DNA of 64,000 nt from Gautieria morchelliformis. Its lineage: Eukaryota; Basidiomycota; Agaricomycetes; Gomphales; Gomphaceae. How positions within the stretch are numbered: position 1 is the first letter of the stretch; every line of letters begins with the position of its first letter. This document shows positions 1 to 64,000 of the stretch, in pieces. Location: NCBI GenBank assembly GCA_015179125.1, contig WHVA01000049.1, forward strand, positions 62,001 through 126,000. The letters are read 5' to 3'. A program made the position numbers and the translations under genes. The notes beneath the pieces were generated by a model, which worked only from the letters and a program-made list of their open reading frames with translations, had not been told where the DNA came from and searched no databases.

Positions 1-236
1 TGGTTTTGCGCTTTCCGGGTGGCTTTAAGGCCTGTCAGAATTTGGCGCGATTCAAGGTAGTCGTCGAAATCAACCAGCGCGTCCTTGAGGACGCCAGCCC
101 ACGAACTGTCCAGTCCTTTCTCATCCACACTACGCCGGATAAACGTGGTAATAAGCGAATTAGAATCGTTAGTGAGCCTACGAAGAACGGGTGGAGCGGG
201 TATCTCTGGCAAAGGTTTCGGAGTGGGATTGGACAT
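1..236 (-). CDS. N-terminal part of an unknown protein, leaving the left edge
   Basis: On the minus strand an ATG at position 236 opens a frame with no stop through to base 1 (78 complete codons). The predicted start is MSNPTPKPLPEIPAPP, a proline-rich leader, followed by a mixed charged segment containing DSSWAGVLKDALVDFDDYLE. I do not recognise a domain. The regular alternation of hydrophobic and charged residues and the absence of stops make real coding more likely than chance. The opposite-strand frames here look like shadows. Introns cannot be excluded, because the rest of the gene lies outside the window. The start is the first ATG of the frame; its promoter would lie in the following few hundred bases. 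Confidence 0.5.
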   Translation of the reverse strand, partial: MSNPTPKPLPEIPAPPVLRRLTNDSNSLITTFIRRSVDEKGLDSSWAGVLKDALVDFDDYLESRQILTGLKATRKAQN

Positions 237-747
237 GGGAGACGTGCAGTACACACGCCTAATACCGCTGCGTCTGAGCATGGCCTTATATGAACGAAGG
301 TCGACGTCATTGACATTACCTGCAAGGTATTCTCACCCCACACAGTCCAGTCTAATGCCCTTTTACGACAACGCTCTCCTGTGAAATTATTGCCACAGGA
401 TCGAAGAGGCGCTTCGAAGCCTGAGCGAGATAGGATAGGGGGATCGAAGCTCCGTTACGGTACGTCACGTGGTCGCCACATGACCCGACACGCGACGCGG
501 GCTTGCCAAGTACTCTTGAGATGTCCGACAGATATTGAAGAAATGACTCGATTTAATTGTACAACTGGGCTACATAGCATGTGCTCCAGCGAATTACACC
601 ACACGGATCATACTAAAATTACCGTAAAGAAGGAATGTATTTGGCAAAAAGAAAAAAAAAAAGAGGAAGACGACGATGCGCACGGCCGGACTTATCCAAC
701 CATGTCAATATTATATTCAGGCCAGGCATAATTCGTCCCGCCATGCT
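237..747. other. Intergenic stretch, no gene recognised
   Basis: This lies between the divergent side of the left-edge gene and the 3' end of the first MARVEL gene. It contains short unsupported frames and an A-rich run near 650. I see no RNA gene, repeat or clear promoter motif. Confidence 0.4.
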
Positions 748-1715
748 TTAAACCTGTGCAGCTGCTGCAGGATTCGGGCTATACCCCGCCGGTGGGTACT
801 GCGCTGTGACAGCTGTCTGGCCAGTGTATTGTTGCTGCACCGGGCTCCCTGTATATTGCTGCTGTGGTGGCGTACCTCCATACGCCATCTGACTTTGGGG
901 CTTGGCAACCACCACGAAGAAGTCGGTCCCAGTGACGGGTCCAGTCCATACAGACGTGTTGCCACGAGTGTAAGCGGCAACGGCGAGGGCAATAAGCGAC
1001 ACGTGCCATGCGAGCACTTTATCACAGAGTTAACGAGGTTATGGCTGAAGAAGGCTCCTCCACTCACTGATGAGGAAGTTAAACCAGCAAAACGCAATCA
1101 GAGCTTGCGCTTCTTGACATTGCGTCTTGGCGGTGCCGGTAAGATCAAAGACTTCGAAGCCAACGGTGACTGGAAGCGGTAAGGAGAGGTCAAGGAGACA
1201 GAATGACGGTGAGCGATGGGCACACTGACTCGTAGAGCAAGACAGCCCGGCGCGGACGGCAGTCGTGTCGCCTGCGGCAGCAACCCAGAGAACCAGAAGG
1301 AAGACTTGGGACGTTGGAATGTGCGTGAGTGGCGAGCTCGAATGCAGTTATAAATGAGCTTACAGGACCAGCCAATCTCGACGGCTACCATGGACGTAAT
1401 TGCACCCTTGCGGAAAAAGTCGATGACAATGCTAAGAGTACAATGAGAAGAAGAGTCGGCACGGGGAGGAGAAAAACACGCACGAGGCAGAGACAATGAC
1501 CATAGTGATAACGGCGACAGCGAGAGAAAGGCCAAGGAAATCGGGAACGATAAAGCCGGACGGAATGGTGCTGATGAGGCTACCTGAGAGCCCTAGGACA
1601 ATGAGACTGAAAAGGAGGAGGGCGCCTGTAACAAACGGTGAGGGGGCGAAGACGTAGACGACTACTACAAACCTGCGAATCCATAGCGGAGGAGGGCGAT
1701 CGTTCTGGGCTCCAT
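748..1715 (-). CDS. MARVEL-domain tetraspan membrane protein, copy 1
   Basis: Six exons can be placed by GT-AG borders with consistent phase: 1715-1673, 1625-1484, 1431-1364, 1304-1230, 1169-1068 and 1016-748. Together they give 232 codons and a stop. The protein starts MEPRTIALLRYGFAG. It has four hydrophobic segments, the conserved stretch IDFFRKGAITSMVAVE before the third helix, an LWVAAAGDTTA helix, and the C..EAQALIAFCWFNFLI helix typical of fungal MARVEL proteins. These proteins lie in membranes, and related ones organise membrane domains or sterol-rich vesicles. The cytosolic tail after WTGPVTG is rich in Gln, Pro and Tyr (repeats of QQQYTG), a possible protein-interaction tail. It is the first of three tandem paralogues. 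The exon map is inferred; the family call rests on the helices and the matching structure in copy 2. Confidence 0.7.
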
Positions 1716-2549
1716 GCTGGGGATGTCGATGAGGTGAGTGAGGGAGAGAAGAGAGGGTGAGGGGATGCCAAGTCAACTGGTCTTATTTCTTATTATCGGC
1801 AGGGCACAGGCACCTTGGCTACAGTACTTAAGCATGCATGCCGATCAAATATGGGTAAGGTTGTATTCTTGAAACTGATGTAATATTGCCTTATACGTAT
1901 ATTTAGCGCAATTGCCGGATTAGGCGACTGATGCCGCCAGGTCCGAAGGTGACGGGCGTCTATGTTGACTAGCCCACACGCGTTGCCGTATTGCTGCCGT
2001 GTGCAATTATCAGTGACGACTACAAATTGGCATGGGAGAGTTCTTTGATGCTGGACAAATCTTGCCCTCTGAGTCCGCGCACCGCCTCAGCTTTGCATCA
2101 AACTGATACTCAGCCCCAAGTTATATAGCTCCGCACCGCACCACACCAGACCGCCTGATCTGCAAGGCCTGGCCTCTCCGGCGTGAAAGAGGGTGTCGGG
2201 TGCCTTGCGGGTCAATTGATTATCCCGATCAAGCCTGAGCGATAATCTGTCACATCGGAGTTAATATTAAGTAATGATCTCACCGACCTGCAACCGGTGC
2301 TTCCATGGACCATAACGACAGCAACTCGAAAATTCTTGCGCTCTATCATCTTGCCAAAGCAAAGGTCTGCAAACAAAAAAAAAACAAGGACCATCATGCG
2401 GCGTCACGGTAGGCACCCTTATCGTAACCGTAAGTAGTAGGCTCCATCATATGTTAGGCATGGACAGCTAGGAGTCTGTCAGTCTGATGCATGTACCCCG
2501 CGCCAAGTTCTACTCGTTCCGCAAGCCACTGTTAGAGACGTGACATTTC
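1716..2549. other. Upstream region of MARVEL copy 1
   Basis: No coding region is seen here. It should hold the minus-strand promoter of the first MARVEL gene. A duplicated segment begins near 2550. Confidence 0.35.
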
Positions 2550-4560
2550 CCTTGGAGCCAAGTGAAAATTGGCAAGTCGGAACAACCGAAGTCGGGCGAT
2601 CTGTACCAGAACAACGTGGCACAATTTAGTTCTTATATTAGTAGTGGGAAATGAAACTCGACGCAATAGAACCCTCCATGTCAATTCCTGTGCGCCGCGT
2701 TAGAAACCTATCAATTGGATGTCGTGAGAATGCCAATGGTGCGACGTCGTGAGAAAGCCTATGCTCTGTTGCTGATGTCCCTTTTGAAATGCACGACTTG
2801 TTGATATCATTCACGTGACACCTCATCTGAGAAGGAAACCAGTGCAATCCGTGCTTCCAATGTTTGGTTCCATGGATGGTCTACTACCAGTTGCGAATGA
2901 ATGACGAGGATCAGGAACAACGCTTCTGAGGGTGTCAAATAACAGCGCACCTTCACTAGATCTGGCACGAGGTCAGGACATGTGAACTCACTGCACGTGG
3001 GCCGATAGCCAAAAATTCTCCTGCGCCCAAAAATCGAAATAGTCGAGCAGCCTGGTCGACAACCTTCCTTTCTCTTGTATGTTCTATCAGTAATCGTAAT
3101 CTCACTCGCACGTCATGATCGACGCGACATATGACCCAAAAGAGCGATATATACGGCAGACACTCTGTAAGTTATATGCGGGAGGCCTGTCCCGTGCCCA
3201 GCTCAAACCTGAACATGTACAGCTCCTTGAGGCATAGGTGTGTAATGCCGTTGCGGTGGTACTGTGCTATAACCTGTAGGCGGGTATCCTTGTGGATGTG
3301 CTGGGTATCCTTGGTGCTGGTATTGCGGTATTTGCTGTTGCTGAATTGGCATCGAGGTATATGAAGCCGGTGTGGCATTCGTCATCGATGGCGAGGAATA
3401 GCAGGTAAGATCCATTCCTGTAACGGGAGATGTCCATACTTTCCGGTTGCCTCGGGAATGCGCCATGATGGCATATACAAAGAGAGTGGTGTTCCAACCC
3501 AGTACTGACAAGAACGCATAAGATACTGTGCATAGCGGGCAGATATGTAGGCACTTACAAATGAGGCAGCACATCCACGTAACTCCAGTGAGGCCCTGTT
3601 CTATCCCACATTCTGAATCATTCGTAAATATATTGTCAACTATACGCGGTGTCATAGCGTTAGAAAGACAGCAAGCCGACGAAAGTGTACGCTACCCACC
3701 ACCACAGATAAGGCCGGCGGTTGCGGCGGTTGTTGCTCCCGCCGCAGCGAGCCAAAGTATCGAGAAGACAGCTGCGGGCCCAGAATGTGAGTGCGTTGAA
3801 TACCGATACATAGAGAAAGCGTCGCTTTACATGTCCATGTGAGCTCCACGACCACCATCGATGTAAAGGCACCTTTGCGGAAGAAATCAATAACCAGCCT
3901 GCAAATGACTTCTATTAGTGAGCTATATAGAGCGCTATACCACGCACGAAGGAATCACGACGACCAGCGATAAGACGGGCACTGCCACGTCGATCTGCAC
4001 CCAGGGAAGAGGGAAATTACCCGGCAAGACTGTGCTGAGACTGCTTCCAGCCAGACCTATCGTGACAAAGGAGAAGAGGATGAGTAGCCCTGAGGGATGT
4101 GAATAATTGTACCAGCCTGGAGAATCATTTGGAATCCCACATACCAAACAGAACAGCGCGCGCAATGTTAAGGGAACGCATGGGCGAGAAAGTTAAAGAG
4201 GTTGTAAGGTATCTCCTGGATGGTGCCCACTTGTTGGTGGGGGATTCGTGTAGTAATGCTTTTCAACACAGAGGGCCTTCCTGATTTTGAGCGTGTCACT
4301 TCGGTAGTGAATGACATCGGATCGTGGTCCATCACAAGGACTAGATATGAGATCGACAGGTCTGCCATTTCTTCTGACAGAACTTTCGCAGGGCCGTGGT
4401 AACTCGAGGCTGGGGTGTGGGTTCTGCTCCAAAGCGGATGGGGACCATAAAAACTCATGGATGAAAGGTTCCACTCTGCACAAAGGTTCTTCAGGTTGGT
4501 ACGAATTAATTCCGCCCAAATTTGGTAGGTCTTCGCCCATTAATCGCTATTATCCTTGCC
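2550..4560. repeat. Copy A of a tandem segmental duplication
   Basis: Blocks in this interval match blocks at about 5690-7330 in the same order, with clear divergence. Matching pieces are the stretch around 3000-3180 with 6030-6200, the MARVEL gene bodies, and the flanking stretch around 4230-4300 with 7110-7190. The duplicated unit therefore holds one MARVEL gene plus both flanks. Divergence, including indels, shows that the duplication is old rather than an assembly artefact. Confidence 0.65.
3203..4181 (-). CDS. MARVEL-domain tetraspan membrane protein, copy 2
   Basis: Exons can be placed at 4181-4145, 4089-3948, 3898-3831, 3771 to about 3700, 3639-3559 and 3525-3203. Exons two and three have the same lengths as in copy 1 (142 and 68 nt), which supports the model. 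The protein has about 240 residues. It begins MRSLNIARAVLFG, has four membrane helices, the IDFFRKGAFTSMVVVE block, the helix ILWLAAAGATTAATAG, and a Gln/Pro/Tyr-rich tail after WTSPVTG containing QQQQIPQYQHQGYPAHPQG. The exact end of exon four is uncertain by a few codons; several GT donors keep the phase. The role is presumably the same as copy 1: membrane organisation or trafficking. Confidence 0.7.
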
Positions 4561-5689
4561 GGCACCAAGGTGACATGCGCAGCCACTGCCAGCTCTGTGT
4601 GCTGATTTCCAAACGCAGGGGAAATATACTTGGTCCTACCGGCCCTAACTAGCTTCCTGTCCAGCAAGACTTTTATTTTAATCATCTTCGCGATTGAAGG
4701 ATATATGGTACAGTGCCGGGGACTCCCGAGTGGGAAATTCGAGGTAGTAGATCATGGTTGCCATCTGTAAAACAGAAAGAGGTAACAATGGACGCCGAAG
4801 CGAGACACCGGGTTGTCCCGCCTGATACCCACTGTGCCATCTCTCGACATTGATGGCTGCCAGTATGTTAATGTGTTGCCTAATACTACGGATAGTTGAT
4901 GAAGGAGGCCTCTGACGCTGGCATCATCCTGCCAAACCCGACAAAGCACGTGATGAGGTTACAACTCTGGAGGGAACATTCCCAAGCCCGGGATAATGTC
5001 GGGAGACGAAGAGCTGGCGACTCGGAGTAACGACTCACCCATGCAGCGTAGTTATATGGTCGAAACTTCAGAGCTATGGGCGCCTCTGGAGTCCACCGGA
5101 TACGTATCCAAAATACTTACATAATAGTTCGCAGATCGGGCGATGTACATTCGAGTCGCCGGGCTTTACTAAATAACTAGATGAGTGGGTGTATAATATG
5201 AATTTCACGACCGACATCTATGCGAGGCGAACGGAAAACTTAAAAGGCATTCATTGCCATAAGCAACTTAAGTACAGGAATTTCCGTCGGTAGGAGCGAT
5301 GATCTATATTTTGTGACATCAGAGCCACGAAGTAATATTGTTGGCACTGTGGGCTGATGGGAGCTTCGTACAAGTACGTATATCAGTATACCAGTGCACG
5401 TGGATAAGGGCGGTAATTCAATGATTCTCAGTAGTAGTGCGGGTGCCAAGGCAAACGCCGCCCCAGAAGAAAAAAAAAGACCAGAATACTTTACCTGATG
5501 CAGGACCCTGACACCCTTATTATAGATGTCCTCCATCATGGTTCAGCATAGCCAGTCAAGAAGCCGTTTCGTTGTATATCCGACTGCGCAGAAGTTCCAT
5601 CCATTTCGCGATTTCGTCGTGTTAGACTCCCGGCCCTGAGAGAAGTAACCATCAGCTAAGCCTAAGCTTCCCGCCCTGTAACAATTAGA
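4561..5689. other. Spacer between the two duplicated MARVEL segments
   Basis: No gene is supported. Short frames such as the one ending at 5240 contain a hydrophobic stretch but no recognisable domain, splice pattern or neighbour support. Confidence 0.35.
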
Positions 5690-7330
5690 ACGTTGGAACG
5701 GCCAAAGTCTGATAATCTGTCCCAGAACAACGCTGGAAAATTTTAGTTTTCACGAGGATTAATAAGAAGATAGACATAACACGGCGCAAAGGGCCCATTC
5801 CTCCATAGTCGTCCTCAGCGCATTAGAAGTCGATCACTTGGACGGCGTGAGAAGGCACCCAGACCGTTTACCCAATCAAACTATTGGCAGAACGATGCGT
5901 GCCATCCCTAGATTTTTTGCTCAGCTGGTGAGTGATCTCAACTAGCCACGGGTCCAAAGAGGACATCAGCCTCGACGCACAAACGGCGAATCTTGAGGCA
6001 CGATGACAGAACATGCGAACTCACTGCACACGAGGCCAAAATTCTACTGCGCGCAAAAATCGAGATAATCGAGCGGCCTGGTGGACAAGCTCCCTTTTCG
6101 CTGTACGTTCTATGAGTAATCTCATTCTTACACCATGATCCACGTGGCATATGACCGAAAAGAACGACATAAACGGCAGACAATAGATGCTATATGCAGG
6201 TCAGTCCCATCCAAATCTGTATAGCTCCTTGAGGGAAAAGTGGGTAATGCGGTTGCTGTGGCACTGTGTTATAGCCTGTAGCCGGTATCCCTGTGGAGAT
6301 GCTTGGTCCTGCTGTTGTGGTATCTGCTATTGCTGAATTGGCATCATGGGGCTGTGAGGTATATGAAGATGGCATGCCATTCGCCATCGATAGCGAGGAA
6401 TATGCGGTAAAAGTCCGTGGTTGTAGTGGGAGATGTCCACGCTTTTCGGTTGCCTCGGCCATGAAGCCATATACAAAGAGTATGCTATTCTTACCCAATA
6501 CGGATAAGAATGCATAATTTGCATAGCAGACATGATACGGAACAAGTGACTTACAAGTGAGGACAGGTATCCACGTAAGTCCGAGAAGGCCCTGACCGAA
6601 CTAACCTATCTCACATGGAGCTGTTCGACTAATAACTGTATCTAGCGGGTAATAGGGTAAGAAAAGACAGCAACCCGACGAAAGTGCACGTGATAGATAA
6701 AGCATGACCATGAGACCTCCACGACCACCATGGACGTAAAGGCAAGTAATCAATAACTAGCCTGTAATGCCTGCCAGTGAGCTATATCTGGAGCGCTATA
6801 CTACGCACGAAGAACAGCGGTAAGACGGGAACTGCCACATCGATCCGCGCAAGGAGAATAGTAGCCTGGCCTAGAATGCTTCCAGCAAAGGCCTATTGAA
6901 CAAAGGACAGGGGGATGAGTAGGCCTAAAGGATACGAACACTTGTGTCAGCCAGGAGAATCGTTGGCATCCCCACATATCCAAATATCCAACAGAACAGC
7001 GCGAGCAATGTTGAGCGTTCTTGAGCGAGGAAGTCAAAATTGTTGTAAGGCATATCCCTACACGCCCTGCAACAATTTTAACTTTCTCGCTCCATCCAGG
7101 ACGTCCTGGATGGTGCCCACTTGTAAGTCATTTGCACAGAAATACGCAGCCATTTTCAACACAAAAGGCCTCCCAGGCTTTGAGCCCATCATCCCCTTTG
7201 GGCGTGAATGACTCAAAAGATGCCGTGGTACATGACTGCAAGGACTACTATACGTGAGGTGAAACATGTTCGCCATAATAACAGAATTTGCACGGGCAGA
7301 ACCCTGGCAACTTGAGACTCGGGTGTGAGT
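5690..7330. repeat. Copy B of the tandem segmental duplication
   Basis: This is the counterpart of the segment at about 2550-4560. It is shorter, with many indels. It carries the decayed third MARVEL gene, and the same flanking blocks can be followed on both sides. Confidence 0.6.
6190..7035 (-). pseudogene. Decayed MARVEL-domain gene, copy 3
   Basis: All parts of copy 2 can be followed here in order: an exon-one-like stretch near 7000 with the ARAVL segment, the second exon near 6870, the LVID piece near 6765, and the Pro/Gln tail near 6200-6450. The ATG position used in copy 2 is not an ATG here. The IDFFRKGA block is shortened and runs out of frame, and the tail has an in-frame stop. A short open tail (102 codons from 6498) survives but lacks the membrane core. 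I judge it a pseudogene of the host MARVEL family. An alternative is a much-altered expressed gene, but the loss of the conserved block argues against that. Confidence 0.6.
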
Positions 7331-7430
7331 TCAGCCTCAAAGCGAATGGACGCCATAACGACTCACCAATGGTGGGCTCCACTCTGCGCAAAGGCTCTGT
7401 GTGCAGGTGACTGCGGGAGGATATCGTCGA

Positions 7431-7783
7431 TTAACCGCAGTAATACATGAGCCACTGGGTACCCCAGATGACCAGCTGATCTCCAGCGATGTCGGTGGTC
7501 CGCCAATGCTACTCGGGGCCGTTGTCGAGACCAACTACACATATTCTTATACTTACACCGTCCCAGCGCCGATCCTCAGGTCCCTACACCCTCATCTCCA
7601 GTGGGATCTGCGCGTCGTCTACTGTCACGGCGTTGGGTCACAAGCACGAGGCCAGAATTTTAGAATCATAATTCATGAATCAATACTCACCGGCACTTCC
7701 TCCAGCTGCACGATCCGCGGATAGCCGTTGAATGTGACAAATGTCGGTGTTGTAGGTTCTTGAGCTGTTAGTGTCACCTGCAT
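7431..7783 (-). pseudogene. Decayed host gene, function unknown
   Basis: An ATG at 7783 opens a good frame beginning MQVTLTAQEPTTPTFVTFNG and ending at a GTGAGT donor. Further coding-like pieces follow, notably DDAQIPLEMRV and, near 7440-7500, HWRTTDIAGDQL and VIWGTQWLMYYC before a TAA at 7431. In-frame TAG codons interrupt the later pieces in the frames that look protein-like, and no splice model removes them all. I do not recognise the family. It lies between the MARVEL cluster and the ankyrin gene, on the same strand as both. Confidence 0.35.
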
Positions 7784-8086
7784 AGTTAACACATCGGACA
7801 ATAATGACGAAAATACATGGGATTGTTCTTAATTAATCTGACTGTCTGCTGCGGAGTTCAGGCTAACACGTCGAGGCTACTGGTCGATCATAAGATCTGC
7901 ATAGGCTCTTTCGCCAACATCACCAAGATATATGTAGTGACATGATGTATCCGACGCACGCCAATGTCGCATCCTCGTTCAGAATACACGGTGTTACACT
8001 ATCTATAATTGAAGTTCCATCAGCCACGCATTGCTTACTCGACTTGATGTCAAGTCACGTACGTGCTTACGGGCTGTAATACACAT
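7784..8086. other. Intergenic stretch, no gene recognised
   Basis: This short spacer follows the 3' end of the ankyrin gene and should carry its terminator and the upstream region of the decayed gene at 7431-7783. No motif stands out. Confidence 0.35.
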
Positions 8087-8757
8087 CTAAGCACCATTTT
8101 TGGTGCCATTTGCTGTCCCCTTGGTCTTCTCCTTGAACAGCGCCGCCAACTCGTGATTGCTAAACATCTGTGTCGCATCGATTGCCGACGGCGTCCCGAT
8201 ATAGGGATCGGCCCCGCCCTCCAGCAGTGCTTCCACAACATCTCTCTCATTCTTATACACCGCCCCAGAGAGGGGGGACTGGCCGCGATCGTTCAGGATG
8301 TTCGGGTCTGCCTTGTGCTTCAACAACAAGCGCACAGTCGAGGCCTGCCACGACCACAGAAAGTGAGTCAGCTAGTAACAAAGTCTGTGGCTAGGGGTTA
8401 CGTACGTGGCCGTGATAGGCTGCTAGGAGAACCATAGTGTTTCCCTGGTCGTTGCGCAGGTTGGGAGGTAGGCCGCGTTGCAGGGCGGCAGAGAGCAGCT
8501 CGTCAGCCTCCTGCCCACCATCCCTGGATGCCTGAAACAGGCGAGAGGCAAAAGCGAGCGTTTCCTAATGGAAAAAAGTATTCAATAACATCAGGCAGGG
8601 CTGACGGGCCCATAAGATTACTTGTGGCAATGAAGAGGCATCGGGAGGCTTTGTCGATGACGAAGGCAGCTGTGGGTTCGAGGTGAGTGGCATAAAGGCC
8701 GTTCGTATGGGCATCCACACGCCAAACATCACTTACTTGAGGTGTGTTGCTCGCCAT
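8087..8757 (-). CDS. Small ankyrin-repeat protein
   Basis: Four exons fit with consistent phase: 8757-8737 (MASNTPQ), 8669-8622 (a 48-nt exon), 8564-8406 and 8344-8087, giving 161 residues. The middle reads ETLAFASRLFQASRDG, then AALQRGLPPNLRNDQGNT. This is followed by two ankyrin units, VRLLLKHKADPNILNDRGQS and VVEALLEGGADPYIGTPSA, and a Lys-rich tail ending TKNGA. Small fungal ankyrin proteins of this length and layout are common and are taken to be protein-binding adaptors; the partner is not known. Intron borders are GT-AG throughout (GTAAGT, GTAATC, GTACGT). The tiny first exon is the least certain part, but it joins in frame. Confidence 0.75.
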
Positions 8758-9235
8758 AAGTAACTGGTGTGGTATTGCAAGCGTCTTGTGATGTCAGTGT
8801 CACGGTCCGCACAAGCTATGAGCGCATAAGTCATCAGTCACGCGTCACGCCGGGTCCTGAATTAGAAGCCGTTTGGACGTTGTGCTAAGGCTTGTGGGTT
8901 GCCCTAAGTAACAGGATGGAAAGATTAGGCCGGTTCTAATCTTTCCGTGGTGTCAGGGGGGGAAGAGATACACCAGCCGAGACAGGCGGACCGGCGGATT
9001 GCGGGGGAGCGTAGTTGCGCTGGGTCACGTGACTTCCCAAGCGTGCCTAGGTCCGGCTATTTTTAGCTGGTGTCCTCGCGTGTGAGGTCGGACAGTGAAC
9101 TGACAGTCGGGCGCTCCAGGAGACCGACTCCTAACTTTCCACAGCCCTTGCGACATGACGGCCTAGGGGTCAACACCCAGAAGAAGAAGAAGTGCTGTGC
9201 CGCCAATACTTAGTACTTATATATTCTCTTTGGCG
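8758..9235. other. Upstream region of the ankyrin gene
   Basis: No coding region is recognised. The interval carries a perfect short hairpin (8918-8946), a CACGTG site near 9025 and a GAA-repeat run near 9183. It probably contains the promoter of the minus-strand ankyrin gene. Confidence 0.35.
8918..8946. repeat. Perfect 11-bp hairpin
   Basis: GGAAAGATTAG and its exact complement CTAATCTTTCC are separated by 7 bases. It could be a transcript-end hairpin, a protein-binding palindrome or the trace of a small inverted-repeat element. Confidence 0.6.
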
Positions 9236-9545
9236 GATGCTCACAACTTTTTATTACCTGTAGCTTCACCCATTTTATTCTCAGATTATAGAAAAGAAGA
9301 GGATGAAAGTACATGCCAATCTTATTGTTGATATAAATAAATTTACATTGTCTCTCCCCGAGCGGCGGCACCACCGACGAGAACGCCTCTTCTCATTTTT
9401 ACGCCTCTTCTTATTTTTTCTACCCACTTTTAAGATACACTATATCATTATAACTATTCATACTAATACTCCTACTCATATCTATTAGAAGTATCTATCC
9501 AACTATCTGTTATTCTGTTTGTTAGTCAGATACTCTCTCATATGT
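9236..9545. repeat. AT-rich repeat, uninterrupted copy
   Basis: This matches 39240-39698 plus 45260-45346. In this copy the sequence runs without a break across A9456/T9457, exactly where the Helitron block sits in the other copy, so it preserves the pre-insertion target. It holds only two units of the 18-bp tandem repeat that is expanded in the other copy. The nature of the repeat is unknown; no coding region is seen. Confidence 0.7.
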
Positions 9546-9714
9546 ATATATATCTCCGAGACATTTAAACATATACAGAATATTCTAATAACATCTATTA
9601 TTCTCCTTATAAATACTACTATATATTCCTATATGTTGTTATTAATACTCTTATAATATATATTATATACTCATATATGCTGTATCACATGATCATTTCG
9701 ATTATCCTCCTTTG
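9546..9714. other. AT-rich spacer
   Basis: A run of TA-rich sequence without coding signs. It may belong to the repeat on its left or to the flank of the recombinase remnant on its right. Confidence 0.3.
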
Positions 9715-10077
9715 GAACCCCCTTCACCATAGTCCTGTGTGAGTTCCACACGCCCAGTGAAGTTGTCCTTACAGCATATCTCGAGAAATGTGACAAGCTC
9801 TTCTCTTACTACCCTGAGCTCTGGCTGACTCATCACAGAGCTGTACCAATCTACTCCTGGTTCATAGCAAGCTCAAGGCTATCCTAGGAGCAGACATTGG
9901 CAGCCACTTTATCTGGTCTGGAGCTGTGACCTCCCTCGTGCTTGATGATGGAGGACCTGACAACATCATGCAAGCCATGGGTCGCTGGTCCTCAGACTCT
10001 TTCAGAGTCTACATCTGGAAGCATCCCATCATCCTCCACACCATCATTCACAGCTGACCCCCTCCTGGTGCACATGA
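9715..10077 (+). mobile_element. Tyrosine-recombinase element remnant
   Basis: Translation of the plus strand gives pieces such as KCDKLFSYYPELWLTHH, then HFIWSGAVTSLVLDDGG, MQAMGRWSSDSFRVYIWKHP. This is the C-terminal catalytic region of tyrosine recombinases found in fungal Crypton- or Ngaro-type elements: the GRWSSD block and the final tyrosine are visible. Only the C-terminal part is present and it is broken. The gypsy element was inserted just beyond its end. Whether it came from a Crypton or a recombinase-bearing retroelement cannot be told from this piece. Confidence 0.6.
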
Positions 10078-10082
10078 GGAAC

Positions 10083-10280
10083 TGTAAATAACCTATGTAT
10101 CTACATGTACAATAGTTATTACATAATCCCAGTGGGCCCCTTAGGGACCCACTGGATAGTTTATGCGGTTCCCATCGCATCTTACTCTTACCTGTCACTA
10201 CGTAGCATTCAGAATACCACTCATTGGTCAAGTTCTGCAGTGCCCTTGTGATACAAGGTCCTAAGATCGACATCTTTACA
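10083..10280 (+). repeat. 5' LTR of the gypsy element
   Basis: 198 bp, starting TGTAAATAACC and ending CATCTTTACA. It differs from the 3' LTR by a ~16-bp gap and a few bases. Confidence 0.9.
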
Positions 10281-10379
10281 CCTTTTTGAACTATCCTGCG
10301 GTTGATCGCCACGCGACCAACCAATAGTGGATTCGAAGCAATCTTGAAAAAGATCGCTGCGTCGACGACTAAACATCGT

Positions 10380-11000
10380 TGAGACCCTCCAGTAGACCCT
10401 CTACTATCGGCTGCGAGCATGAGGAAATGCTGAACAAGCTCACGAAATACGCAGCACGTATGATACAGCCGCCAGATGATTACACGTTCTGGAGACGGTC
10501 CATGTCGGCGCTGCGCAACGAAGTCCTCAAAAAGGGCTATAATGCTGAGAGCAGCTCAATAGAGCAACTTTTCGAGACGGCCCGGATGATCGAGGAGGCA
10601 TCCCGATACAACATGGGGATGCGCCGCGCAGCAGCAACGGCAAGCGCTGCCCGGCTCACAGGGAGCAAGCCGTTGACACAAACGGGCCTGACCAGGCCCA
10701 GCCTGTTCTCAAGAAGCGGAACAGGACAACGGCTGCCACCCCAGGCCCAGCACAAGCTGGACGCCCACCTGAAGCTAAACAGCCTCAAGCATCGGGGTCG
10801 TCCCCGCGACCTGCCCCACCGGCGAAGGCGTCAGGCCGACCTAACGATCGGCCCAGCAGCGGCCAAAGCAGCACCACGTGCTTCGAATGCGGCCAACCTG
10901 GCCACAAGAGGGCGGAATGCCCCTGGCTTAAGTCCAGTATCAGGACAGCAGCCGCGAGGCACGAAGAGGAGACCGAAGATCCGGAGACGGATCTTGGTCA
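10380..11000 (+). other. Gag region of the gypsy element (fossil)
   Basis: The region encodes a capsid-like helical segment (IQPPDDYTFWRRSMSALRNE) and, near 10880-10915, a CCHC zinc knuckle of the form CFECGQPGHKRAEC. It is shorter than a usual gypsy Gag, so the N-terminal part seems reduced. It is part of a broken element. Confidence 0.65.
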
Positions 11001-11329
11001 AAATTCTCTCCATCAAATTGATGAAGAGGGGGAGGGTGATCCCCAACCCAACGACACTCCGGACAATGGAGACGTGCCTGCTGAAGAGTGGGACCCCAAG
11101 CCCTCCCAATACAATGAATGGGACGAGGAGGTGGAAGACACCACCTACAGGTCCAGCACGATCAGATTCACACCGGAGGACGAAACCGCCATGAAAGTCA
11201 TGGCGGCACGCACGTCGGTCATGCCAGACAAGGTGGCCGAGCCGGTGTATCACCACCGAAGCAAACACAGGACGCGGCCAATGCGCCCGCGCAGTGAGAA
11301 CCGTACCCTATCGGGGTACTGGGAAATAA

Positions 11330-14300
11330 ACAGCGTAAAAGCCCACTGCCTGCTAGATAGCGGCAGCGAAGGGGTACTGCTATCCCCTGAATTCACATGA
11401 GCTACAGGGATGAAGACATTCTCCCTGGAGCAGCCAATCGCGCTGCAGCTAGCCTGCATAGGCAGCCGTTCCACGATCAACTATGGAATGAACACGACCA
11501 TCAAATTTGGTCGTGAGACATACAACGAATATTTCAACGTAGCAAACGTCAAATATTACGACGCTACCTTAGGGACACCGTTCCTAAGGAGATTCAGCAT
11601 AACCCTGGACTTCTCGAGCCCAGGGACGATCCGCAAGGGGAACGAAGTGATCCCCATGGGCAAGGTCTCGTTCGACGACGACAGATCAACGAACGAGGAC
11701 AAGGGGCCACGGGTGAGCAGGATCACCCGGGCACCGAAGCCTAACCTGGCTCATTGAAGCCAGGAGGACGAGTTGCGGGATGACTTGTCCTCGAACTCAC
11801 CCTACAACCGTAGGGAGAGGCGCTCTCACCTAACGGTGAAAGTGATGGGGAAGAGGAAAGCGGTTCCGCGTGCCGCGGGACCTAATAGACGCCCACAGCG
11901 CCTAATGGCTTCTAAGCCAACCACCACCATCATCCTCATGGATGATGACCTTCCTTGCCTCCGCGAGGAATGGATGGAACAAATCACTGACTTAGTCAGT
12001 GGAATTCCATTAGAACTCCCACCACTATGGGAGATCAACCATGAAATCAACCTCATTGATCCCAACAAGCACATGCGGTATCGACTACCGAAATGCCCCG
12101 AACACTTCCGAGAGGAACTGTCGGCTAAGATAGAACGATACACCACTGCAAAGTGGTGGATTCCGACAGTCGCGCAGCAGGCCGTGCCCATGCTGTGTGT
12201 GCCGAAGAAGAACGGTACATTGCGAACCGTCTTTGATCTGCGCCAGCAGAACGAGAACACGGTGAAGGACGTCACGCCCTTCCTGGACCAAGATATCATC
12301 CACAGCGACATTGCTCGCTGTCGGTATTGAACAAAACTCGATATGTCAGAAGCATACGAGCAGATCCGGATCCATCCGGATCACGTAGCAAAGACTGCCT
12401 TTGCCACAATCCTTGGCACCTTCAGGAGCCAGGTGATACAGATGGGGGACTGTAACGCCCCATCAACATTCCAACGGCTGATGACAGCCATTTTCCGCGA
12501 CTGCATAGGTCGCTTCGTCCATGTATACATGGACGACTCTTCATATTCTCGCTCTCAATACAAGAGCATGAAGAGCACCTCTACATTGTCTTTGACAGAC
12601 TGAGGAAGAATCACCTTTTTCTGAGCAAGAAAAAGGTGGACCTCTATTCCATCCGAATGGAGTGTCTCGGCCATATCATCGATGGCCGAGGGGTACATGC
12701 CGACGAGGACAAGATGCAAGGCATCCGCGAGTGGCGTAGGCCACGGACGTTCAACGACGTCCAGCGTTTCCTCGGGCTGGTACAGTATCTGGCACACTAC
12801 ATGCCAGATGTTAGTGCATATACCACCCCACTATCGGGCTGTGCACGTAATAACCGTCCATTCGAATGGACTCCACTACTAGACAAATGCTGGCAAAGCA
12901 TTAAGGCATTGGCCTGTAAGGCCCCGATCCTGCGTCCAGTAGACGCAAGGTGCCCAGAGCCGATCTGGGTGATCACCGACGGGTCAAAAGCCGGCGTCGG
13001 TGCAGTCTACGGCCAAGGTCCTGGCTGGAAAACCTGTCGACATGCCGGCTTCTTGTCAAAGAAGTTCAGCGTTGCTCAGCAACACTACCGGACTCACGAG
13101 CACGAGACGATCGCGGTGCTCGAGGCTCTCATGAAATGGGAGGACAAACTGCTGGGGCGAAGGTTCACCCTCGTCACAGACCACAAAGGGCTCGAGTACT
13201 TCGAGACCCAGAAGAGCCTATCTGACCGCCAGGTCAGATGGTGGGAGTTTCTCTCCCGGTTCAATTTCAACACTGTTCATGTTGACGGTGTAGAGAACAA
13301 GGTAGCAGACTGCCTGTCGCGCTACTACGAGAATGACACGAGTGATGACAATCACCCGGACCACATCTTCGTGAACGCAGATGCGCGTTTAGACCCAGAC
13401 GGTGAGTTATTGCCCACCGACCGGTATATCGAGCTGTGAACAGCGGCAACAAGATGCTCTAAACGCCTCGCTGAGAAGACAGAGGCGAGAGTAACGGAAT
13501 CCGCCACATTAAATGAGGGCTCAGCAGAGCCCGCGAACGTCGCCGCGTCACGCGACGACGACGATGATGACATCAGAGTCATCGCCGCAGGAAATGACGG
13601 CGCGCCCCTGTGCCGGGTCATCGAGCAAGGCGTAGACCTGTCTAAGGTCCTACGAGATGCATACCACAGGGACACCATGTTCACAAAGATCATGGCGGAC
13701 CCGGACGCGCACCCAAGATTCGGGATACGGGACGGGCTGATATGGATTAAGAACCAGCTCAAAAGAGACGTCATTGCCGTCCCCCACTCTGTTCTTCAAG
13801 GGGGAAGGAAGCTGATCGAAATCATCATCGATCGGGCACATCAGATAGTCGGCCACTACGGCCATCTGAAGACTTCAAACTATGTTTGAAGATCATATTG
13901 GTGGCCGGGCATGAGCCCAGACATAGAAGCGTTCTGCACATCGTGCGCGAGGTGTCAGATGACGAAAACCGGACCACAACGGCCCAAAGGCCTACTACAC
14001 AGCCTACCCATTCTGGATAGGCCATGGCAGTCGATTGGCATCGACTTCATGCGGACCCTGCCCAAATCCAATGACTGTGACTACCTGATGGTAGTCATCG
14101 ACCGACTAACGTCGCTCGTACACCTCGTACCAACCATGACGAGCGTGTCAGCCAAGGGAGTAGTAGCCTGGCTGTTTCTGAAGGAGGTCGTTTGACTCCA
14201 CGGAGTTCCCGACTCCATCGTCTCGGACAGAGACTTGAAGTTCACGTCGATCTTCTGGCGTGAACTACAGCGACTCATGGGGACTAAGCTCCTCATGTCA

Positions 14301-15125
14301 ACTGCCTTCCATCCCCAAACGGATGGAGCCACCGAGCGGGCAAACCGCTCGATTGGCCAGATATTGCGCGCGGTCGTCAGAGACGATCAGAAGGATTGGG
14401 CATTGAAATGCCCAATGGTTGAGGTCGCCCTCAACAGCAACGTCAGCGCGACCACAGGGTTCGCACCTTTCGAGCTGAACCACGGCTATATGCCGCGGAT
14501 AGACCTCCCCATAGCCGTGGACACCCCGTTCAAGGGGGTAGCCCGGTTCGCACATCAGGCAAAATGGAACCTGATGATGGCACACAATGCAATCATAGAG
14601 CATCGAGTGATGCAAACGTTTCATGCAAACAAGAAACGTATGGCGAGCGACAGGTACACGGCCAATGACCGCATCTACCTTTTGACACAAAACCTAACTC
14701 TCCTGAAAGGAAGAGCCAGAAAACTAGTCCCGTGGTACATCGGACCATACCGCGTCATCAAGGCTCACAATGACACCTTGACGGTGACCCTTGATCTTCC
14801 CGACGAGCTGAAAAGCAGTCGCATTTCGCCAGTCTTCCATTCAAGCCTCGTACGGCGATACGAGGCTAACAACGACAAATTGTTCCCTCATCGTGAGGCC
14901 AAGTCATTTTATGACTTTGGAGTGAATGACGACGAGGAGTGGCTCGTCGACGAGATTATCGCACATCAATGGATAAACTCAACGGACCTGGAGTTCCAGG
15001 TCTGTTGGACCCTAGGTGATGTGACATGGGAACCCATGTCATCCTGCAAGGACCTTGAAGCCCTAGATAGCTATCTAGAACTTTGGGGGGTGAGCAAGCC
15101 ACGCGACCTCCCCAGACGCCGCTAG
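11330..15125 (+). other. Pol region of the gypsy element: protease, RT, RNase H, integrase, chromodomain (fossil)
   Basis: Parts in order, approximate positions: an aspartic protease with the LLDSGSEGVLLS motif near 11350; reverse transcriptase about 12000-12620, with the catalytic block VYMDDSSYS near 12525; RNase H about 12950-13330, containing WVITDGSKAGVGAV and the LVTDHKGLEYF block; integrase zinc-binding region about 13830-13970 and catalytic core about 14030-14480, with IGIDFMRTLP and the SDRDLKFTS block; chromodomain about 14920-15090, ending QVCWTLGDVTWEPMSSC. This order and the chromodomain place it among fungal chromoviruses. The region is broken in several places. Confidence 0.85.
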
Positions 15126-15179
15126 ACGCGTCTGTCACGTGCAGACCACGTGACGCGCCGGCGACGGTGCGGTTAAACT

Positions 15180-16435
15180 TTCACCTCAGATCTTTCCGAG
15201 GGCGCATCTCTTCTTGGAAGCCTACCACCATCATCCCCACAAAGATGATGCCCCCCAAAGAGGGGATGGACATTGATCCGTCAACGTCCACAACGCGAGC
15301 AACGGCCCCGAGACAGGGGGCCGCAGATATTCTCCGTGCTCCAGTAGACCAGGAGCACTGGATGATCGTGGGACAGTTCACCCTCCCTACCCGGGGGAGG
15401 GGATGCTCATCCCACTTGGAGATCCACCGATCTCCGAGACGGGCCTCCTAGCACGGCCGGTAGGGAAGGCCCAACAGCGTCGTACTCAATGGTATGACGT
15501 CTGCCCGCTCGACGACCCACGCTTCATCGAACTCCTAGCGCGGGCAAAAGAAACGCCACAGCTCGCGTGTACGTGCGAGATGATCGGCGTATTTAAACAC
15601 ATCGAGCGCGAACAACGCGCTCGCAATCCCAAAAGGGATTGTCTCGTGATAGCGGGCGGTACCCCGCACGATATCATGGCCATCCTAAAGGGTTGGATAC
15701 ACAACCCTGAAGGAATCCCATCAGCCATCCGTGACAACGTGGATGGCACCTTCAACCTAGATGACATGGACGTCTGGATGTAGTTGAAGGCCCTTGCGCC
15801 CCGGGTCAAAGTGGTCGCATCACCTCTCAGGGCAAGGCTACTTGACCTATTCGGCTCGACAGACCAATGGTCGAGCCTCGTCGACGCCAGGGAAGTGCTG
15901 ACGCCTCAGAGCACCACCCTGTGGCTCTCCATCACGGGCCCATTCCCTGTGGGGGGCCGAGCCGGCCCCGACATCCCCCTCGCCGAGATCGTGAGATGGT
16001 TGGCCTGCTACGCGGGGGTCACTCGTGAGCGAGTGGCATGCATTGAACACTATGTTCAATGCAGCATCACCGGCGCGGCATTCAGTGCTGCCACCCGCGA
16101 GGGCCAACAAAAGGTCCTCGAGACCAGCCATGTGAGGGCCGCGGTGCCGCGACCCCTCACTCATGCTCAGCTCAACCAAGAGCTGGCACGCTTCCGGCCC
16201 CCTCCTCAGACTGAGGACCCAGCTGTTGAGGCCATGCTCCGCGAGGACGCTGGTCTCATCACCCAAGCGGATACCGCCGCTAGTGGTGAGGCCAACCAGC
16301 CTCACCCAATCACCACCGATGATGCGGAGGTGCCCCCAGAGGAGTCATGCGCTCCACCGGCCCCGTACGACGATGACATCATCGTATCGGCCACTCTAGA
16401 GGACTCCATTATGGATGACCTCTATGAGTCGTAGT
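15180..16435 (+). other. Extra region between chromodomain and 3' LTR of the gypsy element (fossil)
   Basis: About 1.25 kb of coding-like sequence with the composition of the rest of the element follows the chromodomain. Long open stretches include one ending in an acidic, proline-rich tail (near 16290-16430) and an earlier one beginning MMPPKEGMDIDPSTST. I do not recognise a domain. Typical fungal chromoviruses end near the chromodomain, so this may be an accessory gene, a Gag-like relocated segment, or captured host sequence. It is broken like the rest of the element. Confidence 0.5.
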
Positions 16436-16467
16436 TGACCCCTATAGTTGTCTATAGAGGGGGAGGG

Positions 16468-16681
16468 TGTAAATAACCTATGTATCTACATGTACAATAG
16501 TTATTACATAATCCCAGTGGGCCCCTTAGGGACCCACTGTATAGTTTATGCGTGGGAACCGGCCAGCGGTTCCCATCACATCTTACTCTTACCTGTCACT
16601 ACGTAGCATTCAGAATACCACTCATTGGTCAAGTTCTGCAGTGCCCTTGTGATACAAGGTCCTAAGATCGACATCTTTACA
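16468..16681 (+). repeat. 3' LTR of the gypsy element
   Basis: 214 bp, starting TGTAAATAACC and ending CATCTTTACA. It contains a short internal palindrome, GGGAACC...GGTTCCC, that is partly missing in the 5' LTR. Confidence 0.9.
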
Positions 16682-17037
16682 GGAACATTCCCTTCTTTAA
16701 CATCTCCATCATTTATCTACCCATTACGGACTATGTTTTTCAATCTCACAGTTTCAGGCAGACACATTGCCAGATCCCCACCTTACTCCCTAACTACCTG
16801 CTCACCAAGCTCCACTGTGAGCCGGTGTGATTCATTGGAGTATGAGTCAGGCATGAGCTTATCACATGTTGAATTGTGTGCATGTGTCAGGCTGGTCACA
16901 GCCCCCGCTAACCACAGCATGTGATGCACAAGAGCATAGGGCATGTGCATCATTGCTCAACAGTGCACACAGCCAGGTATGCTTGCCATACCTCCCAGAG
17001 TTGGGTAGATAAATGATGGAGATGTTAAAGAAGGGAA
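16682..17037. mobile_element. Short element with ~41-bp terminal inverted repeats (MITE-like), split by the copia element
   Basis: The segment begins GGAACATTCCCTTC and its reverse complement occurs just before the copia LTR (17003-17037), continuing at 22302-22306. Taking out the copia element and one GGGAA copy leaves a unit of about 360 bp with ~41-bp nearly perfect inverted ends and no coding region. That is the layout of a small non-autonomous DNA transposon. Its own target duplication cannot be identified because gypsy LTRs abut both ends. Confidence 0.55.
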
Positions 17038-17535
17038 TGTTGAGGACAGGAATTATAGGCAGTAGGTATGGACTTGTTATTCAAAAGAATAGACTAGAAA
17101 TCAATTCACTCTCTCAGTGAATTTAGTGGTCACTGTAAATATATTATACACTACCTAGAAATCAATTCACTATAGAGGATTTCTAGGTCAATAAATGCAA
17201 AGACTACTAGACTAATTTACTTGCCTCTCTCAGTGAATTTAGTGGTCACTGAGAGAGGGGGAAATGTGTTCCACTGCGCATGTACTACTACCCGGCCCTT
17301 TAGCGCCCAAGAGCTCGCGCGTCGAAGTCATTTCAGACTCCGCTGGGTGCAGCCGCTTGTGAAAGTAGGAATAACAAGATGAAATAGAGAGATAAGGAAT
17401 GAGTGGAAAATTTCGAAAATAACCAGAGAAATGGATGCATAATACAAGAACAATGTGAGAAGAAATTGGAAGGCCACACAACAAATTGGATATATTATGC
17501 TTGATTTTGGTGCAGGAGCATAAATGCACCCAACA
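17038..17535 (-). repeat. 3' LTR of the copia element
   Basis: 498 bp, direct copy of 21799-22296. It contains short internal repeats of the TTCACTCTCTCAGTGAATTT type. Confidence 0.9.
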
Positions 17536-17548
17536 CGCCCCCTCAAGC

Positions 17549-20500
17549 TTAATATATTCCGATTTGCTCGTTGAGAATCTTCACTCTAGGACTAGGAAGT
17601 CCTTTAGTGAGGATATCTGCCAACATTTGTTCGGTTGGCAAATAAACGAGCTTGGCTTGTTGATTTTTGATTATATCTCGAAGGAAATATAATCGGATGT
17701 CGAAATGCTTGGTTCTCGTGTGTTGTTGGGTGCCATACGTGATGGCAATGGCTGATTGATTGTCTGAATAAACTTGGATGGGTCTGTTCAGTGGTTGGAA
17801 TATTTCAGAAATAAAATGGCGCATCCAAAGAGCCTCTTTGCCCGCATGGGTCAGGGCGACGAATTCGGCTTCAGTTGATGAGAGGGCTACTATTGACTGT
17901 TTCTGGCAACTCCATGAAACAGTGCCTCCATCAATCTGAAATAAGTATGCCGAATACGAACGCCTATGACTCTGTGAACCCCAATCCGCATCTGAATATC
18001 CCATCAAGCCATCTTGATTTCTTCCAAGTGTGAGCTTGTAATGCTTCGTGCCTTTCAAATATTTGAAGACACGTTTGACTGCATTCCAGTGTGTGCCACC
18101 TGGATTTTCAAGGAATTGCGAGAGTAATGACACCGCAAATGCAATGTCAGGTCGAGTGGCTACAGCCGCCCACATCAGTGATCCTATAGCTTGCCTGTAT
18201 GGAAACTTCGACATGGCTGTCTTGCCTCTCTCTGTAGAAGGACATTGGTCTTTAGATAATTTTACGGCTGGATCAAGAGGCGTAGCATAAGTCTTTGCAT
18301 CTTCGAGATTAAATTTTTTGATGATCTTCTCGATGTATGCAGGTTGTGAAATTGCAATGGTCTTCTTCTGCCAGTCTCTTTCGATTTTGAGATTCAATAG
18401 CCAATGAATCTCGCCTAGATCTTTCATACTGAAGACCTGAGCAAGATCTCGTTTGACTTCGTCCAGGACTGACTGATTCTCAGCTGTGATGGTAAGGTCG
18501 TCTACAGCTGTTGCAATGATCACATGCCCCTTTCCGCCACGTCTATAAAATACAGCCCCGTCTGTGGCTGACGTAGTGAATCCTAACTTGTGGAATTCAC
18601 CACTTAGACGTTTGTACCATTCTCTTCCAGATTGCTTGAGGCCGTAGAGTGCTTTCTTCAAAAGTAGCACTTCGCCTTTGTCTCCTGATTCATATCCATA
18701 CGGCTGCTTCATGTAAATAGGTTCGGGCAACGTAGCATTGAGGTATGCATAATCCACGTCCATTTGATGAATAGGCCAGTCATTCCTAGCAGCAATGGCG
18801 CATATGATCCGTAGGGAGGATAACCGAGCAACAGGTGAGTATGTCTCATCATAGTCGATTCCAAACTTCTGCGTGAAGCCTTGGGCGACCATTCTCGATT
18901 TAGGTACTATTGGTTTCCCTTCTGGATTACGCTTCCAAAGGTAGACCCATTTGTTGCCGACAATGTTGGCTCCAGGAGGTGGTTTGGTTCTTTCCCACAC
19001 TCCTTTGTCGATTAGGGCCTCATACTCTTTGTCCATTGATTTCTTCCACATAGGATTATTCAGAGCTTCGTCTGCATTGCTAGGTTCAATTTGACTCAAA
19101 TCCGGCGCCTTGTTATTGTTTTGACCGTCGGTTAGAAACGCACTGATGGCACACTCATAGCTACTGATGCCATCAATCTCGGAGGATAATTCTTGGTCGA
19201 ATAAAACTTCTTTATGGTCCTCAACGTCCTCGTAAGCTAGCGTAGTCATATGTGCGCCAGTTTGTCTCTGAGTTTGAGATCTTGTCACGGGACCTGATGG
19301 GGCCGGCTGCACTTGTTGTTGACGGATCCTTTCGCTTCTCCTTATCGGTTCAGCTTCTCTAGGTCTGTCATCAACTCCCTGAATAGGTTGCAGCTTTTCA
19401 AGATATTCTTCCGGTGCACTTTCATCAATTTCTTCGATCTTTGCCTCTTCGCTGACTAAGCGACCGGGCACAGGCACTGATGCCGGAATGGCCTTCTTCT
19501 CTTCTTTAGACGTAGGTAGCTTGGATTCCTCAATAGAAATGATTGGGACCTTTCCCTTCTTCATTTCTGAATCAAAGACAACGTTCCGCTCGACAGAAAC
19601 TTTGTGCGAGTCAGGCCAATAAACATAATGACCATGGCTCTGCGCAGAAATTCCTATCCACCGAGCTCTCTTGGCACGAGCTGCCAATTTATCTCCCTGA
19701 GTGATTTTAACGTAAATTTCAGTTCCCCACGTGTGAATGTCTTTGAGATTCGGTTTTTCATGGTGAATCATCTCGTAGGGCGTTTTATTTGGTAGAGCTC
19801 TTGTATGCGTCCTGTTCCTAAGATAATTGGCATGCTGTATCGCATAGCCCCATAATATCTTAGGAAGGCCTGATTCTAGCAGCATGGCACGAGTTCTCTC
19901 AGTGAGAGTTCGGTTCAGGCGTTCCGCAACACCATTGGACTCTGGTGTGTCGTGTACCGTCAACTGATGCTTCGTGCCTTGTTTGGCTAGATGCTGTTCG
20001 AATTCAGAGCTCGTATACTCGCCCCCTCGATCAGAAACAAGTGCCTTGATGTGCACATTTCTCTGTCGAAGCATTAAAGCCTCGTAGAGCTTGTACTTTG
20101 AGAATGCTTCTGATTTGTTCGCCATGAGATAGATCACCGATTCTCTTGAGTAGTCATCGATAAAGGAGACATAATATGACTTCTTATCGATCGTGAGGTG
20201 TCTTGCAGGTCCCCAGACATCAGAATAAATTCTGTCACCGAATTTTGATGTTCGGTCTCTGGGTTCTCGAGGAAGAGGTTTGCGCGCAATCTTGGCCTGA
20301 ATACACGCATCACAGACAATTCTATCGCCTGTGGAGCTCAGTTCAATGCCCAATATCATGCCATGATTTAATAGATGTTGTAGGGACTTCTGCGAGATGT
20401 GCCCCATCTTTTGATGAATTTCCATGGCAGATAAACACATATGGGCTTGAGCACTTGGTGACTGGAGGTCTAGTCGATATAAGCCATTGACTTTCGGTGC

Positions 20501-21793
20501 TTGCATCAATACTTTTCCAGCAGCATTAGATATTGTGCATTTCTGGCCACCGAGTCGAATGTCGTAGCCAGCATCATCGCACCGACCGATCGAGACGAGG
20601 GTAGCAGCAATTTTGGGTGCATAGTATGTATCTTGCAACGTGACTTCTACTGTTCTATCTCCAACCTTATTGGATAATACGAGCAGTCCTGAGCCGAAGG
20701 CATCAAAGGTACCTTTGTTGGCTGCTCGGATAGTCCTCGGCTGTGAGAATTGACAGTAGTTCCTCAATAAATTTTTGTGAGGAGTCATATGCGATGTCGT
20801 TCCGGTGTCGAGTATGACTATAACCCCTGAGGATGTGCTCAAATTAAAATTAGAGCACTCGTCGAAATTGGTGAAGGCAAGATGCCCATCACCACTTTCC
20901 TCAGAAGTAGACTCTTCTTCGGCAACATTCGCTTTTGCTTTACCCTTCTTCTTCTTCTTGCCTTTGGCTTTCTTCTTCTGACGTGGTCCTTGACCTTCTT
21001 TACCACCTCCTTTAGCCCAGCAATTTTCGATGGAATGTCCAGGCTTTTTGCAGTTGGTGCATACATGCGCCTTCTGCGCCTTCTGGTCCTTCTTAGTAGA
21101 TGAACCAATAAACACCTGCTCTTCTTGCGGGAGTGTTTTCTTCCTGTCATACTGAGCCTTTAGTACCCTAATAATATTATCAGGGACCAATGGCATCCCG
21201 CATTCTTCAAGCGAAGTTGTAAGGGCATTCATGACTGCCTCATAGGATGGTGGAAGTGACGCAAGGATTATGTCCATGAATTCTTCTTCAGAAACTCTAG
21301 CTCCCATCTCATTAAGACGAGCATATAGGTCTTGGGCCTTGTCCAAGTGATCTCTCAAATCTCCATCCTCAGGACATCTCATACTGCGGAGTTGTCTCTG
21401 CAGGCTGGTGAGGACCATCTTGGGCTTTTTGGTCATTTCATTGACCAGTGCATCCCAAGTCTCTTTTGCTGTCTTCTGCTTCTGTAGCATCAGGGCTAAT
21501 GACTCTGACACTGAGACGATGATTTGGGTCTTGGCTTGTCCTTCTCTAGCAAGGTATCTCTCCAGCTTCTCCTCGGCCTTATCCATCTGAGTTTCCTCAG
21601 CTTCTGTTAGAATATGGCCTGGAGGCATGACTGGAGGATCGGGAGGTCGAGTGACTCTCCCTTCTACATGCTTGAGCAGATTTTTGGACTCGAAATAGCT
21701 GATGAGAGTGGCTCGCCACAATGGCCAATTACTTCCATCAGTAGCAAGCTTCTCAACACCCAACAGCTTCTCAGAAGTGTCTCCGGGGCCCAT
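17549..21793 (-). CDS. Gag-Pol polyprotein of the copia element
   Basis: A single frame of 1414 codons begins five bases inside the 5' LTR boundary and stops just before the 3' LTR. Domains in order, with rough residues: UBN2-type Gag (20-200), CCHC knuckle CTNCKKPGHSIENC (about 244), aspartic protease VILDTGTTSHMT (about 328), Gag-pre-integrase HQKMGHIS (about 460), integrase core with FIDDYSRESV (about 545), reverse transcriptase from about 960 with the YAYLNA and AVDDLTITA blocks (about 1098), and RNase H with ALSSTEAEFVAL (about 1308). Integrase precedes reverse transcriptase, which defines the copia order. It looks whole. A start codon almost touching the LTR means the primer-binding site and the coding start practically overlap. 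Confidence 0.95.
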   Translation of the reverse strand: MGPGDTSEKLLGVEKLATDGSNWPLWRATLISYFESKNLLKHVEGRVTRPPDPPVMPPGHILTEAEETQMDKAEEKLERYLAREGQAKTQIIVSVSESLALMLQKQKTAKETWDALVNEMTKKPKMVLTSLQRQLRSMRCPEDGDLRDHLDKAQDLYARLNEMGARVSEEEFMDIILASLPPSYEAVMNALTTSLEECGMPLVPDNIIRVLKAQYDRKKTLPQEEQVFIGSSTKKDQKAQKAHVCTNCKKPGHSIENCWAKGGGKEGQGPRQKKKAKGKKKKKGKAKANVAEEESTSEESGDGHLAFTNFDECSNFNLSTSSGVIVILDTGTTSHMTPHKNLLRNYCQFSQPRTIRAANKGTFDAFGSGLLVLSNKVGDRTVEVTLQDTYYAPKIAATLVSIGRCDDAGYDIRLGGQKCTISNAAGKVLMQAPKVNGLYRLDLQSPSAQAHMCLSAMEIHQKMGHISQKSLQHLLNHGMILGIELSSTGDRIVCDACIQAKIARKPLPREPRDRTSKFGDRIYSDVWGPARHLTIDKKSYYVSFIDDYSRESVIYLMANKSEAFSKYKLYEALMLRQRNVHIKALVSDRGGEYTSSEFEQHLAKQGTKHQLTVHDTPESNGVAERLNRTLTERTRAMLLESGLPKILWGYAIQHANYLRNRTHTRALPNKTPYEMIHHEKPNLKDIHTWGTEIYVKITQGDKLAARAKRARWIGISAQSHGHYVYWPDSHKVSVERNVVFDSEMKKGKVPIISIEESKLPTSKEEKKAIPASVPVPGRLVSEEAKIEEIDESAPEEYLEKLQPIQGVDDRPREAEPIRRSERIRQQQVQPAPSGPVTRSQTQRQTGAHMTTLAYEDVEDHKEVLFDQELSSEIDGISSYECAISAFLTDGQNNNKAPDLSQIEPSNADEALNNPMWKKSMDKEYEALIDKGVWERTKPPPGANIVGNKWVYLWKRNPEGKPIVPKSRMVAQGFTQKFGIDYDETYSPVARLSSLRIICAIAARNDWPIHQMDVDYAYLNATLPEPIYMKQPYGYESGDKGEVLLLKKALYGLKQSGREWYKRLSGEFHKLGFTTSATDGAVFYRRGGKGHVIIATAVDDLTITAENQSVLDEVKRDLAQVFSMKDLGEIHWLLNLKIERDWQKKTIAISQPAYIEKIIKKFNLEDAKTYATPLDPAVKLSKDQCPSTERGKTAMSKFPYRQAIGSLMWAAVATRPDIAFAVSLLSQFLENPGGTHWNAVKRVFKYLKGTKHYKLTLGRNQDGLMGYSDADWGSQSHRRSYSAYLFQIDGGTVSWSCQKQSIVALSSTEAEFVALTHAGKEALWMRHFISEIFQPLNRPIQVYSDNQSAIAITYGTQQHTRTKHFDIRLYFLRDIIKNQQAKLVYLPTEQMLADILTKGLPSPRVKILNEQIGIY

Positions 21794-21798
21794 AACCC

Positions 21799-22296
21799 TG
21801 TTGAGGACAGGAATTATAGGCAGTAGGTATGGACTTGTTATTCAAAAGAATAGACTAGAAATCAATTCACTCTCTCAGTGAATTTAGTGGTCACTGTAAA
21901 TATATTATACACTACCTAGAAATCAATTCACTATAGAGGATTTCTAGGTCAATAAATGCAAAGACTACTAGACTAATTTACTTGCCTCTCTCAGTGAATT
22001 TAGTGGTCACTGAGAGAGGGGGAAATGTGTTCCACTGCGCATGTACTACTACCCGGCCCTTTAGCGCCCAAGAGCTCGCGCGTCGAAGTCATTTCAGACT
22101 CCGCTGGGTGCAGCCGCTTGTGAAAGTAGGAATAACAAGATGAAATAGAGAGATAAGGAATGAGTGGAAAATTTCGAAAATAACCAGAGAAATGGATGCA
22201 TAATACAAGAACAATGTGAGAAGAAATTGGAAGGCCACACAACAAATTGGATATATTATGCTTGATTTTGGTGCAGGAGCATAAATGCACCCAACA
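21799..22296 (-). repeat. 5' LTR of the copia element
   Basis: 498 bp; reading on the minus strand it precedes the coding region and should carry the promoter. Confidence 0.9.
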
Positions 22297-22306
22297 GGGA
22301 ATGTTC

Positions 22307-22520
22307 CTGTAAAGATGTCGATCTTAGGACCTTGTATCACAAGGGCACTGCAGAACTTGACCAATGAGTGGTATTCTGAATGCTACGTAGTGACAGGTAA
22401 GAGTAAGATGCGATGGGAACCGCTGGCCGGTTCCCACGCATAAACTATACAGTGGGTCCCTAAGGGGCCCACTGGGATTATGTAATAACTATTGTACATG
22501 TAGATACATAGGTTATTTAC
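22307..22520 (-). repeat. Inverted solo gypsy LTR
   Basis: This is a reverse-complement copy of the 214-bp gypsy LTR at 16468-16681 (nearly identical). On its left lies the end of the short inverted-repeat element (GTTCC); on its right is ankyrin coding sequence (GACAC). The flanks do not form a target duplication, so the two sides probably come from different insertions joined by recombination between LTR copies. Confidence 0.85.
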
Positions 22521-23560
22521 AGACACTGCCACCTGCAGCACACTCCCATAGCCTCCTCCATGAGCATTCACATCTGCACCCTTCTCTAGGAGCAATCATA
22601 TCATGACCATGTGATGCTGCTGCCTGCAGCGCACCCCCATAGTATCCCCCCTGCACATTCACATCTGCACCATTCTCTATGAGCAACTGGACAACCATAT
22701 CATCACCCTGTGATGCTGCTGCCTGCATTGCACTCCCATAGCCTACTCCCTGTGCATTCACATCTGCACCCTTCTCTAGGAGCAACTGGACAATTGTATC
22801 ATGACCACGTGATGCCGCCGCTAGCAGTGCACTCTCATAGTATCTTCCCTGTGCATTCATATTGGCATCCTTCTCTGGGAGCAACCAGACAGTCGTATCA
22901 TGACCACATGATGTGGCTGCCTGCAGTGTACCCCCAAAGTATCCTCCCTGTGCACTCACATCTGTGCCCTTCTCTCGGAGCAACCGGACAATCATATCAT
23001 GACCGTGTGATGTTGCCACCTTGAGCACACTCTCATAGTATGTGCATTCACATCTGTGTCCTTCTCTAGGAGCAATTGGACAATTGTATCATCACCCCAT
23101 GAGGCTGCCACCTCCAGCACACTCCCATAGTATCCTCCCTGTGCACTCACATCTGCGCCCTTCTCTATGAGGATCCGCACAGTCGTATCATAGCTTTGTG
23201 TCACTGCTGCATGCAGCGCACTCCCATAATATCCTCCCTGTGCACTCACATCTGCACCCTTCTCTATAAGCAACCAGACAATTGTATCGTCACCCTCTGA
23301 TGCTGCCGCCTGCAGTGCACTCCCATAGTATGCTCCCTGTGCATTCACGTCTGCACCCTCCTCTAGGAGCAATCGGACAATCATATCATGACCACCTGCC
23401 GCCGCTGCCTGCAGTGCACCACCATAGTATCCTCCCTGTGCATTAACATCTGCACCCTCCTCTAGGAGCAAACGGACAATTGTATCATGACCGTGTGCCA
23501 CCCCCACCTGCAGCGCACTGCCATAGTGTCCTCCAGGTGCATTCACGTCTGATCCTTTCT
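22521..23560 (-). repeat. 99-bp tandem array encoding near-identical ankyrin repeats
   Basis: About ten 99-bp units each encode a 33-residue ankyrin repeat of the form GGYYGSALQAAASHGHD ... LLLEKGADVNAQ. DNA identity between units is far above that of the single upstream ankyrin unit (NPLHLAAETGLERVCQHLL), showing recent amplification or concerted evolution. Confidence 0.85.
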
Positions 23561-26082
23561 GCAACAGATGTTGACATACTCTTTCCAACCCAGTCTCAGC
23601 CGCAAGATGAAGAGGATTCGTCCTATGGCTTTTTGCTGACTTGCTCTGCCGGCAAAGCCGCCTCCAGTTGATGTAAACAGCACTTGTAGGCTCCAAGAGC
23701 ATCATGATCAGTCTATGTAGATCGTCCCGGTCGCCAGCCGGATCCCACCCAGCATGATCCATCCATTTCTCTGCAGCATAACGGGATAGTGGATAGGACC
23801 TGGCTGTATTCAAGTTTACACCATTATCCTGGTCAAACTGCAGCAGGTATGCCAGGCATGTCTTCGCAATGAATACATGTGCCATCTTTTCGTTGAAATA
23901 ATAACATGAAAGTGCAGTTGGGCTTACCTGAAGATGTTCTGAGGTCAGGTATTCTCGCACAGAAAAGTGTGCCAGTCTGATCTCTCCTAATTCAGTGGAG
24001 AGAACCCTGTCGTCATAGTGGCCCTTATTGCTGCTGCCCTCATTGAATGTAATGGTGACTAGACTCGAACATATGTCAAGTAAGTCTCGTGGATCCCGAA
24101 GCCGCCACCGCCGATCAAACAGATGTCCATTTTTGGCATCAGGATCAGTGGCAATCACATCTACAGCCTTATCCAGTGATACTCTGCCATGAGAGAAAGC
24201 AAGCCATTGAAGCAGGCTCAGAGCTGCCTGCCTATCATCCTCGTCTATGGTAGCCAGGATTCGATCGTATGTCTGGTTAAGCGTCTTTGGGAGACGCATG
24301 AGTGCTTCCTCAAGCGCTGTAGGGGTTCTGCATTTCCGTAGTGCATCCAGTTGACAGACAACCCATCGAAACCTTCCCGTTCAATCAGAAAACATTCGCA
24401 TGCAGGTAAGTGACCACTCACATCCCATGGGCACCCTTCAACAAAGTAGTCTTCACCATCTCCTTCTCCTCTGCTGAGTACATACTGAACTTGACATCAT
24501 CTTCAAGTGTGCTGGCCACATGTAGTTGGATGTCACTGCCCACAAGACTCTGGTCCATGGGTATCTCATGTGAAATCAAGCCACCCAGCATTTCCTCAAT
24601 ATCTCGTTCTTTCCGACTGGTAGCTAGCAAGTGTAAGATCCTAAACTCCCAACTGTGGATTTCTCTGATCACCGTCAGAAACTTGGAGCGTTCTGGGCAT
24701 TCATCAAGCGCATCAAACACAATATACACGGCCTGGAAGCCCATGATGATTGTGTTTAAGGTTGACATCAGATCCTCTTGACCTGGGTCTCGGTGGGCAC
24801 CACCCAGCTTGTTCTTTGAGAATAGTGACTCCGGGGGGTGGGGGGTGCTTGTGCATTGTACAGACAATTGCTGAATTAGAGATCGAAGCACTGCATTTGG
24901 AAGGGTGTCCTTGTTGGTAAAGTCGAAATAGAAAAATGCTATTGCGAGGGAGGGGTCAGAACGGCAGTGAAGTGAAAGTTCTTCTATGATGGTCGAGCTT
25001 AAAACGTTCATTTGTTAGAAAGGATGGATATCAGATGTGATGTACATACCAAAGGATCGTTTTTCCTGCGCCAGCTGTGACCATCTATCAGCAGAAAGTA
25101 GAACCATGCTACTTAGCTGACTCACGTATACCATGGAACCAAAGGAACGAATGAGGGGCCCCTCGCCATTCTTGGAAGTATTCTCCCTCCACAAACCATA
25201 AACCGGTCGTCTCCTGGTGCACGCTACGGGAATTTCTATGCTTTGATTCATAATCAGGAGCTGCTAGCCAATTATAGATATTCTGATGACGTTCTTCTAC
25301 ATAACAAAGCCGCCTGAATCAGTGTCGGACCTTAAGAGGAACTGTTGATATGCGACGTACGTAACTTCGTTTGTTCCATAGCCTCGCTGAGCTCAGCAGT
25401 CCGTGCCTGCAATGCTTCGACTCCACTATCTATCTTCAGGGTCAAGCGTCTGTCTGAATGATCAGCAACGACTCGAAGATAGCGGGTGCAACATACGTCT
25501 GATCTACTTCCATCGCCATAATCAACGAGTCTTTTAGCTTCCTAATACTGTCCACAGTCTTGTCGACTTCGGCGTCCTTCAGCGGCCACGTCAATGCTTG
25601 CATGCCACCTTTCCATCCAAGGTCTTTCGCCACACCCTCCATCTCGCGACCCAGCGCCGCCTCCACTGTGCCATCCGGCCTCGCCTCGAGATCCCCCATC
25701 TCGAAACTCTCCATCTCGTCACCCAGCGCCGTCCGGAGACGCCTCATCTCGTCACCGCAAACATGGAGCCGGTCATGCAAGGCCGACAAACGAGTGGCCC
25801 GTCCGGGCTCCAGTTGGGAGGTCCGTCCTGTCTCCTCATTTGCCAGCTGAAAAACTTGCGTCAGCACTGCGTACAGTCCCACCAGCTCTGTCGTGATCCT
25901 ATCCCGATCTCTGGGTGCGTTCTTCACGCCAGCGACGTATTTGGAACACACGCCGATATTCGATCCTGTGAGTTGAAGGACGGCAATAACATTTGCTGAT
26001 TGGTGTCGTTAGCGTTCTACCAGGAGGAACTACGGGTTGTTAGCGACTTGCCTACGATCCCCAGGTTTGCGAGTGCAGCCAT
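22521..26082 (-). CDS. NACHT-ankyrin NLR (STAND) protein, 3' end broken
   Basis: Seven exons fit: 26082-26052, 25995-25497, 25449-25361, 25296-25126, 25074-25050, 24997-24422 and 24372 onward, with consistent phase. The first intron uses a GCAAGT donor. Domains: an N-terminal helical domain like that of fungal STAND proteins (IVANVIAVLQLTGSN ... LTWPLKDAEVDKTVDSIRKL), a NACHT domain with P-loop GIPGAGKTIL lying partly in a 25-nt exon and Walker B IVFDALDECPE, a winged-helix-like region (RILATIDEDDRQAALSLL), then about eleven ankyrin repeats. Fungal NLRs sense non-self and can trigger cell death. Two frame-changing deletions lie in the ankyrin array (about 7 bp near 23040 and about 8 bp near 22590), and the gene is cut off by a gypsy LTR at 22520. 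The first ~900 residues stay open, so a shortened product is possible. Confidence 0.8.
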
Positions 26083-27165
26083 GGCGTCGCGTTGGTTAAA
26101 GTAGTCGAGAGCACACTGGCAGCTTTCAATGCCCCTCAGGTATAACAGGCTTGGGCCTCTGGGAAGAGAAGCGGATGGGTCTACGTGGACCTACACAAGT
26201 GGGAAGTTGAAGCCATGAGGAGCGCAGCGAGTCGAGCCTCCAACTGGGCTGATTAAGGTAGCTGAAGTAAGCTCCCTTCTATAAATAACAAACCCGTGAT
26301 TTCGTACGGTCACTCCTGCCTTTCGCCTCCATCTACCCTGCTCTGGTGAGGCATAGGCAATTTTCTCTTCCCCCCCTCCGCTCCCTATTTCCGCTCCCAG
26401 CGCTTTGGGTGGTGGTATAGCCTGCCACGTCCTCGCGCTCGAGGCTCGTCGGCCTCTGACGCGTTCCGACATAACACGTCATGGTATGGACGTATTGTAG
26501 GTTGCACGCCCTCAGGGACCTGCAACCGGGAGTTCCCGCCTTCTCGGCTAACTCCCGCGGATAAGTATCTCTGGCCGACGAATCCCTCTGCCCCCATACT
26601 CGGCCGAAACACTTAACCTCCAGGTTGGTCTAAGTGTTTGCCGCCGCCCTTTCCTCCCGTGACTCAGATACCCATTAATCAGCGTACTTCCCAAGCTACT
26701 CTCGAGTGGGAGACGCGTCTACATGGACCCATAAAGAAAGGACTTCGTAAGTACTAGTGGCTACCATGGCTGCGCTGCCGATTCAATTCCATCTTCCTGC
26801 TCCGCGATACGCGGGAGCAATTTTTCTACCCCGGGCTCTTATCCTTCTATATTCATCATCACTGTGGTCGCTAGGAAAGCTAAATGAGCTATTTTCAGGC
26901 TATTCATACATTTAGCCGACTGCGTTGGCAGAATTCAGCCATGCCATTGGTCCAATTCTGCCCAATCAGTGGCACACCGAAAGATCTCAACACAGAGACA
27001 GAACCAGTAGTAAACTCTCAGCGATGGCGCTCGCTAAAACCCAAACCCAAACACGACTCCCACCCATATCCCCAATGTCAGCCAGCTCCCCAGGAGGCTG
27101 ATCCCCACGCTCGTGCCGGAAGACTTTAACTAAAGTAAAAACAACACGTAAGCTGAATATATATA
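26083..27165. other. Intergenic stretch, no gene supported
   Basis: This lies between the NLR start and the 3' end of the first Cys-rich gene. Frames near 26190-26600 and 26884-27129 are open but lack a recognisable domain or splice pattern. The left part should hold the NLR promoter. Confidence 0.35.
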
Positions 27166-27874
27166 CTAGTATGCCGTGACGCGGAATACCCTTATGCTAC
27201 CGATGTTGAATCCGGAGTTACTGCAAAAATTCGCCACGCCTTCAAGTTGGGCAGGCAGCGACAGTGAGCGACGCGTCGCGCGGAGATCTGGAGGCAACGC
27301 TCGATATACTAGGACATACCATCTGCGGTATCTTGGAAGGAGCTCAGCGCGGAGGGTGTGACACCCGCGGAGCAATCGAGGCATGAAGAAATTTGGCTGT
27401 TTAGCTTGGAGGTGCATAGGCAGGCCGCGCTGGTGCTACATATCTGATGATATGATATGACGGAGTTGGGGTTTCGGTTGATTTGTTTAGCGACGTGCAG
27501 GGAAGGGACGGGATGGAGGCATGCGTACGTTCAGGGATGTTATCAGGGGTTGGCACTGAGAGCTGCACTGGTGGTGGTGTGTGCCGTGAAGACAATTAAA
27601 CGGGACTCGTCAGTTGATGTGGGTGTGGGTACGAGCCACGGAGCACGTACTTGTGGAGGGAAAAGGGTGGTGGTCCCGTCACCGGGGTTTGTGAGCTGTC
27701 TTGCCAGCAAGGATGGCGTCGTCGGCGATAGGCTAATGGTAGCCGCACTCCTCGAGAGCCGCGCAGACGCGCTGGAAAGGACTGGGTGGGGGCTCAGACC
27801 TGAATTCAGAGAACGGCATGTATGGGATCGGGTTCACCGCTGAATACGATTATGAGGAGGGATGCCAAGTTCAT
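27166..27874 (-). CDS. Small secreted Cys-rich protein, copy 1
   Basis: Coding exons fit at 27874-27838, 27605-27529, 27443-27320 and 27287-27166, about 119 residues. The start MNLASLLIIVFS is a short signal-like stretch. The mature part has the Cys pattern QCSSQCQPLITSLN, ICSTSAACLCTSKLNS and SSCLDCSAG, matching the neighbour at 29820-30816 (QCQTQCAPIVADLQ, SCTTNLCTC, ACLNCLASLE). Such CxxxC...CxC...CxxC small proteins are common among secreted proteins of mushroom-forming fungi; their functions are mostly unknown. The first intron (232 bp, weak donor) is the least certain part. Unlike copy 2 it shows no Ser/Ala-rich stalk or hydrophobic C-terminus. Confidence 0.55.
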
Positions 27875-29229
27875 AGTTGGGGAACCAGTCCCAGGCTACC
27901 ATTCAAAGGAGGGAATAGGGAGGTGGGTGTGCGATTAGACGCGAAAGATGCACGCCGCTCGAGTGCGCGTCACATATTTAAGTATGGCGGGGATGGACGG
28001 TTAAGTTAACAACTGTCAGAATGACCACGCACGACGTGTGCGCGACCGCCGCGGACGTAGGAACTTTGAAGCCTTGACGTGCATAGGTGACAGCCGATCC
28101 CATTTTTATAGACAGTTCAGATGCAGATGGGTTTGGGGGACGAAGCGAGGGCGGATCCGATGCACAGGCACAGCAATATTACCACGGCGTTAACGTCGAC
28201 GTTCATCTGCCTCTGCCGCAGTTCGTCCAGACCCGACGTAGTACGTGGTAGCTACCCATGTGCATCGACATGCATGACTCGGAGCGACCCCGCCCTCTGC
28301 GACTGGCATGTACTCTGGAAGAGACCGTAGTACGGGCGGTCCAACACTGCTTCCGACAGACTGCCAGTCTGACACACCGCAACTGATGTGATTTAACAAG
28401 AGGTAGTGACATCCTTGGGTGACAGACGTGATGTTTATGTAAGTGACCGCCGCTCGGAAATATGAGGCGATGGGATGGGCCAATTCAACCAGGATTGCAT
28501 TGAATGAATTATAGGTCGAAGTGGAATTAGAGTATCGGTAGTAGATTCAATGATCTCCAGCGACGCAAGTCACTGGCTTAAATACATGGGTAGCTAGTCT
28601 AAATATAAGTGTAGCCTTTGTCTTGAGAAGAACAATGACTCCCTTGTCCTCCTACTGCGCTCCTTATACTCCCCACTCCTTTCACTACTCGTACCTTATC
28701 GGCTTATGTCAGTATGCCGAAGTGCCGGTTTATTCAACATGAATCACGTGCATGATCGAGTGAGTTGAGCGGCCATGCAGAGTTTACATAATCGGCAAGC
28801 TCGATCTCGATCTGAATAAGGCAACTTCATCGGTGTTTCAAACATGGTTTGAAACTGTGGGTGATATGAGGGTGATTACAATGACTGTTGGACCCTCGAC
28901 CAGTGGTGGCAAGGCCGGGTGCTCACTCAAATAAGTAGTCGCGAAATTGTGCGACACCAACATCTACCCCATGGCCATCATCCACCTCTATTTGGGGACG
29001 TTCCACAAGCGCTATTGGGCCATTCACTCGCATGTAGTCTAACTTCGAGCTCACGGTTCACCGCTCCCTCGAAACTGCCTATGGTTCCTACCCAGTCGGT
29101 CTAGAGAAAATTGTATGAAATTATAATGCGAGAAAGACTCAGCGATGGTCAGAGAAGAAGGCAGTTTGCGAAGGTACTGTCGTGGCACTCCGCGTAGCAT
29201 AAATTGATACTCTAAAAATGCCTTGCGCC

Positions 29230-29262
<33 letters not shown>

Positions 29263-29819
29263 CATCATTTTATACGACCTATGGTGGCTACACGCACTGT
29301 ACCTACAACAGGTGGGCCTTTCCCCTCACTCCCTGGAACTCCCAACCTCTGCGTCCTCGAGCGGGCGAATGCACTGCCGACGGGCCAATTCAATCATGAA
29401 CCCCGGGAGTGAATGGATCGAACCGTTCGTCGTGCCTGGACGGATCGGGTCCGTTGAACGGTGTGTATGACATCATGCGTAGTTTAATCCATGCGCGCGA
29501 TCGCGATCTCGATCTGCATAAGGCAACTCTACCTACTTACAGTATTCGTCGATCGATCCATTTAGTTCGGGCGTTTCACAGAGTCCGCCGTGACTTCGGT
29601 CAAACACGATTTTCATGGCCGAATTCCCTTCGCATTGACTCCCACTTACGGGTCCATACTGTGAACAGGACACAAAGTAGTTAGTTGATTTGAGCCAGCT
29701 CAGGCTGCCCTGTGGAATAATATTCGTACAAAGACTTGTTAGCCGGATATCCATGGCATCATACCAGTGGCTCGTGACGGCGTAAATCGCTCCCTTCCTG
29801 CACCACACACAACTCTGCC
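27875..29819. other. Intergenic region with a duplicated promoter segment
   Basis: The part at about 27950-28330 matches 30935-31310, which lies at the same place upstream of the paralogous gene; both include a TATTTAAGTA box and a TCCCATTTTTAT stretch. A short further match links 28795-28830 with 29500-29530. A 31-base T run lies at 29232-29262. No gene is supported. Confidence 0.5.
29232..29262. repeat. Poly-T tract of 31 bases
   Basis: An uninterrupted run of T. It could be the A-tail of a retro-copied sequence read on the other strand, but no matching body or target duplication was recognised. Confidence 0.6.
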
Positions 29820-30816
29820 TCACGACAAGTACGCGCCAGCCACAAGCGCCAGCGCGCCGAGCGCACGCCAGCTCAAGCGTGTTGCATCGCCGTATCCCTT
29901 GCTGGGGGCACCCGCGGACCCCGTAGCCGGGCCTGCGGATCCCGTCGCTGGGACAGTGAGTGCGGTCTGCGTCACGGCGGGCGGACCAGCGCCAGCGCCG
30001 ACGGCGGAGCTGAGGAGCGTCGGCGCGGCAGAGCTGAGGAGCGTCGGCGCGGCGGAGCTGAGGAGCGTCGGCACGGCGGAGCTGAGCGTCAGCGCGGGGG
30101 AGCTGAGGAGCGTCGGCGCGGCGGTGCCGGAGAGGCCTGTGGCGGGGGCGGCGGCATTGGTGCCCGCGGGGGGTGCCTGTGGGGAGTTGTGAGTGCAATT
30201 GTGGGGGAGAGGGAGGGGAGCAAGCGTACGGTTATCAGGGGTATGTGTGTGCTGACGGATGCGCAGCCGGTGTTGAAGCCTGCGGGGGCGTGTCAGGGTC
30301 GGGGCTGGCACCGGGCGGCTGCGCGCGCAGGAGAAGGAGAAGGACGCGGACGCACTGGATACGGCATTCGCGACGTCCGCGGTGATCGCCGCGCTCGACT
30401 CGAGGGACGCGAGGCAGTTCAGACACGCCTGGTAGTCGTTCGCGACCTGCGTCGTGCACGTGCAGAGATTCGTGGTGCAGGACTGGTGTGCGGTGAGTGC
30501 TGAACGGCGGCGGGGGCACTGGGCGACGTACCTGGAGATCGGCGACGATCGGCGCACACTGCGTTTGACACTGTTGAGGTGTGGGTGAGTGGTGTGCTGC
30601 GCGCAATGCGAGGAGGCGGGGCGAGCATCCTGACGGACCTGCTGGGGGACTTGACTAGGATTAAGCTGTCGTGCGCGGAGCGGCGCATTCAACGGCACGG
30701 GCGAGCGCACAGACAGCGCCGTGGCTATCACGAGCATACGTGAGTCTCCCAAGACACACGTGGCGATACGTACCTCCCCGGGCGGCGAGGGCAAGGATGA
30801 TCGTGAAGGACTGCAT
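29820..30816 (-). CDS. Cys-rich secreted protein with GPI-anchor-like tail, copy 2
   Basis: Five exons fit with consistent phase: 30816-30774, 30596-30532, 30482-30356, 30279-30230 and 30176-29820, giving 213 residues. MQSFTIILALAARG is a signal peptide. The Cys-rich domain has QCQTQCAPIVADLQ, SCTTNLCTC, QACLNCLASLE and FNTGCASVS. A long Ala/Ser/Pro/Thr stalk with repeats of SSAAPTLL follows, and the end is SWRALGALALVAGAYLS, a typical hydrophobic GPI-anchor signal. The product is expected at the cell surface. The stalk repeats (about 24 bp in DNA) could vary in number. It is a paralogue of the gene at 27166-27874 with a shared upstream segment. Opposite-strand frames here are GC-rich shadows. 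Confidence 0.7.
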
Positions 30817-31460
30817 CGTGGTGGCGGTGGTGCAGACGGAGTCGGGACCTCAAGTCCCGGACGCTGTGGTTCAAAGGAGGGGAGAGCGGCGCGTGTGCGA
30901 TTAGACTGGGGAGATGAAGACGTCGCGAGAGTGCGCGTCGCATATTTAAGTACTGTAGGATGGGCTGGTAAGTTGACAACTGAACAGTCAGATGCCCACG
31001 GAACTGGACGCCTGACGTGCATAGCCGGTCCCATTTTTATGTTTATAGACAGGCCAGCGGACGAAGATAAATTGCTGTCAGCTCGCTAGCTGCGGGGACA
31101 CGCCGGGGACGGATCCGAATGAGAGGCACAGCATCTGCACGGTATCGATGTCGACGTTCATCTGCCACTGCCGCAGTCCCGAATTGCGGCAATGGCTAGC
31201 TACGTCGCGTCTGGAGAGGAGTCATCTCAAGATGCGAGTAGCTAGCCGTGTGCATCATGCATGAGCGGCGCCGCCCTCCGCGACTGGCACGTACTCTGGA
31301 AGAGATGGTAGTAATCAGGAAAAACGGTTACGGCGCTAAACCTGTACTCTATTACTAAGTGGTGACAGACAGATGGAGCTGCAACAACGGAGTTATACAC
31401 GCTTCACAGGTGTTAGCGCCGTCCGGTGTTGAACGCTGGCGATCACCGCTGCTCACCCCC
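30817..31460. promoter_or_regulatory. Upstream region of the Cys-rich gene, duplicated
   Basis: This holds a TATTTAAGTA box near 30950 (minus-strand TATA-like position about 130 bases from the ATG) and a segment shared with 27950-28330. The conservation of this flank between two paralogues suggests that the whole gene plus promoter was duplicated. Confidence 0.4.
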
Positions 31461-31504
31461 AGTGAGACATGACCCGGGTCCGAGCGGTTCAGGTCGGTGA
31501 AAAC

Positions 31505-32753
31505 TAGTGATGCTCGGGCCGGGCTGGGCTCGGAAAGCCCGGGCTTGGGCTCGGCTTGAGCGGGCTCAGCTCAATGAAACCTCGAGCCCAGCCCATTTCC
31601 CGGGATCGGGCTGGGTCGGGCTCGGCCCCGGGCTCGAGCCCGGGCTTCAACTATGAAAAACAGATACGAAAAAATAATAATATGATTAAGCCGTAGCATC
31701 AATATCAAATATTTTCTTATTCGTCATCACTCTTCTCAATGTCGGCAAGTGAAATTGTATCCCAGGTAGTGTCCCCTTCATTGCTTCCATAAGAAACTAC
31801 CGCGTCATCATCCAAGGCCGTCTCGGTTCTGGTGCATGGCCCGGGTTCGCGTAGAATTACTTCATGTCGTCCTGGATGCCCACCTGGGTGTTTGCGCGTA
31901 AATCTCCGCCTTCCCTCCCCATTAACACTCACGCCGTCGGGCTCTAGGTTATGATAACAGATAGTTTTGACACTGAGCTTCAGCAGTGGGCCCTGCCAGT
32001 GACTGCGAGTCGTGTTGTCCGTGATCAGCAATTCTGGTTCGTTATTGGCATGACCGCGTGGTACGTCTCTTACAGTAAGGCCTGAACGCTAAAATATGAC
32101 TATATCGTTACCCAGCATCCTCTTTCCATGGTTCACTGTTCAGAAGGTGCCTGTTGACATCGAACTCGTGCGCTCAGTCACTACTCCATACCCTTACTAG
32201 AGGTACTTACTAGTCCTATCAGCCGTCACCAAAGGTCGCCATTCTTCGGTTCGAGCGTGGGATGCAATAAGGCCTGCTCAGTTGCGTGAGTCGGTCTGCG
32301 ATTATGGAATATCACGCTTTCGGGGTCATCAGGTAAAATTGACTCCTTGCGGCTGCCGATGACTGCGCCGCTCACTCCGTTTGGCAGCAGCATGTGAAGC
32401 AAGTGCCGGAACGGACGCATTGCTGGGGTCGGTGACCTTCTCTGTTGCAGTAATTCTGCACTTCGGTCGACTGCTGTTGGTGATCCCCGACATACGTATT
32501 CAGGCAGGAGGGAAAATTGTGAGAAAGAACTCTGTTTAATGTATATACAGTTGCCGTCCAAATCGAGGCAAAGGTGTACCATATAAGTGCCGCAAAGCCC
32601 GGGCTTAAGCCCAGGGCCTGGGCTTCCGCAACTTAGAAGCCCGGCCCATTTGGTGGGCTTAAACCGGGCTGGGTTGGGCTCGGCTCGGGCTCAAACAGGG
32701 CTTGGTCGGGCTCGGCTCGGCTCGGGCTTGAGCCTGAGCCCAGAGCATCACTA
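31505..32753. mobile_element. hAT-like DNA transposon with gene-like cargo
   Basis: The ends are TAGTGATGCTCGGGC and its near complement GCCCAGAGCATCACTA, flanked by an exact 8-bp target duplication GTGAAAAC (31497-31504 and 32754-32761), the hallmark of hAT elements. The subterminal 120-160 bp on each side are packed with GGGCTCGGGCT-type repeats. No transposase is visible inside, so it is non-autonomous. The middle holds minus-strand coding-like sequence. It is inserted into an older repeat whose pieces flank it. Confidence 0.85.
31717..32582 (-). other. Gene-like cargo inside the hAT element
   Basis: Two open stretches on the minus strand read as possible exons: one from 32582 beginning MVHLCLDLDGNCIYIKQ, and one ending at 31717 that includes LITDNTTRSHWQGPLLKL and a C-terminal acidic run. 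They have ordinary amino-acid composition and a single polarity, but I do not recognise the protein and cannot fix the splice sites. A captured host gene fragment is the simplest reading; a private gene of the element is the alternative. Confidence 0.35.
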
Positions 32754-33439
32754 GTGAAAACCGTGGTCCCGGTCTGATCATGCTGGGTCCGAGTTTTGCA
32801 ACCACTTTTATCGGTTCATGTATGTTCAGGCTGGATGAATACAATTTTTTATATATGATGCTATCGGTTCTGAGAAGTTCAGATCGGATGATCACACAAA
32901 TCGGTTCAAATCGGTTCCATAATATTTCAATCTGACAATACAGCTAGGCACCAATCCCTGCAGCCCTTGATCGACCCCTGCAGATTCTACTTCCTCACCA
33001 ATCCATGCAGATTCTCCATTCTCCACCGATCCCACCTGTTGCACCACTCCTAGTCCTCAATTGAATATTAGAATGCTAATAGAGAGAAAAAATGAAAATC
33101 AACTCGCGAGTTGACAGAATTGTTGCAGTGGTTAGCTGAGAGTGGATGACGCCGAGCCTTTCATATCCGGTTTGAGGGAGCTAGCCTTGTTGTGGAGACT
33201 CAGCTTCACATAGAACTGTAAAGTACCATAAGTGATGCGACCAAAACATAGTGAAATAGCGGCTCACTGCTTTCTCCCCTTCAACGATCTTCCATGCCTT
33301 CTCGAAATCCCCATTGGTCACTTTGGGATGGTTGCGGCAATAGTCCAATCCAATGGGGATCATCATATATGATGATTGAACAGACATTGTATCTTCATCA
33401 GGTAAGTTGTTATGGTGCTATTGAGGAATATGAAACACT

Positions 33440-34200
33440 AATGTTTGTTTAGGCAATTGAAGTTTATACTTCACCACCAGTCATGAGTACTGTCTTCAAG
33501 CAATGACTCACAAACAATGAATGGGCTGTTATGAAGGATATAAAAGATGTATTAGAGGTAAGTCTTGTTTATCTGTTTAACCTAGGTGCAATACTTATTC
33601 CATCAAGCTGGCTCATGCTCTACAAGCTGTTATGTGCACTGAACACATGTCTATCATGGCTTGGGTACTCCCAGCTTTCGATGCCTTCCTATCTTCTTGG
33701 ACACAGATGCGCAAGGAGCCTTCAAAGGCACACCTAAGAAAGATGATCGATGCAGTGATTGAAAAAATGACCTCACAGTATAACGAGTGCCAGTTGCCTC
33801 ATATTATTTCCATTGGTATGCGGCAAATAGTTAGAATATGAGTTTGCTAATCAAGCCTTGGCCAGCTCTTCATCCACTGCTCAGATTTCAGTGGATTGAA
33901 AGGAATTGGCCAACCAATCAGGTTGCATTTGCTAAATGGACTATTCTATCAGAGGTTAGTTATAATAATCCGCTATACAATGAAAAGTGACTGTGATCAC
34001 CTAGCTTGCAAAATACGACAAGTGTCAACCAGCCGTTCAATCTACCAGAGACCATAAACCTACCAGGCTTGCATGCAATGCCTACACTCCCCTTTTTGTC
34101 CAGGGAATCAATGAGACTCAGACAGCGCATACCTCACGCTTAGCATTGATCAAAGAAGAATGGGACTCTTATTGTCACACTGTGAACTGGCCTGACATAT
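33440..34200 (+). mobile_element. Decayed hAT transposase
   Basis: Plus-strand pieces include NNEWAVMKDIKDVLE, then ALQAVMCTEHMSIMAWVLP followed by AFDAFLSSW, ending MTSQYNE, and later RFQWIERNWPTNQVAFAKW. The order and the W-E-NW block match the central part of basidiomycete hAT transposases. The pieces are separated by stops, frame changes and intron-like gaps, and the dimerisation end is missing. It may be the internal part of an older hAT into which the small hAT at 31505 was inserted. Confidence 0.6.
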
Positions 34201-34204
34201 ATAT

Positions 34205-35250
34205 GTCGTGACCTGTCTATTTCTCTTACCCCACTGCCTCTATGTTCCCCCTCGTCACTCCCTAGCATCTTTGCCAGAGTTTGCCTCACCCTCCGACCAC
34301 TCCTCCTCTACATCCACTCTATCCGCTGTTCACCCCATTCTCCGAACCGCTATTCACTGCTCGCACATTTCGCCAGCAGGCATGCCCTCAAATACGATCG
34401 ATACCATTTACCTGGTGCGATGGTTCATCACTAACCCCATCATCCTCTTAATCCAACCCCTTTGGGTGTTCATATGGCCAAAAGTGTGTTCATGGGACGT
34501 CCCTTCCGTAGGTCGTGCGGGATCAACCCAGCAGATGAAGAACCCGTGCAGGGCGGTGTATATGCGGGTCCCAAGACATGATTTCGTACATAGGTGCCTT
34601 CGCCACCTTTACTCTCTGTCGTTTCATGTTCGCACTCTTCCCTCACTCTATTGTATGTTTATTCCATCTACTTAGTATCATGACTGCGCACCCCTATCCA
34701 ACCCTGACTCATGACAGCCTCTTTCCTATTCGCCGATACCTTACGAGCATTTGATATAAGTAGTTTACATTCGCATGTATATTCTCCAGTTCAATTATCA
34801 TACGTCGTCCATCTTGTGCAAACTTGACCTCGCTGTGATCATCGTTTTGAGCCTTCTCCTGGAGATTTCTATCTTCAACCAGAAGAGGACTTAGGCATCA
34901 CTGGTGAGTTCTCATACTTAATCTTCGTTACCTCAGCCTTCAAACTATTTTCTGTGCTGATGGCGAAGGGCTCCAAAGGAGCACCTTTGCCGGTGAAGGG
35001 ATTGTCGCTACTTGGACAACCCTTCCGTGACACCTTGTACGTTACATCGTCAAGTGCCATGGGCTATTTCGCTACGACTGTAGATAGGGTGAGCCTCGTT
35101 TGGGCAGCCCTCTTATCTTCTGAACATTTATTGGTTCACCTTATTCTCCGAATGGCACACTTATTCGCACAAGTCATTCGGGCATTCGCTGTGTTCACTA
35201 ATACACGATATTAACGCCTAAAAACCAATCTTGACTCTGAGCTTACCCCG
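34205..35250 (+). repeat. Left arm of a ~1-kb inverted repeat
   Basis: It matches the reverse complement of 38080-39055 over its length at roughly 80 percent by eye. Shared landmarks are CCAACCCTGACTCATGAC, GTAGTTTAC followed by GCATGTATATTC, CAGTTCAATTATCATACG, and the end CACTAATACA...GATATTAA. It starts near TGTCGTGACC. Two inverted LTR copies or very long terminal inverted repeats of a DNA transposon would both look like this. Confidence 0.7.
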
Positions 35251-35291
35251 CCTCCCTCCCACTATGACCAGAACACAGCTTTCAAGTTGAC

Positions 35292-37030
35292 TTGATGGTT
35301 ATTGACAGTGGTTCAGGGGACATGTCCAAGGATGAAGAGCTGGCACTTATTCATCCAGGTGACATTGCCAGCCCTGATCACAAAAATGACAGCACCCATA
35401 GCAACAGTGATGACTCAGACTCGGAGGATGACAAAGATGATAATGATGATAGCGGCAGCAGCAACAATGACAGCAGCAGCATCAATGATGACCAGCCTCT
35501 GAAGAACAAGAAGGCACATGTGGAGCAGCATGCCAACTTCACCCTGCTGGAACTTGAGAATAACACAGGGTGTATTGAGATGATTCTGAAACCAGCAGGC
35601 ATGGGTGGCTGTGACCTGTGACTACAATATTCGTGAAATGATGGGACTTGGGGCTATGACTTCAGTGAATGAAAACTGGTACAGGGAGATCTCGGTGAGT
35701 TATAATTGAGGTAATGATATAAGTATGATGATTTGCTCTTCTAGCGTTCTGTTTGTGAGTTCGCCAACAAATATCTCAATATACATCAATGCATGTGCAA
35801 GCAACAACACTGCCATCAAATGCTTGTGGATGAGAGTGTAAGTCCTAATCTATATATAAGTAGTCACTTCATGATTGATGTAATCTATATGAACCAGGTG
35901 TTGCGAGTACACCCTGTACTTAGGCACTTTGGCAACACCTGGTTGATTTATGCACTTACCCAACAGCATCTCAATCTCAAGACCCTAGGGGTTAAAAAAA
36001 AAAAACAGACGGTAAACAGTGTTAAGAGTCACCAATGCTGATGTTGGGTTCTGGATGCGATGTAGATTCAGACTTCAGTGTAGAGCCAAATCAAGTTTGA
36101 TATAGGAAGCAGGAGAAACAGTGCCGCACAGGACATACACACTACAAGATAATCAACAAGACAAGATTGAGTGCTCTCCAAGCACTGTAGGATAACTGAT
36201 AAGTGAGTTCAATTGACTGACTATCATCTGTGTACATTCTAGCTATTTATCTATCTATCTAGCAGGGGCCTATGGAGGTATGTGTCCCGGATCGTGTGAT
36301 GATAGATGCATATGTTGTAACTCGGAGAATGGTATGCCGGGTACTGCATTAGTCACTGACTTATTGATGGGCTTTTGTTATGAGTATATATGTGATTCAG
36401 AAAGGAATGTGATGATGGAAGGGGAGAAAAGAAAATGAGGAAATTCTATGTGCGGTGGGCTGGACATCGTGTGGCTCCTTGGATCAGAGTTCAGGATTTC
36501 ATGTCAGGTCTCAGGGGTGGATCCGTGGGTTGATGGGATAGAATGAGGAGGATTATGTGGTTGTGAGTGTGTGTGGGCTCTGAGAGGTATATGTGGGTAT
36601 GATAGGGCTCGAGTGGATGTTGATTGTGTGTGGCACATGGTGTACTTGTGAGTGTATGTGGTATTGGTCTGGGTGTATGCTACCAATAGATTTATGACAA
36701 ACAGAAGCGAGCACCTCTCCCTGTCCCTTATGCCATAAAAGTCTCAAAGAAGAGTGCCACAAACTCTATCAAGAATGCCAGGAGGAAAATCATCAAAGAC
36801 AGTGTTGACAATCGCGCTGGCCCAGTAAGTCTGTCATTCCTTCAACTACATATTTTGATACATTTATATATAGTCCAAATGCTATAAAATGGTCAATTCA
36901 ATCCAAAAGAAGACCATGCAGGTAAAAGTATTCCTATTATTATGCTCCTGGAGGTCAAACAATGCTGATATCGCACAGGTGGTTCCACCAGCACCATCTA
37001 CATCTGCAGCCACTGCTCATGGAGCAAGGA
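35292..37030 (+). pseudogene. Multi-exon gene-like sequence between the inverted repeat arms
   Basis: A 109-codon frame (35292-35621) encodes an acidic Asp/Ser/Asn-rich protein (DSEDDKDDNDDSGSSNNDS). Further pieces bordered by GT/AG follow: YNIREMMGLGAMTSVNENWY, SVCEFANKYLNIHQCMC, RVHPVLRHFGNTWLIY, and near 36700 YAIKVSKKSATNSIKNARRK. This suggests a spliced gene belonging to a transposon lying between the arms. I do not recognise the protein. Runs of A and short repeats indicate decay. Confidence 0.35.
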
Positions 37031-37229
37031 AGTCCCAGCACAAGGTAAGTAAGTGTATTCGATTCCATTGTGCTATGCTGAGGGAGACATAGTCGATCAC
37101 CTCTGCTAGAGCTTGCGGTGCCAACTCATGATGCTCTTGAACCATCCCCCATCTTCTATTACTTGGTACCTGTGTATGCCGTTTTGCATTGTATGTGTCC
37201 CACACTGACTACATAAAATACAGATAGAC

Positions 37230-37450
37230 TCATGTTCTTACGCAAGCCGCCCCTGCTCTTGCAATATGTCCCCTTGGCTGCCCTTGTTCCCACAATAGAC
37301 TGCTCCTGCCCTTGCTCTCAAGTTCTTGCTTGTGCTCAACCTCTTGCTCTTACACTCAAGCTCTCACTCTTGCAATATGTTCACTTCTGCTCTTGCTCTC
37401 ACAATAGATTGCTTCTGCTCTTGCACCTGTCTCTACTGGCCGCCAGCTCT
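37230..37450. repeat. Duplicated CT/TTGC-rich low-complexity stretch
   Basis: A ~120-bp stretch repeats with changes: CTTGCAATATGT and CACAATAGA..TGCT each occur twice, with many TGCTCTTGCTCT runs between them. Confidence 0.5.
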
Positions 37451-37479
37451 GGTGTCTTCTTGGCATGGTGTTCTTGGTA

Positions 37480-38070
37480 GAGGTGTCACTACTACCACTA
37501 CCAGCTGAGATAGCATCAATGAGATTTCTAGCCATAACAGTAGTACCAGTTACTATTCCAATTATTTTTGCTGCGGTTCCTAAGACATCTTTTTTAGAAG
37601 CAAAAATAAATGAACCTATACTTATTACAGGAAAGCTCAAAAGTAAATATTTTGGTCCATCAAACTTAATTAAAGGAGCAAAATATTTTAAATCAACCAT
37701 ATCATTAAAATATAAAATTATATTATTTATTACATCCCACATTTGTATTATTGTCATTTTCATTTTGTTTTATGTTGTTTTTTTAAAGAAAAGAGGCATA
37801 AGATTTTGACGGGCATAATCAACACATCAGATATTAATAAATTTAAAAAAAAACTGGTACCTATAATTACCAATTAAATCAACATTTATAAAGGATACAA
37901 GCAGCAAACAATGAAAATATGGTGGCGGTGCCTCTGCCCCCAGTAATAAGTTTTTAATATATTATTATGGGTGCTCTCCAACTTAGAAAAATAGATATTA
38001 GATTAAGTTTATAAACAGTAGCTATATTTCCACATAGGGATGTAAGTATTTTCTAAAGAGGGTTATGAGT
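37480..38070. other. AT-rich island of organellar character
   Basis: Base composition jumps to strongly AT-rich. The minus strand carries an open frame with MKMTIIQMWDVINNIILYF, ISIGSFIFASKKDVLGT and GIVTGTTVMARNLIDAISAG. Near 37922-37942 a small GC cluster, GGTGGCGGTGCCTCTGCC, interrupts the AT-rich sequence, a pattern common in fungal mitochondrial DNA. A nuclear copy of mitochondrial or mitochondrial-plasmid DNA is possible; I do not recognise the protein. Confidence 0.35.
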
Positions 38071-38079
38071 GTTCTTCCC

Positions 38080-39055
38080 CCTTGTAACTGTGTGTCAAGA
38101 TTGGATTTTAGGCATTAATATCATGTATTAGTGAACACAACGAATGCCCGAATAGCTTGTGCAATGAAATATGTAGTTTGGTGAATAAGATGAACCAATA
38201 ATTGTTCAGAAGGTGAGAGGGCTACCTGAACGGGGCTCACCCTATCTACAGTCGTAGCGAAATAGCCCGTGATACTTGACAATGCAATGTGCAAGGTCTC
38301 ATGGAAAGGTTGTCTAGCAGTAACAATCCTTTCGCCAGTGAAGGTGCTTCTTCGGAGCCCTTCGCCAACAGCACCGATAATAATATGAAGGCTAAGGTAA
38401 TGAAGGTGAAGGACGAAAACTCACCAGTAGTGCTTAAGTCCTCCTCTGGTCTAAGATAGGCATCTATAGAAGAGGGCTCAAGACGATTTGATCACAGCAA
38501 GGTCAAGTTTTGCACAAGATAGACGTATGATAATTGAACTGGGGAATATACATGCAAACGTAAACTACTTATACCGAATGCTCATATGATATCAGTGAAT
38601 GGGAAAGAGGTCGTCATGAGTCAGGGTTGGACAGGGGTGTGCAGTCTGGATACAAATAGCTGAAACACATATACAATGGAGAAAGGGAGGAGTGCAAACG
38701 TGAAACAACGGGGGGAGAGAGGACAGAGGTACCTATGTAAGAAAACATGTTACCCTGCATGGACTCTTGGCCTGCTGGGTTGATCCCACACAATCTACAG
38801 CTAGGATGTCCTGTGAATGCATCCTGGCCATAGGAACACCCAAAGGGGGTTGAGTTGAGAAGATGATGGGGCCAGTGATGAACCATCACGTCAGGTAAAG
38901 GATGTTGATTGTGTTTGATGGCGTGCCTACTGGCAAATGATGTGAGTAGTGAAAGCTTGTTCGGCAAATTCGGTGAAGAGTGAATGGAGCGAACATAGAG
39001 GTGGAGTGATGAAAGGGAAAATGAGGTTACTGGATACAAGAAATAAATGAGTCAT
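38080..39055 (-). repeat. Right arm of the ~1-kb inverted repeat
   Basis: Inverted partner of 34205-35250. The outer end reads AGTCATGATAC on the plus strand. An open stretch on the minus strand has SCRLCGINPAGQES but no known domain. Confidence 0.7.
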
Positions 39056-39239
39056 GATACTGTGTCCATTTCATTGTTCACAATAGCTTTCAATCACTAT
39101 ATTTCCAATTGTCTTTTCAGTAATAGAAAGCACTGTTTTATTGCATTCTAAAGTGGCTTTTATAAGTAACTTAAGAGCTGAAAATCAGTGTTCTAGGATG
39201 CTGAAAGTGGACATTTTAGCTACAAGATTTTGATACCCA

Positions 39240-39698
39240 GCTTATCAAGAGGAAGCGTCAAAAATCTGCTCCGGCAGATGGTTGAAACTTTTTATTACAT
39301 ATAGCTTCACCCATTTTATTCTCAGAGTATAGAAAAGAAGAGGGTGAAAGTATATGGCAATTGTATTGTTGGGATGTAAATAATTTTACTTTTGTCCATC
39401 CAGAGCAGTGGCTCCACCAACAAGAACCCATCTTCTTATTTATACACATCTTCTTATTTATACACATCTTCTTATTTATACACATCTTCTTATTTATACA
39501 CATCTTCTTATTTATACACATCTTCTTATTTATACACATCTTCTTATTTATACACATCTTCTTATTTATACACATCTTCTTATTTATACACATCTTCTTA
39601 TTTATACACATCTTCTTATTTATACACATCTTCTTATTTATACACATCTTCTTATTTTTTTCTATCAACTTTTAATATACACTATATCATTATAACTA
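39240..39698. repeat. AT-rich repeat, left half of the interrupted copy, with expanded 18-bp minisatellite
   Basis: This matches 9245-9456. The 18-bp unit CTTCTTATTTATACACAT occurs about 13 times in a row (39426-39655) with almost no variation, against two units in the copy near 9380. All three forward frames and one reverse frame are open through it, an effect of the repeat rather than coding. The right half of this copy is at 45260-45346. Confidence 0.85.
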
Positions 39699-39828
39699 TT
39701 CCTATAGGTGAAAGCAGCACGGTGGGAGGTTGTGGGCGCGCTGACAAATGCTGACCAATGCTTGGTCATTAGTTTGTCAGCGGAGCGCGCGAGCGGCGCA
39801 GCCGCGAGCCAAGAACGCTGCGCAGCAT

Positions 39829-39976
39829 GGTCACGTGACCGTTTGCGTTCCAAATTAGGTCAGCGGCGAGCGGCGCAGCCGCGAGAGAACGCTGCGCAGT
39901 GGTCACGTGACCCGTTCGCGACCAGAGCGCGCATACGCGAGTGTGGTCCGTGCACGACACGCGCGCACGGTATAAA
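39829..39976 (+). promoter_or_regulatory. Promoter-like 5' region of Helitron H1
   Basis: Two GGTCACGTGACC palindromes (39829-39840 and 39901-39912), each next to GCTGCGCAG repeats, precede a TATAAA box at 39971. The same arrangement recurs in other Helitron copies on the opposite strand (50785-50935, 63678-63825). CACGTG is the core recognised by bHLH-type factors in fungi. Transcription would run into the Helitron body. Confidence 0.6.
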
Positions 39977-40223
39977 GGCCGAACGGTAAGGACATAACGC
40001 CAGGAACCTGCCCAACCGGCAATTCCTCTGTCTGCTGTCCGCTATGTGCTCTGTGCCCTGTGCTCTGTGCTCTGCGCTGTCTGCTCTGTCCGCTGTCAGC
40101 TCTGTGCTCTGTCTGATGGGTGCTGTCTGCTGTCAGCTCTGTCTGCTGTCTCCTCCTTTAGCTGGCTGGCTGTCTATGGCTTTGGTTGGCTGACTATCTA
40201 TTGGCTTGGCTGGCTATCTATTG

Positions 40224-40416
40224 GTAAGTAATATCTCTTTTTTAATGCATTCCAATGTATTTTATTTTATTTGTGTTTATAATTTTATTGGTTCCTTTTT
40301 TTTTATCATATTGCATTCACATGTGCTTTATATTTTTGTGATTTTTTTCGAAAATAGATTTAAATAAAATCCAAAGACTGCGGAAAAAAAAGTATTTTAA
40401 TATCAATATTTTTCAG
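40224..40416 (+). other. Intron-like segment in the Helitron leader
   Basis: A strong donor GGTAAGTAAT at 40223 and an acceptor TATTTTTCAGG near 40416 lie about 250 and 440 bases past the TATA box. Both signals are kept at the matching places of the minus-strand copies (near 63470 and 63280; the donor is GGTAGGTAAT near 50632). This suggests a spliced leader. Confidence 0.5.
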
Positions 40417-40419
40417 GTT

Positions 40420-40990
40420 TTTTTCGAAAATAGACATCAATAAGTTCCCTCTAAAATTAATGAGATTCTGCTTTTAAATGTGGTTTGTTTTATTGTTTTA
40501 TTTACTGTAAAGCCACTTACCAGCCACTCCTCTCTGGCTATACTGGTGGCTGGCTTACTATGGCTTTGGCTGGGCTCTGGGTTTCTCTGTCAGTCTCTGG
40601 GCTTCTCTGGCTTTGGCTGGGCATTAATAACAGCTTCTGCTTCAATGTACTGTGCTTTTTTGACATTTTTTCGCAAATAGATATCAATAAATTATCCTGA
40701 CTTTGTGAAAATTGACAACAGCTCCAGGTTAAATGTACAGTGCATTTTCTTGACATTTTTCGAAAAATAGATAATCCTAACTTTGCTAAAATTAATAACA
40801 GCTTCAGCTTACATGTACTGGACATTTTCTTGACATTTTTTCGAAAAATAGATAATCCTGACTTTGCTAAAAATTAATGACAGGAGCTGCTTAAATATAG
40901 ATTCCTTGACTATTTTATTTATGTCTGTATATGTCACAAAATAGATATTGATACATGTCCCTGAGCTTGCTAAAAGTTAATAAGTAGTAA
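40420..40990 (+). repeat. Tandem ~90-bp modules with TTTTTTCGCAAATAG core
   Basis: About six imperfect units, each with a T-run, CGAAAAATAG or CGCAAATAG, a segment like ATCCTGACTTTGCTAAAATTAA, and an AGCTTCTGCTT..ATGTAC end. Similar units occur in all 17-bp and 21-bp Helitrons of the window. Confidence 0.75.
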
Positions 40991-41029
40991 CAGCCTCTGC
41001 TTGCTTCACTTTGAGGCCCTTGGGGATAT

Positions 41030-41935
41030 GCTACACATGCCATTGGGACATGCTATGCATGCTATACTTGAGGGGCATGCTACACACACTATGCATGGGG
41101 ACATGCATATGCGTGGAGACATGCATGGGATGCGACACACACGCTATGCTTGGGGACACGCATGCTATGTGTGGAGACACTCATGGTATGCATGGAGACA
41201 CTCATGTTATGCGTGGGGACACGCACACTATGCTTGGGGACACGCACGCTATGCATGGAGACATGCATGTTATGCGTGGGGACACGCACGCTATGCTTGG
41301 GGACACGCACACTATGCTTGGGGACACCCATGTTATGCGTGGAGACACACACACTATACTTGGGGACACTCATGTTATGCGTGGAGACATGCATGTTATG
41401 CATGGGGACACACATGCTATGCATGGGGATGTGCACACTATATGTGGGGACACACTATGCTTGGGGGACATGGTACAAACAAGGGACACACTACAGGGGA
41501 AAACACTACAAACAAGGGACATTCTACACAAGCTATACTTGGGGGACACGCTACACACACTACATGTAGGGACATGCTACACATGTGGACACGCTATGCA
41601 TGGGGGACACACATGCTATAATTTAGGGACACGCTATGTTTGGGCACATGCTACAAACCAGGGACATGCTACACACAGAATACTTGAGGGACATGTTATG
41701 CATGTGGGACATGCCATGCACACTGTACTGCATGTGGGGACACACTACATATGGAGACATGCTACATGTGGAGACACACTACGCACACTATGCTTTGGGA
41801 CACACTACGTGTGGGGACATGCCACATGTGAGGACATGCCACATGTGAGGACATGCCACATGTGAGGATGCAATACGTGTGAGGACAGATAAAGTGTGAT
41901 GACACACTACAGGCAAGGACACACTACATGTGAGG
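41030..41935 (+). repeat. 21-bp minisatellite in Helitron H1
   Basis: About 40 imperfect units of the form GGGGACACGCACACTATGCT. Because the unit length is a multiple of three, several frames on both strands stay open, giving heptapeptide strings such as MLGDTHT; I do not regard them as genes. The same array occurs inverted at 49060-49880 and 61470-62690. Confidence 0.9.
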
Positions 41936-41977
41936 TAGGGGACATGAGACATGGGAGAAATGTGTAGAGTCATTACC

Positions 41978-42618
41978 TGTTATGTATCAGGTTTGGATCT
42001 AAAAGGACTGCAGCTCCAACTTATATGTTGCACCCCCAACTATCATCCTAAGTATTTTCGAGATCTGAGATTGGAAGTTGGAAGAGGTTGAGTATTGTAA
42101 CTGAAGTAGTAAGGGTTCAAGAATTGAGTTAAGTTGGATATGAGAAATCAAGTTGGAAGACGAAGGTCAGAGAGACAGAGGCCTTGCAGGTCTAAGAACC
42201 GGAGACAGTGCAAAGGGAGTGACATATCAAAGTCGATTATCTGATTGCTGAACAGAGGCACACATGACTGGGTTTTATACAAAGAGCTGAGACAACATGT
42301 CAGAAGGTAGAGGTAAGCAATTCCAGTGCAAGTAACTAGAATAAAAGTACCTAATGCGAAACAAGAGGAACTACAAGGTGGTGCAGTGTAGAACTAAGAA
42401 CAATAGGCAAAAGACCAAGGGTCTAATTGGTAGCGGAACAAATGGAACTCCTGACGCTCTGGACTTGCTGTGCTGAGGGTCAAGTATGGAATGCTGGTGA
42501 AAAGAGTCATTAGGGGAAATATGTGAAGAACAAGGGGATCACAAGGTTGAAGTGCAGACATTGTGGAATAGAGTCAGAGGTGCGGGGGTACCGGAGTTGG
42601 TTGAGCATGGTCATAACA
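41978..42618 (-). repeat. Solo LTR inside Helitron H1
   Basis: 641 bp, TGTTATGTATCAGG...CATAACA on the plus strand, with target duplication TTACC (41973-41977 and 42619-42623). A TATA-like TGTATAAAACCC lies on the minus strand, which fixes its orientation. It is a retroelement remnant of unassigned LTR family, related to the LTRs at 48357, 60035 and 60240. Confidence 0.85.
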
Positions 42619-42799
42619 TTACCTACCTTGATGTGTTATTTAGAGTTACTTTCAATCAATAAGAAGGGTTTTACTTATCTGAATGAAAATTTCTTATCCG
42701 AGTGTGTTTGACTTATCCCAAGTTTGATTCACCCAATGCGTTTGACCTTACCGATGCATTTGACTTGCACCCCCATGCGAAGTGTGGGTACCCACCTAG

Positions 42800-43008
42800 G
42801 GAATTGATAGCGGAACAAATGGAACTCCTGATGCTCCGGAATTGCTATGTTAAGGGTTAAGTAAGGAAGGCTGGTGAATAGAGTCATAAGGGGAAGTATG
42901 TGAATAGGAAAGAACAAGGAGATCAAAAGGTCGAAGTGTGGACATTGCGGAATAGAGTCAGAGGAGGTGCAGAGGTACCAGAGTTGGTCAAGCAGCATGG
43001 TCATAACA
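42800..43008 (-). repeat. LTR fragment inside Helitron H1
   Basis: One end of the same LTR family, ending CATAACA and followed by TTACC. Its other side was replaced at the inner Helitron 3' end (CTAG at 42796). Confidence 0.75.
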
Positions 43009-44014
43009 TTACCTACCTCAATGTGTTACTTAGAGCTACTTTTAATCAATAAGATGCATTTTACTTATCTGAATGTGTTTGACTTATCCCAAGTTTGATT
43101 TACCCAAGGTGTTTGACTTTGCTATGTGTTTGACCTTACCGAGGCGTTTGACTTGCACCCCCGCGCGAAGCGCGGGTATCCACCTAGTCTAAGAGTTAAA
43201 CACGCTCAGTGGGTTGTGGGCGCTGCTGACCAATGCTTGGTCATCAGTTTGTCAGCGAGCGGCGCAGCCGCGAGCTACAAACACTGCGCAGCAGCGTTCC
43301 AGGTCACGTGACCGGTTCGCGACCATGGTCCGTGCACGACCCTTCGCTTGGTATAAAGAGAGCGATGCTTCAGAACCGCACTCCCCACTGGTGTCCTCCT
43401 GTGTTCTGGCTGTGGTGGCCTTACTACTGCTTTGGCTGGGGCCTTGGTGTCTTTCTGTGTGTCTCTGGGTGTCTTTCTGTGTCTCTCTGGGTGTCATTCT
43501 GTGTCTCTCTGGGTGTCATTCTGTGTGTCTCTGTGTGTCTCTGGGTGTCTTTCTGTGTGTCTCTGGGCTTCTTTGGCTGTGAATTGACACCAGCTTCTGC
43601 TTCAATGTCCTGTATATTTTTTGATATTTTTTCGCAAATTGCTATCAATACACCTAACTTGCTAACCTTAATAATAGCCAACTTAAATATCCTGTACATT
43701 TTTTTGATATTTTTTCGCAAATAGAAAGCAATAAATCTAACTTCCTACCCTTAATAACAGCCAACTTAAATATCCTGTACATTTTTTTGATATTTTTTCG
43801 CAAATAGATATCAATAACTTATTCTGACTTTGCTAAAGTTAATAACAACTTCTGTTTTAATGTAGTGTGTTTTTTTATTACCTTTTTCAAAAAATAAATA
43901 TAGATATCAATAAATTATCCTGACTTTGCTAAAATTAATGACAACAGCTGCTTAAATGTGGTTTCTTTTCCTATTTTATATATGTCACAAAATAGATACT
44001 GATACATGTCCCTG

Positions 44015-44790
44015 ATATGTGTGAGGACACGCTACCTGTGGGGACACACTATTACCTGTGGGGACACGTTACGTATGGGGACATGCTACCTGTGAGGACA
44101 CGTTACGTGTGAGGACACGTTACATGTGAGGACACACTACCTGTGGGCACATGTCACCTGTGAGGACACGCTACCTGTGGGGACACGCTACCTGTGGGGA
44201 CATGTCACCTGTGAGGACACGCTACCTGTGGGGACACATTACATGTGAGGACACGCTACCTGTGGGGACACGTTACATGTGAGGACACGTTACGTGTGGG
44301 ACATGTTATGTGTGGGGACACACTACCTCTGAGGACACGTTACGTGTGGGGACATGTTATGTGTGAGGACACGTTACATGTGGGGACATGCAACCTGTGA
44401 GGACACGTTACGTGTGGGGACACGCTACCTGTGAGCTGTGGGGACATGTCACCTGTGAGGACATGCTACCTGTGGGGACACATTACATGTGAGGACACGT
44501 TACCTGTGAGGACACGCTACCTGTGGGGACAGGTTACATGTGAGGACACGTTACATGTGGGACATGTTATGTGTGGGGACACGCTACCTGTGAGGACACG
44601 TTACGTGTGGGGACACGTTATGTGTGAGGACACGTTACATGTGAGGACACGCTACCTGTGGCAACATGTTACGTGTGGGGACACACTACCTGTGGGGACA
44701 TGTTACGTTTGGGGACATGCTACCTGTGAGGGCACGCTACCTGTGCGGACACGCTACCTGTGAGGACACGTTACGTGTGAGGACATGCTA
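44015..44790 (+). repeat. 17-bp minisatellite in Helitron H2
   Basis: About 45 units built on CTACCTGTGGGGACACG, with alternation of GTGGGGAC and GTGAGGAC. Three units make a 17-codon repeat, which keeps frames open by chance. The inverted counterpart lies at 51566-52225. Confidence 0.9.
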
Positions 44791-44923
44791 TCCAACTGCA
44801 CTTTGGGTCTTCCCCCATTTCTGATTTTGGTATTGTTTCTGGTTCTGTGAGAGTGTCACTGGAGGATCAGCTGGCATATTGATATAACCACATTGTCAAA
44901 ATTCAGGATCCCCAAGATCACTA

Positions 44924-45124
44924 TTGGGTCTATTTCACAATGCACAAGCTTTGAAACCTGTGGATTATGACAATAGGCGCAATCTTATAATCTCTGATGA
45001 TTCAGTCAAGACTATTACCACTTTCATGTCTAGAGTCGCTGGGAGGCCCATCCCAGAGGTCGAGAGAGAGCTCTGCATGTTCAGCTGTTCCATGGGTGCA
45101 TACATGATTCATGATACTATATGA
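44924..45124 (+). other. Conserved 66-codon frame in the 17-bp Helitrons
   Basis: It encodes a peptide containing HNAQALKPVDYDNRRNLI, KTITTFMSRVAGRPIP and EVERELCMF. The minus-strand copy at 51235-51435 differs by only about four residues and keeps the frame. Upstream bases keep similar sequence but contain stops. I do not recognise the family. It may be a captured exon or the rest of an old Helitron gene. Confidence 0.4.
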
Positions 45125-45259
45125 TCAGGGATATATTTTGGATGATGCTATTTACCCCAATGCACTTGACCTTACTGATTCACTTGACCTTACTGATGCA
45201 TTTGACCTTACCAAGGCGCTGGACCTGCACCCCCGCGCTTCGCGCGGGTACCCACCTAG

Positions 45260-45346
45260 TTCATACTAATACTCCTACTCATATTTATTACAAATCTCTA
45301 GCCAAGTACTATTACTTCATATTGCAGTCTAATACTCTCTATGACA
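45260..45346. repeat. Right half of the interrupted AT-rich repeat
   Basis: It continues the sequence broken at 39698: TTCATACTAATACTCCTACTC matches 9457 onward. A different Helitron end follows at 45347. Confidence 0.85.
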
Positions 45347-46117
45347 CTAGCCAATTGACCCGTGCTTCGCACCGGGTTAGCTAAGGCTAACATCGCACAG
45401 GGGTAGTTAATAGTATTAAAGAATTATTTGGTGGAATGAAACACGCATTTAATCAGGCTTTAGCAATACCTCTTTGTATACAATATTAAAGAACATGGAC
45501 TTGTTCCAATTAGCGCAACGTAAAACTGCCCATGGGAAAATACTGCATATTGCAAGTCTACTCCTACCATGCCCCTGTTGTCAGGGTTCACGCATTTCCT
45601 TCCACATGTTTCTATTTCCTTCCATGAGTTTCCGTCACATTCCGTCAGTTTCCATAACCTTCCGTCACCTTCCGTCACATATCACATTCTGTCGCATTCT
45701 GTCACATTCCATCACATGTCACATTCCATCACCTTCCGTAACCTTCTACAAGTTTCTGTCTCCCCTATTATGTAAGCCTTGCCAGCGCTATAAGACTGTA
45801 GCCCGTGTGGTGGCGTTTCCTCAGCTTGATCTCTGAGGATACCCACTACACAGGCAAGTCCCCATGTATCTATCGTTGGTAGAGTTATAAACTGAGGATA
45901 CCCACTACACAGTTGGTCATTGTCCTAGTATCGGCTCTTATCTCCTTGAGTATCTTTGGTTGTGGCTTCGTCATTAGTGTTGCCCTCACACCTGTTCTGC
46001 ACATCAGGATATTCCTGGATGTGGCACAGCACTGGGTAGGGACTGCCTGGGACCAGTGGGATGAGCCTGGATGACCTGAGACTGCCAGGGACCTGTGGGA
46101 TAAGCCTGGATGCGCTG
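45347..46117 (-). mobile_element. Remnant of a different Helitron with helicase C-terminus
   Basis: The 3' end is CTAG (45347-45350) after the hairpin CCCGGTGCGAAGCACGGG, unlike the other elements here. On the minus strand, 45460-45565 encodes GVDLQYAVFSHGQFYVAL, the last conserved motif of Helitron PIF1-type helicases. The rest of the helicase is gone. A CATTCCGTCAC-type low-complexity run lies at 45596-45770, and TGAGGATACCCACTACAC occurs twice (near 45834 and 45893). The right boundary is uncertain. Confidence 0.6.
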
Positions 46118-48157
46118 GGAGGGTAGATGATACCCATGCCTTGCCCAAGGGTTAGGTCAAATACATTGGGTAAATGAAACTTAGGTAAAACACATCTTGT
46201 CACGATTGAAAGTAGCTCTAAGTAACACATCTGGGTAGGTCACATTTCTCCCATGTCTGTGTGCCCAATCATGTGTAGCATGTCCCCATGTATGGCATGT
46301 GTTCCCTGAGTGTAGCATGTCTCCCAAGTATAGTGCGCATAGCATGTCCCCATGCGTAGCATGCCGCCCATGCATAGCATGTCCCCCAAGTAGCATTTCC
46401 CTTGTTTGTAGCATGTCACTTGTTTATAGTGTATCTGCAAGAGCATAAAAGTGAAAGAGATTATTGTAGGGGAAAGTGAAAATAAATAAATGCCAGAAGG
46501 TTGTACAATGGATAACAGAGAAATAGACTCATATTTGCAGGCAGGGCTGTTGTCATTAATTTTTAGCCAATTCAGAGGAATCTATTGATATCAATTTTTT
46601 AAACTATACAGGATATATGTATATACATATAAAATAAAATACAAAAAGGGATAAAAAGGGAGAATTATTGCAAGAAATGACAGAAAAAAACATACCAGAT
46701 GCAGTAATGATGAGCAGGAAAGGGGGGAGGCAATGAGAGGAGCAACCTGGGCTGAAAAGAAGTCAAAAAGAGGTCAAAAAAGCGAAAAATACAGGAAGAA
46801 ACACCACAGACAGAGGCTGATCCTAATAAATATCAAAACAACATAAATATGATAGGAAGAGACACACAAGATGCAGCAATGGCAGACAGGCAAGGTCGGA
46901 GGCACTGAGGGGAGGAACCTGGGCTGAAAAGAAGGCAAAAAGGGTATAAAAAAGCGAAAATTATTGGAAGAAATGATAGATATAATAGGAAAAAACACAC
47001 CAGAGCCAGTAATGACCATCCAGAAAGGTGGGAGGCAATGAGAGGAGCAACATAGGCTGAAAAGGAGGCAGACAGAGGTTGAAAAAGGGAAAATTATAGC
47101 AAGAAATAGCAATATTTACCATGGAGAGAATCTGATTCTAATAAATGTCAAAACAAAACAAATATGATAGCAAGACACATACCAGATGCAGCAATGGCAG
47201 ACAGGAAAGGTGGGAGGCACTGAGAGGAGGAACCTGGGCTGAAAAGATGGCAAAAAGAGGATAAAAAAGCGAAAATTATTAGAAGAAATGACAGATATGA
47301 TAAAGAAAGAACACACAGGAGGCAGTAGTGATGACCGAGAAAGGTGGGAGGCAATGAGAGGAGCAACCTAAGCTGAAAAGAAGTCAAAAAGAGATTAAAA
47401 AAGCGAAAATTATAGCAAGAAATAGCAATATTTACCATAGAGAGCAGCTGATTCTAATAAATATCAAAACATGATAGCAAGACACACACCAGATGCAGCA
47501 ATATCAGACAGGCAAGGTGGGATGCATTGAGAGAGGGGGCTGAGAAGAAGACAAAAAGAGGATAAAAAAGCGAAAATTATTGGAAGAAATGATAGATATG
47601 ATAGGAAAAAACACACCAGAGCCAGTAATTACCATCCAGAAAGGTGGGAGGCAATGAGAGGAGCAGCCTAGGCTGAAAAGAAGTCAAGAGAGGATAAAAA
47701 AGCGAAAATATTAACAATATTTACCTGAGGGGGCTGTAGAAGACAGACAGCCCCAATAACAGACACAGAGAGCCAGACACAGAGAGAGCTAGTAGCAGAC
47801 ACAGAGAGAGCCAGCAGCAGACAAAGATCCAGCAGCAGGCACAGAGATCCAGCAGCAGACACAGAGATCCAGCAGCAGAACAGATCCAGCAGCAGACAGA
47901 CAGATCCAGCAGGCACAGAGACAGTGGGCAGGGGAGCCAGAGGTTGCCAGCAGTTGAGCCAGAGGAAATGCCAACAGGAGGATTGAGGGAAGATGGGTGG
48001 GTGCGCGCGCAGTAGCGTTGGACGCGAACTGGTCACGTGACCAGGAACACTGCTTGGTCGCTTGCGGCTGCGCCGCTAGCGTTCAAACTCAGCAAATTAG
48101 ATAACATTATTACGAAAAACCCCCACAACCGCCCCCCCAGCAACTTTATACTATAGA
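46118..48157 (-). mobile_element. Helitron H3 (micro-exon-module type), non-autonomous
   Basis: The 5' end (TCTATAGTATAAAGTTGC on the minus strand) touches the CTAG of H4 at 48158. The 3' end near 46118-46190 is decayed but keeps the GGTCAAATACATTGGGTAAA stretch. Inside are a short 21-bp array (46255-46440), a module array (46640-47720), a CAGCAGACACAGAGAT-rich run (47760-47920) and a GGTCACGTGACC palindrome (48031-48042). No Rep or helicase is seen. Confidence 0.7.
46640..47720 (-). repeat. Array of exon-like modules in H3
   Basis: About seven units on the minus strand. Each has an acceptor-like end (CCTCTTTTTGCC..TTTTCAG), a ~56-nt core such as CCCAGGTTCCTCCTCTCAG and CATTGCTGCATCTG, then a donor (GTATGTG or GTGTGTT). 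Two module types alternate, so spacing alternates between about 135 and 170 bp. The design is the same as at 58513-59575 but with different sequence. Confidence 0.6.
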
Positions 48158-48356
48158 CTAGGTGGATACCCGCGCTTCGGCCGGGGGTGCAAGTCAAGCG
48201 CATTGGTAAGGTCAAACGCATCAGCAAGGTCAAATGCCTTGGGTAAATCAAACTTGGGATAAGTCAAACACATTGAGATAAGAAAATTTCTTTCAGATAA
48301 GTAAAACACATCTTATTGATTGAAAGTAGCTCTAAGTAACACATCAAGGTAGGTAA

Positions 48357-48917
48357 TGTTATGACCATGATGCTTGACCAACTCTGGTACCTCCATGCCT
48401 CCTCTGGCTCTATTCCGCAACATCCACACTTTGACCTTTTGATCCCCTTGTTCTTTACGATTCACATACTTCCCCTTTTGACTCTATTCACCGGCCTTCC
48501 CTACTTGACCCTTAGCATAGCAAGTCCGGAGCATCAGGAGATCCATTTGTTCCACTATCAATTAGACCCACATTCCCCTTGTTCTTTTGCCTATTGATTG
48601 TTCTTAGTTCTACCCGGCACCCCCTTGTAGTTCCTCTTGTTCCGTATTAGTTACTTACTCCATTTATCCTAGTTACTTTTGCTTGCACTGCAATTGCTTA
48701 CCTCTACCTTCTGACATGTTGTCTCAGCTCTTTGTATAAAACCCAGTCATGTATGCCTCTGTTCTGCAATCAGATAATTGACTATGATATGTGACTCCCT
48801 TTGCGCTGTTTCCTGTTCTTAGCACAGCGAGTACTTGCAAGGCCTCTGTCTCTCTGACCTCTGCCTTCCAACTCGATTTCTGATATCCAACTTAACTCGA
48901 TTCTTGAACCCTTACCT
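48357..48917 (+). repeat. LTR fragment inside H4 (empty-site copy)
   Basis: It starts TGTTATGACCATG after GGTAA and contains TTTGTATAAAACCC. It is cut by the inner Helitron end at 48918. At about 48555 it runs CACTATCAATTAGAC without interruption, the exact site where a second LTR sits in the sister copy at 60240. Confidence 0.8.
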
Positions 48918-49059
48918 CTAGGTGGATACCCATGCTTCACACGGGGGTGTAGGTCAAACACATTGGGTAAATCAAACTTGGGATAAGTAAAACACATCTC
49001 ATTGCAATTGAAAGTAGCTATAAGTAACACATCAAGATAGGTAATGTCTCTACACATGG

Positions 49060-49880
49060 CTGCATGTGCCCAAGTAGTGTGCATAGCATGTCCTCCATCC
49101 ATAGTGTGTCTTCACATGTAGTGTGTCCCCACATGTAGCATGTCCCCAAGTACAGTGTGCGTAGCATGTCCCACATGCATAGCATGTCCCTGGTTTATAG
49201 CATGTCCCCAAACGTAGCGTGTCCCTAAATTATAGCATGTGTGTCCCCCATGCATAACGTGTCCACATGTGTAGCATGTCCCTACATGTAGTGTGTGTAG
49301 CATCTCCCTCAAGTATAGTGTGCAAAGTGTGTCCCCAATGCATAACATGTCCCCCAAGTATAGTGTGCATAGCATGTCCTTTGTTTGTAGTGTGTCCCCC
49401 AAGTATAGCATGTGTAGAATGTCCCTTGTTTGTAGTGTTTTCCCCTGTAGTGTGTCCCTTGTTTGTACCATGTCCCCCAAGCATAGTGTGTCCCCACATA
49501 TAGTGTGCACATCCCCATGCATAGCATGCTTGTCCCCATGCATAACATGCTTGTCCCCATGCATAACATGCGTGTCTCCACGCATAACATGGGTGTCCCC
49601 AAGCATAGCGTGGTGTCCCCATGGATAGCATGCTTATCCCCATGCATAACATGTGTGTCTCCACGCATAGCATGTGTGTCCCCATGCATAGCCTGTCTGT
49701 CCCCAAGGATAGTGTGTCCCCACATGTGGCATGCATCTCCCCATGCATAACATGCATGTCCCCATGCATAGCAGGCGTGTCCCCAAGCATAGCGTGTGTG
49801 TCCCCACGCATAACATGCGTGTCCCCATGCATAGTGTGTGTAGCATGCCCCTCAAGTATAGCATGCGTAGCATATCCCCA
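49060..49880 (-). repeat. 21-bp minisatellite in H4
   Basis: Inverted counterpart of the 41030 array. Many frames are open on both strands; they are repeat artefacts. Confidence 0.9.
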
Positions 49881-50784
49881 AGGGCCTCAAAGTGAAGCAA
49901 GCAGAGGCTGTTACTACTTATTAACTTTTAGCAAACTCAGGGACATGTATCACTATCTATTTTGTGACATATACAGACATAAATAAAATAGTCAAGGAAA
50001 CCATATTTAAGCAGCTGCTGTCATTAATTTTTGGCAAAGTCAGGATTATCTATTTTGCGAAAAAATGCCAAGAAAATGTCCAGTACATGTAAGCTGAAGC
50101 TGTTATTAATTTTAGCAAAGTTAGGATTATCTATTTTTCGAAAAATGTCAAAAAAATGCACTGTACATTTAACCTGGAGCTGTTGTCAATCTTCACAAAG
50201 TCAGGATAATTTATTGATATCTATTTGCGAAAAAATGTCAAAAAAGTACAGTACATTGAAGCAGAAGCTGTTATTAATGCCCAGCCAAAGCCATAGTAAG
50301 CCAGCCACCAGTATAGCCAGAGAGGAGTGGCTGGTAAGCAGCTTTACAGTAAATAAAACAATAAAACAAACCACATTTAAAAGCAGAATCTATTGTCATT
50401 AATTTTAGAGGAAACTTATTGATGTCTATTTTCGAAAAAAACCTGAAAAATATTGATATTAAAACATTTTTTTTCAGCAGTCTTTGGATGTTATTTAAAT
50501 CTATTTTCGAAAAAAAATCACAAAAATATAATGCACATGTGACAAATATATGATGAAAACAAAAAGGAACCAATAAAATTGCCAACACACATATAATAAA
50601 ATACATGGCAATGCATTAAAAAAAAGATATTACCTACCAATAGCCAGCCAGCCATAGCAATAGACAGCCAGCCAGCTAAAGCAGCAGACAGCAGACAGCA
50701 GACAGTAGACAGAGCAGAGCAGACAGCAGAGAGAGGAATAGCTGGTTGGGCAGGTTCCTGGCGTTCCCTCCTTACCGTTCGGCC

Positions 50785-50935
50785 TTTATACCGCGCGCAC
50801 GTGTCGTGCACGGACCACGCTCGCGTATGGGCGCTCTGGTCGCGAACGGGTCACGTGACCGCTGCGCAGCGTTCTATGCTCGTGGCTGCGCCACTCGCCG
50901 CTGACCTAATTTGGAACGCAAACGGTCACGTGACC
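50785..50935 (-). promoter_or_regulatory. Promoter-like 5' region of H4
   Basis: TATAAA on the minus strand (50785-50790) with two upstream GGTCACGTGACC palindromes and CTGCGCAGC repeats, as in H1 and H7. Confidence 0.6.
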
Positions 50936-51234
50936 CTGCTGCGCAGCATTCTTGGCTCGCGGCTGCGCCGCTCGCGTCCGATTGGCCAGCTGTCTAAGGC
51001 TGACCTAAAACCTGACATAAGCTCGATGCCCACAACCCACCGAGGCGCTTTCATATAGTGTAACTAGGTGGGTACCCGCGCTTCGCGCGGGGGTGTAGGT
51101 CAAGCGCCTTGGTAAGGTCAAATGCATCAGTAAGGTCAAATGCATCAGTAAGGTCAAATGCATCAGTAAGGTCAAGTGAATCAGTAAGGTCAAGTGCATT
51201 GGGGTAAATAGGATCATGCAAAATATATCCCTGA

Positions 51235-51435
51235 TCACATAGTATCATGAATCATGTATGCACCCATGGAACAGCCAAACATGCAGAGCTCTCTCTCGAC
51301 CTCTGGGATGGGCCTCCCAGCGACTCTAGACATGAAAGTGGTAATAGTCTTGACAGAATCCTCAGAGATTATAAGATTGCGCCTATTGTCATAATCCACA
51401 GGTTTCAAAGCTTGTGCATTGTGAAATAGATCCAA
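51235..51435 (-). other. Conserved 66-codon frame, second copy
   Basis: Counterpart of 44924-45124 with nearly the same peptide (HNAQALKPVDYDNRRNLI, then SEDSVKTITTFMSRVAGRP). Kept open in both copies; function unknown. Confidence 0.4.
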
Positions 51436-51565
51436 TAGTGATCTTGGGGATCCTGAATTTTGACAATGTGGTTATATCGATATGCCAGCTGATCCTCCGG
51501 TGACACTCACAGAACCAGAAACAATGCCAAAATCAGAAATGGGGGAAGACCCAAAGTGCAGTTGG

Positions 51566-52225
51566 ATAGCATGTCCCCACACGTAACGTGTCCTCACAGG
51601 TAGTGTGTCCCCACACATAACGTGTCCTCACAGGTAGCGTGTCCCCACATGTAACGTGTCCTCACAGGTAGCGTGTCCCCACACGTAACGTGTCCCCACA
51701 GGTAGCATGTCCTCACAGCTAGCATGTCCCCACACGTAATGTGTCCCGACACGTAATGTGTCCCCACAGGTAGCGTGTCCCCACAGGTAGCGTGTCCCCA
51801 CCGGTAGCATGTCCCCACCGGTAGCGTGTCCCCACATGTAACATGTCCCCACCGGTAGCGTGTCCCCACACGTAACATATCCCCACTGGTAGTGTGTCCT
51901 CACATGTAACGTGTCCCCACACATAACATGTCCCACACGTAACATGTCCTCACAGGCAGCGTGTCCCCACACGCAACATGTCCTCACAGGTAGCATGTCC
52001 CCACATGTAATGTGTCGCCACAGGTAGCGTGTCCCCACAGGTAGCATGTCCTCACAGGTAGCATGTCCCCACACGTATGTGTCCCCACCGGTAGCGTGTC
52101 CCCACAGGTAGCATGTCCCCACATGTAACGTGTCCTCACAGGTAGCATGTCCCCACACGTAACGTGTCCCCACAGGTAGCGTGTCCTCATAGGTAGCATG
52201 TCCCCAAACGTAACGTGTCCTCACA
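51566..52225 (-). repeat. 17-bp minisatellite in H5
   Basis: About 38 units of the CGTGTCCCCACAGGTAG type, the reverse complement of the array in H2. Confidence 0.9.
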
Positions 52226-53282
52226 CATATCAGGGACATGTATCAGTATCTATTTTGTGACATATATACAATAGCAAAAGAAACCACATTTAAGCAGCTG
52301 TTGTCATTAATTTTAGCAAAGTCAGGATAATTTATTGATATCTACCTTTTGAAAAAATGTCAAAAAAATGTACACTACATTTAAGCTGAAGCTGGTACAA
52401 AGTTTAGCAAAGTCAGGATAATTCATTGATATCTATATTTATTTTTCAAAAAAAGATAAAAAGAAAACACACTACATTAAAACAGAAGTTGTTATTAACT
52501 TTAGCCAAGTCAGAATAAGTTATTGATATCTACTTGCAACAAAATATCAAACAAATGTACAGGATATTTAAGTTGGCAGTGATTAAGGTTAGCAAGTTAG
52601 ATTTATTGATGTCTATTTGCGAAAAAATATCAAAAAAATGTACAGGATAATTAAGTTGGCTATTAATAAGTTAGGTTTATTGATATGTATTTGCGAAAAA
52701 ATATCAAAAAAATATACAGGACATTGAAGCAGAAGCTGGTGTCAATTCACAGCCAGAGAAGCCCAGAGACACCCAGAGACACACACAAAGACACCCAGAG
52801 CCCAGCCAAAGCAATAGTAAGCCCACCAGCACAGCCAGAACACAGGAAGACACCAGTAGGGAGTGCGGTTCCGCAGCATCGCTCTCTTTATACCGAGCGA
52901 AGGGTCGTGCACGGACCACCCTCGCGTATGGTCGCGATGAACGCGAACCGGTCAGGTGACCTGGGACCCTGCTGCGCAGCGTCAATGGTCTGGCCTGGGC
53001 CAGGGGCCTAGGGCTCGCGGCTGCGCCGCTCGCTCCGCTGACCTAACTTTTACGTAATATTATTTGTAATATTAATTGTCAGCCTCAACGCCCACAACCC
53101 ACTGAGCGCGTTTAACTCTTAGATAGACTAGGTGGGTACCCGCGCTTCGCGCGGGGGTGTAGGTCAAACGCCTTGGTAAGGTCAAACGCATCAGTAAGTC
53201 TAACACATCGGTAAGTCTAACATATCGGTAAGGTCAAGTACATTGGGGAAAATCAAAGTAATCAATTTGCATCAAGTAGAAA

Positions 53283-55014
53283 TCAAGGAGCTCTAAGTAA
53301 TACATCTTTATATACCCTGTTGGTTGTGTCCAAACCCTCCTCAAGCAAGACCTTCACTCTGTTCCAATTGGTCCCTCTTGATACACCAACATACAACTGA
53401 CCATGTCCAAACACTGGATATCTCAGGTCCAGCCCAACCGTACCCAAAGACTGTCCTTGAGACTTGTTGATAGTCATTGCAAATGCCAAATGCACTGGAA
53501 ACCCTCCTTTGCAGCACAAATGGCAACTCTCCCTCTGATGGCTTAATGATGATCCTGGGGATGAATGCAATATTTCCTGCACATGGACCTGAGATGATCC
53601 TGACCTCCAACACTCTAATGCTTATCCTCACCAACTGCAACCTTGTCCCATTGCATAGTCCTTGCTTCTGATCCAAATTGCGCAACAGCATCAGAGGCAC
53701 TCCAGGCTTGACTTCCAAGTGAGCAGGAGGAAGACAGCCCATCTCTATGGATTTCAGATACTCCACAGGATACTGATCTGCATCGTCAGATTTTTCAATG
53801 GAATTTGCGCAGTGCAAGACCTGAGCATCACCTGGAAACTCCCTAAACACCATGGAATTGATCTCACTGACCTCAGTGTTTCTGGCACAGAGGATGGCAC
53901 GCTCCAAAAAGTAATTGTCCTGGGCAGGGACTTGATTGCCAATGCCAGGGTATATTTCCTGGATCAGATATTCAATTCCAGGGCCGCAAACCATGTGAGG
54001 AGGGAGTGAGAATGTATTATCTAGTGGGAGATCCTTTCCCTGACCCACATTCTGCAGCCATTCTGCAAACCTGGCTCTGTCAGGGTCATTTCTCACCCGC
54101 ATGGTCTCTGTCAGATGGAGGACCTTGATCTTTGGCCACAGATGTGACTTCTGAAGGGTAGCTCCCATGATATCCTCCTTGGAGCCTTTAGGGACAATAG
54201 GGAGAGCCTGCTGAAAGTCACCTCCAAAGGCGACTGTGATGCCACCAAAGGGTCTGTCAGGCTGGTCAAGGAAATCCCTCAGTGTCCTGTCAATGGCCTC
54301 TATGGCATGGCGATGCTGCATTGCAGCCTCATCCCAGATGAGGAGACTGGCCTGTCTCAGCATGTCAGCCTTGTCAGAGTCCTTTGTGATGGAGGAGAAA
54401 GAGCGCTCATGGACAGGAATGGGAATTCCAAGCATGCTATGAGAGGTTGTACCCTTAGTGAGGATAGGTCCAGCCATTGCAGATGAGGCTACTGCAATCA
54501 CAATGAGGCTCTCCGCTCTACAGGAGTGGATTAGAGTGTTCCATGTGAATGATTTCCCTGCACCACCTGATCCAGTGACGAAAAACATTTGTCCATCAGG
54601 TTTGCCCCGAGCATCTCTGGTCAGTGCCGACCGTAATATCTGATCATGCACAGACCTTTGCCCCTCATTCAGCTTAGGAACCTCCTCATCAGCTATGTCC
54701 CTCTCTTCAACAGGGTCATAGTCCCTCTGCTCAGCTATGAACCTGTTTCCAATGAGGGCCTCCCACTCGCCTGCCACCCGAGGCATATCATCAAAGCTGC
54801 TCAAGGACATTCCACCCTGCTGGAGGATTTTTTCCAGGAGAAAGAGGCCAAAATCATAAACCTGATCGTCCTGTGGATCCTGCATACCATGTCTGATTTG
54901 GAGCTGATGTCTGAGATCATCACATGTGCTCCTTGAAGCCATCCCATAGTCTGCTGGGACCCGATGGATTGCAATGGCCAAGGATGGTGGCAAAGAGATG
55001 TCTGAGCTGAGCAC
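53283..55014 (-). pseudogene. Helitron PIF1-type helicase, interrupted by a frame change
   Basis: The main frame (53341-55014) has P-loop FVTGSGGAGKS (about residue 150), Walker B LLIWDEAAMQ (about 230), and later helicase motifs including QALPIVPKGSKE and GVPLMLLRNLDQKQGLCNGT. The final motif, [14 protein letters not shown] then [15 protein letters not shown], is in another frame (53283-53582), so a frame change lies near 53510. The helicase unwinds DNA for rolling-circle transposition, normally as one polypeptide with Rep. Its upstream frame joins that of Rep near 54925 only with a second shift: the Rep frame reads KEHM then stop, while the continuation CDDLRHQLQ is in the helicase frame, consistent with loss of two bases in a TG repeat. 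Confidence 0.85.
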
Positions 55015-58000
55015 CTGTTTTCATGCCACTGGTTTCCTGGAGACACAACCTCAACTCCTGATCGTCATCCAGAAGTCCCCTTGCACGACAGGCCTCCTTG
55101 TAAGGAGCATATTGTATTCCATCCACCGACCTAAGCTCCTCAAAGGATCTAGCCCCCTTGACCACTATGAGGAGAGTGCACACAAAAAATCTCTCTCCTG
55201 ATCTAGGGTTTGCAAAGTGAAGGCGACCGATGCTATAACCTCCTTGGCGTGGTGTCCATACCTTGTCCTGTGAGTGCCAGGTAAAATGCTCAGGAAACTC
55301 CACATAGAGCAGATCACGTGCTTCAGGGTAGATATCATTGGCCTCAAAGTAAGCCATGAGTGGTGTCTTTTTCGCCTCAGCCCTTTCCAGGATGTTGTCC
55401 ACATCCTGGTTGGGATCAAAGATGATTGTGTGGTGGTCCTTTTCATGGACTGGCAGTGCCATGACTGCAGGCACCTGGGTGTGTATTTCCCGCTCCAGCA
55501 ACCTCCAACAGGCCTCATGAGCACTGACATAGCGAGCGTCCAGGTACTGCTTAATTTCATCCTGGGTGCGACCAAACTCCATGGTGGTCCCATCATGGCC
55601 CTTGTAGAGATACTTGTTGATATACTTGATACACCTCACATTGATGGTGAGTTCAGGGTTGATGTGACACCAGAATTTGAGCAAGAGCAGAGCAGAGTAT
55701 GGCACAACCCATCTGTTGTCCAGCATGTCACCTCTGACATTGTGCAGCCTTCCATCATTGCGACGACGATATTTTGGATATCCATCCTCATTCAGACTGG
55801 TTTCCTCACAGAATGGCTTTGGGAAGTTTTTCTTGCACTTGCCATTTCCCATGCAGGGTGCGTTTGGTTTCATTTCTCCACAGGGACCATGTGTCATCAG
55901 CTCACAGACCAATCGGTAGAGGACAGGATGAGTCTCTGGATCAGGGAACTCTGCTGAAATCATTGAATCCACCTCATGTGGATGTCTGATCTTGGAATCT
56001 CTTTCAAACCAGATAAGAATATGCATGTGTGGGAGTCCCCTTTTCTGGAATTCAATGGTGTGCACGCGAGCGACGGTTTCCCCAAAAATCTTTTCCTTGA
56101 CGATCAAGTCAATGAGGTATTTCTTTTTGAGCTGGAACACCCGCGACACCAGGTCAGGTCTGTCCTGAGGAGTTTGTCCAGGCAACAATGCATCCAATAC
56201 CTCCTGCCAGTTGGGATTGGCAGTCGTGGTAATAAAGAGATCGGCCACACCATGCTTCCTTGAAATGGCCAGAGAGTTCTGCAGGTTTTCCTGCATGTCC
56301 CGTGTCCACCCCTGAAATGTGGCAGGCAGAATGGATCTTGTGCCCAAGTTGTTTGGATCTCTGTCATTGTCATTGCGATGAAAGGCATCCATCATCTGGT
56401 TATACATCTCAGCACGGAGAGTGTGTTGATTTGTCCTGATCCACCACAGCCTGCTTTGCTCTGCAGCGGCCCAGGAGTCTACAATGTACTGCTGGAATAA
56501 TTTGCCAGCACGCAGGAGTGTTGTAGGTTCTTCTGTTCTCTGGAAGAGACGATAGGAATGGTACTGAATTTGGGTGACACGCCCAGGTCGCTCACGCCCG
56601 CCTGGTAATTGGCGATAGCAAATACCAGGTTGCCACCCCAACTCTCCCCTGGGAAAGAGCAAGACATAGTGAAGAGAGGCATAGTTTGGATTCATATCGG
56701 ATACCCTTCGAAAGCATCCACCTTTGAGCTGGACAATAACATCCCTAGGTTCAGGGTTGATGCCATCTCCAGGAAGAACCACCGCAATCTCATCTGCAGT
56801 AGGGATATTATACCTCCTAGGATCCCTGTGTTCCCTGTACGTGAGCCTAGCCCGGATCTCACCATTCTGTCCCTGAGCTCTGACCCTCTCGGCCGCTTGT
56901 CTATATATGGCAACATGAGGATTGCATAGGAGGAGCATTTCCTGCAAGTCTCCCATGATATTTGGAGACAGACCTGGGTTATGCGCGTTCCTCTGTGCCA
57001 AAGCCAATGCTGGATCATATATGTAAAGTTGGGCATACTGTATCTGCCTCCCAGGGTTAGGGATGAGAGAGTCATGAATATGATACAGTTTGCCCTGTAG
57101 CTTGAGGACATATGGACCACGACCCTCCCGAAGCAAATTGAGGTCAAAGTCGGCACCCAAGGAAGTGAATGCAAACACCGCATTATACTGCCTGATGTTC
57201 TGGCGAAACTGTTTGGCCTCAGGGTCCTGGCCCTCTAAGAGCCGTCTCAATGGCTGAGGGAGCACTGGCAGCTCTGGAAGCTGCACCTTTCCTTCTAAAC
57301 AGCAATCACCAAATCTGGGCCGCTGATTTGAGGATCTCAGCAGGTGTTCTGCCATCCAGTGTAATGCTCCACAGTCAGGGCAGGGAATAACCATGGGACC
57401 CAGATCATGACGCTGCACATCTGCCTCAATTATTCTAGAGCGACCAAGTGGAATAGGAGGAGGAGGTCGCTGGGGACGCTGCCGAGGTACAGGGAGTGGC
57501 TGAGGAGGCCGAGGAGGTGCAGGGAGTGGCTGAAGAGGCTGTGGAGGTGAAGGGAGTGGCTGAGGAGGCTGAGGAGGAGCAGGGAGTGGCTGAGGAGGCT
57601 GAGGAGGTGCAGGCAGTCGCTGAAGAGGCCGCAGAAGTGCAGGGAGTAGCCGAGGCATTGGTCTTACTGCATTAGCCTGAGCCCGCAATGCTGCGACCGC
57701 TGCAGAACCTACTACAGGAGGTCTAGGAGCTGGTTGTAAAGGTGCCTGCCTGTGTCTTCCCAAGGGCTGTGCTGGGATAGGCTGTATACCAGCAGCATGA
57801 GCATGCAAATCTGCCACCGCTGTAGAGCCTACTACAGGCTGTCCAATTCCAGCCGCCTGAGCATGCAACTGAGCAATTGCTGCAGAACCTACTACAGGAG
57901 CTGGCTGTACAGGGTCTGGCCTATTTCTTCTCAGGGGCTGTAATGGTGGGATACCTGCTAACTGTGCACGAAGGGCTGCCACCTGCTCTCCAGGACTGGG

Positions 58001-58396
58001 ATCAGGTGGATATGATGGCCCCGCAAGCGTAGGAGGGCGCAATGGAGCTGGCTGTACAGGGTCTGGCCTATGTCCTCTCAGGGGCTGCCATGGTGTGATA
58101 ACTGCTAACTGAGCCCGAAGGGCTGCCACCTGCTCTGTAGGACTGGGATCAGGAGCAAGTGATGGCCCTGCCACAGGTTGTTGAAAAGGATCGGCTGCAC
58201 TGCTTCTAGAAGGAGGGTGAGGGATGGCAAAAGGCGGTGGTGGAGGGGGTGGCTGGTTCTGAGCTCCAATATGCGCTCTCCGACGCGCTCTCCGATGACT
58301 GGGTGGTGTCATCACCTCCTGCCCCTCCCTCGCACTTTCACGCACCTGCCGACGGTTGCTCTCTGGGGTAGATGGATCCCTGAGAAGTGCAGGCAT
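54920..58396 (-). CDS. Helitron Rep (HUH nuclease) protein with Pro-rich extension
   Basis: 1158 codons from an ATG at 58396. Residues 1-330 are a Pro/Gln/Ala-rich region with repeats such as PPQPLPAPPQPPQPLP and VVGSAAVADLHAHAAGI; these are unusual for Helitrons. A zinc-finger-like segment follows (CPDCGALHWMAEHLL...FGDCCLEGK, about 337-370), then the Helitron-like N-terminal domain. The Rep domain has the metal-binding block GLPHMHILIWFE (about 786) and the double-tyrosine block KYINKYLYKG (about 922), which nick and join DNA at the element ends. The frame stops after FKEHM where the helicase should continue. Spliced exons upstream of the ATG are possible: 58436-58511 reads DQWLCNPSEIPAQPVFPEF between an acceptor and a GTAAGT donor. 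Confidence 0.85.
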   Translation of the reverse strand: MPALLRDPSTPESNRRQVRESAREGQEVMTPPSHRRARRRAHIGAQNQPPPPPPPFAIPHPPSRSSAADPFQQPVAGPSLAPDPSPTEQVAALRAQLAVITPWQPLRGHRPDPVQPAPLRPPTLAGPSYPPDPSPGEQVAALRAQLAGIPPLQPLRRNRPDPVQPAPVVGSAAIAQLHAQAAGIGQPVVGSTAVADLHAHAAGIQPIPAQPLGRHRQAPLQPAPRPPVVGSAAVAALRAQANAVRPMPRLLPALLRPLQRLPAPPQPPQPLPAPPQPPQPLPSPPQPLQPLPAPPRPPQPLPVPRQRPQRPPPPIPLGRSRIIEADVQRHDLGPMVIPCPDCGALHWMAEHLLRSSNQRPRFGDCCLEGKVQLPELPVLPQPLRRLLEGQDPEAKQFRQNIRQYNAVFAFTSLGADFDLNLLREGRGPYVLKLQGKLYHIHDSLIPNPGRQIQYAQLYIYDPALALAQRNAHNPGLSPNIMGDLQEMLLLCNPHVAIYRQAAERVRAQGQNGEIRARLTYREHRDPRRYNIPTADEIAVVLPGDGINPEPRDVIVQLKGGCFRRVSDMNPNYASLHYVLLFPRGELGWQPGICYRQLPGGRERPGRVTQIQYHSYRLFQRTEEPTTLLRAGKLFQQYIVDSWAAAEQSRLWWIRTNQHTLRAEMYNQMMDAFHRNDNDRDPNNLGTRSILPATFQGWTRDMQENLQNSLAISRKHGVADLFITTTANPNWQEVLDALLPGQTPQDRPDLVSRVFQLKKKYLIDLIVKEKIFGETVARVHTIEFQKRGLPHMHILIWFERDSKIRHPHEVDSMISAEFPDPETHPVLYRLVCELMTHGPCGEMKPNAPCMGNGKCKKNFPKPFCEETSLNEDGYPKYRRRNDGRLHNVRGDMLDNRWVVPYSALLLLKFWCHINPELTINVRCIKYINKYLYKGHDGTTMEFGRTQDEIKQYLDARYVSAHEACWRLLEREIHTQVPAVMALPVHEKDHHTIIFDPNQDVDNILERAEAKKTPLMAYFEANDIYPEARDLLYVEFPEHFTWHSQDKVWTPRQGGYSIGRLHFANPRSGERFFVCTLLIVVKGARSFEELRSVDGIQYAPYKEACRARGLLDDDQELRLCLQETSGMKTGAQLRHLFATILGHCNPSGPSRLWDGFKEHM

Positions 58397-58512
58397 ACGA
58401 GTAGAGAGAGGATAAAGATATCAATATCAGACTTACATCGCAAGCAGACTAAAGCAAACTCAGGGAAAACAGGCTGTGCGGGTATCTCAGATGGATTGCA
58501 AAGCCACTGATC

Positions 58513-59575
58513 CTAATATAAATACTGCAAATAGCAGATACAGTTACAAAAACGTACCAGAAAGGGGATAATACCCAGGTAGGGTATGCAGTAGTGACTG
58601 GACAAATGCACTTGAAAAGTGCCTACAAAATGCCAAAAAAGCAAAGTTATAGCAAATAAGAACACAATAAGCATCAAGAAAAGGCAGGTACAATAGAATA
58701 ACACTCACCAGAAACAACCAGGTACTCAGTGCAGCAGTGACAGGACAAATATCACTTGAAAAGTGCCTAAAAATGCCAAAAAAGCGAAATTATAGCAAAT
58801 AAGAACACAATAAGCATCAGGAAAAGGCAGATACAATACCATAACACTCACCAGAAACACCCAGGTACTCAGTGCAGCAGTGACAGGAAGAATGTCACTT
58901 GAAAAGTGCCTGAAAAAATGCCAAAAAAGCGAAATTATAGCAAATAAGAACACAATAAGCATCAAGAAAAGGCAGATACAATACTATAACACTCACCAGA
59001 AACACCCAGGTACTCAGTGCAGCAGTGACAGGAAGAATGTCACTTGAAAAGTGCCTGAAAAAATGCCAAAAAAGCGAAATTATAGCAAATAAGAACACAA
59101 TAAGCATCAAGAAAAGGCAGATACAATACTATAACACTCACCAGAAACACCCAGGTACTCAGTGCAGCAGTGACAGGAAGAATGTCACTTGAAAAGTGCC
59201 TGAAAAATGCCAAAAAAGCGAAATTATAGCAAATAAGGACACAATAAGCATCAGGAAAAGGCAGATACAACAGCATAACACTCACCAGAAACACCCAGGT
59301 ACTCAGTGCACCAGTGACAGGACAAATATCACTTGAAAAGTGCCTGAAAAAATGCCAAAAAAGCGAAATTATAGCAAATAAGACACAATAAGCATCAGGA
59401 AAAGGCAGATACAACAGCATAACACTCACCAGAAACACCCAGGTACTCAGTGCACCAGTGACAGGACAAATATCACTTGAAAAGTGCCTAAAAAAGGCCA
59501 AAAAAGCGAAATTATAAATAACCAACATAAAAAGGCAGTTTCAGTAGCATCAAACTCACCAGAAAGAACCTAGAT
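58513..59575 (-). repeat. Tandem ~145-bp modules resembling micro-exons upstream of Rep
   Basis: Seven to eight units on the minus strand. Each has a 58-nt core (for example 58852-58909) preceded by GGCATTTTTTCAG and followed by GTGAGTGTTAT, then ~87 bp of T-rich intron-like sequence with TTGCTATAATTTCGC. The core has one open frame (HFSSDILPVTAALSTWVFL). Since 58 is not a multiple of three, adding units shifts the frame. Reading straight through is also open in places and gives hydrophobic strings, so an unspliced coding repeat is an alternative. Confidence 0.65.
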
Positions 59576-59835
59576 AGGATGTTAATGGAAGGGATGCAGG
59601 TGGTGGGAGGGATGGGATGGGATGGGATGATGGTAGAAGGAGGGCAGAGGGGACCGGCTGCGCAGCGTCTGCCAGGTCAGCCAGCGCGGTACCGGCAAGC
59701 CCCAGAGACCGGTTGGTCTGGGCTGGGCCAGGGCCTAGGGCTCGCGGCTGTGCCGCTCGCTCCGCTGACCTAATCTTTATGTAACATTATTAGTCAGTGG
59801 CACCCACAACCCACTGCCCCCGTTTCACTCTTAGA
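59576..59835 (-). promoter_or_regulatory. 5' region of the Rep/helicase Helitron
   Basis: It shares the CAGTGGGTTGTGGG terminal block and the GGCTCGCGGCTG..CCGCTCGCTCCG repeat with the other copies. It also has a GGGATGGGATGGGAT run and GGTTGGTCTGGGCTGGGCC. Neither a TATA box nor the CACGTG palindrome is obvious. Confidence 0.4.
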
Positions 59836-60034
59836 CTAGGTGGATACCCGCGCTTCGCGCGGGGGTGCAAGTCAAACGCCTCGGTAAGGTCAAACGCATC
59901 AGCAAGGTCAAACGCCTTGGGTAAATCAAACTTGGGATAAGTCAAACACATTCGGATAAGAAATTTTCTTTCAGATAAGTAAAATGCATCTTATTGATTG
60001 ACAGTAGCTCTAAGTAACACATCAAGGTAGGTAA

Positions 60035-61330
60035 TGTTATGACCATGCTGCTTGACCAACTCTGGTACCTCCATGCCTCCTCTGGCTCTATTCCGCAATG
60101 TCCACACTTTGACCTTTTGATCCCCTTGTTCTTTACTATTCACATACTTCCCCTTTTGACTCTATTCACCGGCGTTCCCTACTTGACCCTTAGCATAGCA
60201 AGTCCGGAGCATCAGGAGATCCATTTGTTCCACTATCAATGTTACGACTGTTCCCCTCAACCATCTCCGCCATATCCGCATATCCTCCGCACCACCTCTG
60301 CACCGCCTCTGCACCACCTCCGACTCTATTCCACAACATCCGCACCATCCGCAACCCTCTACCTCAACCCTTGTGATTTCAGTACCCCTGGCCACCTCCA
60401 GATACCGGCCCCCGTACTCGACCCTGAACACAGCAAGATACCATTTCCGTAATTCTGTTTCTTCCGAGGCCTATTGTACTTGCTTGCCTTGTTCTTTGCC
60501 ATTGTACTTACCCTACCCTGCACCCCCCTTGTCATCCCATTGTTCCGCATTAGTTACTTGCCCCATATGTCTATCCGATTCCTGCACTCTCCAGAATTTG
60601 CTTAGTACCATACCATTACCTGTTGCTTCAGCTCGTTGTATAAAACCCCCTCATGTATGTCTCCGTTCCTGCAATCAGATAATCAACTTCGATACGTGAT
60701 TCCCTTCGCACTGTCTCCTGTTCTTAGCACAGCGAGTTTTGCTAGTCTTGTCTCCTTCCGCTCTCGACCCTCTGTCCTCCGCCTCTTCCGACCTTTGTTC
60801 TCCGACCCTCGAACCTTGACTCTCAGTACTCTGTTCCCGACTTCTGCCTTCTCCGATATCCGCAAGTCAATCCCAAATACTTAGGATGGTAGTTCATCAG
60901 GGGCACAACACATAAGTTGAAGCCGTTGTCCTTTCCAGTTCTGACCTCTGTGAATTCCAATACGTAACAATCAATTAGACACACATTCCCCTTGTTCTTT
61001 TGCCTATTGATTGTTCTTAGTTCCACCCGGCACCCCCTTGTAGTTCCTCTTGTTCCGTATTAGTTACTTACTCCATTTATCCTAGTTACTTTTGCTTGCA
61101 CTGCAATTGCTTACCTCTACCTTCTGACATGTTGTCTCAGCTCTTTGTATAAAACCCAGTCATGTGTGCCTCTATTCTGCAATCAGATAATTGACTTTGA
61201 TATGTGACTCCCTTTGCACTGTTTCCTATTCTTACCACAGCAAGTACTTGCAAGGCCTTTGTCTCTCTGACCTCTGCCTTCCAACTCGATTTCTGATATC
61301 CAATTTAACTCAATTCTTGACCCCTTACCT
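60035..61330 (+). repeat. LTR fragment inside H7, itself interrupted by a solo LTR
   Basis: Same LTR family and same right-hand cut as 48357-48917. Continuity is broken at 60235-60974 by the younger LTR. Confidence 0.8.
60240..60969 (+). repeat. Solo LTR (730 bp) nested in the LTR fragment
   Basis: TGTTACGACTG...TACGTAACA with exact target duplication ATCAA (60235-60239, 60970-60974). It contains TTGTATAAAACCCCC followed by GCAATCAGATAATC, similar to the host LTR, so the two are related sub-families. The empty site is preserved at about 48555. Confidence 0.9.
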
Positions 61331-61469
61331 CTAGGTGGATACCCATGCTTCACACGGGGGTGTAGGTCAAACGCATTGGGTAAATCAAACTTGGGATAAG
61401 TAAAACACATCTCATTGCAATTGAAAGTAGCTATAAGTAACACATCAAGATAGGTAATGTCTCTACGCA

Positions 61470-62690
61470 TGTCTGCATGTGCCCAAGTATAGTGTGCATA
61501 GCCTTGAATATAGCATGCTTATTGTGTCCCTGGTTTGTAACATGCACACATAACATGTCCCCAAGTATAGTGTGCGTAGCATGTCCTCCATGCATAGTGT
61601 GTCTCCACATGTAGCATGTCACCAAGTACAGTGTGCATGGTGTGTCCCACATGCATAGCATGTCCCTGGTTTGTAGCATGTCCCCAAACATAGTGTGTCC
61701 ATAAATTATAGCATGTGTGTCCCCCATGCATAGCGTGTCCACATGTGTAGCATGTCCCTACATGTAGTGTGTGTAGCATATCCCTCAAATATAGTGTGCA
61801 AAGTGTGTCCCCAATGCATAACATGTCCCCCAAGTATAGTGTGCATAGCATGTCCTTTGTTTGTAGCGTGTCCCCCAAGTATAGCATGTGTAGAATGTCC
61901 CTTGTTTGTAGTGTTTTCCCCTGTAGTGTGTCCCTTGTTCGTACCGTGTCCCCCAAGCATAGTATGTCCCCACATATAGTGTGCACATCCCCATGCATAG
62001 TGTGCATGTGCCCATGCATAGCCTGTGTGTCCCATCCCCCAAGCATAGTGTGTCCCCACATGCAGCATGTCACCAAGTACAGTGTGTGTGGCATGTCCCA
62101 CATGCATAACATATCCCTCAAGTATTTTGTGTGTAGCATGTCCTTAGCATGGTCGCATCATGTCCACATGTGTAGCATCTCCCTACACATAGTGTATGTA
62201 GCCTCTCCCTCAAGTATAGTGTGCACAGTGTGTCCCCCATGCATAACATGTCCCCCAAGGATAGCACGTATAGAATCTCCCTTGTTTTTCCCCATGCATA
62301 GTGTGCGTAGTGTGTCTCTTGTTTGTACCGTGTCCCCCAATCATAGTGTGTCTGTCCCCAAGCATAGTATGTCCCCAAGCATAGTGTATCCCACCATATA
62401 GTGTGCACATCCCCATACATAGTGTGTGTGTGCCCATGCATAGCATGCTTGTCCCCATGCATAACATGTGTGTCTCTACGCATAACATGCATGTCCCCAA
62501 GCATAGCATGCTGTCCCATGCACAACACGCATGTCTCCACGCCTAACGTGCATGTCTCCCACCTAACATGCATGTCTTCATGCCTAACATACATGTCTCC
62601 ATGCATAACATATGTGTCTCCATGCATAGCGTGCGTGTCCCCATGCATAGTGTGTGTAGCATGTCCCAATGGCATGTGTAGCATATCCCA
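61470..62690 (-). repeat. 21-bp minisatellite in H7
   Basis: The longest of the 21-bp arrays (about 58 units), inverted relative to 41030. Open frames on both strands are repeat artefacts. Confidence 0.9.
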
Positions 62691-63677
62691 AGGGCCTCAA
62701 AGTGAAGCAAGCAGAGGCTGTTACTTATCATTTACTTTTCGCAAACTCAGGGACATGTATCAATATCTATTTTGTGACATATACAGACATAAATAAAATA
62801 GTAAAGGAAGCCATATTTAAGCAGCTGCTGTCATTAGTTTTAAAAAGTCAGGATTATCTCAAAACAAATGTCCAGTACGTTTAAGCTGAAGTTGTTATTA
62901 ATTTTAGCAAAGTCAAGATTATGTATTTTTTGAAAAATGTCAAAAAAATGCACTGTACATTTAAGCTCCAACTGTTGTCAATTTTCATAAAGTCAGGATA
63001 ATTTATTGACATCTATCTGCGAAAAAATGTCAACAAAGTACAGTACATTGAAGCAGAAGTTGTTATTAATGCCCAGCCAAAGCCAGAGAAGCCCAGAGAC
63101 TGACAGAGAAACCCAGAGCCCAGCCAAAGCCATAGTAAGCCAGCCACCAGTATAGCCAGAGAAGGAGTGCCTGGCAGCTTTACAGTAAATAAACCAACAA
63201 AACAAACCACATTTAAAAGCAGAACATATTGCCATTAATTTTAGAAGAAACTTATTGATGCCTATTTTCAAAAAAAACCTGAAATATATATATATCAAAA
63301 TACATTTTTTTCAGCAGTCTTGGGATTTTATTTAAATCTATTTTCGAAAAAAATAACAAAAATATAAAGCAAATGTGAATACAATATGATAAAAAAAAAG
63401 GAACCAATAAAATTACAAACACAAATAAAATAAAATACATTGGAATGCATTAAAAAAGAGATATTACTTACCAATAGATAGTCAGCCAACCAAAGCCATA
63501 GACAGCCAGCCAGCTAAAGGAGGAGACAGCAGACAGCACCCAGAGCACAGAGCAGACAGCGGACAGAGCACAGAGCAGACAGCACAGAGCACAGAGCAGA
63601 CAGAGCACATAGCAGACAGCAGATAGAGGAATCGCCGGTTGGGCAGGTTCCTGGCGTTATGTCCTTACCGTTCAGCC

Positions 63678-63825
63678 TTTATACCGTGCACGCATGTCGT
63701 GCACGGACCACACTCGCGTATGCGCGCTCTGGTCGCGAACGGGTCACGTGACCACTGCGCAGCGTTCTCTCGCAGCTGCGCCACTCGCCGCTGACCTAAT
63801 TTGGAACGCAAACGGTCACGTGACC
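63678..63825 (-). promoter_or_regulatory. Promoter-like 5' region of H7
   Basis: TATAAA on the minus strand with two GGTCACGTGACC palindromes upstream and CTGCGCAGCG repeats; nearly the same as the region at 39829-39976 on the plus strand. Confidence 0.6.
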
Positions 63826-63940
63826 ATGCTGCGCAGCGTTCTTGGCTCGCGCGCTCCGCTGACAAACTAATGACCAAGCATTTGTCAGCATTGGTCAGCG
63901 CGCCCACAACCTCCCACCTAGGCGCTTTCATATAGTGTAA

Positions 63941-64000
63941 CTAGGTGGGTACCCGCGCTTCGCGCGGGGGTGTAGGTCAAACGCCTCAGTAAGGTCAAAC
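63941..64000 (-). mobile_element. 3' end of a further Helitron (H8), cut by the window edge
   Basis: CTAG at 63941-63944 with the CCGCGCTTCGCGCGG hairpin and the start of the GGTCAAACGCCT subterminal repeats. It shows that the head-to-tail array continues past the window. Confidence 0.85.

Follow-up and report, generated by a model that had tools for sequence, protein, structure and literature searches.

About two thirds of the sampled Helitron ends in the genome of Gautieria morchelliformis are joined end to end, and this state probably reflects new copies landing exactly on the front end of existing copies. The window, i.e., the whole stretch of 64,000 nucleotides that was analysed, contains most of a six-element array of this kind. 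The reading favoured here, with a probability of roughly 0.64, is that the array was built by separate insertions, each placed precisely at the 5' edge of a Helitron already present and on the same strand.

Architecture of the array in the window

The six Helitrons lie head to tail on the minus strand with zero bases separating them, and the array extends past the window edge. An earlier note had described at least six elements in this arrangement with no intervening DNA; the description holds, its five junctions all fall at the bases it gave, and six elements are counted, the first of them starting at window-equivalent position 70352. The count was set at six because the 1648 bases retrieved past the start of element 1 gave no match to another Helitron 3' end. 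From head to tail, the members are as follows.

Element 1 (array head): 3' end at 63941–64000, start at window-equivalent 70352, minus strand; W-type, 6412 bases
Element 2: 59836–63940, minus strand; Y-type (5' TTACACTATATG), composite, with 3' ends at 61331 (internal, then AGGTAAGG) and 59836
Element 3: 53128–59835, minus strand; X-type (5' TCTAAGAGTGAAAC), Rep/helicase element
Element 4: 51064–53127, minus strand; X-type with a TCTA 5' extension
Element 5: 48158–51063, minus strand; Y-type, composite, with AGGTAAGG after an internal 3' end (48918)
Element 6 (array tail): 46118–48157, minus strand; Z-type (5' TCTATAGTATAAAG)

The five zero-gap junctions lie on the minus strand, at 63941/63940, 59836/59835, 53128/53127, 51064/51063, and 48158/48157; in each, a Helitron 5' end comes immediately after CCACCTAG. 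The CTAG plus AGGTAAGG at 61331 and 48918 is located inside composite elements and is not an inter-element junction. At the head, the full W-type 5' end of element 1 comes after two short stubs; at the tail, the 3' end of element 6 is decayed, and its exact terminus is uncertain inside 46118–46124.

Element 4 starts with TCTA-TCTAAGAG. Is this TCTA at 53128 filler, or the remnant of a nested insertion? Both options were dropped, as the extension is found elsewhere and the window array shows no matching remainder after it. The join CTAG-TCTA-TCTAAGAG recurs at two other junctions (C191 and C371), and a further end (L143) has A-TCTA-TCTAAGAG, so that TCTA looks like part of the 5' end of the sub-family of element 4.

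As for the proteins, element 1 has a single Rep/helicase ORF of 1752 aa containing both PF14214 and PF05970. The frame of element 3 is interrupted, and the same two domains are spread over an ORF at 54920–58396 (Helitron_like_N) and another at 53341–55014 (PIF1). Elements 1 and 3 thus carry the Rep (HUH) and Pif1-like helicase of canonical Helitrons. The larger ORF of element 3 also has HMH and Y..KY motifs, in line with this assignment. No Rep/helicase ORF was seen in element 2 (59836–63940) or element 4 (51064–53127).

The 5' ends are canonical in part, the first two bases being TC in the X and Z types and TT in the Y and W types. CTAG, in keeping with the canonical 3' CTRR that closely follows a hairpin, is present at the five junction ends and the two internal ends. 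A GC-rich hairpin in the same register was obtained for five of the eight ends folded (63941, 59836, 53128, 51064, and 48918); the ends at 61331 and 48158 and the decayed one at 46118 folded differently from these.

A second array, on the plus strand at 39699–45259 and absent from the earlier note, is placed tail to tail with the first.

Second array, element 1: 39699–43187, plus strand; W-type composite, internal 3' end at 42799
Second array, element 2: 43188–45259, plus strand; X-type, zero-gap junction 43187/43188
Spacer separating the two arrays: 45260–46117, no strand

When the spacer was used as a query (45262–46100), only its own locus matched at full length among the 40 matches scored out of 1578 candidates. 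The remaining matches in this set cover a dispersed repeat in the middle of the spacer, and no second spacer allele was present among them.

Joined ends across the genome

The genome (122 Mb, 1113 contigs) contains 1429 exact Helitron 3' ends. Among the first 100 of these, 67 directly abut the 5' end of another Helitron, 13 lie within composites, and the remaining 20 border DNA of other kinds. A family-blind pattern run on the whole genome gave 907 head-to-tail matches versus 7 head-to-head, and a reversed-pattern control for the head-to-tail search gave 1. By eye, 5 of the 100 head-to-tail matches listed were off the exact boundary; of the seven head-to-head matches, C269 alone is at the exact boundary. 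Since random A|T insertion would produce about 0.12 head-to-tail junctions, these are more frequent than chance.

The boundary itself is respected to a high degree. X-type 5' ends (n = 417) comprise 304 that are exactly joined, 99 preceded by A, and 14 others; in 10 cases the join has a gap of 1–25 bases, and 7 of these belong to the 99 preceded by A. Taken together, the unjoined X ends number 113, of which 99 have A before them, and T follows all 20 outward-facing 3' ends in the sample of 100, i.e., insertion occurs between A and T as in canonical Helitrons. For the Y and W types, 204 of 342 5' ends are exactly joined, while A|T sites that lie a few bases within these ends account for 4 joins, around 50 times fewer. 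Joining is therefore strand-specific and mostly base-exact.

Are the neighbours copies of one another? In four arrays compared, the direct neighbour was the best match for 0 of 17 elements, and for 3 of the 17 the best match was in the same array yet non-adjacent. In the window array, elements 1 and 3, the sole two above 6 kb in this set, match each other best, and in another array (C140) the best match of element 3 is element 1. The earlier claim that the window array is not a simple duplication of one unit is supported by these comparisons and by its mixed end types. Unlike end-type joins are no rarer than like ones. The upstream end type is not clearly independent of the downstream family (p = 0.05), a point against the favoured reading. 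Near-identical X copies sit behind unlike upstream Helitrons and also at ordinary A|T sites.

Sampled junctions were distinct in 60 of 66 cases. Two of the five repeated groups come from one pair of contigs, C101 and C122, with the same sequence in both. The parts fetched are 91.9% identical over 1910 columns, with the same junction order, and both contigs are small and noisy-looking. Their use as a haplotype comparison was abandoned, because these parts amount to one noisy sequence, uninformative on insertion order.

Origin of the arrays

How might one Helitron be placed so precisely on another? A transposase bound to the 5' terminal sequence of the resident would nick between the host A and the first T, as if starting the resident's own transposition, and the CTAG-3' end of the incoming element would then be joined to the resident's 5' T. 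By virtue of this join the newcomer would sit upstream, on the same strand, so that the array would grow at its head, and the newcomer's own 5' end would renew the A|T boundary. Strand-specific, mostly base-exact joining suggests that the target is the site cleaved by the transposase itself and not just any nearby A|T. The A|T rule also favours the upstream position, because entry behind a 3' end needs a G|T target, while the unjoined X ends mostly have A.

The condition of the window array, with a whole ORF at the head, an interrupted copy in the interior, and a decayed 3' end at the tail, is what would be expected if the head were youngest, in this one array. In a direct test of relative age, nearest-neighbour identity had a median of 0.985 for 18 unjoined X copies versus 0.972 for 31 joined ones, with no clear difference (p = 0.44). 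Three joins (C188, C612, and C263) fall inside a 5' end, where the cut-off 5' piece is expected upstream of the newcomer; it was seen at C188 and was not seen within the 4 kb fetched at C612 and C263, two places at which the following element also abuts a further one. Some array heads carry stacked 5' stubs, which outnumber the cut-off remainders, and this counts against the proposed mechanism.

The earlier note had put forward repeated insertion at the A/T just ahead of an existing 5' end and rolling-circle read-through as two possible routes, and had proposed a genome-wide junction count to separate them. That count gave many exact junctions of mixed families, not identical repeated units; the 907 head-to-tail matches, the prevalence of distinct junctions, and the absence of best matches among direct neighbours favour insertion for the zero-gap joins. 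The read-through route, in which a donor is copied round repeatedly or termination fails and the multimer is inserted, has its attractions: a zero-gap CTAG|T join resembles a circle junction, bypassed termination is thought to make the tandem arrays of bat and silkworm (PMC4067079), and the internal 3' ends of composites (13 of the 100 sampled) fit a bypass. As a general cause of the arrays, concatemers or tandem duplication were nevertheless rejected as very unlikely, because adjacent elements come from different families, none of the 17 compared had its direct neighbour as best match, and unlike ends join as readily as like ones. The composite elements, whose structure is distinct from that of the zero-gap joins, may owe their origin to read-through.

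A less improbable, though still unlikely, alternative is that two different Helitrons leave the chromosome together, are linked 3' to 5' while free of it, and insert as one unit, which would account for exact, same-strand, mixed-family joins with no need of a genomic target. The same pair should then recur at several sites, yet most sampled junctions are distinct, the C101/C122 pair accounts for two of the five repeated groups, and near-identical X copies exist with and without an upstream Helitron. Perhaps the 5' ends merely happen to be located in AT-rich or open DNA where any exposed A|T is a hot spot? Helitrons of Pleurotus often insert in AT-rich regions already holding helitrons (PMC4289320), and some insertions here, of either orientation, miss the boundary by a few bases. 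However, A|T is identical on both strands, while exact joins favour one orientation by hundreds to one, and the A|T sites just inside Y and W ends are rarely used; a generic hot spot was rejected for the exact joins and is even harder to credit than concatemers. Least probable of all is the false joining of repeats by the assembler: the joins are known from the assembly alone, and C101 and C122 look noisy, but hundreds of joins on many contigs share one orientation and are mostly base-exact, and those two contigs agree in junction order.

Precedents and outlook

Adjacent unlike Helitrons have already been reported in maize and bats. In the maize pair, called the first case in that plant, two unlike elements lie end to end with one junction devoid of the usual A/T, read as consecutive insertions; some lines hold one element alone, and the authors consider either that the other element entered at a GT site beside the 3' end of this one, or that the order was reversed and an excision followed (PMC2267711). 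The GT-site order would be the opposite of the upstream placement proposed here; the maize report, as far as available, concerns a single pair with the order left open, whereas joined ends make up 67 of the 100 3' ends sampled here, and strand bias and exactness were counted. Arrays with perfect head-to-tail junctions are reported in bat and silkworm (PMC2267711, PMC5876387, PMC4067079), and distantly related Helitrons directly adjoin each other in bat and maize (PMC4067079). Those tandem arrays are attributed to bypassed termination, in contrast with the unlike direct neighbours counted genome-wide here.

Among FoHelis, from Fusarium oxysporum and relatives, one element is inserted upstream of the partial 5' end of another, at a distance of 2 bp, Metarhizium has three in tandem, and those with several short 5' termini resemble the 5' stubs found here; the cases described are single and the ends non-canonical, in contrast to the CTAG ends and genome-wide pattern of this fungus (PMC5148889). 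Helraiser, an experimental bat element, inserts at A|T, as the elements here do, and does so without target duplication; joining at resident 5' ends was not found in the available part of its description (PMC5876387). A literature search confined to open-licence papers yielded no report of a genome with most Helitrons joined in this way, and within that literature the pattern seems novel in its extent, exactness, and strand bias.

What governs the choice of target by Helitrons beyond A|T, and the origin of their arrays, have so far been explained by separate insertion or rolling-circle read-through. Hundreds of junctions, mostly exact, on the same strand, and of mixed families, now give a count, and with it the idea that the resident 5' end is both nicked and targeted becomes directly testable. 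A broader proposal, to which we give slightly less than even odds, is that Helitrons home to one another: the resident 5' cleavage site may be the main integration target, on one strand only, and arrays may serve as landing pads that renew themselves, sparing other parts of the genome and gathering unlike elements from which composites can form. If true, this would suggest how Helitrons multiply with limited gene damage, and how unlike elements meet to form composites.

The array in the window and the elements around it

All five zero-gap junctions that the earlier note had claimed are confirmed at single-base resolution; all are on the minus strand, each reading CCACCTAG and then a Helitron 5' end. 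The elements fall into sub-families X, Y, W and Z, named by their 5' end sequence.

Junctions 63940 and 51063, minus: CCACCTAG directly followed by TTACACTATATG
Junction 59835, minus: CCACCTAG directly followed by TCTAAGAGTGAAAC
Junction 53127, minus: CCACCTAG directly followed by TCTATCTAAGAGTTAAAC
Junction 48157, minus: CCACCTAG directly followed by TCTATAGTATAAAG
61331 and 48918, minus, and 42799, plus: internal CTAG ends of composites; next sequence AGGTAAGG or GGAATTG
39699-45259, plus: second zero-gap Helitron array of two elements, a W-type composite, then an X-type
41134-41429, 44020-44785, 49512-49841, 51567-52225 and 62429-62649: minisatellites

The array continues outside the window: its W-type head element spans 70352 to 63941 (window numbering continued), with one ORF of 1752 aa carrying Helitron_like_N and PIF1 domains. 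The Rep/helicase copy noticed earlier within the array is also real; it is element 3, where Helitron_like_N and PIF1 lie on two ORFs, of 1158 and 557 aa, whose frames differ, a split due to either a frame shift or an intron.

As for the other features, the tail of element 2 exceeds that of element 5 by 735 bases (about 60236-60968, minus); this extra part, bounded by eye by GTTACG and CGTAAC, looks like a small nested insertion. The minisatellites have units of 17-21 bases and occur within Helitrons that have no Rep/helicase ORF. The second array is tail-to-tail with the six-element one, with 858 bases between them; shortly before it an 18-base repeat occurs in 12.7 perfect copies (39429-39657). 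A Copia-type polyprotein ORF of 1414 aa, with gag, integrase and RVT_2 domains, occupies 17549-21793 (minus).

Joined Helitrons across the assembly

How common is such joining in this genome? In the assembly (122.07 Mb, 1113 contigs, the window lying within C548), the 3' terminal pattern GGGTAYCCACCTAG has 1429 matches, against 2 for the reversed-pattern control. The flanks of the first 100 listed, in contig order, were all inspected: 67 run into another Helitron's 5' end (64 by script and three more by eye: loci L074, L091 and L092), 13 are interpreted as ends within composites (10 continue with AGGTAAGG, and L056, L087 and L090 with a related tail), and 20 face other DNA or unrecognised ends, the following base being T in 20/20. 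Among the latter, L030/L032 and L057/L068 look like repeated or allelic site pairs. L092, at a contig end with only 13 bases visible, was left out of the junction comparison. A family-blind head-to-tail pattern gives 907 matches genome-wide (control, 1), and 5 of the 100 listed are off the exact boundary by eye (C17:474, C53, C78:5122, C102:147304, C142:197252); random insertion, judged from AT density in the window, would give about 0.12 same-strand boundary matches. The junction counts are lower bounds, being based on exact-match patterns, yet slightly inflated by duplicated or allelic contigs, with 60 distinct junctions among the 66 joined 3' ends compared.

The 5' ends can be counted as well. 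Of 417 X-type ends, 304 come directly after CCACCTAG, 99 after A and 14 after neither; a gap of 1-25 bases separates CTAG from the X end in 10 cases, 7 of them among the 99 preceded by A. Exact joins account for 204 of 342 Y/W-type ends; four joins lie a few bases within an end of this type, at A|T (one further match, in C652, is not counted). Around 172 5' ends (all 100 listed X-type and 72 of 100 listed Y/W-type), neighbours within 10 kb point in the same direction in 72 cases and in the opposite one in 2. The head-to-head pattern, somewhat stricter than the head-to-tail one because it needs two exact 8-base words, has 8 matches, or 7 after removal of C992, by eye an unrelated inverted repeat; the sole exact-boundary head-to-head join found, at C269:119302-119335 (L114), brings together two W-type 5' ends at A|T.

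The arrays do not simply repeat one unit, as the earlier note had said of the one in the window: whether matches are ranked on matched bases or on identity, the direct neighbour comes out best in 0 of 17 elements from four arrays, these 17 being a small fraction of the genome's copies. Best-match identities range from 78.7 to 93.6%, and three of the 17 find their best match elsewhere within their own array. Among 49 X copies (first 580 bases), groups at least 98.5% alike mix joined and unjoined copies; for example, unjoined L136 is that close to L147, L155 and L164, which are joined behind differing upstream ends. X elements read at both ends finish in TAC/C in 7 of 8 cases (the other in TGC/C), and Y/W elements in TGC/T in 7 of 8, the exception being the W-type head of the array in the window (TAC/C). 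With TAC/C typical of X and TGC/T of Y/W, unlike-type joins are, if anything, favoured.

Downstream family by type of upstream end (57 of 100 rows, the remainder having other end types or no family; p = 0.05 for the whole table)
After TAC/C: X 6, Y 9, W 7, Z 1
After TGC/T: X 19, Y 7, W 4, Z 4

Order of insertion and 5' stubs

Another question is which member came first. A newcomer that needs A before it and T after it may enter before the 5' T of a resident but cannot use the position after its 3' CTAG, which would offer G|T instead; with entry permitted only at the A|T ahead of the resident, upstream members would be the later arrivals. The preceding base was read for 20 X ends that are not exactly joined, drawn from long contigs among the listed X-type ends: it is A in 18, T in L127 and G in L140. 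One of the 18, L141, owes its A to a TCTA extension that follows a Helitron 3' end. Median nearest-neighbour identity is 0.985 for 18 unjoined X copies versus 0.972 for 31 joined ones (L140 dropped, L141 counted as joined, 10 further joined copies added), the expected direction, not significantly so (p = 0.44). The window array, a single case, has an intact ORF at its head, an interrupted one in its interior and a decayed 3' end in its tail element, which agrees with upstream being later. PMC2267711, on a maize Helitron pair, does not settle which element came first; of the two orders it considers, one runs opposite to that favoured here.

Some array heads bear several short 5' stubs in a row. 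L122 (C188:50300-50800) reads TTACACTATA, a 23-base Y stub, TTACACTATA, four TTCCTA and then a full W end, and the head of the window array (L165, near C548:132352) has TTCCTATA and TTCCTA ahead of its W end. These stacks may have been left by earlier insertions and then moved along in later transposition, as PMC5148889 suggests for elements with several 5' termini, or may come from slippage. Remainders that would match are rare; a cut-off 5' piece was seen upstream at C188, and none within 4 kb upstream at C612 and C263.

Proposed insertion at the 5' boundary

Unlike Helitrons side by side are described in maize (PMC2267711) and mentioned for bats (PMC4067079), tandem Helitrons are reported from bats, plants and silkworm (PMC5876387 and PMC4067079), and a review speaks of a preference for insertion near other Helitrons (PMC12477314). 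The open-licence literature searched yielded no genome with most sampled Helitrons joined, nor such counts of strand bias and exactness.

Would open or AT-rich DNA, as a generic target, be enough? The few off-boundary insertions, which occur in both orientations, speak for it. However, A|T reads identically on both strands, so that such a target predicts both orientations and the use of nearby A|T sites, and the exact joins display neither. A transposase cut site on the resident is both strand-specific and exact, which points to a nicked 5' end as the target. We put at roughly two in three the probability that the array arose by separate insertions, each exactly at the 5' boundary of a resident Helitron and on the same strand; the maize order and the cut-off 5' pieces not seen at some sites lower this confidence a little. 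On this boundary-insertion reading, the transposase would nick the resident at its 5' end, where cutting starts the resident's own transposition, and the nicked end would act as acceptor for the incoming CTAG end. HUH nuclease and 5'-phosphotyrosine chemistry are described for the Helitron family in PMC5876387, and may also underlie joining in this genome.
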